DNA of 64,000 nucleotides. Origin: Oidiodendron maius Zn. Its lineage: Eukaryota > Ascomycota > Leotiomycetes > Myxotrichaceae. The DNA lies in NCBI GenBank assembly GCA_000827325.1, contig KN832886.1, forward strand, positions 625,655-689,654. The letters run 5' to 3'. Under the pieces are notes generated by a model. That model was not told the origin of the DNA, made no database searches, and saw only the letters and a program-made list of their open reading frames with translations. The position numbers and the translations under genes are program-made. Positions 1-64,000 of the stretch are shown here, in pieces. Each line of letters starts with the position of its first letter. Position 1 is the first letter of the stretch.

Positions 1-1
1 G

Positions 2-265
2 AATCGCAAGTATCTAGGGTATCAGAGACTAGACCTGGAGACAGAGACTCTTTTAGACTATATAGATCACCCTCCTGAGTGGACTGACGAAGAGGTTGAA
101 GCCTGGCTAGACTGGGATGCAGAGGAGACTATTGAGGTTGAAAGGCAGGTGCAGGCTGAGTTCGATATACATGGAGGGCTTAGTGCAGAGCGTGGTGTTC
201 AGGGGCTTAAGAGGCAGATTAGGAGGGATATTAAGGCTCGACGTAAGAGATACCGGCATGCTTAG
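2..265 (+). CDS. C-terminal end of an unrecognised protein (5' end outside window)
   Basis: One frame is open from the window edge for 87 codons to a TAG. The product is acidic first (PPEWTDEEVEAWLDWD) and ends in a basic tail rich in Arg and Lys. I do not recognise the family. The low-complexity charged end and the repeat-rich surroundings fit a protein carried by a transposable element, but this is only a guess. The start lies upstream of the window. Confidence 0.4.
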   Translation, partial: NRKYLGYQRLDLETETLLDYIDHPPEWTDEEVEAWLDWDAEETIEVERQVQAEFDIHGGLSAERGVQGLKRQIRRDIKARRKRYRHA

Positions 266-294
266 TTAGTAGGTAGGTAGGTAGGTAGGCAGGC
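263..294. repeat. (AGGT)n microsatellite
   Basis: A short tetranucleotide run, TAGT then about six AGGT/AGGC units, directly follows the stop codon of the partial gene. Confidence 0.85.
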
Positions 295-349
295 GTTATA
301 ATGATTAGATTCAGGGTATTAAGTTATACTAGCCGTAAAGGGCTGCGCT

Positions 350-475
350 AGTTGCATACACACCACAGCGTCCTAAAGGGGTAATCTTAGTAATAATACA
401 CTCCCTTTGGCCGAAAAGGGTAAATGATATGCGTGGTGTGTCGGTTATGTCAGCATTTGTGGTGTGTTTGTAACA
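350..475. repeat. Possible diverged copy of the MITE family seen near 47 kb
   Basis: The left end GTTGCATACACACCACA and the right end TGTGGTGTGTTTGTAAC are imperfect inverted repeats. The stretch from about 408 (GGCCGAAAAGGGTAAATGAT, then TGCGTGGTGTG) lines up base for base, with scattered changes, with the inner right arm of the element at 46855-47390 (GGCCTAAAAGGGTAATTGAT, then TTGCTGTGGTGCG). I infer a short, diverged relative. No target duplication was found. Confidence 0.45.
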
Positions 476-1401
476 CGAGCCGGGATAGCCGGTCTTCCTC
501 ATTCTATTTATATCGGCCATAGTATCTTTGTATAGTCTCCTTTATCTGTGGCTTCAACGCACGATTTATTTCAGACTTATGAAAAAATCTAGCTTGTCGA
601 ATTGTCTCGTAGTAAGCCCAAACCACTGCCAAGAGCACTAGATTTAAGGTGTCGTTGACGAGTAGGTTGCATATGTACAACTACTATTCTTCCCCCTCCC
701 CCACAAAAATGAAATTGTACATTCCCCACTTTTTACCAACACCCTGCTTATTTACCTTAGAACCCTCTAGAATACCTGTGTTTTGGCAGAATACCATGAT
801 ACTCCCATCTAGTATATAGTGTTGTATACAGCATATCCTCTCAAATATGGATTCTCAAGAGTCGCAATTCACGTGTGAGGCCCTCCCCGAGTCCGAGATT
901 TTGACTGAATCAGAGCTAGAAGATGAAATACCGACTATCTCCTTTGATACAACACGTAGAGAAGAGGTAGATCGATCTAGTAGACCCTCCTTGTCTTGAA
1001 TCGCGATCTGACTCTTGGCCTTGCAAAGGTGATCATTCTTAGCAGGCTTATAGAGGCACAATCTGCCCTCTCGCTTGAACGCGAGCTCGCCTGACTAATA
1101 GGGCTACTATGGTATCACCACCGTTTTCTCGACTAAAGCCGTGCACCGTTCCAGTCTCCTCTCTCTCCCACTTATCATTTCCTTCCCTTATTATCCCATA
1201 CCTCCCCATTAGTGTACAGTAGGGAATCAACATGTGTCACCGCCTAGCACAGTCCCGTTTGCGAGCTGCGGTGTCTCGCTTTCATCTTGACGATTCTATT
1301 ACTTTGCAGTTGATTCAAAGGTCCAGACTAGATCCCACAGTTGTTGCCTCAGAGCCAACAGCATAAGCAAGCACTAAGCCATCACTACCGCCATTTAGTC
1401 A
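476..1401. other. Intergenic, no recognised gene
   Basis: This is AT-rich sequence. A 50-codon ORF at 847-999 (+) begins MDSQESQFTCEALPESE and is acidic and Ser-rich. It has no recognisable domain and may be chance or the front of a lost gene. A CACGTG palindrome lies within this ORF, near 871. Confidence 0.4.
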
Positions 1402-2391
1402 AGGGATGTACCTTCTTCCATCAGTGCCGAGTATCTGCTAGAGAGTCGCGACCATCCAGCCAAGATAGCCGGAGCCTTTGTCGGAGCCTTCACAACCGTC
1501 ATTGTCTCTGCAGTTTATCTCACGACGCAGTATGAGTCGTCTGGGTATCGATGATACACGTGCGGGCTTCTCTCTAGTGCGCAGTCCCAACTCCTCCCTC
1601 ATACCTATAAATGCTAATATGTGGACCTAGCTTCTTCAAATCCCCTTCATTTCTCTTCCCGACTCCTCATCGATCAAATACACTCTTGTGCTCCTCATCG
1701 CAACCTACCTGCCACAGATGTGCCTCATTATCTTCCACTGCAAACCAAATGACCCGGCTGTGGCCTTATCCGTGGGAGCTTAGATCAGTGGATCATGTCT
1801 ATCTGCGATGTGGGCAGGTCTACTACGTCGTGAATTCTAGCATATCTCTCTCTGCAAAATTTTCATGCTTGAGATCGCTGCCGGCCTGATATCTATAATC
1901 TTGCTTCCCCTTAGCAGGAAGCTTCGTCTATACATTGTCCTTCCTCCTAAAGAGCTATATCGCCTCCATTCATTCCTTGCTATTACGCTGGCCATTAAGC
2001 AGTCAAACCTACCTCTTCCCGTGACATCATAATATCGAGCTTGCGCGTCTACGTCGTCGTGGAAGGGGAGTGGTACCCCGACCATTCCTGGGATTATGAT
2101 CCTATGCTCTCAATGGAGAAAGCGGAGATCGGTGGGACGCTTATCGCCCTCACTATTTCCGGACCGAAGCCCCTCATCGACAAAGTGTTCTCCGAACTGG
2201 ACGGGATTGCGGAGAATACGGCCGCGGCTGCCATGGCATTCAACATGGCGTATATCTTAGTTAGTGAATGGGCTAGGCGTGACAGAGGGGTCGAGCGCAA
2301 AGAGAACTATTGCCCCGGCGTCTCCGGGGAGCTGGACAGGACGGCGAACAGAAAAGGCAAAGAAAGCCTAGAGGATAGCCATTGCTGCTAG
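1402..2391 (+). pseudogene. Rhodopsin-domain (fungal integral membrane) protein, frameshifted
   Basis: Successive pieces in different frames together follow the order of fungal rhodopsin-domain membrane proteins. An N-terminal piece has ESRDHPAKIAGAFVGAF and a first membrane helix (about 1426-1545). It is followed by a helix ending in a CKPND stretch (about 1670-1760), LWPYPWE with a following NSSISL helix (about 1755-1850), EIAAGLISIILLPLSRKLRL (about 1870-1930), and a last helix with WDYDPMLSMEKAEIGG then LTISGPKPLIDKVF (about 2090-2200). At least three frame changes and no convincing ATG are needed to join them, so I call it a pseudogene. The family assignment rests on motif order and is moderate. 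Confidence 0.55.
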
Positions 2392-3401
2392 GAATTAAGA
2401 AGAGGAGGTTGAAAGAGACAACAACGGTTGGCCAGTTTAGCTTTCCTTAATCCAGAGCTATCCTTGGATGCTTAAAGTCAAATGAACACATTTCATCTCA
2501 ATACACCATACAAATCCTGACCGGTTCGAGATCATCTCATATAGTATTAGAGCAATTTATATTCAGACATCCCGCTCAAGCACTGTGTCTTCTCTATCAC
2601 TAATTGGCAGTGTCAAAGGTTACAGGATGGAAGGATTCATCAGTATGTGTGTGGAATCGTTGTTATTGAGTTGACTAAGGTTCTAAGCTGTATATAACCA
2701 CACAATATATGGTGCGCCGCCACTCGCTACGTTACGGATATTCAGATCACCCGTTCGGATCCGAATGCCCGAATATCCTTCACAGGCAGCTAGCTAACTA
2801 GAGCCTCTGAAAATTCGTGTTTCAAAATTCCTCACAACCTAGCTCCTGACGCTGATTTGGTGCTTACTGGTGAACTACGTTAACGCAGTTGATCAAAAGA
2901 TCTAAGGATATTACATGCTGCTAAATCGGAGCAGAGTTGATGACTTGATTTGCCGTTATAAGCGAGACTAGATTCCTAGCATCTCAGCCATCAGGTGCTT
3001 TTGCGGACACGTGCTCTTGTCGAAATTTGATCACAAGGCCGGATTGTAAACGGCCATGTGGCCATATTCTAGATTTTCGAGATTGATAATTTTTGCTGAC
3101 ACAACGTCCCAGCCGATGCTAGTCTCATACTACGCTGAGGCAAGTCTTATGGTGTCGCGTGAGGAATCTCCTCCCCTGTCTCTGGAATGTCACTCGGCTC
3201 ATAAAGTTGGTTAAGTCCATAACGCCCAACTATTCCTATTCGGAACAGCCGTCCTTCCCTCGCGTCATTATCGAGTAACCATATATTCTGCGATGTAATT
3301 CACCATACAGAAACTATGATCATCTCGCCTATTCTTTTGTTACATGCTGACTTCTTTATCACAAGAAGTCCGATTTTCTCCTTGATTGTCACGTAGCTAT
3401 T
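2392..3401. other. Intergenic, no recognised gene
   Basis: About 1 kb of AT-rich sequence without convincing coding potential. It contains a CACGTG E-box-like palindrome near 3008, 390 bp upstream of the arrestin-like gene. That is noteworthy only because a PHO4-like bHLH gene lies nearby. Confidence 0.4.
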
Positions 3402-4928
3402 ATGACGACAGAAACGACCCCTTGTCTACGTCTCTTCCTAGATCATGCAGCTAAGAACTCGGATCGTGGAGGCCCAATAACATCCTGGGCCCCTGCCGAT
3501 AGTCTTACCGGGCATCTAGAGCTATCCGGTGCAGAATTTATGGCCATCGAGGACATTTCGATGTACTTCGAAGGTTCGAACGCACGGAGTATGGATTGTA
3601 TCAAACTAAGCTTCTATAGGCGTGGCGCGGAATTGGATTACGGAGTGTGCTGAGTATGAACGAGACCCGAGGGTCAACAAGGCAGAGCACAAAGTACGTG
3701 GAGATGAACCTTGGGCGAGCCCTTTCCATAGAATGTCATGAAGACACAAGACTGACTAGCCAATGCAAAGTTCCTCACCCAGGCCCAGAACATAGTGCCA
3801 ACGACCGTGTCTCAAAGAGCCTTGTCTCCTGAACGATTTATCTATGAGGTCCCTTTTCACTTCGTCATCCCGAAAGCGATTGCGAGGCTCGACTCCGAGG
3901 TGCCAGAGCACTGCATGCAACTTCCGCCCTCTCTTGAGCTCGGAGAATCGATAACAGACGAATCTACTGGGCACATTTTTGCGCAGCCAAGCATTTCCTA
4001 CTATCTACGAGCCGACATAACGCTGAATACTGGCAGCGGTGGCAGTAGCATGACTATTGACACGTCTTTGCCAGTCATTGTCACACCGTACACCAAGGAG
4101 TTTCCACCTACAGAAACAATGGATTTCCCTGCCGAATTCAAGGAAAAGGAATCCAAAGAACTGCGGCGGCATCTCATGAGTCGTGGACTTGGGATGATGA
4201 CAGTCTCTGTACGAGAACCACCAGCCTTGAGTTACGACATCCAGTCAGTCCACGCCTCTACAGAAGTATCGGTGATGCTCGACTTCAAGTCCGAAGGCTC
4301 CAGCCAGATCTATCAGATCTTGCAAAGTCTCAACTTTGAGGTTTCCCCTCTGCTGAGGATCAAAACATTCTACTCGCTCCAGTCTTTCCCGAGTCTACCA
4401 AGTCGAAGTCTCTTGAGTCTAAAGGGTGTGATGAGAATGCGTGATGAAATTATCAAACTCGACCGCAAGAGTATTCGGGGTGTCTCCTGGAAGTGTGCAT
4501 TTCAGCTAAGTAATCAAGCGCCCTGTATATTGCCACTTCTACTCTCTGACCATCTAACCTCGCACGCTGACTGATTCAAACTTGACATAGTAGAAACACC
4601 ACCCAGGAGTGCCAGTCTGCCAGGAGGCAGATGGATTACTCATTTATCTATTCCAATCACGGTCGATACCCGTCTCCTGCCTACATTCTGCACGTCCGTC
4701 GTGGCACGCCTGTACACAACCATCCTCCGCATCAAGGTGGTCGGTGCTCGAGTAGAATCGTTCAATCTGGAAGTCCCTTTACAAGTAGTACATAGGTTTC
4801 CGGACCAGCACCAGTTCATGCAGACAGACCCCATAAGAGACGAGCAGCGTTTTCTAGCTTTTCGACGAGACTCGGAAAGCTCCTGGCTGAGCGATGAGGC
4901 GTTAGTGAGTAACTTTCGCCAGTGGTAG
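3402..4928 (+). CDS. Arrestin-like protein, copy A
   Basis: Alpha-arrestins are cytosolic adaptors that recruit ubiquitin ligases to plasma-membrane transporters. Four exons mirror copy B: 3402-3573, 3620-about 3697, 3760-4470 and 4591-4928, giving about 432 aa. Visible landmarks are GHLELS and IEDISMYFEG in exon 1 (arrestin N-like strands), FHFVIP, then LQLPPSLELGESITDESTG and AQPSISYYLRA in exon 3, and LLPTFCTSVVARLYT with SFNLEVPLQVVH in exon 4. Exon 1 has exactly the same length (172 nt) and phase as in copy B. The join of exons 2 and 3 is odd: the obvious donor GTACGT at 3694 leaves the wrong phase, and only a weak GTGGAG donor at 3698 keeps the frame. A one-base loss is therefore possible. 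No PPxY motif for ligase binding was noticed. The product ends about 60 aa shorter than copy B. Confidence 0.7.
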
Positions 4929-5314
4929 AAGAGAGATATTTCAGTTAACCTGTGCTAGGAAACTGCAAGGCAACCGCCCCATTACTATGCCTGAAATTAC
5001 GTGTATAGGAAACATTGGGAGTTTGCGGACACACGGTCTATTTATATAGTGTCCTGATCAACGGCACTCAGACGAACCTTATATTTAGCGTGGCGCTTAT
5101 ACTTTCTGCCAGAGGATACTGCCAGAGTGAATGCATGATCGTACTACTGTTTTAGGTCGCTATGCTGGAGGAAAGTAAAGCATTTCAAATAACATAAGTG
5201 CCTGCTATCTAAACGGCTTTCTTAATGACATTGAAATTGTCCTAATTGGCTGGCATAGCAAACCAGAAAACGTCGAATGAAGTGCAGAGTGCAATAAGAC
5301 TGGCGCCTTGTATC
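4929..5314. other. Convergent intergenic region
   Basis: About 390 bp between the 3' ends of arrestin-like gene A and the phosphate permease. I see no other gene. It should hold both polyadenylation regions. Confidence 0.5.
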
Positions 5315-6818
5315 TTACTTAGACAGAGCCGTGACAAGACTTGTCTCATTGTCACCAGGCTGAAGCCCATCGGCGACTACTTCATCTCCGTGATATGTAC
5401 TGGCGAGCTGTTCCAGCGAGATTCGTTTGGTTTCAGGAATGAGCAGAGTTGTAGCCACGCCGCACAGCATAAATCCACCAAAAATCTCCATCACATGGTT
5501 CAGCCACTTGCTTGTCCCTCCAATGTTTGCTAATGGCCCAAGGAGGGCCTGGGCAATAACCGCGCCCACTTTGCCTGCAGCTGCGGATATGCCGTGGGCT
5601 GTCGATCGGAACCTGGTAGGGAAGACCTCTCCGGGGACTGTAGTTGATGTTATTATTTGATGTCATGATTTACGCTGAATGAGGTAACTCACCAATGAAA
5701 GTAGTGGAGTTTGCACCAAAATTCGAAAAGAACTGGCAGAGCACATATAGTGCGAATAGCGCATGCGCAGAAAGATGATAGTAGCCAAATCCAATCACAC
5801 AAAAGAGAAGCGTGAGAATGAGAAAGCTAGCCATCTGAATGGGTTTCCGGCCAAGCGTATCGATAGTGGCCACGCTAACCCAGTACCCTGGAATATTGCC
5901 CGTCACTGATAAGATCAAGTTGCCCACAGCGACATTATAGAGGCTGTAGTAGACGTTGGTGGAGCCAGCATAGCCGATCGCACGGAGGATGGTGGAATTG
6001 TTTAGTCCCAAACCCCAGAACGCGATATCAATAAAGAACCATGACCCGGCGGTACCCAGTAGGATCTTCCCATGTCGCCATTTTCTGAAGTGGAGCCAGA
6101 ATTCTTTCCATGTAGCTTTGGGGCCTGCTGCTTGCTGTCTAGCCTTCACGATTGCGGTATTCTCTTCTCCGTAGGTGCTTTTCCTCCGTCCAGACAAGTA
6201 GGCCTCTGTGTCTGCCTTCGCCTTCTCTAGGTTAAACGAAATATCCATCGTATAACGTGGGGTCTCGGGAATCGTTAGACGGAAGTATAGAGCACAGAGT
6301 GCAGGGAGACAGCCAAAGGCCACGATGGTTCTCCACATCTTGTCAGTGGCTGACTGACACCTTGCGTCGCACTGAGCTGGGGTCTCCGCTTGGATGAGAG
6401 AGTCTTTGAACGCTACCACGCAGATAAAGAACACCATCGCGGCAGCGAAATTACCGAAGCCTTGCCTAGGTCAAACCATCAACTCGGTCATGTACAAGTG
6501 CTATATACTAGACTCACATTGCGAAGACCGAGTTCATCAACGCCCCGCGCCATTTGACAGTTGCAAATTCAGAGGTGATAACGGATGACAGAGGATGTCG
6601 CCTCCAACACCAATTCCCATGAACACCCGCCAAAAGATCAAAGGTCCCAACAGAGCAAGCGAGGGTCCGGCGCCTGTGATTGCCTGCCCAAAAGTGCCTA
6701 TGATGATAATGATCAATTCCACGCCATACATTCTTTTCCTCCCCAGCTTATCAGCAAACCATCCGAAAAGGACTTGACCAATAACTGCCCCCGCAGTCGT
6801 AGAGTCAACTAAAGCCAT
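5315..6818 (-). pseudogene. PHO84-type inorganic phosphate permease (MFS), one-base frameshift
   Basis: This is a proton-coupled phosphate symporter of the plasma membrane. Such permeases are also the entry route for arsenate. Three exons are visible: 6818-6518, 6465-5693 and 5637-5315, joined by 52- and 55-bp introns. Exon 1 shows FGWFADKLGRKR, the MFS loop motif, and GIGVGGD. Exon 2 has the long loop with LTIPETPRYT. Exon 3 has PGEVFPTRFRSTAHGISAA. Just after GGD the frame slips: HPLSSVITSEFA, as in the family, is read only one frame over, near 6594, so one C seems missing. The first membrane helix is also absent. Upstream the same frame stays open except for one TGA at 6885-6887 and contains a plausible N-terminal stretch. 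The gene is divergent from the bHLH gene. Confidence 0.8.
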
Positions 6819-7478
6819 GGAAGGGAGAGCTAAATTTCTGTTATATTTCGGGAAAGTGAAAACAGAAGATTGAGCACAGAGTGATCAAACATTGAGAGCA
6901 AAAGGGCAGTATATGTAGAACATCAGCGACTCAAAAGAAACGAACAGTGCTCCATACTGCGACCAGTATGGAGAAGGGGTTTTGACATGTGCATAATTCA
7001 GCTCTCTTCATTGGGTTGACATGATTAACTTGTCATAGGAGACAATTTGCCGTAATGGACTCTGCGTCCATTTGTTGGCCATGAATGAGTCCCTGATAGC
7101 TGCGATATTTCAGATCAGCTACAGGGCTGCGGCTGGAAGGTCACTTGTTTTTTGTTATTGGTTGCTAAGCAGCGTGGTCTAGGCTCAGTCTGCTGACGAA
7201 AGCTCCAGCTAGGAAGTCAATGCATCGCGGAGACGTAACTTCTTGCAAGAGGCACCGGCAGGGGCTAGACGGGAAGGGGATCATGTGGGCATCTTCTACA
7301 CACCAGAAGCGGTCGGGAATTTCCTTGGTACGATATAACTAATTCGTGCTCCCTGCCATAACACTTCTTAAGTCTGGGTGACAACTGACAGATTACCATG
7401 TCGTATTTATCTACATAATATATTAGCACAGTTTTGCGCTCTTTCAATCATATTTCAATCATCACCATCACCAAAGCA
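6819..7478. promoter_or_regulatory. Shared divergent promoter of phosphate permease and bHLH gene
   Basis: About 660 bp separate the divergent start regions of the PHO84-like permease and the PHO4-like regulator, a layout that suggests co-regulation. I looked for CACGTG, the PHO4 core, and did not see it here. The proximal part may instead encode the missing permease N-terminus. Confidence 0.5.
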
Positions 7479-8162
7479 ATGGATGTAAGCTCTCTTATCT
7501 CAAATTCACAAAGCGGTCATGGAGCAGCAGGACGCCAGGACAAAATGCTTGATAAGCCCTCAACAGGCAAGGTTCCAGACGTATCACTACTCAGAACAAG
7601 GAGAGGACGGCAAAAACGCCAAAAGAAGACACCCCCTTCCCAATCAGAAGAAGGTGCGAGTCCCCATTCTGAGAGAGATCTCAGCTTGCTCACCATCTAG
7701 TAAGCAGGGCCAGTCACCTATATTGAAAACCAGCCCCTCGCCTCAAAATCGAACTATCAATGCATGGTTGAAGGAGAGCATACCAGGCTTGGGCACTATC
7801 CGGATGATCTCATCCGGCAAGTCGTCTCCAAACGTGTGTCGCATAGCGTGGCAGAACGGAGCCGGAGGGAGCGTCTGAACAAAGCTCTGCAAAAATTGCT
7901 TGAAGTACCGGTAGCAGCCCAGGAAGATGGCCCTTCCAGCGGGGTCTACTGCCCTATGGACGGACAGGATCAAGATGGGCAGGATCAAGCACCTACGAGG
8001 GAAAGATTTGAGAATATGGTCGTAACTACGGGGTCAAATACCAAAGTTAAGACTGTGGAGATGGCGATTGAATATATTAACAGCCAGCAAAAGGCAGCCA
8101 GGGATATGAAAGCTAAGTTAGAAGATTGTCAGCGGTGGATGGGCAGTAACGGAGGCCGTTGA
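7479..8162 (+). CDS. bHLH transcription factor, PHO4/NUC-1/PalcA-like
   Basis: PHO4-type factors activate phosphate-starvation genes through E-boxes. Two exons are predicted, 7479-7653 and 7708-8162, with a 54-bp intron (donor GTGCGA, acceptor TAAGCAG) that removes two tandem stop codons and keeps the frame. The product is about 209 aa. The basic region SHSVAERSRRERLN has the His, Glu and Arg-Arg positions that contact E-boxes. Helix 1 is ALQKLLEVP, and after a long loop helix 2 is NTKVKTVEMAIEYINSQQK, matching the TVEMAIEYI helix of PalcA/NUC-1 proteins. A DGQDQ repeat lies in the loop. Divergent pairing with a phosphate permease supports the PHO-type assignment. The start and the intron are inferred from frame. 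Confidence 0.72.
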
Positions 8163-8533
8163 CAGGTCCTAGGTTGTTGTAGTCTTCGGCAACTGTCACG
8201 TACATATTGGAGGCTGATGATATAGAATATCCTATATTCACCGCACCCCAACCCAAACAATAGAGTACACAAGAAAATGTGATGGTCGCATGTCCTGATG
8301 TTGGAAAACGCCTGGGGTCTGCAGCACCTCCACGCACTGAATGTCACTCGGGTAGTGTTATTGGATGCTCTCTCCAGGCGGCTGGGAATGAAGCGCGGTT
8401 CAATGCCATAATCCCGGTGACCCACTTCTCCAAGCACCACCTCCCAGACGACCGACGAAGAGGGCAGAGAGGCAGCCGCTGCACCCTCACCTCCCTTCTC
8501 CTTATCACAACATAACATACAACTCACGCCGGG
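8163..8533. promoter_or_regulatory. Intergenic region between bHLH and bZIP genes
   Basis: About 370 bp hold the bHLH 3' end and the bZIP promoter. Pyrimidine-rich tracts near 8490-8510 resemble a fungal core promoter. No other gene is seen. Confidence 0.4.
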
Positions 8534-9295
8534 ATGACCACACAGGCAAGTTGGCCAACATATACCTAACCTCGTACCTAAAGGCGCTGGCTTACCGTAC
8601 CTTAGCAATCTCGTTCGGCGGCCTTGACTCGCATCCGCAATAATCAGCGTCGCTCCCGCGCTCGGCGGAAAGAATATATTGGGGAGCTCGAAGATCGCGT
8701 CCAGAGACTTGAACGCATCGGCCCACAAGCTAATGCTGAAATACAAGCTGCGGCACGTGGAGTCCTTGCAGAGAACGCGCTGCTGCGGTCCCTTCTTGGA
8801 GACCTTAGCGTTCCGATTACTGAGGTTGAGACCTATTTACATGCCACGCATGGCGGGCCCGAGAATACCTCGCCTGTCTCCGTCTGCCTACCCACGATGG
8901 CGTGTCCGCCTCACCTGGCTCCTGTGCCTAATGCTACACAGCATCTGATGGACTTGGGAACGTCGTTTCTCCATGGTGGCCCGTCCGAGACGCGACAAGG
9001 TGTTCATGCGCTACAGATCACTCCATCATGCAGCACCGGACGGTCTACTACTCCGTCACGTCCAGCCTGGGGACCAGCCTCTCAATATCCTCGTGATATG
9101 CCACCCTTTTCTCTACCTGATGAGGCACCGGTCCAGCCCCCCCGCGCCGGGGACGCGCTTGATAGCGCTGGCACTATCATGCGCTGGAACAGGGGGCGAT
9201 CTCAAAGTGTAGAGAGTGCTGCATCCTACGCTAAAGCAGCGGTGACTACTGCAGGTGTATGCAGACGTGATGCTGGTGGAGTGGGCACCCCTTGA
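8534..9295 (+). CDS. bZIP transcription factor 1
   Basis: This is a fungal bZIP regulator. The basic region LTRIRNNQRRSRARRKEYI is followed by a leucine-zipper-like helix (GELEDRVQRLE). The conserved QSRSAA lead-in begins right after a CTTAG acceptor at 8605. The only short upstream exon that fits is ATG ACC ACA CAG (8534-8545), which requires a GC donor (CAG/GCAAGT). The result is 233 aa. The rest is Pro- and Ser-rich, and the usual fungal C-terminal bZIP block is not obvious, so the 3' end could be shortened. It lies in the arsenic island; fungal arsenic genes are often governed by bZIP factors such as Yap8/Arr1, but its target is inference. Confidence 0.68.
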
Positions 9296-9782
9296 GCCGG
9301 GTTCTGCTCAGCCTTGAATTGTGGCGAGTTTCTTGCAAAATCAAAGATTGCAAGGCCCCTGTCACGTCAAGGGCTACGCAAAAGATGAGGCAAATTTACC
9401 TAACTCATAGTGGGTTAGTTGTGATAGTTTCTAAGCCTGCAGTTTGGAAAACTATGCAATTTGCGTTCTTGGAAGCGTTGTCTCCTACTCATCCACGCTG
9501 ATAGTCGTTTGAAGCGAGGGACAAGGGGAGAGGTATGATCGGCCGTTACCAAGGCAACTGAGAAATTAACTAAGGTTGCTGTGGGAATCTCTGCTGGTCT
9601 TGCTCTGCGGGATGCATTATGCTTTGACGCAAAGGAGATATTAAAGACAGAGATCTGGGTGCTTTGTTCTTTTCGACATCTAACGAAAAATTATCTTTTC
9701 AAGCTCTACTCGAGCTTCCCGATAGCCTCCACAACTGCTAGCAGCTGGTCATGATGCACTGATGTCAGGTCTGAATAACGAA
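9296..9782. other. Convergent intergenic region
   Basis: About 490 bp between the bZIP 1 stop and the arsenate reductase stop. I see no coding sequence or repeat that I can support. Confidence 0.4.
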
Positions 9783-10465
9783 TTAACTCGACTTCCATAT
9801 TGAGGCATCATAGCCGTCCGTCAGTTCCACATATTCATTTCCCGAGGCTACCCAGCCCTTGATGCCGCCCTCTAGGACGCTGCTCTCCATCGTGGTATTG
9901 TTCTGTGCCCTGATGTAGTCTGCGAACCAGCCTGCAGCGCGTGTTCCACGTCCTTTGGAGGAGCCTGGTACAAACGTTATCCTAGGAAAGTAGGAGTGGC
10001 AATTGCCCAAGCAAGGTGGGATACGTAGCTGGCAAGCAGAAAGGAAATAGGGTCAAAACCCGGGGACTCACCACAGAACCAAATCACATTCTTTATTCCC
10101 GCAGTCGAGAAGAGCGTGTATAGTGATGGGATGGTGGGATAGAGAGACTGCGCGGGGAGGTTGATCGATCCGTGAATAGTCCCGCCCTACGAAACAGACA
10201 TGGTCAGAATATGCTCCCAAGTGCAAATTTGCGCTTCGGGAAGACAAGCGCACAGCATTAAAAAGTCAGAACCTGGGCTTACCTCGTAGTCTGTCCGCCG
10301 AAGATCCACAAGAACAAAATCATTTCCTGGCAGTCGTCCGGCCTGCATCCATGACAAAACCGTCTCACAGGTGACGATGGAGGCCGCTGCAGTCGGTGCT
10401 GGGAAGGCAGCATGCCACGGCCTCTCAGAGTCGACTGGAACGGCGGGCGGTTCGCGCGATGCCAT
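9783..10465 (-). pseudogene. Arsenate reductase, Acr2/rhodanese (CDC25-like) type, frameshifted
   Basis: Acr2 enzymes reduce arsenate to arsenite with a catalytic Cys in a C-x5-R loop. Exons are 10465-10283, 10187-10072 and 9964-9783. Exon 1 starts MASREPPAVP and contains FVLVDLRRTDYE. Exon 2 starts GGTIHGSINLPAQSL. The exon 2/3 junction forms FCGSSKGRGTR, in which C-GSSKG-R is a perfect C-x5-R loop. Exon 3 continues RAAGWFADY and ends near VLEGGIKGWV, a rhodanese hallmark. In exon 2, near 10140, one extra A shifts the frame: the following IPSLYTLFSTAGIKNVIWFC is only readable one frame over. Without that base the product would be about 159 aa. Either the gene is inactivated or the assembly has an indel. 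It is divergent from the Acr3 gene. Confidence 0.8.
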
Positions 10466-11172
10466 TATTGTTAGCGATAGGTCGGGGTAAGAACTGATTC
10501 TGCTGTCGAGTAACTTTGTGTTAATCAAAGGGATTATCGATATCTCGCAGTAAGAAGTATGAAGAGCAGAGTAGCGAAAGGTGGACGACAATCACACGAA
10601 GGAAGATACTGACCGTAGTGCTGAGGAGCAATTGAATGAATGAATGGATGACAGCAGCCTAGGAGAGAAGAGTCTCATGACACTTCCACCGCCCGGGGTT
10701 TTATAGCGTCAGTTCTCGGCCTCTGCATGAGAAATCAAATCATGTTTGGAAATAGGAAGCTGGTTGGACTGGACTGCGCACAAGGCCGGGCGGCTGCAAG
10801 GCTGGAGATGTCACGTAGGGGGCAACAGGCGGGAATGTCACTGCCTTCACGCTATTGGTCAGATGGGTGACGATATGGGTTTTCGGGGGCGGTCCGCCTT
10901 TCTCCCTCCAGGAGCCAGCAAAAAGGTCGCCATATAACAGTATGCAAAGATTCCGAAAGGTAATTATCAATCAAGCCTGTTGTGCAACAATTTTCTTCTT
11001 TTCTCTTGACTTCTCTTCCCTTCCACCTAACAGCATACCGGGACGCATATAAACTCCGAACCGCTGTGCAGGACCCATCCATAGTTAGTGAGTGCAGTGC
11101 AACTCGAGCTTCGTCTTTCCAATACAAGAGAAACACAACAAACCGTTCAATCCTCTCATCATCTCTCTTAGA
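10466..11172. promoter_or_regulatory. Divergent promoter of arsenate reductase and Acr3
   Basis: About 700 bp between two divergent arsenic genes, so a likely shared control region. It contains ATGTCACGTA near 10808 and a strong CT-rich tract at 10990-11030 upstream of the Acr3 start. No further gene is seen. Confidence 0.55.
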
Positions 11173-12465
11173 ATGTCCCAAGGAAGGATCCTCAAACCCG
11201 AGGCATCTCCAGATCTCCAACCAGACAAGGAGCGCCTGGCTTCAGATCCAACTACGCCTCAGTCTCTAGATCATGACCTCGAGTTACAGGCAACAGGCAA
11301 CGCAGCCGACGATTCCAATGAAACCAAAGTGTCTGCATTTAAGAGTCTAGGCATCTTAGATCGATTCCTGGCTGTATGGATATTCTTGGCCATGGCCATT
11401 GGTATCATACTTGGGAATTTCGTTCCGAACACAGGCCCAGCTCTCCAAGTTCGTCGGTGTGTCAGTTCCTATAGGTAAGACACCGACGTTATCTGGAATA
11501 AAGTTCAGCAGCTAACCCTCTTTCTTGCTTATAGCTGTTGGCCTACTTGTCATGATGTACCCTATACTATGCAAGGTTAAATATGAGACTCTACACCACG
11601 TCTTTCGAGAGCGGAAGATATGGATACAGATTGGCTTCAGTATCGTTGCCAATTGGATCGTCGCTCCCCTAGTCATGGCGCGTACCACCACTACCCATTC
11701 TCGTTTTACTATACTGACTCTTCTTAGCTCGGCTTGGCTTGGGCCTTCCTTCCGGACAAACCTGGCCTGAGAGACGGGCTGATTCTTGTCGGTATTGCGA
11801 GGTGTATCGCCATGGTCTTGATATGGACTGGCCTTGCGGGTGGGGACAGCGAATACTGTGCTATCCTCGTCGCTGTCAACTCGATGCTGCAGATGGTTCT
11901 CTTTGCGCCTCTGGCAATCCTATTCCTCCGGGTAATTAGCGGCGCCGATGCGGAAGTGTCCTATGAGATCGTCGCCAAATCCGTTGGCGTGTTTCTGGGG
12001 ATCCCTCTGGGTGCCGCGATCGTTACCCGCTTCGCGCTCCGGACGCTGGTTAACCCAAACTGGTACGACCGAGTATTCTTGAAGTTCGCCGCTCCGTGGT
12101 TGCTCATCGGCCTTCTTTTCACTATCTTAGTGCTCTTTGCCTCTCAAGGCCACCAGGTTGTACGTCAGATCGTCTCAGTTGTACGTGTGGCGGCACCCCT
12201 AGTTGTCTACTTTGCCGTAATCTTCTTCATCACGCTGCTTGTAACACACAAGCTGGGATTCGGGTATAAACTCGCGACTACACAAAGCTTTACAGCCGCC
12301 AGTAACAATTTCGAGCTGGCTATTGCTGTTGCTGTTGCAACGTATGGCGCTAATAGCGACCAGGCCCTGGCATCTACAGTAGGGCCACTTATTGAAGTGC
12401 CCGTCTTGCTCGGTCTTGTGTATGTAGTAAAGACGATTGGACGTAGGAGGGGGTGGAAGGACTAA
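11173..12465 (+). pseudogene. Acr3-type arsenite efflux permease, frameshifted in exon 1
   Basis: Acr3 exports arsenite across the plasma or vacuolar membrane. Exons are 11173-11474, 11535-11677 and 11728-12465, about 393 aa. The order of motifs matches the family: LGILDRFLAVWIFLAMAIG, FVPNTGPALQ, FVGVSVPI then AVGLLVMMYPILCKV, NWIVAPLVM, LGLAWAFLPDKPGLRDGLI with GIARCIAMVL (the Cys implicated in transport), ASNNFELAIAVAV and GPLIEVPVLL. At about 11446-11450 one base too many separates ALQ from FVGVSVPI. The rest is intact. The second intron (11678-11727) keeps the frame only with a GC donor (ATG/GCGCGT). Convergent with ArsH. Confidence 0.85.
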
Positions 12466-12790
12466 TAACTAGAAGGTGTGGAGTTTGGATCGCTGTGAAG
12501 GGCAAAGGGTAGTTCATAGGTTGCTACATAAGACATGTACTTGGCGTGCTAGGCGTGGTATTAGATTTTGTGGCCGAGAAGAGAACATATGAGTACTAGG
12601 ATTTGTTAATAGTCACTTTATACCTGTATCTAAGTAGATAATGGCTTCGAGATCTCGCTAAAATAAGTTACAGAGCACTGTGTTAATGTTTGGAGTTGAT
12701 GCACTATAGGAAAGCGTAAGCCTTGCAGCGGCAGATATCACTGTCTATTTACTCTAATATGTGGCAAAATCAAAATCTTTCGTGCCAGAT
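12466..12790. other. Convergent 3' region of Acr3 and ArsH
   Basis: About 325 AT-rich bases between two convergent stops. It should contain both polyadenylation sites. No gene is seen. Confidence 0.5.
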
Positions 12791-13708
12791 CTACACAGCC
12801 TCTGCTGCAGTAACCCTCTTAGCTTCCTTCTCTCTCTTATCCTTTCTCTCACTGTATCGATCGCCAAACAGCCCTAGGTGAGGCCGCATTAGAATAGTAT
12901 ACTTGACAAACTCCTCCATGCAATCCACTAATCTCTCGCGGTTTCCACTCGGTAACAAGCGCGCCTTTCCACTCCCATCCCCACCTTCATCCTCGAATTG
13001 CTTGTAAGCCATAGGCAAACTGCTCTGGTTGGGGATAGTAAACATCCTCATCCACCGCCCCAGGATCCTAAGGCTGTTCAACGCATTGAAGCTCTGACTG
13101 CCCCCATTCACCTGTATTATCGACAAGGTCCGGCCTTGTGTGGGACGGACCGAGCCAGTCGAGAGCGGGATCCAGTCGATCTGGTTCTTGAAGACGGCGG
13201 TCAGATTGCCGTGCTGCTCTGGCGAGCACCAGACATGCCCATCTGACCAGAGCGACAGGGAGCGCAGCTCTTGGACCGATGGGTGTGATGCGTCGACCGA
13301 GTCGCGGATCGGGAGTGAGGATGGGTCAAAAATCCGCACGTCGCACCCGAGGCGGTGCAGGATGCGGGCAGCTTCGAAGGCCATGAGTTTGGAATAGGAC
13401 CTTTTGGTGCTGGATGTAAGCGACGCCCACCTAGTAGAAGAGGGAGATGCTTACCGTTTGCGCAAACTCCCGTACAAGACAAGAACCCTCAACCGTGTTT
13501 TGGTCCTGGCCAGATCCGCTTCGGCCATATTGATTGCAGTTTCCAGCTCTAGCCGCGAGATCCAGTCAGTATCCTCCATCGTTGCGTCTAGAAGGAAAGG
13601 TCGATACTTCGTCCTAATCTCAGGATCATCTTCTCCTTCTGAGATTGGTAGGTGAGGACATTGCGAGAGACTTCGATACTCTCCCGACGGGTGAGTGAGA
13701 GAGCCCAT
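12791..13708 (-). CDS. arsH: ArsH, NADPH-dependent FMN reductase (organoarsenical oxidase)
   Basis: ArsH is a flavodoxin-like NADPH:FMN oxidoreductase that oxidises trivalent methyl- and aromatic arsenicals. Two exons, 13708-13455 and 13400-12791, are joined by a 54-bp intron in phase 2, giving 287 aa with no break. Exon 1 begins MGSLTHPSGEYRSLSQC and has LVLYGSLRKRS, the FMN phosphate loop, at its end. Exon 2 has WCSPEQHGNLTAVFKNQIDW, the ArsH signature, and a charged Lys/Glu-rich tail. An in-frame ATG 111 bp upstream (13819) would extend the protein by 37 residues. I prefer 13708 because ArsH proteins start near this stretch. It is one of the few unbroken members of the island. Confidence 0.9.
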
Positions 13709-14032
13709 TCGATGGAGAGGCTTGGTTGCTACGACTGCTGCTCGCAAGAGGCGATGTTTGGGAAGAAGTGAGCTCCTCATGGGGCGAGACGCGATATAAG
13801 GATACTTTGGGGGAAACAACCATTTTCGAACATTTCATACTGGGACGGCTCACTGAATTCTTGATAGGGAGAATGTCGCTGGTGCTTATCGATTGGTGGG
13901 GTAGGCTCGCGATGCACGGGTCCAAAGTCGCCACTGCGCCTCCGAAAGAAAATCCTTGATGCCGACTATGAACAAATGGCGTAGGCGACACATTTTTACA
14001 GAGATCTTCCAGGCTGGTGAACAGGACTGGGC
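13709..14032. promoter_or_regulatory. ArsH upstream region
   Basis: About 320 bp between the arrestin B stop and the ArsH start, both genes on the minus strand. It must hold the ArsH promoter. Nothing else is recognised. Confidence 0.45.
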
Positions 14033-15778
14033 TTAACTGTAAGCAAGTCTGTCAGTTTCGTCATTGACACAGACCTGCCCTACGGCACTGGAACAAAGAT
14101 AGTATCGCATAGACCACTGGTAGAAAGGTAATCCCATACCGACACACCACAGCCGGAGTGCCTTTCGACATCTATACTTCGCGTTCGTTACGGGTAATAG
14201 CGCGGTGGATCTCCAGACTCCTTTCTTTCTACTTAGCTGACCCACTTCAATCACGGCGGTGAGGTATCTTACCAAGTCAGCTCTAAACCAGGACGCCTCT
14301 GGGGTTCGCTGAGGCTCCACAGAGGAGTCTTGCACACGCGCCGCCTCGGGTAATCGAGCCCCCAGAGAGTGTATCACCTGTAGCGGGACTTCAAGGTCGA
14401 AAGATTCCTGGCGTACTCCTGTAACCCTGACCCGGACCATCAAGCTGTAAAGGCGTGCAACCAACGAGCTGCAGAAGGTAGGGAGGAGGCGCAGATCGAT
14501 CTCGATCGGGATGGTCCAATTCGAGGTCCATCTACCATTCGGTACAGGAGTGTTTAATGTAAGCATTTTGCTGTTCTCTGTGTCTCTGTCTATCGATGCT
14601 CGACAAGAATAATCTCTTTGGCCAGGAAGATTTGGGGCACTAGTAGTGGCCGTATCCTGCAGATCGTACCGGTACCCCATCGAGCGTCTGACACATACCA
14701 AGTCCCAAGTTTTAGGAAGCTATCGTGGAGCCGTACCTCATTGCCGCTATCTAGAAGGGATTGGCTAGGGAGCATTGGGAAGGAGTTTACGGAATAGAAC
14801 GTCTTGGCTCTTAGAAGGGGGCACACAGTGAAGCTCAGACCTTGAAGGCTCTTCTGTGCATCGACCAAGCTCGTCGACTCGAATTCAAGCTTCATTACAG
14901 CCATAGTACTGCTACTATCAGACCGACTTCCAATGACGAGTGGCGGCGGCTCTTGCATCGAGAATTTTAACGGTCCCAGGGTACTCCCTAGTGGAAACCG
15001 CCGTAGTACCTTGGTATCGCTTTCCTTGAATTCAAAGGGGAAGTCGCTCGTTTCGGTGGGAGGGAGCTCTTCTGTAAGTGGCACAATAACCACAGGTAGG
15101 GATGTCTCCAGAGATACAGCGCTGCCGTCTGATCTCATATTGAGCTTCACAGAAGCGCGTATGTTGTACGCGATTCTCGGCTGGGCAAATCTCTTTCCCG
15201 TCAACCTATCAATAAACAAATCACCCAGCTCGAGTGATGGAGGCAGCTGTAAGCATTGCTCGGGAGATCCTGATTCTGGGCTGGCCACCAGCCTGGAGAT
15301 GACAAAATGAAAGGGTGCTTCGAGAACGACGTGTCCAGGATCTGGGCCGTCTTGCATCATGTCTGATAGTAGGATGTCGTGTGCCTGACTGAGGAACTTA
15401 AGAGCCAACTAGTTAGCCTATCTTGGCCGGGATCAAGAGAGAGCAGTTGAAGCAGCTCACCGCTCGTATGGGCATCTAAATCACTTACTTTGCGTTCGCC
15501 CGTCAGGATCCTACGATTCGGGACTGGTCCTTCCGCTATCCAGATCCTTGAAACGCCTATAAGGTCTCAGCAAGAATTGGTGCTACTTCGACTATCGATA
15601 TCTAACCTTCAAAGTAAATAGTGATCCTTTCGATAGTGAGATGTCGCGCATTCGACAGCTCCAGGTGGCCATGCAGGTTGTCTCCAGGATACCATACGGC
15701 ACCTAGCTTCTCTGGATCTTGATTCTTGTCTGCATAACTAAGAATCACACGTACGTGAGGGGCCTGATCTGATTCCAT
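14033..15778 (-). CDS. Arrestin-like protein, copy B
   Basis: This is a paralogue of the gene at 3402-4928. Four exons are predicted: 15778-15607, 15556-15489, 15408-14699 and 14570-14033, with intron phases 1, 0 and 2, giving 495 aa without interruption. Exon 1 has GDNLHGHLELSN and IERITIYFEG. Exon 3 has FHFVISR, CLQLPPSLELGDLFIDRLTG and FAQPRIAYNIRASVKL. Exon 4 has LLPTFCSSLVARLYS and SFDLEVPLQVIHSLG. These are the two beta-sandwich halves of an arrestin fold. Such adaptors direct ubiquitination and endocytosis of permeases. It sits between ArsH and bZIP 2, inside the arsenic island, so a role in turnover of the phosphate or arsenite permease is a reasonable inference but not shown by sequence. 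The last 60 codons lack a counterpart in copy A. Confidence 0.78.
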
Positions 15779-16191
15779 AATTGTCAGGTAAGCAAATTTA
15801 AAGTAGTTTAAACCAGGCTGGCCGACATCACAGCACAAAGATTAGAGGCTGGGAGAAGCTAAGGGATGAGGGCATCACCTATTTCTATCTGGATACGCAA
15901 AGGTTGAGACTGAGCTTCAGGGGCTTTGGACGCGCCGCATAAGGGAGCAACCGAGGCCAATAGAGTAAATCGAGTGACATTCCGATCACGCGCAAGGCTG
16001 AGTTCCAGGCGGGTTCCAGGCGGGGTTGCCGCATCGGATCCTATGGAAATGCGCCGTGGAAGGCCCATAGCGTGCGGCGAAACGACACACGGAGAGCACT
16101 TTGAACTCCAACTGTTCGTGGTCCTGAATATACCAACATCCAAAAGACCTTCTATTTTAGCGTCCTCTTTCTTCTTCCTCCTCGGCTAATA
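15779..16191. promoter_or_regulatory. Region upstream of arrestin B
   Basis: About 410 bp between the bZIP 2 stop and the arrestin B start. A 94-codon ORF at 16143-15859 (-) beginning MDVGIFRTTN has no recognisable domain, and I do not support it as a gene. Confidence 0.35.
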
Positions 16192-17253
16192 TTAGGTTGC
16201 TTGTGCTTCACTAATAACCGCCAGAAGGCTGAACAGCAGGTCTGTCTTAACCCGGCATCCCTCCCCAGCATTAGGAGGCTTGCGAAATCCCGTCCAGAGC
16301 CAGGTTGCTATGTCTTTCTGGTGCATCCCCTTGAAGTTTTGCCGCTCGATAAGGAGGTACGCCTCGGCACAAAGCATCGTCGATTCATTATCGTTCGTGT
16401 GTGTGTAGTAAGCGGGTATCGGTGACTGGGGGGTGTATCCCGAAACAGAGGGCGAGTTCCATACATCAAAATCGTAGTTTTGTCCTGTAAGGTCGTCAGG
16501 CTGTAAATCGCGTCTGCTCGAGCAACAGGAGTCCGCCGCTAAGGGGGTTGAATCCAGAGTAGCCGCTGACAACCAAGATCTGGTGCCTCCGACGACCCGG
16601 TAGTTCGCTATCTCCAGGCCAACGTCTGGCACATTGCGCAAGCAAGATGGACATCTCGCTCCGCCACCAGATGATCCAGATGCTGCGGCTATTGGTGTTC
16701 CCATAATATGGTTAGCGGGCTGAAGTACGGGCACAAGCTGTCGGAGGGCCTCAGCTGTGGTAACGTTGTCAGCGCCATCAGTATTGTTATACCCGGCATA
16801 GGAAGTGGTGGCATCGACCAGTTCCGGGCCGGCTTGCTCGGGGGCCAGGAGCTGAAATAGAGATTGGTTGGAAGGCGTCACGGTGTCTCGTTCCATAGCG
16901 TCCGCAAGTGGACCTAATGCTTGAGAGTCTATGTCTTTGGGGCTGGCCATGGGTGCAGGCGGTGTGCCGTCAGTAAACTCCAACCGTCCTAGAAACGAGG
17001 TAGATGCGTCTTGCTTCCGGTACCGCGCCAACTCCGCCTGCAGCGCGTCGACCTGCTCTTCCAGGGTCGTGGTACGCCGCTCTGCATGACCGAGCTTCAG
17101 TTCTAGTGTCGCGATATACTCTCTTCGGTGGGCACGATGGCGACGCTGGTTATTACGAACCCGCTCCAGGGTATGCTGCGCCGTGACCCTTTTACTGCCA
17201 GTCGGTCGGAATTGCCCACGTTCGGTGGCACGGGAATGTAAATTGGACGCCAT
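16192..17253 (-). CDS. bZIP transcription factor 2
   Basis: Single-exon gene of 353 aa. The basic region is ERVRNNQRRHRAHRREYI (about residues 30-47), followed by a zipper with LELKLGHAE and LEEQVDALQAELARY. The middle is Ser/Thr-rich with two Cys pairs (CPSC and CCSS). The C-terminus has the conserved fungal bZIP tail: LCAEAYLLIERQNFKG, IATWLWTGFRKP and EGCRVKTDLLFSLL. It is related to but clearly distinct from bZIP 1. It is transcribed divergently from ArsM over a short promoter with a long direct repeat, so control of ArsM is a good hypothesis. The Cys residues could sense metalloids, as in Yap8-type factors, but this is inference. Confidence 0.88.
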   Translation of the reverse strand: MASNLHSRATERGQFRPTGSKRVTAQHTLERVRNNQRRHRAHRREYIATLELKLGHAERRTTTLEEQVDALQAELARYRKQDASTSFLGRLEFTDGTPPAPMASPKDIDSQALGPLADAMERDTVTPSNQSLFQLLAPEQAGPELVDATTSYAGYNNTDGADNVTTAEALRQLVPVLQPANHIMGTPIAAASGSSGGGARCPSCLRNVPDVGLEIANYRVVGGTRSWLSAATLDSTPLAADSCCSSRRDLQPDDLTGQNYDFDVWNSPSVSGYTPQSPIPAYYTHTNDNESTMLCAEAYLLIERQNFKGMHQKDIATWLWTGFRKPPNAGEGCRVKTDLLFSLLAVISEAQAT

Positions 17254-17679
17254 GGGGGACGAGTATGTGTGGCTATCATCGATCTGTCACTGTTCAGAGT
17301 CGAGTTATTTATAACATCTGGAGCAACGGGTTGAGGGACGCAGCTAGTCCTCTTGCTCCCTCATAACCCCTCACTTTGATGACACCAGTGACATATCGAC
17401 TTGGTTACATAAGCAAGTGCAGAGTGGCGCGCATCCTCGATTGGACCAAGCTTCCTCTATTAGCGACATTTCATAGCAGATAACACACAATTCGCGACAT
17501 CTTGATGACATATCGGAGGCGACTTGGTTACATACCACTCACTACGAAAATGTATATGAATCGGCAGTTGAGCGAGGCAACATCAAACTCTCAACTGGCA
17601 GGACTTAACTAAGGGACTCATTATTCTACCTGTGAAGGCCCTTCTTCTTTGCCGGACTTATATGATAACGTTTCACAAC
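17254..17679. promoter_or_regulatory. Divergent promoter of bZIP 2 and ArsM
   Basis: About 425 bp between the two starts, containing the split direct repeat listed separately at 17389-17534. No gene is seen. Confidence 0.6.
17389..17534. repeat. Split direct repeat, candidate regulator-binding sites
   Basis: TGACATATCG followed by ACTTGGTTACATA occurs at 17389-17411 with no gap and again at 17506-17534 with six extra bases (GAGGCG) between the halves. The two copies, 117 bp apart in a divergent promoter, look like paired operator sites for an island regulator. That function is inference. Confidence 0.65.
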
Positions 17680-18810
17680 ATGGAGTCCAAAGAGATTTAT
17701 GACCAGGTCAACAAGCGCTATGGCTCGATCGATAAGAGCTCCACTGGTCAATACGAACAGACAGTTGCTAAGGCCTTTGGTTATACAGAGGAAGAACTTG
17801 CAGCGATCCCAGAGGGTGCGAATCTTGGGCTGAGCTGCGGCAATCCTCTCGCACTAGCTAAGCTAAGAAATGCAAGCATAACAACTTCTACGCTATATTG
17901 TTTGTGCTGATTGAAGCAGGGTGAAACCGTTATTGACTTTGGGTCCGGTGCTGGCTTCGATGTCTTTGCAGCCGCAAAAATGGTTGGCCCATCTGGCAAG
18001 GCACTCGGGGTTGATATGAATGAGGCAAGCTAGAGTGTAATCGGTATAAGAATTCAGACGTCACGCTAACGATATACGATAGAACATGATTAAAAAGGCT
18101 AATGCTAACAAAGCGAAATCCAACACTAAGAATTTGGAGTTTATAGAAGGGGCCATCACTGCCGTCCCCCTTCCGGACAGTATAGCCGACTGCATTATTA
18201 GTAACTGCGTTATCAACCTTGTTCCTGTATCAGAGAAGCAACTTGCGTTCAATGAGATGTACCGACTACTCAAGCCTGGTGGGAGAGTTGCAGTTAGTGA
18301 TATCCTTGCTCGGAAGGAGTTGACAGAAGACATGAAGAAGAATATCGCCTTATATGTTGGATGTATATCTGGAGCAAGCCAGGTCAGCTAGTATGAAGTA
18401 TATCTTAAGAAAGCTGGCTTTAGAGGTGAGCCTAATCCCATTTATAGCAGCTTGACTAACCACTAACTGGTATGTAATAGACGTCCTGATTGTAGATACT
18501 AAGAACGATTTAAATGTATACATGACCGCAGCAGAGGACGGGACGTCATGCTGTGGATCAGTCACAGAGAAGCAATGCTGTATGCCGGAGCAAAAGGGGA
18601 CCTGTTGCCAATCTGGGCTGTCTACATGCAGTTGCGAGGAAAATACTTCGATGGCAAGCGAGGCTCAAAATTTGGCTGCAGCGCTGGGAATAGTGGATTT
18701 TAACGAGTGGGCTGGTACGAAGATATCTAATCCGGTACAAGATAGGCCTATGCTAACAGTACCCAGGATCCTTCCAAGTCTATGCGGTAAAGTCTCTTGG
18801 TGAGAACTAA
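17680..18810 (+). pseudogene. Arsenite S-adenosylmethionine methyltransferase (ArsM/AS3MT), one nonsense codon
   Basis: ArsM methylates trivalent arsenic using SAM and thiols. Exons are 17680-17871, 17920-18024, 18083-18425, 18481-18714 and 18767-18810, 305 sense codons when the single stop is ignored. Motifs include ANLGLSCGNP (arsenic-binding Cys), [13 protein letters not shown] (SAM site), NCVINLVP (second Cys), LKPGGRVAVSDI, GCISGASQVS (third Cys), a CCG/CC-rich tail typical of fungal ArsM, and the final NEWAGSFQVYAVKS spliced across the last intron. TAG at 18389-18391 replaces the residue before YEVYLKKAGF, which would cut the C-terminal third. Introns 1 and 2 both need GC donors (AAT/GCAAGC and GAG/GCAAGC). 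An in-frame ATG at 17662 is an alternative start. Confidence 0.88.
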
Positions 18811-18898
18811 TTCTGTAGAGGGGTTGTGTTGGATTGAGATATGTTAGAGTAGAGGGCTTTACTCTGGAATATTTGTCTTCACAAGATTCGTAGTCTCC

Positions 18899-19501
18899 TT
18901 GGCTACTGTCATGGTGGTCAAGAGCCTACTCAAGTTTCCATCCCGAGGAGTTTCCCTCTTTCAAATCTTAAACTTTGGTGGCGGGCCTGTTGTAATTCCA
19001 CTCTTTCGCGAGTATACTGTAGCTGAAGGATGGGTCTCTCCACGGGACTTTTCGCTTGAGCTGGCTCTAATTCAGTCATTCCCTGGCCCCAATTTCAACT
19101 TCGCTGTATACCTTGGCTCACTCGCGACAGCTCAATCTTCTCTTCCATCCCTAGGAGGCGCAGTCATCGGATTCTTAGGAATATTTGCTCCAGGTATTAT
19201 TATCGTGACAGAGTAACAGGCCTGTGGAAGATTTTGCGACCGCACCGCTAGCTTCTATCTATTTTACGTGGGGTAAATGCTAGAACGTGAGCTTAGTGTT
19301 TACTGCGGTATACAAGTTATGACAGATTGGGTTTGTGGATGCAGATACTCAAAGCGGGAGTCCTCTGGGACTAGATCCGTGATGCTTAACAATAGCAGCC
19401 ACGAGTTTTATTGGTGGGCTTGGTTTGGTTTGAGTGCACCATTTGCAATTGTGCTTGGTGGCGTCATGGGAATGGTTTGGCACGCGGTTGTGAAGACCTA
19501 G
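18899..19501 (+). pseudogene. Chromate ion transporter, C-terminal CHR half only, decayed
   Basis: CHR proteins export chromate and usually have two homologous halves. Here only the second half is visible: FGGGPVVIPLFREYTVAEGW, VSPRDF, QSFPGPNFNFAVYLG and FLGIFAPGIIIVT in one frame to a TAA at 19214. Further pieces follow in other frames: GLWKILRPHR, LVFTAVYKL, IGFVDADTQSGSPLGLDP, TSFIGG and finally LSAPFAIVLGGVMGMVWHAV. Several stops sit where Trp is expected (TGG to TGA or TAG), a RIP-like change. The N-terminal half is absent between ArsM and this relic. It forms the right edge of the metalloid island. Confidence 0.75.
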
Positions 19502-19818
19502 CTCCTAGACTCATGAGTTTCAGCGTCACCAAAGTATATAAAATGATGCAATCGAGCGAAAAATAACTTACAACACCATTATTTCTTCCATTTCAGATTC
19601 ATCAGAGGGGGATTTCCTGGGAGGGGAGCTTTTGCATCAAGGAAGGGTTAGGTTAGTGATATGTATATAGTTAATATATCTTAGTAAGTATTTATTCTAT
19701 TGAAATTAAAAGAGAAGACTATAAACAATATCTGAAGTAGAGCTAGCTATCTCTCTAAACACTAAGTTATATGGGGTATTAGCTTCGGTGCCAACACTTT
19801 TCTCTTACTACTCTTCCG
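19502..19818. other. Convergent intergenic region
   Basis: About 315 AT-rich bases between the chromate transporter relic and the chitinase stop. Nothing recognised. Confidence 0.4.
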
Positions 19819-20856
19819 TTAGAGCCGCCCACTCATATTGTCGCCAAATGTCCAGCCCCCCGATCCGTCCCAGTTGATTGACCACGTCATCAGACCTTTA
19901 AGCGCGCCGTTATAGTGATCCCAAGCTTGTCCAACCAAGGCTGGGGACATGTAACCACCACCAGCCCCCGCCTGTGCGGGTAAGCCGGGAACTTGCATGT
20001 CGTAGGGGAGCCGGATTGTGGTGCCTTGGATGACGAGCCCTTGGTTCAAGCAGTCAGTTTGGGCAACGAAACCCTCGACGGTGCCGGCTGAGTACGAGTC
20101 GCCGGAGCAGCCGTACATGTTGCCGTTGTAATACTGCATGTTTAACCACCACAACCTGCCGTTGTCGGCGTACTTCTTTATAATAGGCAGATAGGAACCC
20201 CAGATGGATCCGTATGTCACGCTACCACCCGTCACGTATGCTGTCTCTGGTGCCATGGTCAAGCCAAAGTTGGCGGGCATCTGCGCAAGGACACCGTCGA
20301 TGATGCGGATCAAGTTTGCCTGGGACGTGGACAACGTGTTGATGCTGCCGCTGCCGATCAAACCGGTTTCAAGGTCGATGTCAATGCCATCAAAATTATA
20401 CTGCTTCAGGATTGGGACGATGGTTGTGACGAACTTGTCGGCGACCGCGCTCGAGCTGAGGTCGATACCGGCCGCAGCACCACCGATAGACATGAGGATC
20501 GTGGCGCCGGCAGCTTTTGCCTGGCACATCTCAGCCGGAGTCGCAACTATAACGTTTGTGTCCATTCCGTCTTCCCACAATGCCGTGCCGTCCGAAAGGA
20601 TCACAGGAAAGGCAGCATTAATCACGTTATAGTTATGCTGCAGGATCTGAGGATTCTCGATCGGTGTCCAGCCGAAGGGGGGGTGAACACCATTCTTTGC
20701 TCCGTCCCAATTCTCCCAATATCCTTGAAGAACCTTACCTGTGGGTTTTCCCTTTGTTGCACATGTCTCGTTTTGTGCGGATGCCGGCACGGCACTGAAT
20801 AGGGTTTGCGCAATAATGGACAGCAGCACGAGACCGGCGTCGAGGAGATAAACCAT
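19819..20856 (-). CDS. Secreted GH18 chitinase
   Basis: GH18 enzymes cleave beta-1,4-linked N-acetylglucosamine in chitin. The gene has a single exon of 345 aa. An N-terminal hydrophobic signal peptide (MVYLLDAGLVLLSIIAQTLF) precedes QGYWENWDG at the start of the barrel. The SIGG strand is at about residues 123-126, and the catalytic motif FDGIDIDLE (DxxDxDxE) at 155-163 includes the acid Glu. QMPANFGLTMAPE, WWLNMQYYN and GLMTWSINWDG near the end are typical barrel strands. The compact form without a binding module resembles the bacterial-like (ChiC/D) fungal subgroup. An in-frame ATG further upstream is less likely, as it precedes the signal peptide. The gene looks intact. Confidence 0.92.
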   Translation of the reverse strand: MVYLLDAGLVLLSIIAQTLFSAVPASAQNETCATKGKPTGKVLQGYWENWDGAKNGVHPPFGWTPIENPQILQHNYNVINAAFPVILSDGTALWEDGMDTNVIVATPAEMCQAKAAGATILMSIGGAAAGIDLSSSAVADKFVTTIVPILKQYNFDGIDIDLETGLIGSGSINTLSTSQANLIRIIDGVLAQMPANFGLTMAPETAYVTGGSVTYGSIWGSYLPIIKKYADNGRLWWLNMQYYNGNMYGCSGDSYSAGTVEGFVAQTDCLNQGLVIQGTTIRLPYDMQVPGLPAQAGAGGGYMSPALVGQAWDHYNGALKGLMTWSINWDGSGGWTFGDNMSGRL

Positions 20857-22226
20857 GGTCACATCAACTGGCAAGGGATTGGGGCGAGATGCCAATGCTA
20901 GAAGAATGACCAAAATCTAATAGCGAGAATAAAGTAGCTCTTGAGCTGTCGCCTCGAATTTATGAACTAACCTTTGAGTCAACACCGTTATAGATGGGCG
21001 TTAAGGTGTTCTTATATGACATGTAGCCTAAAATGCCTGGTTTCCTTGGCTTTACTAGTCTGTTGGTATAAAATTATAACGTATCTGTCAAGGGGAGAAT
21101 ACAGGTGCAATACAGGTGATAGCAGTCATTGGCAGTAGTAATTGTGGAATGTTCCCTTTTGCCTTCTGCAGCTGCGGTTTGGTGTTACCCACGAGTAACG
21201 TCTTGCGCTGCAGCCATATGCATGAGCAGTCAGCTGCGCGATTAGCTATTACATAGCCGAACAAAATTAACCTTAATCACATCTTCCTTTTCGCACCGCG
21301 TGTTACACATGGTCAATTAAGCTATTAATTAAATCTAACGAACTTACTGAATAGGTAGAAATACTTTTTGTTTTGTGATTTGAGTGCATCGAGTCGACCT
21401 GACACGGAATAGCGCCCCTCATCCTAATGTAACGTAGGATACGGTTATGGTATCTTCAGCGGGTAATACTTCACAAAAGTTCATTGTATGATTGAAGAAG
21501 ATCGTATTAATAGGTCATAATGGCTAAAGTGGGGGCCTCACCCACCTGTACAGGAAATCAAGGACACGTTTCAGTAAGTATACGAAACCAGTAGTTAATA
21601 CGTAGGTTACATTTCCTAGCGAGGCATGTAACATCGGCGCGAAATACCTGTATTAATGCTTTACTTCTATGGTTAGTAGAATAAGTTAAGTCCAGGCATT
21701 ACTACCTCCCCTCTTACTCTGCTACTTCCGCCTCATTTATTCCATCTCCATTACCTTCATTCTCCTTCCACCCTTTTTACTGTCTGAGATCGATACCCCT
21801 ATAAATTTACAAACTACATAACAGCCTTGATAGTATCATATCTAGTTTCCATTTCTCCTGGCTTCCATCAATCTGTTCATCTGTTCTTCTGTCTATCCGT
21901 CTGCTCCACCTCCATAGAGCGTACGGTAGATCGCCAATCTCCGCAGCTTATACTTCTCGTAGCGTCTGTCTTTTTTCTCTCTATTGTGGCCATTGAAAGG
22001 GAAAGTGCCGCACGGTTTCTTCTTCTGCCCCATACTAACACCATACCAATTCTGCACGATGTATTTGGGCTGTCGGATTATTTACATCTCTACCTTACAA
22101 CTGTATTATAATATAAACCTAGCCTTCTAAGCTATTAAGAAAACAACGCGCGGTTAGGTGTATTATATTCCTTATTTGTACAGAAGTCTAGCACGACGTG
22201 ATGCGCCCTACCCCTTCTCCCCTTTT
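20857..22226. other. Intergenic, no recognised gene
   Basis: About 1.37 kb, AT-rich. It contains the chitinase promoter and a CT-rich tract near 21700-21780. A 94-codon ORF at 21827-22111 is hydrophobic and Ser-rich without domains, and I do not call it. Confidence 0.4.
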
Positions 22227-23303
22227 TAATAGACTTCCATTCAATACCTAGCGTGCTGACTACGACTAAAGAAATAAGACCCAATGCAATAGAGAAAACA
22301 TCCACAAGAACCCTGATCTTGAAATTTTACGGGGATCGCACTATGAGACCTAGCGCACCACTGCTCAACACTTTGTTGGGTTCTAGTCCCGGTACTTGTG
22401 TGGCTAGATTATGGGCCTGTCGGTTAAGAAACACATTTTGCACAATCGATAGGATGACAATGCCGCCGAATTGCTGAGTGAAGCTCAACATAACCAGTGC
22501 CGTGCACCACAGAGTCATGAAGTACGGTCTGGATGGCGGTGTAGGGCGGTCGGAAAACTAGGCCGATGCCGATCCGTAGAGGATCCGATAAGAAGTCCAC
22601 TTTCCGGCACTGGTGTGAGGCTGGAGTGTAGTTATGAGCCCGCATCCTACAGCTATGAGAACGCTACCGAGTATTAAGGACAGATTGTAGTAACTTACAA
22701 AATTCGTCAAAAGACCGCCGGCTAGTGCGGTAATTGCCAATCCCACGGCCAAGGGCAGGTACATGAGACCATATCCAAGTGTGGTTGCACAGCGCACTGC
22801 TTGGAAGTAAAAAGGTAAATGGTCACGAGTCAGCACTACACTTCATCAGTGCAAAGGGGATGGACTACGACTTACGTAGTAGCAATCACCGAAAGCTGCA
22901 CAAAATTGCGAAAAGGTTATAAAGCTATCAAAGGCGATAGACCGCTAACGCATCATCTTCAGTAAGACCATACCGTCGTCTCCGGCCTGTGCCCCACGAT
23001 CAGGAATATGGCAAGGAGCACCGCAGAAATTTCGAGCAGGATGATGGTTCGCCAATTGGCCTAGGAGTATGCTGTTCCCACCCACTGCAAATCCAGCACC
23101 AAGCACAGAGTCATCAGTACGTTTATGACGAGGCCTACCCAGTCGATACGCTTCAGCCCATCAAGGAGTGCATTCTCGGGTCGACGAATAGGACCAATGC
23201 TAAAGAAGAGAATTACAATAATGGCAACGCTAATCGGGGTGAAGATATAGAAACTAACCCTCCATGTGGAGTAATGAGCTATACTTCCATTAATGAAGTG
23301 CAC
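22227..23303 (-). pseudogene. DHA2-type MFS drug-efflux transporter, 5'-truncated and frameshifted
   Basis: C-terminal half of a 14-TM drug:proton antiporter. Order on the minus strand: WRVSFYIFTPISVAIIVILF (about 23270-23200), LKRIDWVGLVINVLMT and LDLQWVGTAYS, ANWRTIILLEISAVLLAIFL, then LTRDHLPFYFQAV, LPLAVGLAITALAGGLLTN, LVMLSFTQQFGGIVILSIVQ, and a last helix with LVDVFSIALGLISLVVVS near 22300-22240. At least three frame changes and a stop separate them. Everything upstream of the WRxxFYI motif, the first six helices, is missing, and at about 23303 the sequence changes character. Confidence 0.75.
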
Positions 23304-23998
23304 ATTTAATTCTCAACGGATTGATGAATCATTTGGAATCCACTTCTGCATGCAAAGCCTTCTAACATTTGCATTATCGGCACTCGAACCTAGCCCCCTC
23401 TCAACATGACCGACAGAGGTCGCCGCAATGGCAAGCTTTAATCAATGTTCCCGACGAAGAGCAAATTATTCAAGCCGTTGGTAAAGTGCGTCAAAACGTA
23501 TTTTATCAGCGAGCGGGCCACATTTTACAACAACCCGTGGAAAATATTCAATTGAACCACCACACAATCAACTATCTATTATAATGACACCAGAAGAAGA
23601 TAAATTACGCATTTCTGAAGCCTTCTGGCATGTGCGAGCGTTATGCCAGGTTAGCCGTAAATGACACAGTCCCGAGCCTTCGTACGAGTCAAGCCTCGTC
23701 AACTACTATTCCAGTGCTCTTCCTTTATCTGCGCATTAAAATGAGCTTACTCTTTTCTTCTGCTATTGGTCGCTTGCCTAATCCCCAAATTCTAGAGCTG
23801 CGCCGCCCTAGCTTTCAGGTATAAGAGCGTTAGGGCGGCAGCGCAAGACTTTTGGCAAATCAACTACGTAAAACCGCGTCAAAAGCTGCCGAAAACAGCA
23901 GCCAATTCGCCGTTTGCTAGTTTAAAGTATCGAGTATTGATAGTCTACTGTAGATATCATCAAATAAATAGGTCTTTCAGATCTTAGAGATATATAAC
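23304..23998. other. Unassigned segment with two coupled small ORFs
   Basis: This segment starts where the DHA2 relic is cut. An ORF ending LNHHTINYLL stops at 23582-23584, and its TAA overlaps the ATG at 23584 of a second ORF (MTPEEDKLRISEAFWHVRAL, 26 codons). Such a TAATG overlap is a bacterial style of arrangement. I recognise neither product. See findings. Confidence 0.35.
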
Positions 23999-26055
23999 GG
24001 TTGTTGAAACCTAAATGCTATATCTCTAGCTAGTCTAGCCTAGTATACAAAAATGAAAACAATTCCTTTTAAAAGACAGAACACTCTCGCCGATATTGAC
24101 CCCCATTAACCTCCATGCGCTTATAACCATTTTATCCTAGGAGATGAGATCGTAGTGATACAAGATCTATGCAAACAGATTGCAGACACCAGAGATGAAA
24201 GTGTAGCTAATGCAGCTCGGGTTGCCCTTGCAAGCAGCGAGACAAGCGTTAAGATTTGCAATGTTTTTTGGGGTAGCGAGAGGCGCTTGACCGGTTTTCG
24301 GGATGCCATTTTTTGGGCTAGCATGAGTAGCTCCAGTGACCACAGGAGGTTGAGTGGTACCCGAGTTGCCGTTATTTGCTTTAGCAGGAGCAGCTCTCTT
24401 GCCGCCCTTCCCCGAGGCTGGATTGGCACTATTTGGGTTGCTAGGAGTTGGTGTAGTTGTTGGCACGTTTGTGCAAGCAACGTCATAGGCGACGAGGCCA
24501 GTAACAGGAGGGATAGAAGAGGCCGGGACAGAGAAGAGCTCGCAGGTATTAATATTGTCGACGAGGCCGAAGAGGATGCACTCGCAGTCAGACTTGGCAG
24601 CGCATTGGGCCATGCAGAGGGCAGCAGTTTCTGTAGAGGGAGTTATTAAACCAAGCATATGTAGGTAGGGCGGTACTCTTACCAATGTCAGCTGGCTCCG
24701 CTAGTGGTGCTTGAGTAGCTGTTCCTGTAGGAGCAACACCGCAAGCATCACGGGCAGCAAGGGGTGATGCAGAGGCGACTGAGAGGGCGGCCACGATGGC
24801 GACAATGGATGTGAAAGAAGGCATTTTGATGAATTCAAGTGTGTGGGTTACTGGTTTAAAGTAAAGTGAGTGGTGGGTGCAATCGGTTTCTGAAGGCAGA
24901 TTTGTAGTGAAGACAAGACAGATGAGAGAGTGTGAGGAAGTAAGTATATGTTCGAAGTCTTAGGGTCTTATATACTATTATGCTGTTTCTCTGAGTATAA
25001 GGGGAAGTCAAGCAAAGTTCTGGAATTGTCTTGATGCTTACGACGCTGCCGATCTCTATGTGAGGCTGGAGGTTTAGAGCCACATAATTGCGTATGCATT
25101 TTTGAAACACGAAGAACTGAACTGGGCTGACGAATGAGGGTTTTGCCGTTCAAGGATGCTTCGAATCGCTAGGAAAACGAGGGAGGTGAAACAAATTTCT
25201 TCCCTACGCTTGTTACTACTGACGTATTCCCTATACGTGTAATACAGCCAATGTGGCTAATAATCATCATCTCTTCGGTATTGAATTCTATACCTATACA
25301 ACATAAAGTTGAGGTATCCTTTCGTCTGCAGCAATTGGACACGTTAGCAAGAGTAGCCTTGAATGTACTGTACGCATTTGATTTGCTTTAAATTAAATGT
25401 ATAATATCATGCAAAACTATGCCTAATTCCGACTGTTACGGAGGAAAAACTGCTTTAAACTTAGATGTATTTCTGGAGGAGAGATCCCTACTAGTGTGTC
25501 CAGTGGCTGTCAGACAAAGGGATAGGACGAGTCTGAAGAGTGGGACTCGGTCAAACCGGAATTAACCGAGGTATACTCCGCATATTTGAAGCAATAGGCA
25601 TTCTTAAAATAGAGATTTGCTTTTGAGCGAGAAAATACTCAAGGCATAGCAGTGATTACATGATCAGGACACTGACTTCTTACGCATACGCTCGTGCCCC
25701 TTACATGAGATGAAATGGCTGTCAGTCGACGACTGCCCGAAAGAGGAACGCGATTTTGGTTCGAAAATAGATCCAAGTTCGCTAAGCTTGAGACAGCCCA
25801 GGGGAACTCATAGAGAGCGGTCCTTCCGTAGCATCGTAGATCCCACTATATCCGCGCGTTTGGTTGTCGTGGCTGAGTGCCTCGGGCATGGATGGGGTCG
25901 CAGTACCGCGCTGAGAGTTTCGAGCACTGCCCTGCCACACCCCATACGCGCGGCCATCAACTACCGGACCTGTTACATAATGGCAGATTTCAGCCTTGGC
26001 ATATAGTTACTGACAGCTGATACCCCACACTCTTACGCGGCCATCACTGTGGTCC
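23999..26055. repeat. Segmental duplication, copy 1
   Basis: It begins GGTTGTTGAAACCTAAATGC at 23999, spans the secreted protein gene and reaches upstream to about TTACGCGGCCATC near 26034. The same ordered landmarks recur at 33805-35760 in the same orientation: ATGCTTACGACGCTGC, the GTCAAAC and TAACCGAGG blocks, and CGCGGCCATCAACTA against CGCGTGGCCATTAACTA. The upstream part (24825-26055) holds no other supported gene. Confidence 0.75.
24167..24824 (-). CDS. Small secreted Cys-rich PAN/apple-like protein 1
   Basis: Two exons, 24824-24683 and 24630-24167, with a 52-bp phase-1 intron, 201 aa. A signal peptide (MPSFTSIVAIVAALSVASAS) precedes CGVAPTGTATQAPLAEPA. A Cys-rich core follows: ALCMAQCAAKSDCECILFG, then CELFSVPASSIPPV and YDVACTNVP. 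A Pro/Asn/Lys-rich linker leads to a partial second module, LNACLAACKGNPSCISYTF, ending VCNLFA. The Cys spacing and the FSVPASxxP motif suggest a PAN/apple-like fold used for carbohydrate or protein binding at the cell surface. The function is unknown. It is a close paralogue of the gene at 33975-34680 and a more distant one of 30593-31513. Confidence 0.78.
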
Positions 26056-27037
26056 GCCTCGCCTGGCCCAGCAACATTTCCAGCAAGTTTAAGGCTGAAA
26101 TACTGAATCTACAAATTGACATCATATTAGTGGTGGACTCGCTCGTATTCGCCCCTACGGTGAAGGAACTTCCCTAAAAGTCGAATGAACGAGCTTGCGC
26201 TAGCCTTGTGGTCACAACTCTAGCCTGGGATATGCCTCTGGCTTCTGCAAGACACTCCTAAGGACCGACTCCTTTGCTTAGCATTGCACGAGCGAGAAAT
26301 CTTTCGACTGCTTCAACTACTTCAACTACTTTATCAAATACTTCGGACAGTGACTGCCCCAGCTACTTAGTAGTTAGAGGTCAATCTAGAGAGCGCTCTA
26401 TTGCTCTGCCATGCCAGAGATATATGCGGCTGTTACCATTCGAACTGCAGACCAGATACGTCTTCGAAGCGTACTATCTATATTAAATACTGCCTAAAGA
26501 CGAGAATCTATCCGATAGGCTATCTCCAAGATGTTACCATATTCGAGTCCGATCATGATTCTGGCAAAGTCAAAACTAGCCATGCTTCTTCTACAGAATT
26601 GCTATACATCCTCCTCATCTTATGACCAAGGAAACGTGTCAACCTAGACTTCTCTGATATGTAAAGTATTTCCATTTAAATTTTGGTTCGTCTTATCTTA
26701 CAACGGCCCAGAGAGCTGACATTCTTAACCGACTGGAGGTGCTGAATTAAGTACAGCGAAATTTATGTTTTAACAACAAATCGAAAAGAAACGCAAGATC
26801 CTCCCCTCCAAAACTGCCTATCCGGTCATATAGAAATAAACACGTCTTCCTGTTGAGGATCTTAGGATGAGAGCGTCGTCAATCTCCTACAGCGTCGTCT
26901 GGAAGTTGTGTGCGAAGGCGCCGCCCGTCCACCAGGCCGACTGTCGGCCCTGCAGCGCGTACGTGCTGGAAGAAGCCAGCTTGGACATTCCTGGGCGTTG
27001 CACGCGCGTGCATCAGCTTGTGGACAGAGAACGCGGT
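26056..27037. other. Intergenic, no recognised gene
   Basis: About 1 kb. Small ORFs near 26274-26625 have no domains. The sequence switches to GC-rich, coding-like DNA from about 26870, on the minus strand, which leads into the relic at 27038-27462. Confidence 0.35.
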
Positions 27038-27462
27038 CTAGTCCAGCGTCTGTCCGTCCTCGGGTTCGGCTAGGCGCCCGACCTTCAGCAGGGCGTTGAA
27101 GTTTCCCCGCACCAGTGCCTTGATAGCAGGCTCGTTGAGAGTGCCGTTGCCGACCACGGTGATGTGGAAGAGGTGGTTGCCGTCCATGTGACCGACGGTG
27201 TTAGTGAAGGAGCGGTTAGGCAGAATCTGATAGATTTCAGGGGCAGGTAGATTGGATTACGACAACAGGACAGCGAAAGCTGAGATATTAAGGATACAGG
27301 AGTACACCCTACTGTAGGTGGACTTGGATAGGACGCTCCTCTGCTTGGGGTTAAGGTCGAGCAGTGCCGTGTTGTCGGCAGTGGGCTCGATGGCGATGAG
27401 GAGCTGCCGGGCGTTGATCTGGGTGATCTGGCCCGTGATGTGGTTCTGAACGCGGTGTTACT
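27038..27462 (-). pseudogene. Relic of an unrecognised GC3-rich coding region
   Basis: Two open pieces with strong C/G third-position bias. The first reads ITGQITQINARQLLIAIEP then LLDLNPKQRSVLSKSTYS (about 27450-27330). The second reads ILPNRSFTNTVGHMDGNHLF, ITVVGNGTLNEPAIKALVRG and LKVGRLAEPEDGQTLD, ending with TAG at 27040-27038. A GT at 27322 and a CAG at 27242 could bound an intron, but the phases do not fit cleanly. I do not recognise the family. Codon use differs sharply from the AT-rich surroundings, which argues that it was a real gene. Confidence 0.5.
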
Positions 27463-30400
27463 AATGAAGTCCCACCAGCGAATATACAGCTATTTAAGGT
27501 CATATTAGCTCGTCTGTCTTTGCCGTCTCAAAAGAATCTAGCGTCAAGGAGACTTCTACTAGATCAATGTATTCCGTCTGAATCTTATTACACATACGTA
27601 GTGCACGTATTTGTGCCTTTATCTGCTGTTAAATTATCCAACTTTTCTGCCTCTGTATAAGCAATTTGAGAGCGTTCTAACCCTTCTCGGGCCATCAAAG
27701 TACCTCCCACAGCGGTATATCCCTCCTCTTTGCTCTCTTCTTCTTCAGAGCCTATGCAATGCGCGAATACTACATAGAAAAACATCTAATATCTTGGTTG
27801 TTTAGTAAACTAGTAGAGAAATAGAATTGACAGCCATTTTGCCCCTTTGGACTACAGCAGGTAAGAACATGGCTCTTCTGGTTATAGCAGACAACCTTTG
27901 TAGGACTCTCCCTTATTGATGATAGGTCTATTAACTAAGTCTCTAGCCTTCTCTATACTAGAAAACAAGTCCCCAGTACGTAGTGCCGCCATGGGTGAGC
28001 CGGATAAATATTACCTACCCGCTTAGAATTCAAACCTTTCCAGCCAAGGAACAAACACCAATTCCACTGCGGATCAAAGGCAACTCCTGTAATTCATGGC
28101 TGTGACTTATAAATAAACTCTACACGTTTGTTGGGAAATAGATAGTTATCGATGTTATAAAAGCAACTCTCTTCATCCCCAATTTCTGCTTCAATCACAA
28201 ACTCAGTTAGAACCCCCCATCGACAAAGCAAAGCTCTTATCTTCCCCTCCAAATCGCACCCCTCCTCACAGGTTACCACAATGGCAAGCTCAAGCCGACT
28301 ATTTAAATACAAGTCAAATATTGGATGTAATAGAGCTAAGACAAAGACAATTTCGGGCCTATCACGGCGCAGGGTCAAAGTCGGGTCCAGTAGAGGTGAC
28401 GGACTTTCCTCTCGAGCTGCGCCACGCAACGGACGAACTCAACTATTAGACACCAGAAGAGAAAATAGTTCAAGCTCAATGGCTTCCTTTCTTCACGGTA
28501 GGAGCAATTTGCTCATAAGCCACCCAACACAGAGGCAACCGATGCTTATTGCCTATATATGAGCACCTCTTTTGCCGTGCCTGACTTATACGTATCGACT
28601 ATATTGGAAGTATGGTGGCGGGATACCCAAAGTCGTGGCTCTTAGTTTCCTGGCGGCTTTCTTTACCTGATATAGATGGCTTCTTCCATGATCGTACTAC
28701 TATAAAGCCCTACAAGCAAAAATATTGCCTTGTAGAGTTTGCGACTTCCTAATTTTTACATTCGCTTTAGGTTGTTACGCAATGGTTTGTAATCGTGCTG
28801 TAGATTCGCGACAATCAGACTGGAAAGGGTTGTGTTTTGAGGCCGCAAGGTAAGCCATCTATAGAAATCCATAAAATGTACATTCTTTTCTAGGCAATGC
28901 GACCACGCATGAAATATGGGCTCGTAACAGGGACTGCAAAAGGGGTTTTGGAGATACTTCGTCCTTTAAATTTGGGTGGATAGGGTGGGCCGGATAGAGC
29001 TTGGACTCAGCTCCCTGTGTTTGACCCACAACATGATATATTGCTACCTTAGGCATTGATTTCCAATAGAGGGATCCTTGTTGGTCCAGAGACGACGGAA
29101 ATGGAAAAAATCATGAGAACATTCCCATACTGAACTCATGGTAATAGGGCGCAGTATACGGTTCACAATACTATTCCCCACACTAGAACCAGTAGCTGGG
29201 AATAGCTTCAGCCAAGGTGATAGCAAGGGGTAGTTCCGACGAAGAACCTCTGCCTAGTTTATTCCTGTGTTTCAGATATGCCTCACCAGATGCTAGTGTC
29301 ACAGCAAGACGCTCATGCAAATGTGCGGCTCGAGTAGCAGGCTGTAAACGAGCAGGACGAGATTGGGTGCTGCAACTCCTTGGGAGTTATGATCTTGGCT
29401 ACGAGACCCATCGCGACCTTTGAACCCTTCGCACGCGTGACTCCTTCCCAGGAACAGTATGCACTTCACCAATCGCTTCACCAAGCAAGACAAGGTCTCT
29501 TGGCATAATTAAATTATTTAGAAGTAATTTAAAGTCAATTTAGAGATTGTGTAATATACGGCGGTTGCTAGCCTCCATCTCTAGCGCAAGAGATGTATGT
29601 ACCGGCACGGTCACCTTTGCCACTGATGGCTTTGGTTCGCGATAGGGGAACGAAATTAAGAGTACATTTCCTCACTTTTTACAACCCGGGACAGCAGAAG
29701 CATTGCATAATGATCATCTGATATTCACGAAATCCATGAAGGATACGGGAACGCAGGTTAAATTTTTGGAGACTAAGGATGCGCCGCACGACACTTTTGG
29801 CCCGGGAATAATTTAGGGTTTGTGAAGGAAGCAGAAGATGCTGCTGAGAAGGCGACAAAGCCTGCGGAGAATGTGGAGTATAGTAATGTTTTATTGGATT
29901 CTCCTGCATGAGGCCTCGGGACCAGAATCGGAGCAGAATGACCAGAGTTAAAAATGTTATTACGCAGATGCACAGACTGTGCACTGAGGGAACAAGACTT
30001 GCGACACGGTTGCGGCGGCTATCATAGCTAGCGGGTATCGACTGAGAGGCGATTGAGCAAGAGTTTGTGGTTGGAATTCGAGATAAAAGAAATTGGGTCC
30101 AACGTCAAAAAGGTAAATAGGCACAGTATAAAAAAGGGGTGTGACACGGCTGTGCATACAGATATTTTCCTCGCCTACCGGTTGATGAAGCCTAATTGCC
30201 CAGGGCGGCTTCCCAAGATCTTTGGGCATCCAGCACAATCCTACCCCCATTCTAAATGGCCTAGAAAAATTGAGGGGTTGCTCATGCAGGACAGTGGCGC
30301 GATATCACTCTGTGACTGTGGATATTGTTTTGCCGATGAGATGTATATCCTTATCGGGGTTTTTATATAGCGTTCAACTATAGTATAAAATGACAAATTG

Positions 30401-30592
30401 AGAGAAAGGTAATGCAAAAATTATCACATTAACCGATTAGAATTGTAGCGACAGACATATTGCAAAAACTCAAACTTAGACGTCAACAACTTTCACCACT
30501 TACAACTCATTACTCGTCTTTCCTCTTCCTCCTACCTCCTCTCACGAACCTCCTGAGCTTGTTTTATGTCCAAATACAAGACCCCGATATAT
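27463..30592. other. Gene-poor AT-rich stretch
   Basis: About 3.1 kb without a supported gene. At about 28180-28570 (+) one frame reads QAQADYLNTSQILDVIELRQ, FRAYHGAGSKSGPVEVTDFP and ATDELNY, then TAG, then TPEEKIVQAQWLPFF. This looks like a short relic of an unrecognised gene with one nonsense codon. ORFs near 28859-29984 and 30053-30370 have no recognisable features. Confidence 0.4.
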
Positions 30593-31513
30593 CTAAAGGG
30601 GGCATGCAATATCATACACAACAAGGCTCTGTCCCTTGGGAGGTGCTGGCACCTTGGCGGCTGGGACAGCAAACAGGCGGCAGACTGGCGGGCCCCGTGG
30701 GGTTAAGGTGCCGAATTCAAAGGACTTGCAAGAAGGAGAGGCTTTGGCGAAAGCCCGGCACGCTTTTAGCGTGCTTGATCCTGGTGTAGAGATCGGTGCC
30801 ACTTTGTTGGCGGATGGGCCGATGGGTGCGCCTCCGCACTGGTTGCGGGCGGCAAGCAGGTGTTCTGTAGACTGAGGCTTTGCGAGCTCAGTAGTCTTTG
30901 ACTTCGGGAGCTCAGTAGTCTTTGACTTCGGGAGCTCTGTGGTCTTTGACTTCGGGAGCTCTGTGGTCTTGGCTGGTGGGAGCTCTGTGGTCTTAGGCGG
31001 GAGTTCGGTGGTCTTAGGCGGTGAGAGTTCGGTGGTCTTAGGCTTTGGGAGCACTGATGGCTTAGGCTTTGGGAGGCCCGTCGTCTTTGGCTTGGGGGCT
31101 ACTGATGTCTTAGGCTCTGGGGTATTCGCTTTTTCAGCAACGGGCTCATTGGCACCCGTTGGGTCGCTCGCAGTGGGCACGACATTGGGAACGCTTGTGC
31201 ACGCCTTGTCGAAGACGAGAAGATTATTGCTGCTTTGGGCTGGCACTTGAGCAGCCGGGACGGCGAACAGCTTGCATTCGATTTCGTTATTGACCGTACC
31301 GAAGCAGAAGGCCTGGCAGGAGCTATTGGCTTCGCAACTGGCTTGGCAGGCGCTGGCGGTGTTGATGCCGGTAGGCTGGGCGAGGGGATTATGAGTAGCA
31401 GTGCCACTGGGGATGCTGCCGCAGGTGCTACGAACCTCGAGAGGCAGGGCGGCGGCGGAGGCAAGGCTCACGAGGCCGCTGGCGAAGATGATGGTGCTGG
31501 TGAACGAATGCAT
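30593..31513 (-). CDS. Secreted two-module Cys-rich PAN/apple-like protein 2
   Basis: Single exon, 306 aa. A signal peptide (MHSFTSTIIFASGLVSLASA) precedes module 1: CGSIPSGTATHNPLAQP, ASACQASCEANSSCQAFCFG and CKLFAVPAAQVPAQ, YDKAC-like FDKACTSVP. A linker of about 70 residues is built from repeats of PKxKTTEL. Module 2 starts CGGAPIGPSA and continues LKACRAFAKASPSCKSFEFG, CRLFAVPAAKVPAP and YDIACPL at the C-terminus. The duplicated modules and the repetitive Pro/Lys/Thr linker suggest an extended cell-wall or extracellular protein. The Thr-rich linker could be O-glycosylated (inference). It is related to the genes at 24167 and 33975. Confidence 0.85.
   Translation of the reverse strand: MHSFTSTIIFASGLVSLASAAALPLEVRSTCGSIPSGTATHNPLAQPTGINTASACQASCEANSSCQAFCFGTVNNEIECKLFAVPAAQVPAQSSNNLLVFDKACTSVPNVVPTASDPTGANEPVAEKANTPEPKTSVAPKPKTTGLPKPKPSVLPKPKTTELSPPKTTELPPKTTELPPAKTTELPKSKTTELPKSKTTELPKSKTTELAKPQSTEHLLAARNQCGGAPIGPSANKVAPISTPGSSTLKACRAFAKASPSCKSFEFGTLTPRGPPVCRLFAVPAAKVPAPPKGQSLVVYDIACPL
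30880..31095. repeat. Intragenic tandem repeat encoding PK(S/P)KTTEL units
   Basis: Within the secreted protein gene, 24-bp-like units (CAGTAGTCTTTGACTTCGGG and variants) recur about seven to nine times, some copies near-identical. They encode the linker repeats. Copy number is likely variable between strains. Confidence 0.85.
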
Positions 31514-33804
31514 GGCTGTGGTGGTAGCAAGTTGCTTAGTCGTATGAATGTAGTCGGTTAACGAGCGTGATTGATATTTTAATGACAGAAGAAATGCTTT
31601 CTATGTAAGACTGGAAGATGTGGAAGTAGATGAGGATGGTGTGAGAAGACTTTCCGGTAGACCATCCTGCTCTTCTTATACCATCACCAAAAGATTCGCG
31701 CCCATCAACATCTTCACTAGACAGCTGAAGTCTCAATCCGGCTTCTTCCATTCATAGCCGTGCCGTGTAAAAGAAGGCCCTACATGAGTACATACGTACG
31801 TCTATGTTGTTGTCGATGTGCTTACGCAGGAAGCTGCTAACCTCATATCGCAGGCGATGGCGGAAACGTGCGTCCCGCTGCCATCTCTCGACCAATCATC
31901 ACGTAGGGATCGCTTCCAAAGCGCTGGACTTAGCGGGAGATGAACAGGTCTAACCGCTGAATAGGGGGTGATGGTCAAACACTATATACGTGGCCTAGGG
32001 CCTGCTGTTATTAGCCGGGGTATGAATGGGTGCTCAATTGAGACCGTGCTTCTCCACGTACTCCACCCACCAATTTTAGTCGTCGATCGAGAGTGATATT
32101 TTAGCACCACGTACACTATACGGGATATGTGATTGACTTCTGTGTTGCCTTAGTGGACGAAGTGGAAATGTGTCATTCCATTTTCTGGACGTCGTGGACT
32201 GTGGCTTGGCTTTTCTCCGCTCCCATCAGGGCTGGGGATCTGCGTGCGGATATTACCGTGACCGCATCGATCGACCACGGTCTGTGGAGAAGCCAGGTCG
32301 ATCCGAGGATAAGCCTTCTGGTATTGTTATCAAGGAGGCTTTCTAGAACTGGGCGAAGTTGAGCATCATCTAGCATGGGACAGGCATAATATGGCAATAC
32401 TATTATGAGTGTGGCGATGGAAATTTCGTGTCACTGTCCTAGTATCTCCACAGGAGAAGGAGGTTTTGGTCATACTGACTCTTCATCCAACCGCAAGTGC
32501 CAGTTCATGGCCCTGATATCCGCTACTTCTCGTCAGGGGCTAGTTGGGGTCAGGACCTGAAAAATTTAATTGTTGAGGCCAATGGAAGAGACAATTCCGC
32601 AGTAGCACAGTCCATTACGCGCGGAACCGGTCGCCCACCGGTTCCCAGCCGGAGAAATGAGAATTTAGCACGGGCGAGGAATTATAGCCTTCTTATCTCT
32701 GAAGACCGGTTCGACACGATATGAGAGTGAGAGCAGTAGAGTCCCGCTAATGGATTGTTGAGTTCCGTGTTTAATGCGATGAGAGTTGCTTGAGCGAATC
32801 TACAGGATCTGCATGCCGTTGCGGAAAGAAAATTTGAGGGTCGTCCTTCACTCACCGTCCCAGCCATGCAACAACTGTGCCGTGCTTCGGACCTACCGCT
32901 ACGCAAATTTTCGTACTAAATTGATAAAGAGTACGTATGCCTGCGGGTCGTAGTCCTCTAGTTTAGTTTCGTAGACCTGTGACCGAGATATCCAACAAGA
33001 TTAGATTATCCACAAATTTATTTGAGCAATTTTTCCAGATGGTCATTTACTATGTGCTGTACAAGAGATACGTACAGCGGCATTTCAAAGTTGTATCATT
33101 ATCATGGACTCAAAGCGAACGCCTTACCACACATACCAGCAGCCTCGACTTACCCTTAACCCCGTAACACCACGTCGACTCTAAAATACAACTACACTGT
33201 TTCTCAGTCCCTTCCTGACACCGTCGCTACTTGGGTGCTTTTGGCAATTACAGGCTACCGACTACAGTCACAAGGTTTCCGCAAGCACTCTTGCCATGCC
33301 TGCTTCGTCTGACACCTTGATCGGTGCCACGGACAGAAGTGAGAGCTAATTTTATAATATGGAAGGATGTGGAGATTGAAATAAGTTCAGAGGGCTGTTG
33401 GAAGGCACTTAAGACAAGGCTAAAGATGGAGCATGCTACGGAGCGGCGAGAGGCAGAGCAGGAGAGGGTATGGTAAGGGGACGAGATGTTCAACTATAAT
33501 ACTAAAGCCAGGAGGGCCAAGGCTGTTGGACAGTTTATTGCGTATGACGCTCTGTGAGCAAGGGCATGCACGATGGCATATAGAAGGAGGAGAGTGTGCA
33601 GGAGCTTAAGTATTAATTTCGTCAGCAATTCTTCAAAATTAAGTTAGTTACAGCGATATATATAAATACAGTCCTTTTCTGTAGGGGCGGTATATAAACT
33701 GTAATGTAAGAATAAATAAATAAATTTAATAACCAACTTCTCTTCCCCTTTATATTCTGATTTATAGCGTAGATATTTATAGTGGTAAAGAAAAGACATA
33801 CATT
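31514..33804. other. Gene-poor stretch
   Basis: About 2.3 kb with no supported gene. The first part holds the promoter of secreted protein 2. ORFs near 32129-32906 on both strands have no domain I recognise. AT-rich sequence dominates 33590-33800. Confidence 0.4.
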
Positions 33805-35760
33805 GGTTGTTGAAACCTAAATGCTATGTCTCTAGCTAACATAGTATACAAACATGAAAAAAAAATCATCCTCAAGGGATAGAACACACTTGCTGACTCT
33901 CATACAATCCCCATCCACCTTCCGTCCCCTATGACCACTTCGTCCACGGAGATAACGCTTTAGTAATGCGAGATTTATGCGTAGAGGATGCAGATGCCTG
34001 TGGCGAAAGTATAGCTGATGCAGGCAGGGTTACCCTTGCAGGCGGCCAGGCAAGCGTCAAGGCTGCCAATCTTAGGGATGGTGGCGAGAGGGGCTTGACC
34101 GGCAGCTGGGATGCCGTTCTGTGGGTTAGCATGGGTGGCTCCAGTGACGATATTCTGTCTCGTTTGCTTAACACCGGTTGGGTTGCCTGCGGTCGGAGCA
34201 GAAGATTTTTTGGCGCCTGAGTTGCTACTCACGGGGTTAGCATTGCTGGCACCGGTGCCGACATTATCGGTCGGTTGCTGAACGCCAGTTGGGTTGCTTG
34301 CGGTCGGAATGATAGATGGGACATTAGTGCATCCAATGTCGTAGGCGACGAGATCGGTGATGGGGGGGATGGAGGAAGCTGGGACGGAGAAGAGCTCGCA
34401 TGTGTAAACATTGTTGACGAAGCCGAAGAGGACGCACTCGCAGCCGGAATAGGCACTGCATTGGGCCACGCAGAGGGCTGCGGTATCTGTGAAAGGACTT
34501 CTTAGAGCTGGATCCAATAAATGGGTTGATTTGCTTACTGATGTCTGCGGGCTGTGCCAGTGGGGTATGAGAGGCTGTTCCTGTAGGAGCAACTCCACAA
34601 ATATCACGGGCGGCAAGTGGTGATGCAGAGGCGACTGAGAGGGCGGCCATGATGGCCATGGTGGATGTAAAGGAAGGCATCTTGGTGAGATTAAGTGTGA
34701 CTTGAAAGGCTAAGAGTAAAGCTAGCGAGTGGAGTGAGTATAATTGGTTTCTAGGAAAGACTTTTAATGAAGATAAGACTGTTGGAAGGATGAGAGAAAA
34801 GATGTATTTGATCGACTGCTACGCGCTTTATATATCTTTTCAGTACACGAAACAGAGGGTGGATTCAAGTTCTCAGCTGAATGGAGCATGGACAAAACCT
34901 CTCAATGCTTACGACGCTGCGGACTCTCTGCTGTCATATTCCAGCGGTTTAGGGTCACGTAATTACGTATACTACTACGTATACTATTTCAAAGCCCTAG
35001 GAGCCAGCTGAGATGGAGAACCTACTACAGCACATACCTATGAACGGGGGTTGCCTTTCATTGGGGCTTATGGTCACAAGAAATGAAGGAGAGATGACAA
35101 GGTGAACAAATTTTTCTCTAACCTTCGTTACGACTAACGTAGTCCCTGCAAGTACGATGTAAGGAAAAAAGTGGCTCGTAATTATTAATGTTTTAGATAT
35201 ATTGCGTTACTTCTTTAACCACATGGAATGGAGTTGGTCAAACAGCACCTGGCTTAACCGCCCGGCATGTAATGTAAACTAACCGAGGCACGGATTCTAA
35301 CTAATAGTCATCCTTCAAATGGAAATGTAATCTGGATGCGAGAGATACTCAAAACACAGGAGTTATTACATTATTAAGGCCATGAGTTCTCATAGACGCC
35401 TCACTTTTGAGGGGGAGTGAACTCGTTCTCAAACGGCAACTGCCAGAAAGGGAAAGGTGATTTACTACAGTCAAGGTGGCCACTCACTGGAAGGACCCAA
35501 TAAAGAGTGGCAACTCCCGTAGGATCGACGTTCGCTACTGTATCCACGCGTTGAGTACTGCCTGGGTTTTTCAACATCTAAGCATCTATTGCCGAGCCAT
35601 AGGCCCACATGGATAACTTTGAGGATTGCACTGCCGCCGATACGCGTGGCCATTAACTATACAATGATGGACAAAGAGTGACAATTTCTTGGTTTAAGCC
35701 TAAAACAGATTCTGGCAGCCGATCCTTCACCACTCGTACGCGGCTCCATATCCCTCTATG
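33805..35760. repeat. Segmental duplication, copy 2
   Basis: Direct, diverged copy of 23999-26055, carrying the paralogous secreted protein gene and its upstream region. The gene parts are better conserved than the flank, where short blocks align in order between indels. No other gene is supported inside it. Confidence 0.75.
33975..34680 (-). CDS. Small secreted Cys-rich PAN/apple-like protein 3
   Basis: Two exons, 34680-34539 and 34486-33975, 217 aa. Exon 1 has the same length (142 nt) and intron phase as protein 1. The signal peptide MPSFTSTMAIMAALSVASAS is nearly identical to its paralogue. Core motifs are CGVAPTGTASHTPLAQPA, ALCVAQCSAYSGCECVLFG, CELFSVPASSIPPI and YDIGCTNVP. The linker is rich in NPTG repeats and the final module reads LDACLAACKGNPACISYTF, ending CILYA. 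Intact. It arose with protein 1 by segmental duplication. The host role is unknown. Confidence 0.8.
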
Positions 35761-37307
35761 GGGTCCATCTATCTATGAGCCAACAACCTTTCCACAATGC
35801 AGTGAAAGTTTAGTGCCGGACCTACCGAATCTACCAACTACCACATCACCAGTCGTCAGCTCTCTCATATTTGCTCCTATAACGCAACCATTCCTAGCAC
35901 AGGGCGAAGTGAATTAGGGAAGGTTGCATATGTGCCGGCGGAATCAGAAAGCCGCAAGCTGTGGCTTCGTCTCATAAAATGTTGCCTTTCTCTAAGCTAG
36001 AGTGAACCCTCATATGGCTCTAGTTCCTTCTACTTATTGAACACGTCAATCCTGGCATGTTCCTAGTCAGATATTAATAGATAGTGGAACGAAATCTCGT
36101 AGAACTGTTACGGCCAAGAGCACGAGCGAGGCCAAGTGCCACTTGGGTAAAGTGATGGTTTACAAGGAAAGAAGAGATGCTTGGGAAAACTCTGACTTAC
36201 GCTAACAGCACAATGTTCGTTGGAAAGCTTGCTTTCCTTCTGAAATCCGGGCCTCTTGCACGCGAAGCCGCCGTGTAGAATATGTCCCAGGAGAGCTCGA
36301 GACAGAAGAGTGAGCAGCGAACTGAATATTAGTCTCTTCCTGCGCTATACATAATGCATATCGTAGAATTTGTATACATACCTCTCTACTGCGCATTTAT
36401 TCTTCTATCATGAAGAGACTGATACATCTGGCTCGTTTGCCAGGTAGATAGCAAGCCAAGCCTCCGCAGGATCTGAGCCCAGCAGTGTGTAAAGAACCAA
36501 TCAAACAGGGATCTATCTACCAGCTTCACAGTTTAACTACTGACTGGCGAGTCAACGCCATGGCTGCAACTCTAGGCTACTCGTGCGACGTGCCTTGCCC
36601 TGTATGCCTTGCTGTGTGCCTTGCCGTAAGCATAATATCCACTATATACAAGTTAACGGAAACGTGGCGCCGCGTAAGACGGTACAAAATTGCGGTACCA
36701 GATGACGCTAAGAAATCTTTACTGAATTATAGGGATGCTGGTGCCTTGTGTAAACAAATGCAGATACTAACCAATAACACTTAGGGCGTCAGACGAACGT
36801 TACTATGTAGGGAGCAAAGACGCGACTACTGGTTCTTTACAGTGGGCTTTCTCCGCAAGACGATGTTTCAGGTAACGGAAGCCAGATCCCGCTGACCTCA
36901 AATCGCTATTATCTCGGCAAATGGGTTACATACACACTGCTATCTCGGCAAATGGTTGCATATACACAATATAGCTCAAACTTTAGGGATCATCTTCCTA
37001 AAAGGCTTCTCGTTGCTCTGGAGTAGTGGAATATCCTGAATTTGGGATCGTTACGATTGGCAATTTCTGGACCCTATAGTTTGGCCATGCTGCAGCTCTC
37101 TGAACATCACACCCTGTACTTGCAAGCGCATGCTCTAAAAAATCGTGTTTCTCGTTCCACTACACCGCCCAAATATCAATTTGCGGCTTCTACTGGGATT
37201 GAATTCTCCCGTGTGACATGAGTGAAGCTGACGTATGGCAACTTCTATTTGCAAGTCCTCCACGCAAGCTACATTCTCCACTCCGCGGCTTTCCAGACTT
37301 GTAGAAG
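35761..37307. other. Intergenic, no recognised gene
   Basis: About 1.5 kb. A 99-codon ORF at 36485-36784 (+) has a Cys-rich hydrophobic centre (CPVCLAVCLAVSIISTIYKL) but no recognised domain, and I leave it uncalled. A short tandem repeat lies at 36909-36967. Confidence 0.35.
36909..36967. repeat. Two-copy tandem repeat, about 31 bp
   Basis: TATCTCGGCAAATGGGTTAC(ATACACAC) is followed directly by TATCTCGGCAAATGGTTGC(ATATACAC). It lies about 340 bp upstream of the tyrosinase relic. Confidence 0.8.
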
Positions 37308-38671
37308 ATGACTAGGCTTAGACCATTATTTCTGTTTGCTGCTTTCGTTTCGACGGCTTTGGTGGCTTGTTATTCCATAAAAGTTCGACAAGAATGGCGG
37401 GCGTTTACAACGATAGAGAAAACAGCCTGAATCAATGCTGTCAAGGTAAGTGTTCGGCCGACTTATTTCTGTGCGCTCTAGATAGTTGGCCCCGTCTCTT
37501 TAGTGTATGGCGCAACTCCCTCACAATGATTCTCTATATTCCACTGTCGGCAACTTTGTTAAACATTCGCCAATATTACATCAAACAGCTCATATTACGA
37601 CGACTATGCATATGTGCATTCGGTTCTCAATTCAGTTATCCGCTTCGCTGGTAAGTATCTTAAAATCTATTACCACTATAGCATATAACTTGCTGTAACA
37701 GCCCGACAGGTCTCTTCTTCCCTTTCCATCGTTACTTTGTCTGATCATCTACCCAAGCGTTGAAGAGCTGCCGTGGCTACAACGGGTCGCACCGTACTGG
37801 GACTTGGACCCTCGGTACCTGCTCCCACCCAGCCGCACACGAGTATCTGAATTTTGATACTTTAATTAGATTCTGCCAATGTTCTTGACGCCAGAATCTG
37901 GTCAGACGGCAATGCCTCAGGGTTTGGCCAAGCCGTGGATATATCCTGTCTCTCATGGGCGGCGCCGAAACTTTACTTTGCAGCCAAATGTCAATTTCAC
38001 AAGTGCTGGCAACTTCTTCCCGCAGCTATACTTAGACACAAATGCTACTTTTACACCCGACGCCATTGATGCGGCCATTGCCTGTTATATGGCTGACGAT
38101 AAGGCTTTTCAAAAGTTTGTCGGGGGCTTCCAAAGTCACCATAGCAGTATGCATGAGATTTTAGGAGGTTGTCTTCTATGATCCCGGTGATATACGGAGT
38201 CCGTAATAATGCTAATGGTTTTGTCCAACGACCTTGCAGGCTATTGTCCTAAGGGTGCCTCTGAGTCTTGTTTTGAGAATGAGCCTGGTCCAACCTTTCC
38301 TGCCAGCGGACCTCTCTGGATGCACAACGAGGTAAGCAAGCCACTTTTAGAACTCTTCTGCAGTCACCATCCTATCTACCATCCCAGTATTCCTCTTATT
38401 ATCCTCTTTTCTCTTCTAACATTTACAGATGGTCGACCGAGTGTGGTGAAAGCGGTAAAACGGGCACTCCAATAACATAAATGCGTTCTTCGGCAGCAGT
38501 GTTCAGGACGTAAGCACCTGCGCATAGCACTTGGAATATCCTAATGGTGCCCTGCCATACCTCTCAATAGAATCGGTGCTCCCAGAGGATGGTATCTTGG
38601 CAGAGGGCACGAGTCTGGGCGACGTCTGGAGTACATCGGGAGACTTTTTATGCAATACATATGCGCGCTAA
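37308..38671 (+). pseudogene. Tyrosinase relic
   Basis: Tyrosinases are binuclear copper phenol oxidases. The relic keeps the order of a secreted tyrosinase: signal peptide MTRLRPLFLFAAFVSTALVA; VRQEWRAFTTIEKTA, then TGA, then INAVK; YYDDYAYVHSVLNSVIRFA; GLFFPFHRYFV only in another frame; SCRGYNGSH and YWDLDPR; RRNFTLQPNVNFTSAG; a CuB-like SHHSSMHEILGG; MVDRVW followed by a stop; and a C-terminal ESVLPEDGILAEGTSLGDVW. Several stops and frameshifts disrupt it. An intact relative lies at 60452-61549. Confidence 0.8.
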
Positions 38672-40188
38672 TATATAATATTGAGCTGTTGTAAAGTTGG
38701 GATATAATTAGATTAATTTGAGACAACTTCTCGCGATTACATCGAAACATATCTTGTTTGTTAATTTGAGAATTGCTGTCCTTTCCTTTCTCAACAATGG
38801 GTGTAAATGCAAATGTTTTGGTGTTGACTCGGAAAGAGATATAAATGATATCCCAGTGAGTGGTCCTGCTACATCATATGACCGACATAAATTTTGAAAC
38901 AGTGGATTATTTATCTTGTCTCAAACGGTTTTACTTGAAGAAGCAGAATGAGACAAGTCCTGCCGATGCTTGACAGTGTTAACTATTGCATGCGGCACAT
39001 TTTGGTCGTTCAGTTAGCTTATTTGTCTATGGTTAGGAGCAGGTGTGCTATGGAGGAGTTAGAGGCCAGGAACATAAATGATATATAGTAGCTCTTTGGA
39101 ATCTCCAAGAATCACGTTTTTAGTTAGGCCTAACTAAATGGCGCAATGAGGATCTGATCTTGAATATTGCTCTCACTCTAGTCTTGGGCAGAGTCCAATT
39201 GCTTGTGCCCGAAACGGATAGTTCAGTTGTATCTATTGAGCTATGATCTGATTGATGAACTATTTACTGACTACGAGTACCGGAAGAAAATGGAACGTGG
39301 TAGATGCGCACTGAGATATACTGCAATCTAAGGCATCAGAGATCAGTCTTGAAGCGAACATAAAGTCACTATTTAACTTCAAGGCATGGCACTATTCGAT
39401 CAAGGGTTTAGACCCAGCAAAGCGTCCTCATAAGCTCCATAAACTTGGGTAGACAGCTGTGCATCTAGGCTATGACATGAAGTTCCACGAACACGGTGTA
39501 ATCGAAAATACGACTATCAAGGAGCAAGGTGAGGAGATCCTACTCTAATTCGAAACTAGTTTTGACTCTTACGGAATACAAAATACGGCATTAGGGACGG
39601 CTGATGTGTCAGGGTTTCAAATAGGAGTCATATTAACAGCCAAGGCTACGAGCCTAAAACTAGAGGTAGAAGAGGGAAAGTGTAAAGAGGGTGTATATGG
39701 CTACGGGGAGTGTTTTGACAGTTTAAGAAAGGCCGCATCTGTCACGAAAGGCTGGTATTGAGCCGGAAACGAGGCAGTTATCCAATTGGTAACCGTTCAG
39801 ACTCGCCCATCACCTACAATTAGAATATGTAAACCTGGATAGCACACTGCTCATATGTGTCCAATAAGTCGGGATTCTAATTGAGGCAGTTTCTTAAAGA
39901 TTAACTAATTAATGGTCCTTGTATTTCATCTCAAAGTGATGAAAGCGGGCATCGATAAACTGACTTGTTCTCGACGGGGCTCGTGAAAGATTGCAAATTG
40001 AGACAGTGGTTTATGATTGGATAACGAAGCCCATGGACTAGACTGCGGCAAAGAAAACTTGATTCGTAACCGTTGACGCGGCTCATCTGGGGTTAGGTGG
40101 CCCGGCACCTAAGCCGCTCTTCAGCCTTGTAAACGCGGTGCAGGTTTGTTTGTTATCGAGACCTCCATTACCGTTCATCACTGTCCGT
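38672..40188. other. Gene-poor AT-rich stretch
   Basis: About 1.5 kb of AT-rich sequence with no coding region that I can support. Confidence 0.4.
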
Positions 40189-40592
40189 CTCCTCCCATCC
40201 CTTCCGTCTCACGAAACTAACCCGGTCACAGCAATACATATCCACTGCCACGATTTCTACGTTGTTGGGCAAAGCACAGGAATGTATAATTCCTCCGACA
40301 CCCTTACAGCCATGAATCCATCGCATCGCAACGTTGCTATGCTCTCAAGCTCGGGTTATCTCATGATCGCTTTCAAGGCGGATAATTCTGTGCGTGGATC
40401 ATGCACTGCCCCATCGCCTGGCACACATATGAGGCATTCGATCTGCAGATTGTGGAGCGGTATGGCGAGATTACTGCACTGATTGATTATGATGTCCAAT
40501 ATAATACATATGTGGCTTGGAGCACTTGTAATTCTATCTCTCCTGGAATTGTTATCAAAAAAATTTTTTAACTTGTCTACACCCTTGCTGAT
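40189..40592 (+). pseudogene. Multicopper oxidase (laccase) C-terminal fragment
   Basis: It contains the C-terminal copper-binding region of a laccase: IHIHCHDFYVVGQSTG (family HxHGHxF, with Gly changed to Cys), NPSHRNVAML, SSGYLMIAFKADN, then, one frame over, AWIMHCPIAWHTYEAFDLQ (family HCHIAWH) and IVERYGEITALID. One base seems to be missing at about 40391, between KADN and AWIMHC. The N-terminal three quarters are absent upstream, so this is a truncated relic. It is immediately 3' to 3' with the lactonase-like gene. Confidence 0.82.
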
Positions 40593-40939
40593 GGTCAATA
40601 ATATGCGGGTGGGAAACCAATTTCTGAACTGAAGCCGAAAAGCTAGCCTGGAGGGTCCGTTCATTGATTTCATTTTGAATGTGTTAGCCCATATATGCCG
40701 TATGTCAGCTACCATATTGAGGTATTGGCTCAATGTACGTACTACCCTAGGTCTATAGAGCCTTAGTTATCGAGATTTATCTACGACAATGATGAGGGAT
40801 ATATTCATAAGCCTTTTTCTCACAATAAATGCTTCAACGAGATTTGGAAATATGTTGATGCCACTTAGGGCCTTTTCTTTGTGGTCCTTTATTTCTATTA
40901 ACTGGTTGGTATTCACACCACATGTGTGAGCGGCGAGAG
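40593..40939. other. Convergent intergenic region
   Basis: About 350 bp between the laccase relic and the lactonase stop. Nothing recognised. Confidence 0.4.
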
Positions 40940-42163
40940 TTAAGAATACCAAACTGCATTAGCACAACACCCCCCATCATCAAGATCCAAGTGTGCAATC
41001 ACAGACGCATTCATATCGTCGCTCCCTAAAGTCCAAATTTCCACAAAGCCCGTCGAACTATCGGTCAACGCAACAAACTTATCACTAAATTCGCTTGGTG
41101 TCACAGAGTTTGCAGTTCCCCCACTGCTTGTAGTAGGGATAATGAATAGCTGATCAGTGATGCTTCCATCTGTTGCAAGTGAAAAGGCGGAGATGTAGCC
41201 AGTAGCGTTTGTCGAACGCGCACGGGAAGTTGCCCACAGGTAGTTCTTGCTGTAGGATAGAGCAACTTCGTCCGACCAATATGAGCTCGACGTAGCATCT
41301 TAGGATATTAGTTTTCTAGCTTCGAACTTGGTGGGAGGGTCTTACTATCGGGAATGAGAGCGTACGTAATGTTGTTGAAAGAAGGAATACCGGTTGATTG
41401 ATCGATAGTATATTGAGCAAGTTTATTGGCACCCTCGAGTACTACGAATAAATATTTGCCATCGGGGTGGACTGCTACATGGCGTGGGTCTGCCCCTGCA
41501 ACAGGACCGCTGATGCTGCTAACGTACGTTACCTCACCACTTGACCCATTTACCGAGTGAGTCCATAGAGTGTTGGCTGAATCGTCTGCGGAATAAATAA
41601 ACGTATTGTTGCTGTTTAATGCCATTCCATGAACCCCCGAAGTACTTTTGTAGGTATAGTTCTGAATGACTTCAGAAAGAGTTCCATTTTTGTCCACTGA
41701 CATCACAGTACCGCACTCTCCTAAGCTTCCGAATGGTGTTCCATACACAGCATAAGGGGGTTCAGATGCAGCGACGACGAATATTGCTTTGGATGAGCTG
41801 CAATTTCCCTCCATTTGAAGTGTCGTACGGTATGTAATACTAGTGGCATTGCCTAAAGAATAGGAGATAAATGCGGGGGAGTCCTCACTGGACGATGTAC
41901 CATAAAGGTTCTTCTTGTCATGCTAGAGACATGTAAGAGATAGGAGACATTGTCAGAGGTCGTGGTTTGCCTACGCTTAGCGTAATCCAGGAACTGGCCG
42001 CGGGCGCCGAGTAATTTTGAAGTAGATCTAAAGTTAAAGCAACGTCATCGAACTCGACTGTGTATAAATTTTCTGTGCCAAAGGTTCCGACGATGAGTTG
42101 GTGGAGATCACCATTCACAACCTGAGCCACACTGAGAGCCAACAAAACAAGAAAAGGACGCAT
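40940..42163 (-). CDS. Secreted lactonase / carboxy-muconate cyclase-like beta-propeller
   Basis: Seven-bladed propeller enzymes of this family cleave or form lactones such as carboxymuconolactone and 6-phosphogluconolactone. Exons are 42163-41975, 41922-41346 and 41298-40940, 374 aa with all phases consistent. A signal peptide (MRPFLVLLALSVAQVVNG) indicates secretion. Repeated blade motifs are visible: HQLIVGTFGTENLYTVEFD, GVHGMALNSNNTFIYSADD, ADPRHVAVHPDGKYLFVVLE and SDEVALSYSKNYLWATSR. It lies next to laccase and tyrosinase relics, which hints at a former aromatic-compound locus. Intact. The substrate is unknown. Confidence 0.85.
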
Positions 42164-44310
42164 AACTGCGCACAAGCATAGCCGGGGATAGAATTGCGAA
42201 ATGCTCAAAGATCCGATGTGCACTAGCAAAGAAGAAATGCTTTCACATATATATTGTATTATTTTGATTCCAACCCCTTCCGCTTACAGATAGCCTTGAA
42301 ACGCGCGGAGCTTGCGCACAACCATTATTGACAGGCAGATGCATTTCTGCAGATCATTCTTCGCACAGTTACGTGGCCATGTCCCTCCCCACTAAATATT
42401 CCAGGGTTTACGGCCTATTTAAATCCCGAAGAATCTAGTTTCACAGTAAAAAGTGGCAAATCCTCATTCGCAAGACAACCTAGCTGTTATTCTTGTTGGA
42501 ACTAACCGTCAATATCACTAACCCCAAACAACCCTAAGCTGCGCAAGACCCCGCCCCTCCCCGCCCTTAATTGAGTATCCTGACACCATTGACCTTGGCG
42601 ACGGCGATGGCGACGGCGACCCCCTCGCCGACCCCGATCCCAGAGATCCCTCTAAATTTGTGCTGCCTGAGGCAGGTGAATGCGGATCACGGCGTGCTGC
42701 TATGCCTGGGCAACGGGCGCCGAGGGGCGGTCAGTCTAGTGGGCTTTGGTGAGTACCTACGCAGGAAGTATAAGACGCCGCGTAAGACCTGACGACAAGC
42801 GAAGTTTTATGTTAAGAGATTCGTCAAGAGATTCCCCAGCATGTATAACCATGCGACCGTAGGCTAGTCCAAGGACAAGCTAGCGCCCCAACCAATGATA
42901 TTGTTTGTTCCCTACACACGGCTGGCGGGCGCTGAGTGTGGCAAACCCGTTACCCAGCAGCAATGCAGCAATGCAGCGAGAGCGATGCTCTCCTTGGAGA
43001 GACCCCGTCGAGGAACGATGGCGACTGTCGAATATGTCTCCTATAATGTCTCCGCAGAGTTGCGAGGAAATAGGAGGCGGGAGGGACTGGGGATCCTTAT
43101 CGGGAGGCCCCGAATTCTCTTGGCTCGCTGACTCCCGTATCAATCGAGCGGACGCTAGTCAGTGTACGGCGCAGATATGGAGATCAGACAGAAACCTATC
43201 CTCCTAGCATGGAGTGGGTTCAAAGATACTGGATTGTGATGGCAAGTGACAATTTGCTGGTGCATGACAGAGCAAAATAACTTTTGGTGAAAAGCGGATG
43301 GTCACTATAAAGACAATGATCGACAGCAATTGGCCAATGGGGGTGTTGATGTCGATGATCGTAGATGATTTCAGATGGCCAGTGCAGAAATAATGATTGC
43401 CAGCAATTGGCTGAATCGTGATAAAGACTGTCATTTGTGCTGCTCACGAGGCTAAAATGTGTATGGTCCAATGCAGGTACCGTATTACGCTAGCACTGCA
43501 TGACCGTCAGGGGGTTAAGTACAGTACCTTCATCTGGCGGATGGCAGATCTGGCTGGCATGCAAGTCATGGTAGGTCTAATTCTAGAAGTGCGGATATCT
43601 CTCACAGCAATAAAGGATTGTGCAGAAATAAAATGCTGGACGGGATTCCTTGAAGAAGAGACTGACGCGAACGACGTAATCGAAAAAATGTATCCTTAGT
43701 AACAGAGGTATGCATTTTTGTGTTATATTTTGAGCCAACACCCTAAAAAGTAATGGAAACGTCTCTTATTTATGTATTAAATCAGCTTTACGTTGTTCCA
43801 ATAGCAGCTCAATTCATCACTGGAGAAAATATGAATTTGATTCATACTAATCGTGGAATGTATATATCTCTTTTTAGTCTCCAGCTAAGGAATTAACCCC
43901 AAAGGATTCATAGGGTGAAAATTCTTAACTGTCCTACACTTCTTTTCTAGGCCATTGGTGCACCTTCCAGAAATAATAGGGAGCAGAATAATGCAGATTA
44001 ATATCATGACCGGTGTGGGGAATCAAGGTGTAATTGGTGTTTGACAGATGGAAAAAAAGTTAACTCTTGAGCCACGAAGTTATCAGGGCCACTTCCATAG
44101 TTTCCCGCAAGGTTCTTCGCTGTTGCTATAAAATCATTGCCCTGAAAGTGTGCCCTGGTCTGCATTTCAGTGGCAGAACACCGCTGGCTTATACCTATGG
44201 TATCTTCGACAGCAAATCGAGCTGAGGAAGAGTTGCGCCGTAGGCCCCGCAGTAGTAAGCCATTTCCACCTACATCTCTGTTTCGAAGGTCCCATGTCTC
44301 TACCGACTAC
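42164..44310. other. Intergenic with a possible OrsD/DUF3505-like fragment
   Basis: About 2.1 kb. At 42571-42792 (+) an ORF carries HGVLLCLGNGRRGAVSLVG followed by GEYLRRKYKTP. This is reminiscent of the C-x2-C...HLRxKH zinc-finger-like segment of OrsD (DUF3505) proteins, but with the metal ligands lost. ORFs at 42895-43207 and 43418-43699 are unrecognised. The rest is AT-rich. Confidence 0.35.
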
Positions 44311-45406
44311 TCATGCCAATAATATCGTCTCATCCAGCTCTTTTTGTCTACTTCGCGATTTCATGCCGATGGCCACAAAGAAGACTCCATTCCAGAACCC
44401 ACGAAGCGAGCCGGTTAATGCGACAGCCATTAAAAGTGGATATGACTCGTAAGAGGGATCAATAAAAGAGACAATGCGGTTGGTTGTAGGTGCCACCCAG
44501 ACCGCCAGTTCTGCGGCGAAGATCATTAACGGCATGAGTATATACTGTCTGAACGAATGGGACTGCCGGTGAATGCTAACAGAGTCGTTGGCAATTGCAT
44601 TGAACATGTCTCGGTTCTTGAATAGCTTCACTCCAACTACACAATATAGGACTGTGGTGATGACAATGATGACCCTAGAACAGACAAAATAAACAGTAGT
44701 TAGAATAGAAGGTACGAAGTCCTCTCGGGAGGAGGAGAGGGGAAGGCTTACCATATCGGCCCATAATAGAAAATGATGCGAAAGATCAACCAATTGGGTG
44801 AGATAGAACACCATATCTGCCAAACGTTACACGTCAACATACTGCCTGGTAGCTACCAATGGGTCTGGCCTCCCACCTTTTGACTGCCATACATGTGACC
44901 TTTCTCTGGAGTATGAATAAAGAGGAAAGTAAGAGCAGGTATAAAGACGACGGTTGTGATGATACCAATGTACTTGATCTCGAGCTTGCGTAAAGTTTCG
45001 GCATCGTGCCGATAGAAGACGATAAGTAAAACGTCGAGGGCCATGGCTAGCGTCCAGAGCACATCCGCGAGTGGAAACCTGAAATTGTCTTTGTTAACTC
45101 CGGAGTTTCGGTCTTTAAGTTGGGATGGGATAGCTCTCAGAGCTCGTACATTTGCAGCAAGAAACCTTGGAATTGGCATAGAGCTGAGCTATTTCCTGCC
45201 TTCGGCCCACTAACGGAGATGAAAGTGGCGGTGACGTCGAATACATTATAGAAGGTATTGATGAAGATGAGACGGTGAATTGGATTACGGAAATGATGTG
45301 AAAACCGGTAGGTACCAAGAATCGTAGCTATGCTTAGAACAGAGAGGACAGATGCGCATCTCTCGGTGATCTCCAGCTTACGGAGTTGATCATCTGTAAG
45401 CGACAT
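44311..45406 (-). CDS. cAMP-receptor-like seven-helix GPCR
   Basis: Four exons, 45406-45150, 45078-44877, 44816-44752 and 44674-44311, give 295 aa with consistent phases. Fungal class V receptors resemble Dictyostelium cAMP receptors and signal nutrient status through G proteins. Helix 1 follows the short N-terminus (SVLSVLSIATILGTYRF), then RNPIHRLIFINTFYN. Helix 3 contains FPLADVLWTLAMALDVLLIV, and a DAETLRKLEIKYIG loop follows. The third and fourth exons give SPNWLIFRIIFYYGPIW and VIIVITTVLYCVVGVKLF. The last helices include MIFAAELAVWVAPTTNRI and GSLRGFWNGVFFVAIG. Intact. The C-terminal tail after the last helix is short (about 15 residues). Confidence 0.85.
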
Positions 45407-46365
45407 GGAGTAATTCACTACTCTGCTGAAAGAGTCACAACGGTCGTCACATAGTCAATATCTACGTGCTTGACATACAATGTAGCATAAGGAGAATGAA
45501 CTGACAAGATATAGGGGATGAAATAGATTTAATAATTTGAATAGGGCGGGTGGTCATGTCGACGATTGCGCCTGTTTCGCGACGAATGACGTGTTTTACG
45601 TGATTGATGTTTTGTAGCCGGATGGGAGTAATGCCATGCGTGGGGGTTTATACTGAGGAATAGGGAGCATAGCATTTTGGCCGTGGGTCAGGATGTTCTC
45701 GTTTCTATCTATGGATATGGTCCTGTCTGTCCGCCCCCGAAGAACAGGATAAAAGGGGACAACATGTGGGGGCTCTGGGCTGCGTGTAATTGCGGACACC
45801 ATGGCGCTAGCTCGACGAACACGCCGCCAGTCCGCTGCGGCCCATTCACATACAATATCACGACGAACCGGTGGCTCTGAGCGATCGTAGGAGTGGATGC
45901 CTTCCATCCAACCTTCTTCAAGTGACGCTATCATTCCCAAACATCCTGCTTCCAAGTCAGAAGTACTGTAAACAATCATCGATATAGTGCTCGACCCTCG
46001 ACACTCATGATAGGGAGATACTCGAGTACACGAGCGACCAGTTCCTAGATTTTACTACAGTGCTGCGGCTATAAACCATCAATGCGAGGGATCTGGCCAA
46101 CTTGCTACTCAGGCGGGAAAGACTGAGGCAGAGAAGGGCGTTGTCGAGGATGATACAGATGGCCTCCTAGTCCACCAAGTATATGGGGGTACACAACTCC
46201 GTCTCGACGCAAGTCTGCCAAGGCAGGTAGAAAGTAAATCGCGTTACATGTTATCAATGTAAATTGTGTGATTTAAATTACTTCAATAAATTCCCCAACC
46301 TGGCTATTCAAACCTAGTAAATTACCTTTTCAGAAATGAACACTCAGCTAGAGCAAGCCAGTCTG
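45407..46365. other. Intergenic, no recognised gene
   Basis: About 960 bp including the GPCR promoter. Overlapping ORFs on both strands at 45596-45979 have no domain. Confidence 0.4.
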
Positions 46366-46726
46366 TCACTCCATCAAGTCCACAAGGTACTGAATTTGCG
46401 CAATGATTAGCTGCTTCTCGGTCTTCAGGTTCTGCACGACGGAGAGAGAGATATTCATGGTGGCGGCCACGATCTCGGGAGGGGTGAGGGGCAACCACTG
46501 GGTCAAGCTTATGTCCGCGATACGATCAGCTTTGTAGAGCTCGATCCACACAAGCTTCTCGGTTTTGGATGTGTTCTCGACATGGTGGCCTAAGGAGAAG
46601 AATTTAGAAACCGATATTACGTTTAAGATGGCACTATAAGATACTTACCAGCATTATCTTCGAAGACCGCGGTATCACGATAGGCGCTGCCGCGAGTAGA
46701 AGGGTAAGAGCTGAGCTATACTTCAT
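46366..46726 (-). pseudogene. Oxalate decarboxylase relic: signal peptide fused to C-terminus
   Basis: A start ATG at 46726 opens a signal-peptide-like stretch (MKYSSALTLLLAAAPIV). This runs, after a frame change, directly into DTAVFEDNAG, which a phase-1 intron joins to HHVENTSKTEKLVWIELYKA. ISLTQWLPLTPPEIV and ISLSVVQNL then end the protein. Those are the last strands of a bicupin oxalate decarboxylase, so both cupin metal sites (about 300 residues) have been deleted. A Mutator-like MITE sits about 130 bp upstream. Confidence 0.7.
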
Positions 46727-46845
46727 ATTGAAGAGCTGTTCAAAAGGTGGATGAGCGAGAGTAAAAAGAGATTTAAGACGGGTATCCGGAACAACATCCT
46801 GTTCTGTCTTGGAAAACTCTTGGCTTATATACCAACTGCAGCTGT

Positions 46846-47399
46846 CCCCTCCCCGGCGGCCCTTACATTCGCACCCCAAAGGATGACTAAGATTCGCACC
46901 CCCGCATATCAATTACGCCTTTTGGCCAACTGTGGTGCGAATATTAGTCATCCAGTCAGCTTTAGGCTTTACTCCCTAAATTTACAGAGGACACTCGCTA
47001 AATTTATAGGGTATACTCACTATAATCTCTATACTTATACTTAATGATACCTCTTATCTACCTAATTACAACTAGAAATAATAATATTATTCTAATATAC
47101 TACTACTAAGATTAGACTATATTATAGCCAAGATTAATATCGTTACAGTAAAATATTATAAAAGGTTATAGTATATTATCACTATGTTTATAGTGTGCTA
47201 TTACTTAAGTTATAGTGTTCTATCACTATAATTATAGTGTACTCTCACTAGAACTTTAGTGTATTGTCACTAATATGCACTGAATGTAACTGGATGACTA
47301 ATATTCGCACCACAGTTGGCCTAAAAGGGTAATTGATTTGCTGTGGTGCGAATTTTAGTCATCCTTTGGGGTGCGAATGTAAGGGCCGCCCCCCTCCCC
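46846..47399. mobile_element. Non-autonomous Mutator-like element (MITE) with target duplication
   Basis: Terminal inverted repeats of about 100 bp begin GGCGGCCCTTACATTCGCAC at 46855, with the complement ending at 47390. They are nearly identical apart from a few substitutions and one-base indels. The element (46855-47390, 536 bp) is flanked by a perfect 9-bp direct repeat CCCCTCCCC at 46846-46854 and 47391-47399, the target length typical of Mutator-like elements. The arms contain GGATGACTAANATTCGCACC and its inverse as subterminal repeats. No transposase is present. The intact target duplication and close arms imply recent insertion. Confidence 0.9.
47166..47277. repeat. Five 22-bp degenerate units inside the MITE
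   Basis: Units such as TTATAGTGTTCTATCACTATAA (47210-47231) repeat with a 22-23 bp period from 47166. Each is itself an imperfect palindrome (TATAGTG...CACTATA). Confidence 0.8.
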
Positions 47400-49400
47400 G
47401 TAGATGATCTCGCTTACTTTCCAGCCTTCGACCAAGCAGTGGCCACTTGGACGCCCCCGAACTATAGAATGATGGACTATCGTGCGACAACCTCATGATG
47501 ACGTTAGATTCTCGATGCACCTGCAGCATCAATGATCAGTCTGGCCGAGGAAATGAGCTGGAGATCGCGGGTCGAGAGATACACTGTGCTGAACGGCACC
47601 CATCTCCCCTGCGTAGGCGAGCGCAGACAAACGGTGGGCATATGTCTGCACATCCATGATACATAACAATACCACTGTGCATGTGCATGCAGGCATGTTA
47701 GAGTCGCCTCTCCACTGGGACGGGCTTGTTGATATCAGGGTACCGGAGGTGGGTTATTGATTGCCGAATCCAGAGGGTTTTGATCATCTGCGGCTTCATG
47801 CTCGCAATGCTCTAATACTGTGCCTTCGTAGTGTTAGGAGGGGCGTGCGGTAACAATGCCGTTCTACAAGGATGTACCAGGATAGAAGGTCCATTCAGGT
47901 AAATCGCAATCAAACCCCATGATCACTAACAACGCCCCCTTTGCTTGGCAATATTCACACCATCTTCACCATGCCATGTCGTGATCTTACTGCCAATTCT
48001 ACTTCCATCTCATCATTTCTTCCCAACTTGCTCCTACATTCCTCCCCTCCCCCAAACCCCGCCATACCCACCCGATGCTCATTACCGAGAGGAAAGCCTC
48101 GCTTCCCGCCCCTTGCCAGTTCCATCAACAGTGTGCCAGTACCGAATGCGGCATCCTGGCGGGCGATCCTCTTGAGCTGGGTCAACCATCCTGGAACATA
48201 TCCTTATTGCCATTTTATCCATCGGCCGCACCTCTCTCTCTTGTCTCTGTTAGTTCTTCTTACTGTAATCTTACTTTTGACATTTATTGTTACGGTATTC
48301 AAGGGGCGCATGCGAGGAATAAATCCGCATCTGAGGGGTGCGCCATGTATTTACCGTTATTGGTGATGCTCTTGGACCTCTGGTGTCTGTTGTCACACAG
48401 CTGTGGTCTGTTGCACTCGCTCTATAGAGCCATAGGAAACGGGATTTGTACGAGACGAGAAGAAATGAGGCAGGATAGCGAGTCGTAGAAGGGCAGAGTG
48501 CCATTTATTGAGTTCGAAGAGTTAGCTACCTTACAAAATTGCTTAATTGTGCAAATAATCCTATACATTGGAGATGTCTGACACGACCTGCTCCTTTGAG
48601 TCTTTGCCTATCGGCATCCACATAGCCCATAGACAAAGCCAGGGAACATCTTCAACTCCCTTATAATATATGTGATATAAACATCCCGGCCAAACAGCCG
48701 GTATGAGAAATGAAATTGAGGACATTGGGAAGATGCTACGGGATTCGACCAGCAGCTCGATCCTGTTCAGCACCTGGGTAACATGCTCGCCTTCAGTGAA
48801 CCTGAAGCTAAGCGCCCATCCCTTGGTAACAGGATCACGTATATGGTATGCGGCTCGAAAGAGGCTTGTGTATTTGGGTCCAGAATATGAATAGATTGGA
48901 TACAGACGGAAGATAATGAATCGAAATCCTCAAATCTATTCCTCTGTTCTTGGTCCCAAATGTCCCTATTCCGTGGATGCCCGCGACACGCTCAGCTCCA
49001 GGGCCTTGGCGGTAGCCATACTTTAGATGAAATTCCCGAAGGAAGCCTTCTGCCCGTAAGCCGTATACCTCTACGAATCAAAAAATCTCATCATAGTATA
49101 CAGCTGTCTCTTGGTCGCAAGCGCAGTAGCAGTGCTTGTTGGAGCTTTCGAATTCTATTTCAATGGCGTACGATACAAACGTGTCAACCTTTGCAATCAC
49201 AATGCAAAAACCCTGAGATAAGCGGCTTGATTTCATGAAAAATATTTATTATACGTGCTGATAGGATATAGATCAGAGAAGCTTTAAAAAATCACTCATC
49301 GGTTATACAAGCGTTAGAGCAGAGTCTCGGCATGATGAAGCTGCGGTTTGCTGGGTCGAATGGATTCGTGAGGAGAGATTCTAGTGATAATTTCGCTAGT
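47400..49400. other. Gene-poor stretch
   Basis: About 2 kb. Overlapping ORFs at 47941-48504 lie on both strands over a CT-rich region and have no domain. An ORF at 48703-48894 is also unrecognised. No gene is supported. Confidence 0.4.
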
Positions 49401-50297
49401 CTAAAATGGTGTGACGAAAGGCCGCAATGTCTCTGCAGACCGCTCCAAGAGTTTCGTGTAGTAGCGTTCTGAAAGCAGCCCCGAACCATGATCAATGATG
49501 AATTGAAGTTGGTCAGCAGGTATGTCGATGGGCTCTGTTTCTAGTTGCTCCTTACCAAACCTCCCTACCGGCGTGCGGTCAATTGGCGGCATGAACTCAA
49601 CTGCCAGGCCTCCCTCATAACCAACTTCACGCAGCACAGATATGATTTTCGGCCAGTCGAAATATCCATCTCCGGCGGCCTGACGGTTGTTATCAGACAC
49701 GTGGAAGTCAATGATGCGGGATCCACATGCTCGCATTGCGGCAAACATATCCTTTTCTTCCAGAGCCAAATGAAATGGGTCGAATGTAATCCCACAATCG
49801 AAGCCAACCTCGTCTGCAAGCGCCAGAGCCTGATCTGTGCGGTTCAAGAAATGAGTTTCGAATCTGTTGAGAGGCTCGAGTCCGATTCTGATGTTCATTT
49901 CCCTGGCAAATTCTGCGACTTCGCGTAGACCCTCCACGGCCCAGTTCCATTCATTCTCGGGTGTCGAGCTAGGAATGATCTTACCAACTCTTCCAGGAAC
50001 AATTGTCGTGATTTGGCCGCCAAGTTCAGCAGACATTGAGATGACATCTTTAATATATTGAATAGTGTCCCTTCGTTGCTGTGGATCGCTAGCAATCAGA
50101 TCACGACTTCCTTGTTGAATCGTAACAGTGCCCCAGCATTTGATGTTGTATTTCCTCAACAGCTCGCCAGTTTCATGTATGGGATAGGCACTAGGCTCGC
50201 CAACCAGTTCGACGCTAGCATATCCAAGACGGCTCAGACGCTCAAGAGTTCTCTCTAATGGCTCTGGCCGCATCCAAGTATGTGAAGAAAGGTGCAT
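49401..50297 (-). CDS. Sugar isomerase/epimerase-like TIM-barrel protein
   Basis: Single exon, 298 aa, xylose-isomerase-like barrel family that includes D-psicose/tagatose 3-epimerases. It starts MHLSSHTWMRPEPLERTLER and continues YASVELVGEPS. Metal and substrate residues are likely the Glu in IRIGLEPLNRFE, the Asp in GITFDPFHLALEEKD, the His in IIDFHVSDNNRQ and the Glu in LAVEFMPPIDR, in the usual order. No signal peptide, so probably cytos­olic. Divergent from the alpha/beta hydrolase, with which it may share a promoter and the downstream Zn2Cys6 factor. Intact. The precise substrate is unknown. Confidence 0.88.
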   Translation of the reverse strand: MHLSSHTWMRPEPLERTLERLSRLGYASVELVGEPSAYPIHETGELLRKYNIKCWGTVTIQQGSRDLIASDPQQRRDTIQYIKDVISMSAELGGQITTIVPGRVGKIIPSSTPENEWNWAVEGLREVAEFAREMNIRIGLEPLNRFETHFLNRTDQALALADEVGFDCGITFDPFHLALEEKDMFAAMRACGSRIIDFHVSDNNRQAAGDGYFDWPKIISVLREVGYEGGLAVEFMPPIDRTPVGRFGKEQLETEPIDIPADQLQFIIDHGSGLLSERYYTKLLERSAETLRPFVTPF

Positions 50298-50639
50298 TCT
50301 TGCGAGATAAGTGGGCTGAGTTCCCTACGACGATACTTACAGCTGGAACCCACTTATATATACCAGCACCCACCAAGATCGACAGCCAATGTGTAAGCGC
50401 AAAGCCTATCGTTACTTTACTTGAGGGAAGCTTATGAATCAAATTAAAAAAGCTTAAGTCAGCCTTTGGAATGTAGGGTGATCTTGTAGGTCCGACGGAA
50501 GCTGAGAACCCGTTGGGTATCAGCGAGATGGGAAGTCCGCTTCCGTCAATGCTCTATAAATGCTATGTGGTGTCTACTCTCGAGATTCATCAGCAGCAGC
50601 ACTTTTGTGTTTACGAATACTTGTAGTTACACCTTTAAA
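50298..50639. promoter_or_regulatory. Divergent promoter of epimerase and hydrolase
   Basis: About 340 bp between divergent starts, a likely shared promoter. A TATAAA-like CTATAAATGC lies at about 50552, some 90 bp before the hydrolase ATG. Confidence 0.55.
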
Positions 50640-51748
50640 ATGGCGATTCAATGGCCTGATGAGTCGATATTTGAACCTTTTACGATTTTTGAAGAACTGT
50701 ACGTCTGATAACGCGAAGTCTCATGACACGGTTAAATAAAAATAGATACAAAACTGTCTCCGATCATGAGATTAAGGCTGCTATTCTCATTCCCAAGAAT
50801 CTTAGTCCAGGGCTACATCCCGTTGTCTTTAATATTCACGGAGGCTTTCTTATGACTGCACACTCTCTCTTCGCCCCTTTCTTCGCCCCATGGGCACTGG
50901 ATTTGGCACGAGAGAATTCCGCGATTATAATCTCACCGGATTATCGACTCCTTCCTTCTCAAAATGGCATAGCGGATCAGCTCGAAGACTTGGAAGACTT
51001 CTGGCAGTGGTCACACTCAAAGCTGCCTGAAGTTTTGGAGCGCAATGCACATGGCCACTCGCTCGACTTCACCCGACTGCTTATGGTCGGAGGATCGGCC
51101 GGCGGATATTGCGCGGTGCAACTCGCCTTGTCACACCCTGATGATATCACCGCGCTCGCGATGTCATACCCATTATTAGATCTCAAGGACGACATATTTG
51201 TTAATGGACCTGCACCAGGCCAGCCCAATGTGCTTCGGGTTGCAGCGGAACAGATACCGTCGAAAGAGGACACTGTTGCTTGGATTGAAGAGAAAAGAAC
51301 GACAGTGACAACAAAGGATGGATTTGAGAGAATTTCTTTCTGTGTCGGCTCTTGCCAGCATGGGCTTTTTGCTTCGAAAGTTCTTGACAACAGAAATCTC
51401 CACCGCCCGGAATTTTTCCCTCTCGACAGGATTAAGGCCGGTGCCAAACTGCCCAAAAAAGTGTAAGTCAAACGCTTCGAGTTCGTATGCATCCTTCTCA
51501 ATTGACATATAACAAGATGGATCATGCATGGAGACGACGATTCAGTTGTATATATAAGAGGGACGCAAAAGTTTGCCAATCTACTCAAGGAGAAGTTGCC
51601 CGAGACTACCTTAAGATTTGATATTGCCCAAGGAGAAGACCACGCCTTTGATTTTGAAGCGCCAAGGTGGAAATCTTTTGCACAGTCCGCCCTAGACTTT
51701 ACATTAAAGGCATGGCTAGGTGATGAAGAAATTCATTCGTCGCGTTAA
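50640..51748 (+). CDS. Alpha/beta hydrolase (HSL-like esterase/lipase)
   Basis: Exons 50640-50698, 50746-51462 and 51517-51748 give 335 aa with consistent phases. The oxyanion motif FNIHGGFL is followed by ISPDYRLLPS. The nucleophile elbow VGGSAGGYCAV carries Ser in GxSxG. The acid residue is probably in MHGDDDSVV and the catalytic His in EDHAFDFE in exon 3. The HGG-type oxyanion hole and the DYR motif indicate the hormone-sensitive-lipase-like family. No signal peptide. It is divergent from the epimerase and followed by a Zn2Cys6 regulator, so it probably belongs to a small catabolic cluster. Confidence 0.88.
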
Positions 51749-51769
51749 TTAGGAAACGAAAGAGAGAGT

Positions 51770-51895
51770 CTAGGTGACTCTTAAGTTATCAGCTGCAACC
51801 TCAAGGAACATCTCGTAGTATCTAGTCTTCAGGTGCCACCAAATATGCTCAATTGGATTAAGATCCGGGCAGTAAGGGTTAACCCCTTTATTCAT
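51770..51895 (-). mobile_element. Tc1/mariner transposase C-terminal fragment
   Basis: A 42-codon frame begins MNKGVNPYCPDLNPIEHIWW and continues HLKTRYYE to a stop. PDLNPIEHxW is the conserved block around the last catalytic acidic residue of Tc1-type transposases. The rest of the element is not recognisable nearby (51896-52190), so it is a short fossil between the hydrolase and regulator genes. Confidence 0.75.
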
Positions 51896-52327
51896 GAATC
51901 TATTCAGTTCAATACACTCCTTAGCTAGTTATAAGTAGGGGGATTTATCCTTTAGTTTCATGAAATCAGAGCATTTTATCTTGAATTACGTAATATCTCT
52001 TCAGAGGAAGTTCAACGTAACAATATCGTACAGCTTCAAAGCGACACGGTATTGTATCATTCCTATTTCTTGTAGAATTGGGTCACGTGTTAGCGGGTGG
52101 TCGGAGTGTAAAAAAGCCCCGCAAACCTCGCTTTAATTAGATAAGCGGAACATTACATTCCGCGCGTTCGTTGTGGAAGCGAGTGTATTTTCTCAGGGTC
52201 GGAAGTGCTGGCGTCAGTCTTCTCCCTTTTTCAAGCAGCTGAAAGCTACGAATTCAAACTACCAGTAGAACCAATCAAACAGGGCGTGTCACATCCTGTT
52301 ATAACGACCAGGGTCGCATTTTGGAGC

Positions 52328-54949
52328 ATGACAAGAGAAAATTCCGTTTCGACGCGAAAGCAGCGGAAGCAGCGAGTTGGGGCAGCATGCGACTTTTGTC
52401 GACAGAGAAAGGTATGCAAGCAAGCAGGACATTTTCGATTGCAGTCATACCCTTTAAATCATACAGTGACACTGACGCTTCTAGCTTGGATGTGATAATG
52501 CAAAGCCAAAATGCGAAAATTGTCAGTTCCACAGTAGAGATTGTACATACTCCGAACGGGCCAAGAAGGAGAGGTTAATATCAACATCAATGCCCTTAGA
52601 TGATGATGGAGACAGCTGCTGACCGCAACGTAGACCTTCAAATTCGCGCATCAGCATCTTGGAGGAAGATAATGCAAGATTACGCAAGTTGGTGACGAAA
52701 CTCAAATCAGACCTGCTTGTTGAACAGTTACGAAACCAGGGTACAAATTCGCAGAGTAGTTCGATCGATAATAAGCTTCCTGGCTTGGGCAGTATAAAGC
52801 TTTTGTCAAATGGATGTTCTATGGCCGCAACACAACAGATATCGTCTGAGAGCTCGAACTTGCCAACAGCTTCTGAGCACCCCTCGAGAGGACCTCATCA
52901 GGCGACACAGTCCCATGGCCCTTCTAGTGTAATATTCGATGAATAGCTTCCGAGTAAAAGACTAAAGATAAGCTCAATGGCTGTGGGAGACTCTAACGCA
53001 AAACCCCTGTTGTTGGCTGAAGCTGCAAAGCAACGTATGCTTACATTCTTATCTCCAAGTTAAACCGCCTCCTTGCAAAGTAGTAAACTAAGTCCTTGCT
53101 CTTAGGCCAGCTGGAGCATATCAATTTCAGATCGGGGTTGCTCAATTTTGACGGAGTCGAGCAGGTCTTTGGAATGCAACTCTTATCAGTCTTCTGGAAT
53201 CGACAGCATTATTCTGGATCCACGGTCTATCGGCCATGTTTTATGAGGGATATGGCTTGCCAAGGGCCGCACTTTTCTCCACTGCTCCTCAACGCGATGT
53301 TTTTCGTTGCATCGAAGCATCTAGAAAAGACTCAAGGTCAATGTTGCTCTACCGATAATTGCATAGAGGGAATGCCTTTTCGGCGAAGAGTGGAGGAGAT
53401 ACTGCATAGCCATGATATACAGGTACTATGCAGAAGCAAGGTAACCACTATTCAAGCTTTACTCCTAATGTCGGATGCCCTGTTCTCTTGGTGCGATGAA
53501 AGGAGTCTTTCTTGGCACTACTTAGGAATCGCTATCAATATGATTGTCGACCTTGGAATACACACCGAGAACTCCACATTTTACACAACAAATTCTCGTT
53601 CCACAGAGAGCTTAGAAGTGTACAGAAGAGTTTTTTGGGCCGCATTCGGTAGGAGACAATGTAAAGGTCTAAAAGTAGGCTCCGACTAATCATCGGGAAA
53701 CAGTACTAGACAAGGTTCAATCTATCTATCAAGGGCGGCCTGCACGGCTGCGAGAAATGGATATTCAGATACCCGTCATCTTTTTGGATGAATATGAAGA
53801 ACTTGAGCAATTCAATACGTTAAGCTATTCAGCAAACCCGGCTCAGTTGGATTCCCCTACTCACGGCGTCTCAACCTTCGAACAACTTTGCAAACTTAGC
53901 ATCATAGCAGATCGCATTCTCTGTAGTCTCTATGTCGAAAAGAGCTTAGCCAAGTCTCCAGAGGATCTCTTTCAAACTTCATATTCTCTACATGCTGACT
54001 TAATTCGGTGGCGCGAGTCTTTACCAGATCATCTAGTCATATTAGATGGCTCAGGTAGCTCCTCGGTACTTCCGCATACACTATCTCTACTGTGAGTTAG
54101 GCCTCCTCGACTGCCATGCTATCCTGACCTTATCCTGACAGATCTATGTATAATTCGCTTATTATTCTATTAAAACGACCATTTGTTTCTGCTGGCCACC
54201 TTCAGTCCGTGAGTGATTCTGCCGCTAGCGATGCTTTCGCTATCTGCGCAACAGCTGCTTCTGACATTGACTGCATCCTTCGACTGTACAAGAAGCACTT
54301 TTGCATGAAGGCCACTCCATACTTTATGTCTTATGCAACATATGTCAGTGCGACAATCCATGTACGCATTGCCGCACAAATGCCCTACGAATCGAAGGCG
54401 TATAGGTGCCTCCAAACTTGCCTCGAGGTCTTATCGGAGCATCAAATTAAATGCCATGCGCCGCGAAGATCTATGAGCATCCTTTTAGGGCTCATCAGAC
54501 GGCTAAAGGTTGAGGTTTGCGACTCCTTTATAGCTTTCTCTTCTCGTACCTCCAGGCTCGAAGCACAAAGAGCGGAAGACGCCATTACATTTTCTGCTCA
54601 CAAGAGCGCCGCTTCCCTTGATTATGGTCAGAATAATCCTACTTCGGAACAAGCCTATCTAGATGACCAGCAAGTTGACTTGGCCACACTAGTCGACGTT
54701 GACATTGATAAAATCATGAAGACCTTCAATTTTATGTCGCCGGAAAATATGCACCATTCACGGACACGAGAGTTGTTAGAAGACCCAATGTCATATCCCC
54801 TTTCAGATACGGGGGCTGATAGCAACACTATGGAAGAGGCTAACTCTGGGTCGTTCCCGTTCGAGTGAACTTTGGACGAGTTTCTTCTGAATTTTAATGC
54901 GCCGTTCGACTACGACCCATTATTTGGCTTTGGCACTTCTGCGAAGTGA
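52328..54949 (+). pseudogene. Zn2Cys6 transcription factor with two in-frame stops
   Basis: Six exons: 52328-52411, 52485-52573, 52634-53034, 53106-53648, 53704-54091 and 54142-54949, all phases consistent. The zinc cluster is CDFCRQRKLGCDNAKPKC, then ENCQFHSRDC, assembled across intron 1 with standard spacing. A short coiled coil follows (ISILEEDNARLRKLVTKLKS). The fungal-specific middle domain runs from INFRSGLLNFDGVEQVFG through WHYLGIAINMIVDLGIH to YNSLIILLKRPFVS. TAG at 52944-52946 interrupts the linker and TGA at 54866-54868 the C-terminus. The frame continues after each with sensible sequence to TGA at 54947-54949. The TGA may replace Trp. The first stop could also be bypassed by an unseen intron. 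Likely former regulator of the adjacent epimerase and hydrolase. Confidence 0.8.
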
Positions 54950-55545
54950 TATCCAGTAGTTTATTGTATTATATTATAATGCAGCAGAGGGTAGCCTAAT
55001 AGGAACCTGTGGTGCGTAGTATAAGAGGGCTTTACTGCCTATAGCGTGCTCTAGGGCTGCCTAGAGGAGCTTTAAGTCTATATATTAGGGAGGACGCACC
55101 TCTGTAACCCTTAGCTATCTAGTCGATTTAGTGTACTTAAATGCAACCCCTATTTTATTGAACCTTATGTTACCTTGCTGCCTGACCTCTGCAAAATGCG
55201 CCATTTTCTCTCTTGGTTGCTTCAACACACTACGAAGATAATGGAACAGCGGATTTACTAAAAGATAGGGGATTATAGAATATCTACCAGTAAAATAGAA
55301 TGTAAAGAAATAGGCACGTCGCAAGCAGCAGTTTAGAAAGTTTTTTTATTGTGGTCGCATTTTTAAGCAAATAGTCGAACAATCATTACCGGGTTCCGCC
55401 CTTCATTCATCATAATACACTAAAGAGACCAAGGGAATAAGAACGTGTATAAAGGCATCGATAAACAGCACACTACAGTGGCGTCAAAGTGTCATCTAGC
55501 CGGTGCAGCTTGAGCTACAAGCCTGATCAGTAGCGTCGCGTTTGC
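54950..55545. other. Convergent intergenic, repeat-like
   Basis: About 600 bp. Around 55005-55110 low-complexity sequence flanked by CCTGTGGTGCGTA and a rough inverse AGAGGTGCGTCC resembles a decayed short inverted-repeat element. No gene is supported. Confidence 0.35.
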
Positions 55546-56724
55546 TTACATATCTTCTATGACACGAGCATTGATCGCACTTCGGGTTCCCACGTCTTGG
55601 CCATCATGTTTCTGAGTCGCATCCAAACCCTGTGCGAAGGTGTTTGTTAATGCTTGGCTACCGACCGATGAGACACCAGGCAAGAAGATGACCTTGCTGC
55701 TTGCAGATTTGGCCATGGCCTGCATAGCCTCCAGGTATCTGATCTGCATGGCCGGAGCGCTAGACAGAATATCTGCAGCCTGCCGCATGAGTTTAGCGGA
55801 TTCCACCTCGGCACGAGCGGCGATGACCTTGGACTCTCCGATACGCTTGGCTTGGGCTGCCATTGAAAGCGAGTCTTGAAGCTCGTTGCTGAAGATGATG
55901 TCTTTGACAAGCATGCTTTCGACTTGTACACCCCAGCGCGATGCTACTTCCTCGATGATCTCTTCAATCGACTGTGCTACCTCTTCACGGCGTTCAATGA
56001 CATCTTGAAGGACGCGAGCACCGACTACATGACGGAGGGTGGTTTGAGTGCGTTCAATAAGGGCCTGACGAACGTTAGAGATGCCGAATGCGGCTTTGTG
56101 CGGCGATATGATGTGATAGTAGATGACGGAAGTCAAATGGAGGGTAACGTTATCCTTAGTCATGCACACTTGCTGTGGGACCTCTATAGATTAAAATTAA
56201 TTATTGCTCCTATCACGGTAATGATGAATATACGTACCAACAATCTGAATCTTGACATCGACCTGGAGGAGATGTTCGCTAAGAGGGTTAATTTTGACAA
56301 GACCGGGGTCGACTGCGCGGTAAAATCGACCGAATTTGGTGACCAGACCAACATTGCCCTGCGATACGGGTTTGTAGGGATTTGGGCAGCAGATGCAACA
56401 AGGAATGGCGCCCATGGTTCCTATACATGTGCCCAGTGTATTGACTAGCAGACGTTGTTAGCCACTATTGGTGGCGCATTCTTGATCGAGCGCATCGAGG
56501 TGCGACTTACTCATGCCTCCATACCAACTATCACCGCTTGTATCACTCTCACCGGTGAGGGTCTGAGCATATCTAGGCTGGAGATCTTCTATCTTCGGCG
56601 GCTGGACGTTGACCATTGGGCCGTCGCGAGCTGGACGATCAGCATAATTAGGAGAAGCTACCCCAAACAGGGGTTTGGGATTTCCATGGTCCTGAGCAGC
56701 ATCAGCTTCCACGTTGGAGGACAT
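55546..56724 (-). CDS. SPFH/Band 7 (stomatin-like) protein
   Basis: Exons 56724-56511, 56444-56238 and 56183-55546 give 352 aa with consistent phases. SPFH proteins scaffold lipid microdomains at plasma or mitochondrial membranes. An N-terminal disordered region (residues 1-71) is followed by the hydrophobic, Cys-rich INTLGTCIGTMGAIPCCICC, typical of fungal stomatins, then QGNVGLVTKFGRFYRAVDPG. The core continues VDVKIQIVEVPQQVCMTKDN, RHVVGARVLQDVIERREEVA and GVQVESMLVKDIIFSNELQ, with a coiled coil AAQAKRIGESKVIAARAEVE. The end INARVIEDM matches family C-termini. The gene appears intact and is probably a conserved housekeeping gene. Confidence 0.93.
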
Positions 56725-57085
56725 AATCAGAGAGAATAGGGTTCGAGGGCAGAGGACGTAGTGAAGATGGACGCCCTGAAGTATTATTAGGATGACGTGG
56801 GATGTAGCTCAAGGCTATGAGATGGTTACCGTCGGGAAAGAGCAGGGACGATAACTTGTTTTCAGTATACGAGCTACGGGTAGTAATACCCCGCATCCGC
56901 TGTATGACTTGCTAGCGAAAGTTACTTCCGCGGATCGAAGAATGACGATGAGAAGCTTGACCCTACTCGTATGGCACAATACAGTCGTTCTAACAATCCT
57001 ACTTGATGTACAGGCGGTAATAAATCCTATCATCGTCGGTTTCAAGCTGTCTATTCCCAGAGATTGAGTATTTACTTCTGGGACA
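56725..57085. other. SPFH upstream region
   Basis: About 360 bp containing the stomatin-like gene promoter. No other gene is seen. Confidence 0.4.
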
Positions 57086-57361
57086 ATGCGAGGCGGCGTC
57101 TCCCCGCGATTGAAACATACCTCACAGGAGTGGCTCGAGCTTGTTCGTCACCCTGAGCTGACATATGTCGCCAGCACCGGGTTCACAAATCAGGACCCCT
57201 GGCCGACGCCACAATGGTGCTAGTGGCCGAAACCGCGCCGCTTTCTTCAATAGAGTGCCTCTTCCTGGTCTGGAGCAACGGACCGCTATTATGGATGGTA
57301 TATTACTCAGGCCCCTCTTATATCCCTAGATGGGTCTCGATATATCATAGATGTTCAATAG
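57086..57361 (+). pseudogene. Unrecognised relic with two TAG codons
   Basis: One frame of 92 codons reads MRGGVSPRLKHTSQEWLELV, HPELTYVASTGFTNQDPWP, TPQWC, TAG (57221-57223), WPKPRRFLQ, TAG (57251-57253), SASSWSGATDRYYGWYITQA and SRYIIDVQ, then stops. The non-repetitive, Trp-rich content reads as real protein. I do not recognise the family. Confidence 0.5.
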
Positions 57362-57591
57362 ATTGATTCAGGTCTTGGAAGGCTTGGTTTTCCGTAAATC
57401 GCCTTTTATATTTTATGACCCCTGAAAATATGACGTCGCCATCGCTTGCGAACGAACAGACGGGAACGAGTTAGGGTTGCTTCCACGCCCTCTGATTTCT
57501 CTCGTAATTAGAAGTTCACACTCAATCTCCGTCTCGAGTTCCTAACATACCCAGAGCGCAAACCTCAGACCTCTTTAAACCGACGCCAATC

Positions 57592-58033
57592 ATGACACGT
57601 GCCGATACACACCAGACCAAGGTCCATTGCAAAGGGCAGGAGGGCGACTTCGTCATTTTCGTTAACGACACAACATCTGTTAGGGACTAGACGACAGACA
57701 AGAGCGTTCCATTAACGCGGGTATTCGATTCATTCCAGGTATTCCTCACTTACAGGTAAGCTCGAGTTTCTATCTCATTATCTCTTGGTCAACTCCTTAC
57801 CAGTTTCTAAGGTATATAGACTATAGCGATCATTTTGGGGTTCTATCGTATTATTGCTTTATAGTCCTTTAGAAGCGTCGTATACTTATCTTCTAACATC
57901 ATTAATTAGGCACGGAGCTTAAGGTAAATTCGACGCTGCCTTATACTCAATGCTCGAAAACGATTTTAGTGCTTGTAACGAGGAGATAGTCTTTAAGCAA
58001 GTACTAGAAAAATGGCTTACTCTAAGAATCTAA
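57592..58033 (+). pseudogene. RTC3/SBDS-like N-domain protein with two stops
   Basis: RTC3-type proteins carry the SBDS N-terminal fold linked to RNA metabolism. Exon 1 (57592-57755) reads MTRADTHQTKVHCKGQEGDF then VIFVNDTTSVRD, TAG (57688-57690), TTDKSVPLTRVFDSFQVFLT. A 154-bp intron leads to exon 2 (57910-58033): HGA, TAA (57920-57922), GKFDAALYSMLENDF, NEEIVFKQVLEKW. The stops replace expected Trp (TGG to TAG) and Gln (CAA to TAA), both RIP-type changes. Length otherwise matches the family (about 95-105 aa). Confidence 0.75.
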
Positions 58034-60451
58034 AGTCTAACCCATCTATCTTTCCCTTACTTCATCCCTTTTGGTGTCTTACTCTTTTCTTAAACGTATT
58101 ATAATATACTAACCTAGTTCTTTTTAATTTAGAGCACTAAGAGACAAGACAGTATAGATAGACGTATAGCTTACTAGATACTTTACTTAGCATTAGAGTA
58201 GAGGAGAAGATAGGGGATATTATCCCTTTAGTGTTTTTAATATAGTTAATAATAGTGCGATATTGATAAGAAGAGTAGATGCAAGGTCAATCGGACCTCT
58301 TCTACTGTGTGCAACGCTAATAGAAGAAGCATTCGAATTCGTGTGTATAAAGAAGGGCGTCGTCCGCCGGCTTCAATGTCGGTATCTGTCAATTAGAGCG
58401 GGGAGTCAGCGCCGTGGGAGATGTCTCAAACTGACTATTGCGGCTTCGTGCTCTTTAGGATCTGATATACGTTGCAATATCTTACACGAATGGGGACTAT
58501 GCTTCCCTCTCTTTCTGTCCCCGAGAGTGTTCAACGCCAGAATAAGAACTTCTCGGAACCTCGACCTAGTACCTATAATAACCTTTTTAGCTTAAGTAGC
58601 GCGCTGTGACTTTACCATGATGTCCAATATAAGCCTTTACAGAGCCTTCAAGATATAGATCCGTGCTGATGACTTCGACTAATATGCCAAAAATAAGTCA
58701 CAGTTTTCGCTTAACAGTAATAATATCGTACAAGTCGATACCTAGCGGTAATCCAGCAGAAGCGGTGAAGGCTTCAGAGACACATCGTTCTTCAAGAGTG
58801 GCGGTTGTAACCATGATGGATTATATCGCTGTTTAAAATTCCTGGCCAGATATTCAGGAAATGGTAGGGGTTATCATCCCGAGCGCCCTCTTTATACTTC
58901 TAGTGGAGACAGTCAGCTTATTACAGACTAGACGCCGCCCACACCATTCCATCACACCCGGACGACCGACCCTACAGATCGATGTAACCTGATGTATGAC
59001 CTGGCCACATTCTGCTGACGACATCAACAAAGTGCATTCTCCAAACCTAGAATAGACGTAGGCGCACACAAATATAACTCTCGCTCGGCGATTATAATGC
59101 CCGATGTGCCGAGAACGACATCCTAGCCGGGTGCATGGATTATTGGAAGGAGCAGTTGGATAAACGTCATTTCGTTGGTTCTATATTTCGCTCTGCACAC
59201 GCGGATCTCTACCTTACTATTCTCTGTATTAAACAGTCCTAGTCCTCTTATTCGTTCAATGTGTCGGATGAAAAGAGGCGTTCTATTCTAAACCGGTATC
59301 CATATATAGTTCAGGAGCTACTAATGGATTACATCGCGATGACCCAATAGCCTGCATAACTAAGTTAACTGCATTTCGTTCGCCACAAAGGAAACTCAAG
59401 CTGAGAAAACGATCCTACGTTCGTAACTCGAATACTCGAGAGACAAAAGTTTCCACGACTGAGCTTCTCGTGGCTCGCGAGCCAGTTTTTACAGACGACC
59501 TGGAAGGCTAATTGTTAGGGTTACAACCGGCTCCTATCCGACTTGAGGTTGCAGTAGGCTCCACCCCCCACCCCCCCGATTTGACCAACAATATTTGTCG
59601 TATCGTGCATGTCCCATTAAGTCAGATACAATCGTCCTGGACCTCGTATCAATCCCCCTCCCTCTACTATGGTTGCACGCGTCGCATCCGTAGCATTAAA
59701 CCCTGCAAGAGGCTTAGCAGGGGTGACGACGACTGCTACGCGGCCTATGGCTTGATTGATCGACTTTATGAATTCATACCAAACTGGAACATTTGAGACC
59801 GTACACAATATTGCAATGCTTCAGAACTTAGAGCTGTATGTCAGCTAATGAAGCGGCCAATATTGAAGGGATATAGAGCTCAGGGGCAACATTTTAGCAA
59901 GCTGTATGAAATGTAAGGTTTACAAGAGTCACGTTGGTGTTCAGCATAACGTGGTACAAATACGGACCTTTCACATAAAAATACTGCCAAAGCCCCCGAT
60001 TCGCTGATAAATTAAAGTGAATGGAGCGAAGAGCTTTCCCACTACTGGGTTGCACGAAAAGATACTCGTAGCGTCAGCAGCTCCCCTGCAGGAAGGGTGC
60101 AATCTCCGTCGAGAACCGAAGAGAGCTGAAGAGTGACCAAGAACTCAAATGACGATTTTCGTAAACGCCAATCATACGTCTAGACGCTCGTAGTTACTGC
60201 AATATAACTTCGTATAAATCAGATTTGAAATCTGTGCTCGGGTCCGCATACACGAATGCACTGTCGGACACGTAACCGCCGCCCGGAAATGCCATAGCGT
60301 CGGTCGTAGATCGACATTCTTCGATATATCAAGCAAACATGCAAACTACTTTGTGTTTTGCTTGGTCCATTTGGTCGACAATTCTTTTAACTCTCATATT
60401 CCCCCATTACCCAACCTCATCCATAACATTGTCTAATTTGCCTGGCCGGAC
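58034..60451. other. Gene-poor stretch
   Basis: About 2.4 kb. One frame at about 59101-59350 (+) reads MDYWKEQLDKRHFVGSIFRS, LYLTILCIKQS, TAG, YPYIVQELLMDYIAM and could be a short relic. Other ORFs (58263-58595, 59512-59808) are unrecognised. No gene is supported. Confidence 0.35.
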
Positions 60452-61549
60452 ATGTTTGCCAGAGCAGCGCTCTCTTTTTTCGTGGCTAGCATTGTCTCTG
60501 TGACTCTCGCAGTTGAACTCCCATCCCAGCTCAACAAGCGTGCATCTAATTGTTCCAGTGTAGAGGTTCGCAAAGAGTGGCGAAACCTTACCAGTGCCGA
60601 ACAAACTGCCTACCTGGAAGCCGAGATTTGTCTTATGAAACTGCCGGCTCAGACAGGTCTCGCTGCAGTGACAAGTCGGTATAGCGATTTAGCATCTCTC
60701 CACCAGAATCTTACTCTCATTATTCACGAAGTCGGGCAGTTCCTTCCGTGGCATCGTTATTTTGTTCATGTCCACCAGGAGATCCTCTCGAGCCAGTGCG
60801 GATATGCAGGACCGATTCCGTGAGATTTTGTCTTGTCCCTAACGATACCTACTTACTAATTGCATATATAGTTGGTGGGATGAACGTATCGATGCTGGTA
60901 ACTTCAGTAGCTCTCCTATTTTCTCTCCAGACACATTCGGTTCTGATGGATCCTCCTGTGTAACCGATGGAGTGAGTTCACCTAGCCTGTACATGATGCG
61001 ATCATTCTAGCTAAATGGAAGATTATCTGTAGTACTTTGCAAATACTACGCTCTATATTGGCCCTGGTACTGCAGAAACAACCCACTGCTTATCACGCAA
61101 GGTCGACGAATCCAAGAGTACCGAAAGTAGTGCCTCCTCTGTGGACAACTGCAACTCGTATTCCAACTATACTACTATGTGGGAGTGTGTAGTTGCAGGG
61201 TGAGTATTCAATATCCTTAATGAAGTATCTAGAGACTAATGTCCCTGTTAGTCCCCATCCTGGTGGCCATATCGGAGTTGGTGGTGTTATGGGCGACATG
61301 GACAGTTCTCCCGGCGATCCACTCTTTTTCCTCCACCACGGCTTCATTGATCGTAATTGGTGGGTGTGGCAGGAGAGTGATCCAACAAATAACTTGTATC
61401 AGATTAGTGGATACACGACAAAGACCGCGCCGTTTGTGGAAGTTACGCTGGAGTATGTCCTGTCCAGCTGGGGCGTCCTTCCTAACGTTACTATTGACGA
61501 GGTCATGGACACTGTAGGGGGGTATCTGTGCTATGAGTACGATTATTGA
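60452..61549 (+). CDS. Secreted tyrosinase
   Basis: A binuclear copper enzyme oxidising phenols to quinones. Exons 60452-60819, 60872-60971, 61033-61199 and 61252-61549 give 310 aa with consistent phases. A signal peptide (MFARAALSFFVASIVSVTLA) is followed by VRKEWRNLTSAEQTAYLEAE. Copper site A includes the His in DLASLHQN and QFLPWHRYFVHVHQEIL. WWDERIDAGNFSSSPIF is the central motif. THCLSR follows. Copper site B includes PHPGGHIGVGG and DPLFFLHHGFIDRNWWVWQ. It ends DTVGGYLCYEYDY. It lacks the long C-terminal cap of intracellular tyrosinases, so it resembles short secreted forms. It appears intact, unlike its relative at 37308. Confidence 0.9.
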
Positions 61550-62007
61550 AGATCGGCTCGTCTTCATATCATGGAAATTCATCCTGGGTGCTGATCGAAT
61601 TTTCCTCGTTATTTGGGATTTTACTAGATTACTGGGGACAGCCGCTATACATCAATTTTACACTAGAGGGCGACGAAAATTGTGAAAAGGAAGCAGAGTT
61701 ATTTCGTACAAGTCTGAAAGCGAGTAGACGGGTGGTATAATAAATATTAGAGTTAGTTTTTATAGGAATTTTATAACTTTTATAGGGACCAGCTAAATCC
61801 CCGCCACTTTTCCGCTTCAAGACAAATGACTCCACACACCTAAAATAACGTACTTGATAAGCAAGGGCCTGTCGTCGGCTATTCCTTCATCATGAATACT
61901 CCGATATCGCACTCGCATGCTTGCCTATTACCAGTTATATTAGGTCTCTTCTACTTGTCCACCAATATGTAATATACATTGAGTCAACATTGGATCCCCT
62001 CTCTGAA
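61550..62007. other. Intergenic region
   Basis: About 460 bp of AT-rich sequence holding the tyrosinase 3' end and the GST promoter. Nothing else recognised. Confidence 0.4.
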
Positions 62008-62886
62008 ATGGCATCATCCTCTGTCCCAGTCCACTTTTTTGACATAGATTCTACTCTCCTGGGTACGTAGTTAGTACCGCCTCATCCAAAACGCAGATGT
62101 ATCATCCTTTAAGCATTATGATCAATCGAGAAGGAAGAACGCGTATCCGGATATTCCAAACTCAAACTTCTACTAACTCCTCTTCTGTCTCAGGCTCTGA
62201 TCGATCATGGTCCCCAAACACGCTCCGTATTAGGATGGTCCTCAACTATAAGGGCATCCCCTACACCCAATCTTGGGTCTCTTACCCAGATATCCGCCCC
62301 CTACTAAAGAACCTGTCCGTACCTCCCAACGCAGGCGAAATATACGAGTACACTCTTCCTGCTATAGTACATCCATCCTGTTCAACGCTCACCAATCACT
62401 CTACTGTGCTGATGGACTCTCTTGCTATTGCAATACACCTTGAGGAAGTCTTCCCGTCTCCATCTCTATTCCCATCTGGCAATGCTAGCTATGCACTTGC
62501 ACTATCCACACACACGGTCATTAGCAATGTAGTTCGGGCTGCACAGGAATTCGTTTCCCCAGTACTGCGCCAATTCTGGATAAGCGAGGATGGGAGTATT
62601 TCGTTGAAACACGTTCAAGGGAATTTGGTAAGCCACTGGCAGAGGTACGTCCGAAGGATGAGGAGACAGTAAAGGTAAAAGAAGAGGCTGTTCTGAAGGA
62701 ATTAAGCGTCTTGGTGAAGATGCTGAAGGGAAGTTGGGCAAAGAGGGGCCATTCCTCGAAGGAGAGAGAATTAGTTATGGAGATTTCTATATTGTATCTT
62801 ACTTGGCTTGGTTTCAGAGGGTAGAGAGGAAGTTATGGGAGAAAATGGTTAGCAAGAGGTCTTCGATGCTCGGACGAGGTTCATAA
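62008..62886 (+). pseudogene. Glutathione S-transferase-like protein, two frameshifts
   Basis: Exon 1 (62008-62062) starts MASSSVPVHFFDIDSTLLG. A 131-bp phase-1 intron leads to SWSPNTLRIRMVLNYKGIPY, WVSYPDI, YTLPAIVHP, DSLAIAIHLEEVFPSPSLFP (thioredoxin-fold GST N-domain with ExxAIxxxLE-like motif). Near 62589 one base is lost; one frame over the C-domain continues GWEYFVETRSREFGKPLAEV. A second one-base loss near 62739 precedes KEGPFLEGERISYGDFYIVS and LAWFQRVERKLWEKMV, ending GRGS and TAA. With both bases present the product would be about 249 aa, the normal length. Confidence 0.78.
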
Positions 62887-63381
62887 TACGGCTGGACACG
62901 TAGCCGTGCATGTAGATATCTAGAGGGGAAGACAAAGATGCCGATAGGTGGGTTAATCTGCCTATCTGCCCGGTCAGGGGATTATCACTGGGAAGGGGGC
63001 ATCGGGATCGGGTTAGAAAGAGACGTTCGGGACGGCCAAAGTGTTGATGATAGTGTGGATAGTGGTGAGGGAATAGTCTGCGCGAGTAATATTAAATATT
63101 TATGATAGGCTACCTATAACATATATCTGATTAATTTCCTTGGTGGTTGTATCTGTTGACGTCTTGTGAGCATCGCGGGGGTATTCGAGGTTGTGGCGGA
63201 CCATCGCTGTTGGACAGAGGCTGAGAAGAGCCATTTCGCCGCTGGCGACAAGGTATACTCTATCGGTCGGCAGATGTCGGAAATAGCAGAAAGGAAGAAG
63301 AGGAGCTGAAGTGGTGGGGAAGAAGAGAGCGGTAGCAGCGATGGGATGGCGTTAGTTCTTGTTTCCTTAGAGGTTTAACAT
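62887..63381. other. Intergenic, no recognised gene
   Basis: About 500 bp of purine-rich sequence. Nothing supported. Confidence 0.35.
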
Positions 63382-63847
63382 ATGGTATCATGGATGGGGG
63401 TGCATCGTTTCGGAGGTTCTAAGAAAGCCGTCGGAGAAGAGGTAAGTTTCTCATATATGCACTGCACGGTACTTGGACTTGCCTCCCGTTTGCCCAAGAT
63501 CATGGCTGTCGTACTTTCAAGTGGACGGTTCACCGTTCTGTCCCTCTCAACCCCCAGCGTCTGCAGGCCCCACTCTGACTGCCAGTGTTTTGAGCCGAGA
63601 AGTTTGTTTCCTGGAGAGTACGTCGTACAATGCTGGATGCTGGCAATCATCTTGCTCGGTCCTTCTACCATTCCAAATCAGTGACAGTAAGAACCCAAGA
63701 ATTCCCCATTCGTTTGTGGGGATGTTTCTCCCACATCAGGAATACCTACTGTGGTGGGGCAGCACAAGCTGTGGAGCTATCGGCTGTGGAGACGCCACCA
63801 AGGGACAGAGTACGTGGTATACTAGGTACGCCCTTCTAAAGTGTTAG
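63382..63847 (+). pseudogene. Possible serine-hydrolase relic, weak
   Basis: Several frames carry fragments reminiscent of a small alpha/beta hydrolase: SPFCPSQPPASAGPTLTAS, then near 63730-63830 SGIPTVVG in one frame and VELSAVETPPRDRVRGIL in another, as around a broken HSYGGIPT elbow. The match is weak and I would not rely on it. The remainder to the window end (63848-64000) holds nothing recognised. Confidence 0.25.
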
Positions 63848-64000
63848 AGACAGCAAGGTATTCTGGAGCCCTGACGCGCGTCCAGCCACGTCACTGCTGG
63901 TATTATAGATTTTGGTTGAGGAATATGACCGAGAATAATACTCTTCTGGTCCAGACATAGCCGGCCCTGGGCCGCACAGCATCCGCAGCGAATCCGCAGC

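What the first reader, a model, noticed from the sequence alone, without database searches (positions are those of the whole stretch)
3402..19501. Arsenic island fused with a phosphate-uptake and phosphate-regulator pair
The sequence shows Acr2, Acr3, ArsH and ArsM together with a PHO84-type permease and a divergent PHO4/NUC-1-like bHLH gene, two bZIP regulators and half a chromate transporter. Arsenate competes with phosphate at PHO84-type permeases, so co-locating a dedicated phosphate permease and its regulator with detoxification genes would let a cell change phosphate uptake when it meets arsenate. Fungal ars clusters with Acr3/ArsC/ArsH/ArsM are known. I am not aware of a described one carrying the PHO pair and arrestins, but I could not search.
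Basis: partly seen in the sequence, partly recalled or inferred. Interest (0 to 1): 0.9.

Follow-up and report, generated by a model that had tools for sequence, protein, structure and literature searches.

The report
Split arsenic-resistance island with phosphate genes
In the metal-tolerant root fungus Oidiodendron maius, arsenic-resistance genes sit beside relics of a phosphate-uptake pair and two arrestin-like genes, and an old second copy elsewhere on the same contig seems to hold working versions of core genes that are broken here, which makes the old question of how such fungi take up phosphate but shut out arsenate easier to test.

Summary
The gene list is right, the reading only partly. 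The window is Oidiodendron maius Zn. Acr2, ACR3, ArsH, ArsM, two bZIP-like genes, a PHO84-type permease, a divergent short NUC-1/PHO4-like bHLH and two arrestin-like genes lie at 3402-18803. But as assembled the permease is broken (first membrane segment missing, frameshift), ACR3 has an 8-nt frameshifting gap, ArsM an in-frame stop, and ChrA is a fragment. A second copy lies 460 kb away on the same contig, with remnants of the same permease and bHLH in the same places, so the pair was in the island before an old duplication (dS about 1 for ACR3 and most of ArsM). The copies decayed complementarily: intact island Acr2 and ArsH only here, intact ACR3 and ArsM only there. All five ATGTCACT sites of the window lie in five island promoters, arr1 and arr2 among them; GAATGTCACT occurs 113 times genome-wide, four times in this island. 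The phosphate E-box is not enriched. Best reading: one arsenic regulon split over two loci, with arrestin-like genes and a fossil phosphate arm. Linkage in other fungi could not be tested.

The parts
3402..4960 (+). arr1, arrestin-like gene (433 codons open over four exons, 3' end uncertain)
   Evidence: spliced frame without stops; 44% to arr2; no Pfam hit
5315..6884 (-). PHO84-type phosphate:H+ symporter, broken (first membrane segment missing, 1-nt frameshift)
   Evidence: Sugar_tr, TIGR00887 534 bits under cut-off 610.3, PDB phosphate transporters, gaps against copy B
7764..8162 (+). short bHLH, NUC-1/PHO4-like; two in-phase stops lie upstream at 7698-7703, so the true start is not settled
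   Evidence: PF00010; 7 of 25 candidates match at 56-69%; open from 7764
8534..9295 (+). bZIP1-like regulator (GC-AG intron 8546-8605)
   Evidence: bZIP_1 below cut-off; open 233 codons
9783..10465 (-). Acr2-type arsenate reductase, intact (159 aa)
   Evidence: copy B broken
11173..12465 (+). ACR3 arsenite efflux gene, frameshifted by an 8-nt gap near 11447
12791..13795 (-). ArsH, intact (start uncertain)
   Evidence: TIGR02690, PDB ArsH E 2e-71, spliced frame
14036..15778 (-). arr2, arrestin-like gene (3' end uncertain)
   Evidence: first three exons open; Arrestin_C 0.0017, Bul1_C 0.091, both below cut-off
16192..17253 (-). bZIP2-like regulator, 353 aa, found in this genome only in the two islands
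17680..18803 (+). ArsM arsenite methyltransferase, interrupted by an in-frame stop at 18389-18391 (201 codons before it)
18848..19498 (+). chromate transporter fragment, broken; its belonging to the island is not shown
   Evidence: 55% to a copy near B and 57% to one on C1
3187..3194 (+). ATGTCACT element upstream of arr1
8341..8348 (+). ATGTCACT element upstream of bZIP1
10835..10842 (+). ATGTCACT element between Acr2 and ACR3
15973..15980 (-). ATGTCACT element upstream of arr2
17387..17394 (-). ATGTCACT element between bZIP2 and ArsM

Best explanation
This is one of two old copies of an arsenic-resistance island on the same contig of Oidiodendron maius Zn. The ancestral island held a PHO84-type permease, short bHLH, bZIP1, Acr2, ACR3, ArsH, bZIP2 and ArsM (shown by both copies); arr1 and arr2 are found only in this copy. 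Since the duplication each copy has lost different genes: this copy keeps Acr2, ArsH, both bZIP-like genes, both arrestin-like genes and probably the bHLH; the other keeps ACR3, ArsM and bZIP2 (its bZIP1 frame is open but short). As assembled, each of the four core functions has an intact island gene at one locus only. A shared promoter element, ATGTCACT, marks arr1, bZIP1, Acr2/ACR3, arr2 and bZIP2/ArsM here and bZIP1, Acr2/ACR3 and ArsM in the other copy (shown). Inferred: an island bZIP binds it and switches on both loci together under arsenic; Acr2 (here) makes arsenite, ACR3 (there) exports it, ArsM (there) methylates it, ArsH (here) handles organoarsenicals; the arrestin-like proteins help remove arsenate-carrying phosphate permeases from the membrane or tune ACR3 turnover. 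The permease is the fossil of a former phosphate arm.
For: Second copy collinear over the permease N-part, the PHO84/bHLH promoter, bHLH, bZIP1, Acr2, ACR3, ArsH and bZIP2, with ArsM inverted. Genome-wide, ACR3 (family SBF) and ArsH were found only at the two loci, bZIP2 likewise. ACR3-A lacks 8 nt against B; 78 of 78 homologues that cover the stretch (of 119 examined, from 120 listed) have 13-15 residues where the published A model has 3. ArsM-B reads open to its end, ArsM-A does not. Acr2-B and ArsH-B are broken in several places. dN/dS A against B 0.056 for ACR3 exon 3, 0.022 and 0.056 for ArsM exons 1 and 3, with dS 0.96-1.25, so both were long under selection. Element: 5 of 5 ATGTCACT sites of the window in the island, each in a different promoter; 4 in the B island, 0 in the other 20.8 kb of that stretch; it is in 5 of 7 promoters, reached by 0 of 1000 shuffles; 4 of 6 genomic RAATGTCACTCGR sites lie in the two islands; 4 of 113 GAATGTCACT sites within 16.5 kb, reached by 33 of 20000 random placements.
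Against: Lesions rest on one assembly; no reads were seen. The count of ATGTCACT in the window is not itself unusual (5 seen, 2.39 expected, 6 of 100 shuffles reach 5): only the placement is. Draws from other window DNA reach 5 of 7 promoters in 10 of 1000, and for 9-mers (4 of 7 seen) 28 of 1000 reach it. Two 3'-3' gaps were left out of the promoter set beforehand. The 13-base pattern was written from the island sites, so one search is partly circular; GAATGTCACT is itself commoner in the genome than its reversed control (113 against 47). ArsM exon 4 has dN/dS 0.94, and dS varies from 0.40 to 1.25 between genes. The arrestin and bZIP labels are below Pfam cut-offs; no PPxY motif was found in the arrestin exons scanned; the fold prediction failed (pLDDT 40). 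A weaker Acr2-like match lies on C12 (41%) and an ArsM-like one on C13 (39%), so the split need not be absolute. No expression data.
Confidence: 0.58

Rival explanations
1. First reader's module: the island still works as a phosphate/arsenate switch, with its own permease driven by the neighbouring bHLH; the apparent lesions are assembly errors or are bypassed by splicing.
For: The published gene models (P0008, P0128) bridge the lesions with introns; the bHLH basic region and helices are conserved in the five of seven relatives that were aligned; Pho4 is needed for arsenate and arsenite tolerance in Candida albicans (PMC4324303, abstract and passages).
Against: The permease lacks its first membrane segment as well as having the frameshift, and is a remnant in copy B; E-box not enriched; the bridging ACR3 model drops residues present in all 78 covered homologues.
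Confidence: 0.12
2. Relict cargo: two decaying copies of an ordinary fungal ars cluster, perhaps old Starship cargo, in which PHO84, bHLH and arrestin-like genes are passengers with no joint function.
For: Many lesions in both copies; duplicated ars clusters in one genome are known from Aspergillus fumigatus (PMC3289889, passages), and ars clusters ride on Starships there (PMC12153272, passages).
Against: ACR3 and most of ArsM stayed under strong selection; complementary rather than parallel loss of the core genes; shared promoter element on arrestin-like and core genes; none of 22 DUF3435 captain matches is on this contig and no repeats of 24 bases or more were reported in the first 24 kb; in the ACR3 tree both copies sit among Leotiomycetes (class of the neighbours recalled).
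Confidence: 0.25
3. The phosphate arm was lost because losing it helped: without the extra permease less arsenate enters, so the decay is adaptive in a metal-tolerant strain.
For: Yeast lacking Pho84 tolerates more arsenate (PMC11050377, passages); permease broken in both copies.
Against: Other PHO84-type genes remain; no population data.
Confidence: 0.2

Closest known systems
Duplicated ars clusters of Aspergillus fumigatus (AFUA_1G16030-16120 and AFUA_5G14930-15030), and the ars clusters carried by Starships Neb h1, Neb h2 and Osiris h2
   Same: Divergent arsenate reductase/ArsB(ACR3-type) pair, ArsM (Cyt19), ArsH, two copies in one genome (PMC3289889, passages; Starships: PMC12153272, passages)
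   Different: No phosphate permease, bHLH or arrestin is named there, but that table lists duplicated pairs only, several as hypothetical; that the two AFUA clusters are the Neb h1/h2 ones is my inference; here no captain was found on the contig
Bacterial arsenic islands with pst/phn/pho genes (PMC3834237)
   Same: Arsenic genes linked to a second, island-borne set of phosphate-uptake genes apart from the distant set (abstract and passages)
   Different: Bacterial uptake operons and aio arsenite oxidase; not homologous; here the permease is dead
Saccharomyces ARR1-ARR2-ARR3 cluster
   Same: bZIP regulator, Cdc25-type arsenate reductase and Acr3 side by side (recalled; the start of the abstract of PMC9266342 names the three genes)
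   Different: No ArsH, ArsM, phosphate or arrestin genes there (recalled); the bZIP-like genes here do not look like Yap8 by eye, and no TGATTN6AATCA site is in the window
Yeast PHO pathway (Pho4, Pho84) and Art3/Art4-driven turnover of Acr3
   Same: bHLH plus high-affinity permease; arrestins act on Acr3, Rsp5 touches Pho84 (PMC11050377, passages)
   Different: Short bHLH without a long N-part; genes unlinked in yeast (recalled); no E-box enrichment here

Membership tests
Fungal ars cluster (Acr2, ACR3, ArsH, ArsM) | ACR3 equivalog | tested here: met
   TIGR00832: published models of A 364.7 and B 397.6 bits, cut-off 282.8; A is frameshifted in the DNA
Fungal ars cluster (Acr2, ACR3, ArsH, ArsM) | ArsH | tested here: met
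   TIGR02690 294.6 bits, cut-off 292.25; PDB ArsH
Fungal ars cluster (Acr2, ACR3, ArsH, ArsM) | Arsenite methyltransferase | tested here: met
   One ArsM exon matches solved arsenic methyltransferases and arsenite methyltransferase models, below their full-length cut-offs
Fungal ars cluster (Acr2, ACR3, ArsH, ArsM) | Arsenate reductase of the Acr2/Cdc25 type | tested here: inconclusive
   Weak match to YGR203W (E 0.0006) and CDC25A; CX5R seen by eye; no Pfam or NCBIfam hit for its last exon
PHO84-type phosphate:H+ symporter | Full-length equivalog score | tested here: not met
   Published model 534 bits against cut-off 610.3, starting at profile position 63
Pho4/NUC-1 phosphate regulators | bHLH domain | tested here: met
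   PF00010 34.9 bits, cut-off 20.7; 37% to a gene on C4, perhaps the genuine one
Pho4/NUC-1 phosphate regulators | E-box CACGTG in target promoters of the locus | tested here: not met
   2 in 2400-19800 (one 394 bases upstream of arr1, one inside bZIP1), 2.9 expected; none in the PHO84/bHLH promoter
Alpha-arrestin / Bul adaptors | Arrestin domains | tested here: inconclusive
   arr2 Arrestin_C E 0.0017 under cut-off, arr1 nothing; fold prediction of one exon pLDDT 40
Alpha-arrestin / Bul adaptors | PPxY ubiquitin-ligase motif | tested here: not met
   None in the frames scanned; one LPFY in an uncertain 3' frame of arr2
Starship cargo | DUF3435 captain on the element | tested here: not met
   22 matches in the genome, none on C17

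The most novel reading that the evidence does not exclude
A eukaryotic arsenic regulon that edits phosphate uptake: under arsenate the island bZIPs switch on, with the detoxification genes, arrestin-like adaptors that pull arsenate-carrying phosphate permeases off the membrane, while an island-borne permease of a separate clade and its short bHLH once supplied phosphate instead; a eukaryotic counterpart of the bacterial arsenic islands that carry pst genes, now running in trans from two half-decayed loci.
Probability: 0.22. Interest if true: 0.8.

Novelty: new variant of a known kind. Interest (0 to 1): 0.57.

Why it matters
Ericoid mycorrhizal fungi are described as particularly resistant to arsenate (PMC9709444, passages), yet they must take up phosphate, which enters by the same kind of permease. 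A regulon that joins arsenic detoxification with genes that could change phosphate permeases would give a concrete handle on that. The complementary decay of two copies is also a clear natural case of one pathway divided between two loci, and it warns that automatic gene models can hide pseudogenes by inventing introns.

Tried and rejected
Pho4 E-box control of the island: tested, no enrichment. Starship origin: no captain on the contig, no repeats of 24 bases or more reported in the first 24 kb. Linkage of bHLH, permease and ACR3 in metagenome contigs by comparing the contig lengths printed: by eye no length recurred; inconclusive, since one longest contig is shown per protein and 120 hits per list. 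Viral contigs for the bHLH family: 131 pattern matches, none confirmed. Papers on a fungal ars cluster with PHO84, bHLH or arrestin: the listings showed none that I recognised as describing one; I saw titles and abstract starts, and passages of nine papers (PMC11623301, PMC12153272, PMC3289889, PMC5909057, PMC3021540, PMC4324303, PMC11050377, PMC9709444, PMC6428775) plus outline and passages of PMC3834237; most subscription papers are not held. The ChrA fragment was dropped from the island: copies near B and on C1 are about equally similar. The two other genomic RAATGTCACTCGR sites (C15, C16) showed no evident arsenic gene by eye in the frames printed within 3 kb. Yap8-type TGATTN6AATCA: none in the window.

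Dropped rows: the ACR3 tree used 44 of 120 listed hits plus A and B; the permease tree 44 of 120 plus A and four own-genome rows; both are quick searches. One search used the 100 of 113 sites that one search listed for the neighbour count, and 113 for the random placements. The promoter test used 7 of 9 gaps, the two 3'-3' gaps being left out.
Full report
Identity. The window is C17:625,655-689,654 of a 45.9-Mb genome in 58 contigs. Its permease and ACR3 frames match proteins OIDMADRAFT_45081 and OIDMADRAFT_106311 of Oidiodendron maius Zn at 100%; the species is a leotiomycete of the Myxotrichaceae. That O. maius Zn is a metal-tolerant ericoid mycorrhizal fungus appears in cited titles seen.

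What is there. From left to right: arr1 (+), PHO84-type permease (-), short bHLH (+), bZIP1 (+), Acr2 (-), ACR3 (+), ArsH (-), arr2 (-), bZIP2 (-), ArsM (+), a chromate-transporter fragment (+), then a frame that looks like a GH18 chitinase (by eye). Family evidence is, spliced models. Acr2, ArsH, bZIP1, bZIP2, arr1 and arr2 read open over the exons modelled. The bZIP labels are below Pfam cut-offs. The bHLH reads open from the methionine at 7764; upstream in the same phase are two stops at 7698-7703, so its true start is not settled.

Lesions. The permease: the blast pieces of copies A and B leave 50 nt in A against 334 nt in B, where B still encodes a first-membrane-segment-like stretch; a 1-nt gap against B lies at the conserved GGD motif; the published model starts late and scores under the family cut-off. 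ACR3: an 8-nt gap against B; the published model jumps it and so has 3 residues where 78 of 78 covered homologues (of 119 examined) have 13-15. ArsM: in-frame stop at 18389-18391 after 201 codons. ChrA: part of one domain, then stops.

Second copy. A bHLH search of the genome gave three places: the window, C4 (37%; perhaps the genuine NUC-1/PHO4) and C17:165,365. The last lies in a second island: permease remnant, shared PHO84/bHLH promoter DNA, bHLH (basic region broken), bZIP1 (open but short frame), Acr2 (broken in several places), ACR3 (open), ArsH (remnant in several frames), bZIP2 (open), ArsM (open, inverted). No arr match was found in that 30-kb stretch; genome-wide the only matches to the main arr2 exon are itself, arr1 at 44%, and two at 29% and 25%. 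ACR3 and ArsH were found at these two loci only, and so was bZIP2; weaker Acr2-like and ArsM-like matches exist on C12 and C13.

Age and selection. ACR3 of A and B group with one metagenome protein (SH-aLRT 95), next to Hyaloscypha, Rutstroemia and Botrytis sequences (quick search; that these are Leotiomycetes is recalled). dS is 1.10 for ACR3 exon 3 and 0.96 and 1.25 for ArsM exons 1 and 3, with dN/dS 0.02-0.06; bZIP2 0.37 (dS 0.82), bZIP1 0.51 (dS 0.49), bHLH 0.46 (dS 0.97), ArsM exon 4 0.94 (dS 0.40). So the duplication is old, the core enzymes were long constrained in both copies, and the breaks in ACR3-A and ArsM-A look late (inference), those of B's Acr2, ArsH, permease and bHLH older.

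Permease clade. In a quick tree of 49 rows the island permease lies in a clade of 25 (SH-aLRT 99) apart from the genome's other PHO84-type genes on C21, C17:582,9xx and C1. 785 proteins matched at 1e-30; 120 were listed.

Shared promoter element. In seven promoter-bearing gaps of A (two 3'-3' gaps left out) the best shared 8-mer, ATGTCACT, is in five; 0 of 1000 dinucleotide shuffles and 10 of 1000 draws of other window DNA reach five. For 9-mers four of seven is seen, reached by 1 and 28 of 1000. All five sites of the 64-kb window are in the island, though five sites in 64 kb is not in itself rare (6 of 100 shuffles). B has four in 9.2 kb and none in the other 20.8 kb of the stretch fetched there; three other stretches of 10 kb held two between them. 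GAATGTCACT occurs 113 times in the genome (reversed control 47), four of them in this island; 33 of 20000 random placements give four within 16.5 kb anywhere. RAATGTCACTCGR occurs six times (reversed control nine), four of them in the islands: arr1, bZIP1 and arr2 here, Acr2/ACR3 in B; the pattern was written from these sites. The PHO84/bHLH promoter has no exact site. CACGTG shows no enrichment: two in the island against 2.9 expected, one of them 394 bases upstream of arr1 and the other inside bZIP1.

Reading. I take this as one arsenic regulon spread over two loci, with arrestin-like genes inside it and a dead phosphate permease. Shown: gene content, second copy, lesions as assembled, element placement. 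Inferred: co-induction, bZIP binding, arrestin function. Yeast gives reasons to link the parts: Acr3 is degraded through arrestins Art3 and Art4, Pho84 is the main arsenate entry and interacts with Rsp5, and pho84 mutants tolerate arsenate (PMC11050377, passages); Pho4 is needed for arsenic tolerance in Candida albicans (PMC4324303, abstract and passages). In bacteria, arsenic islands carry extra phosphate-uptake operons: among 21 islands, 10 pst1 and 6 phn1 operons are reported (PMC3834237, abstract and passages).

Limits. No fungal genomes other than the window's own could be searched, so recurrence in other species is untested; two copies in one genome show that the pair is old in this lineage, not that it arose twice. 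All lesions rest on one assembly.

Noticed in passing
window 8546-8605, 17872-17919, 18025-18082: Three GC-AG introns in bZIP1 and ArsM; the first ArsM one is GC-AG in copy B too, the second GT-AG there. ACR3 intron 2 also seems to start with GC in A and GT in B.
   Followed up: partly
C21:549164 (locus L034): One of the 113 GAATGTCACT sites lies roughly 0.8 kb upstream of a PHO84-type gene on C21, which would fit phosphate uptake being in the arsenic regulon; could be chance.
   Followed up: partly
published models P0008 and P0128: Automatic gene models bridge the lesions with introns, so the broken permease and ACR3 are listed as ordinary proteins.
   Followed up: yes
genome G000, contigs C44, C37, C11, C29, C1, C20, C25, C28, C9, C3, C6: 22 DUF3435 (Starship captain) matches, many with stops inside; the longest open frame among them is on C29.
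   Followed up: no
window 19822-20916 (-): Long open frame that looks like a GH18 chitinase, next to the island (by eye).
   Followed up: no
window 17377-17411 and 17503-17534: Near-repeat in the bZIP2/ArsM promoter (TGATGACA followed by CTTGGTTACATA), a possible second element.
   Followed up: no
window 7700-7707: A GT...AG stretch only eight bases long sits where three relatives of the bHLH (P0001, P0002, P0007) read straight through; perhaps the stump of a shortened intron.
   Followed up: no
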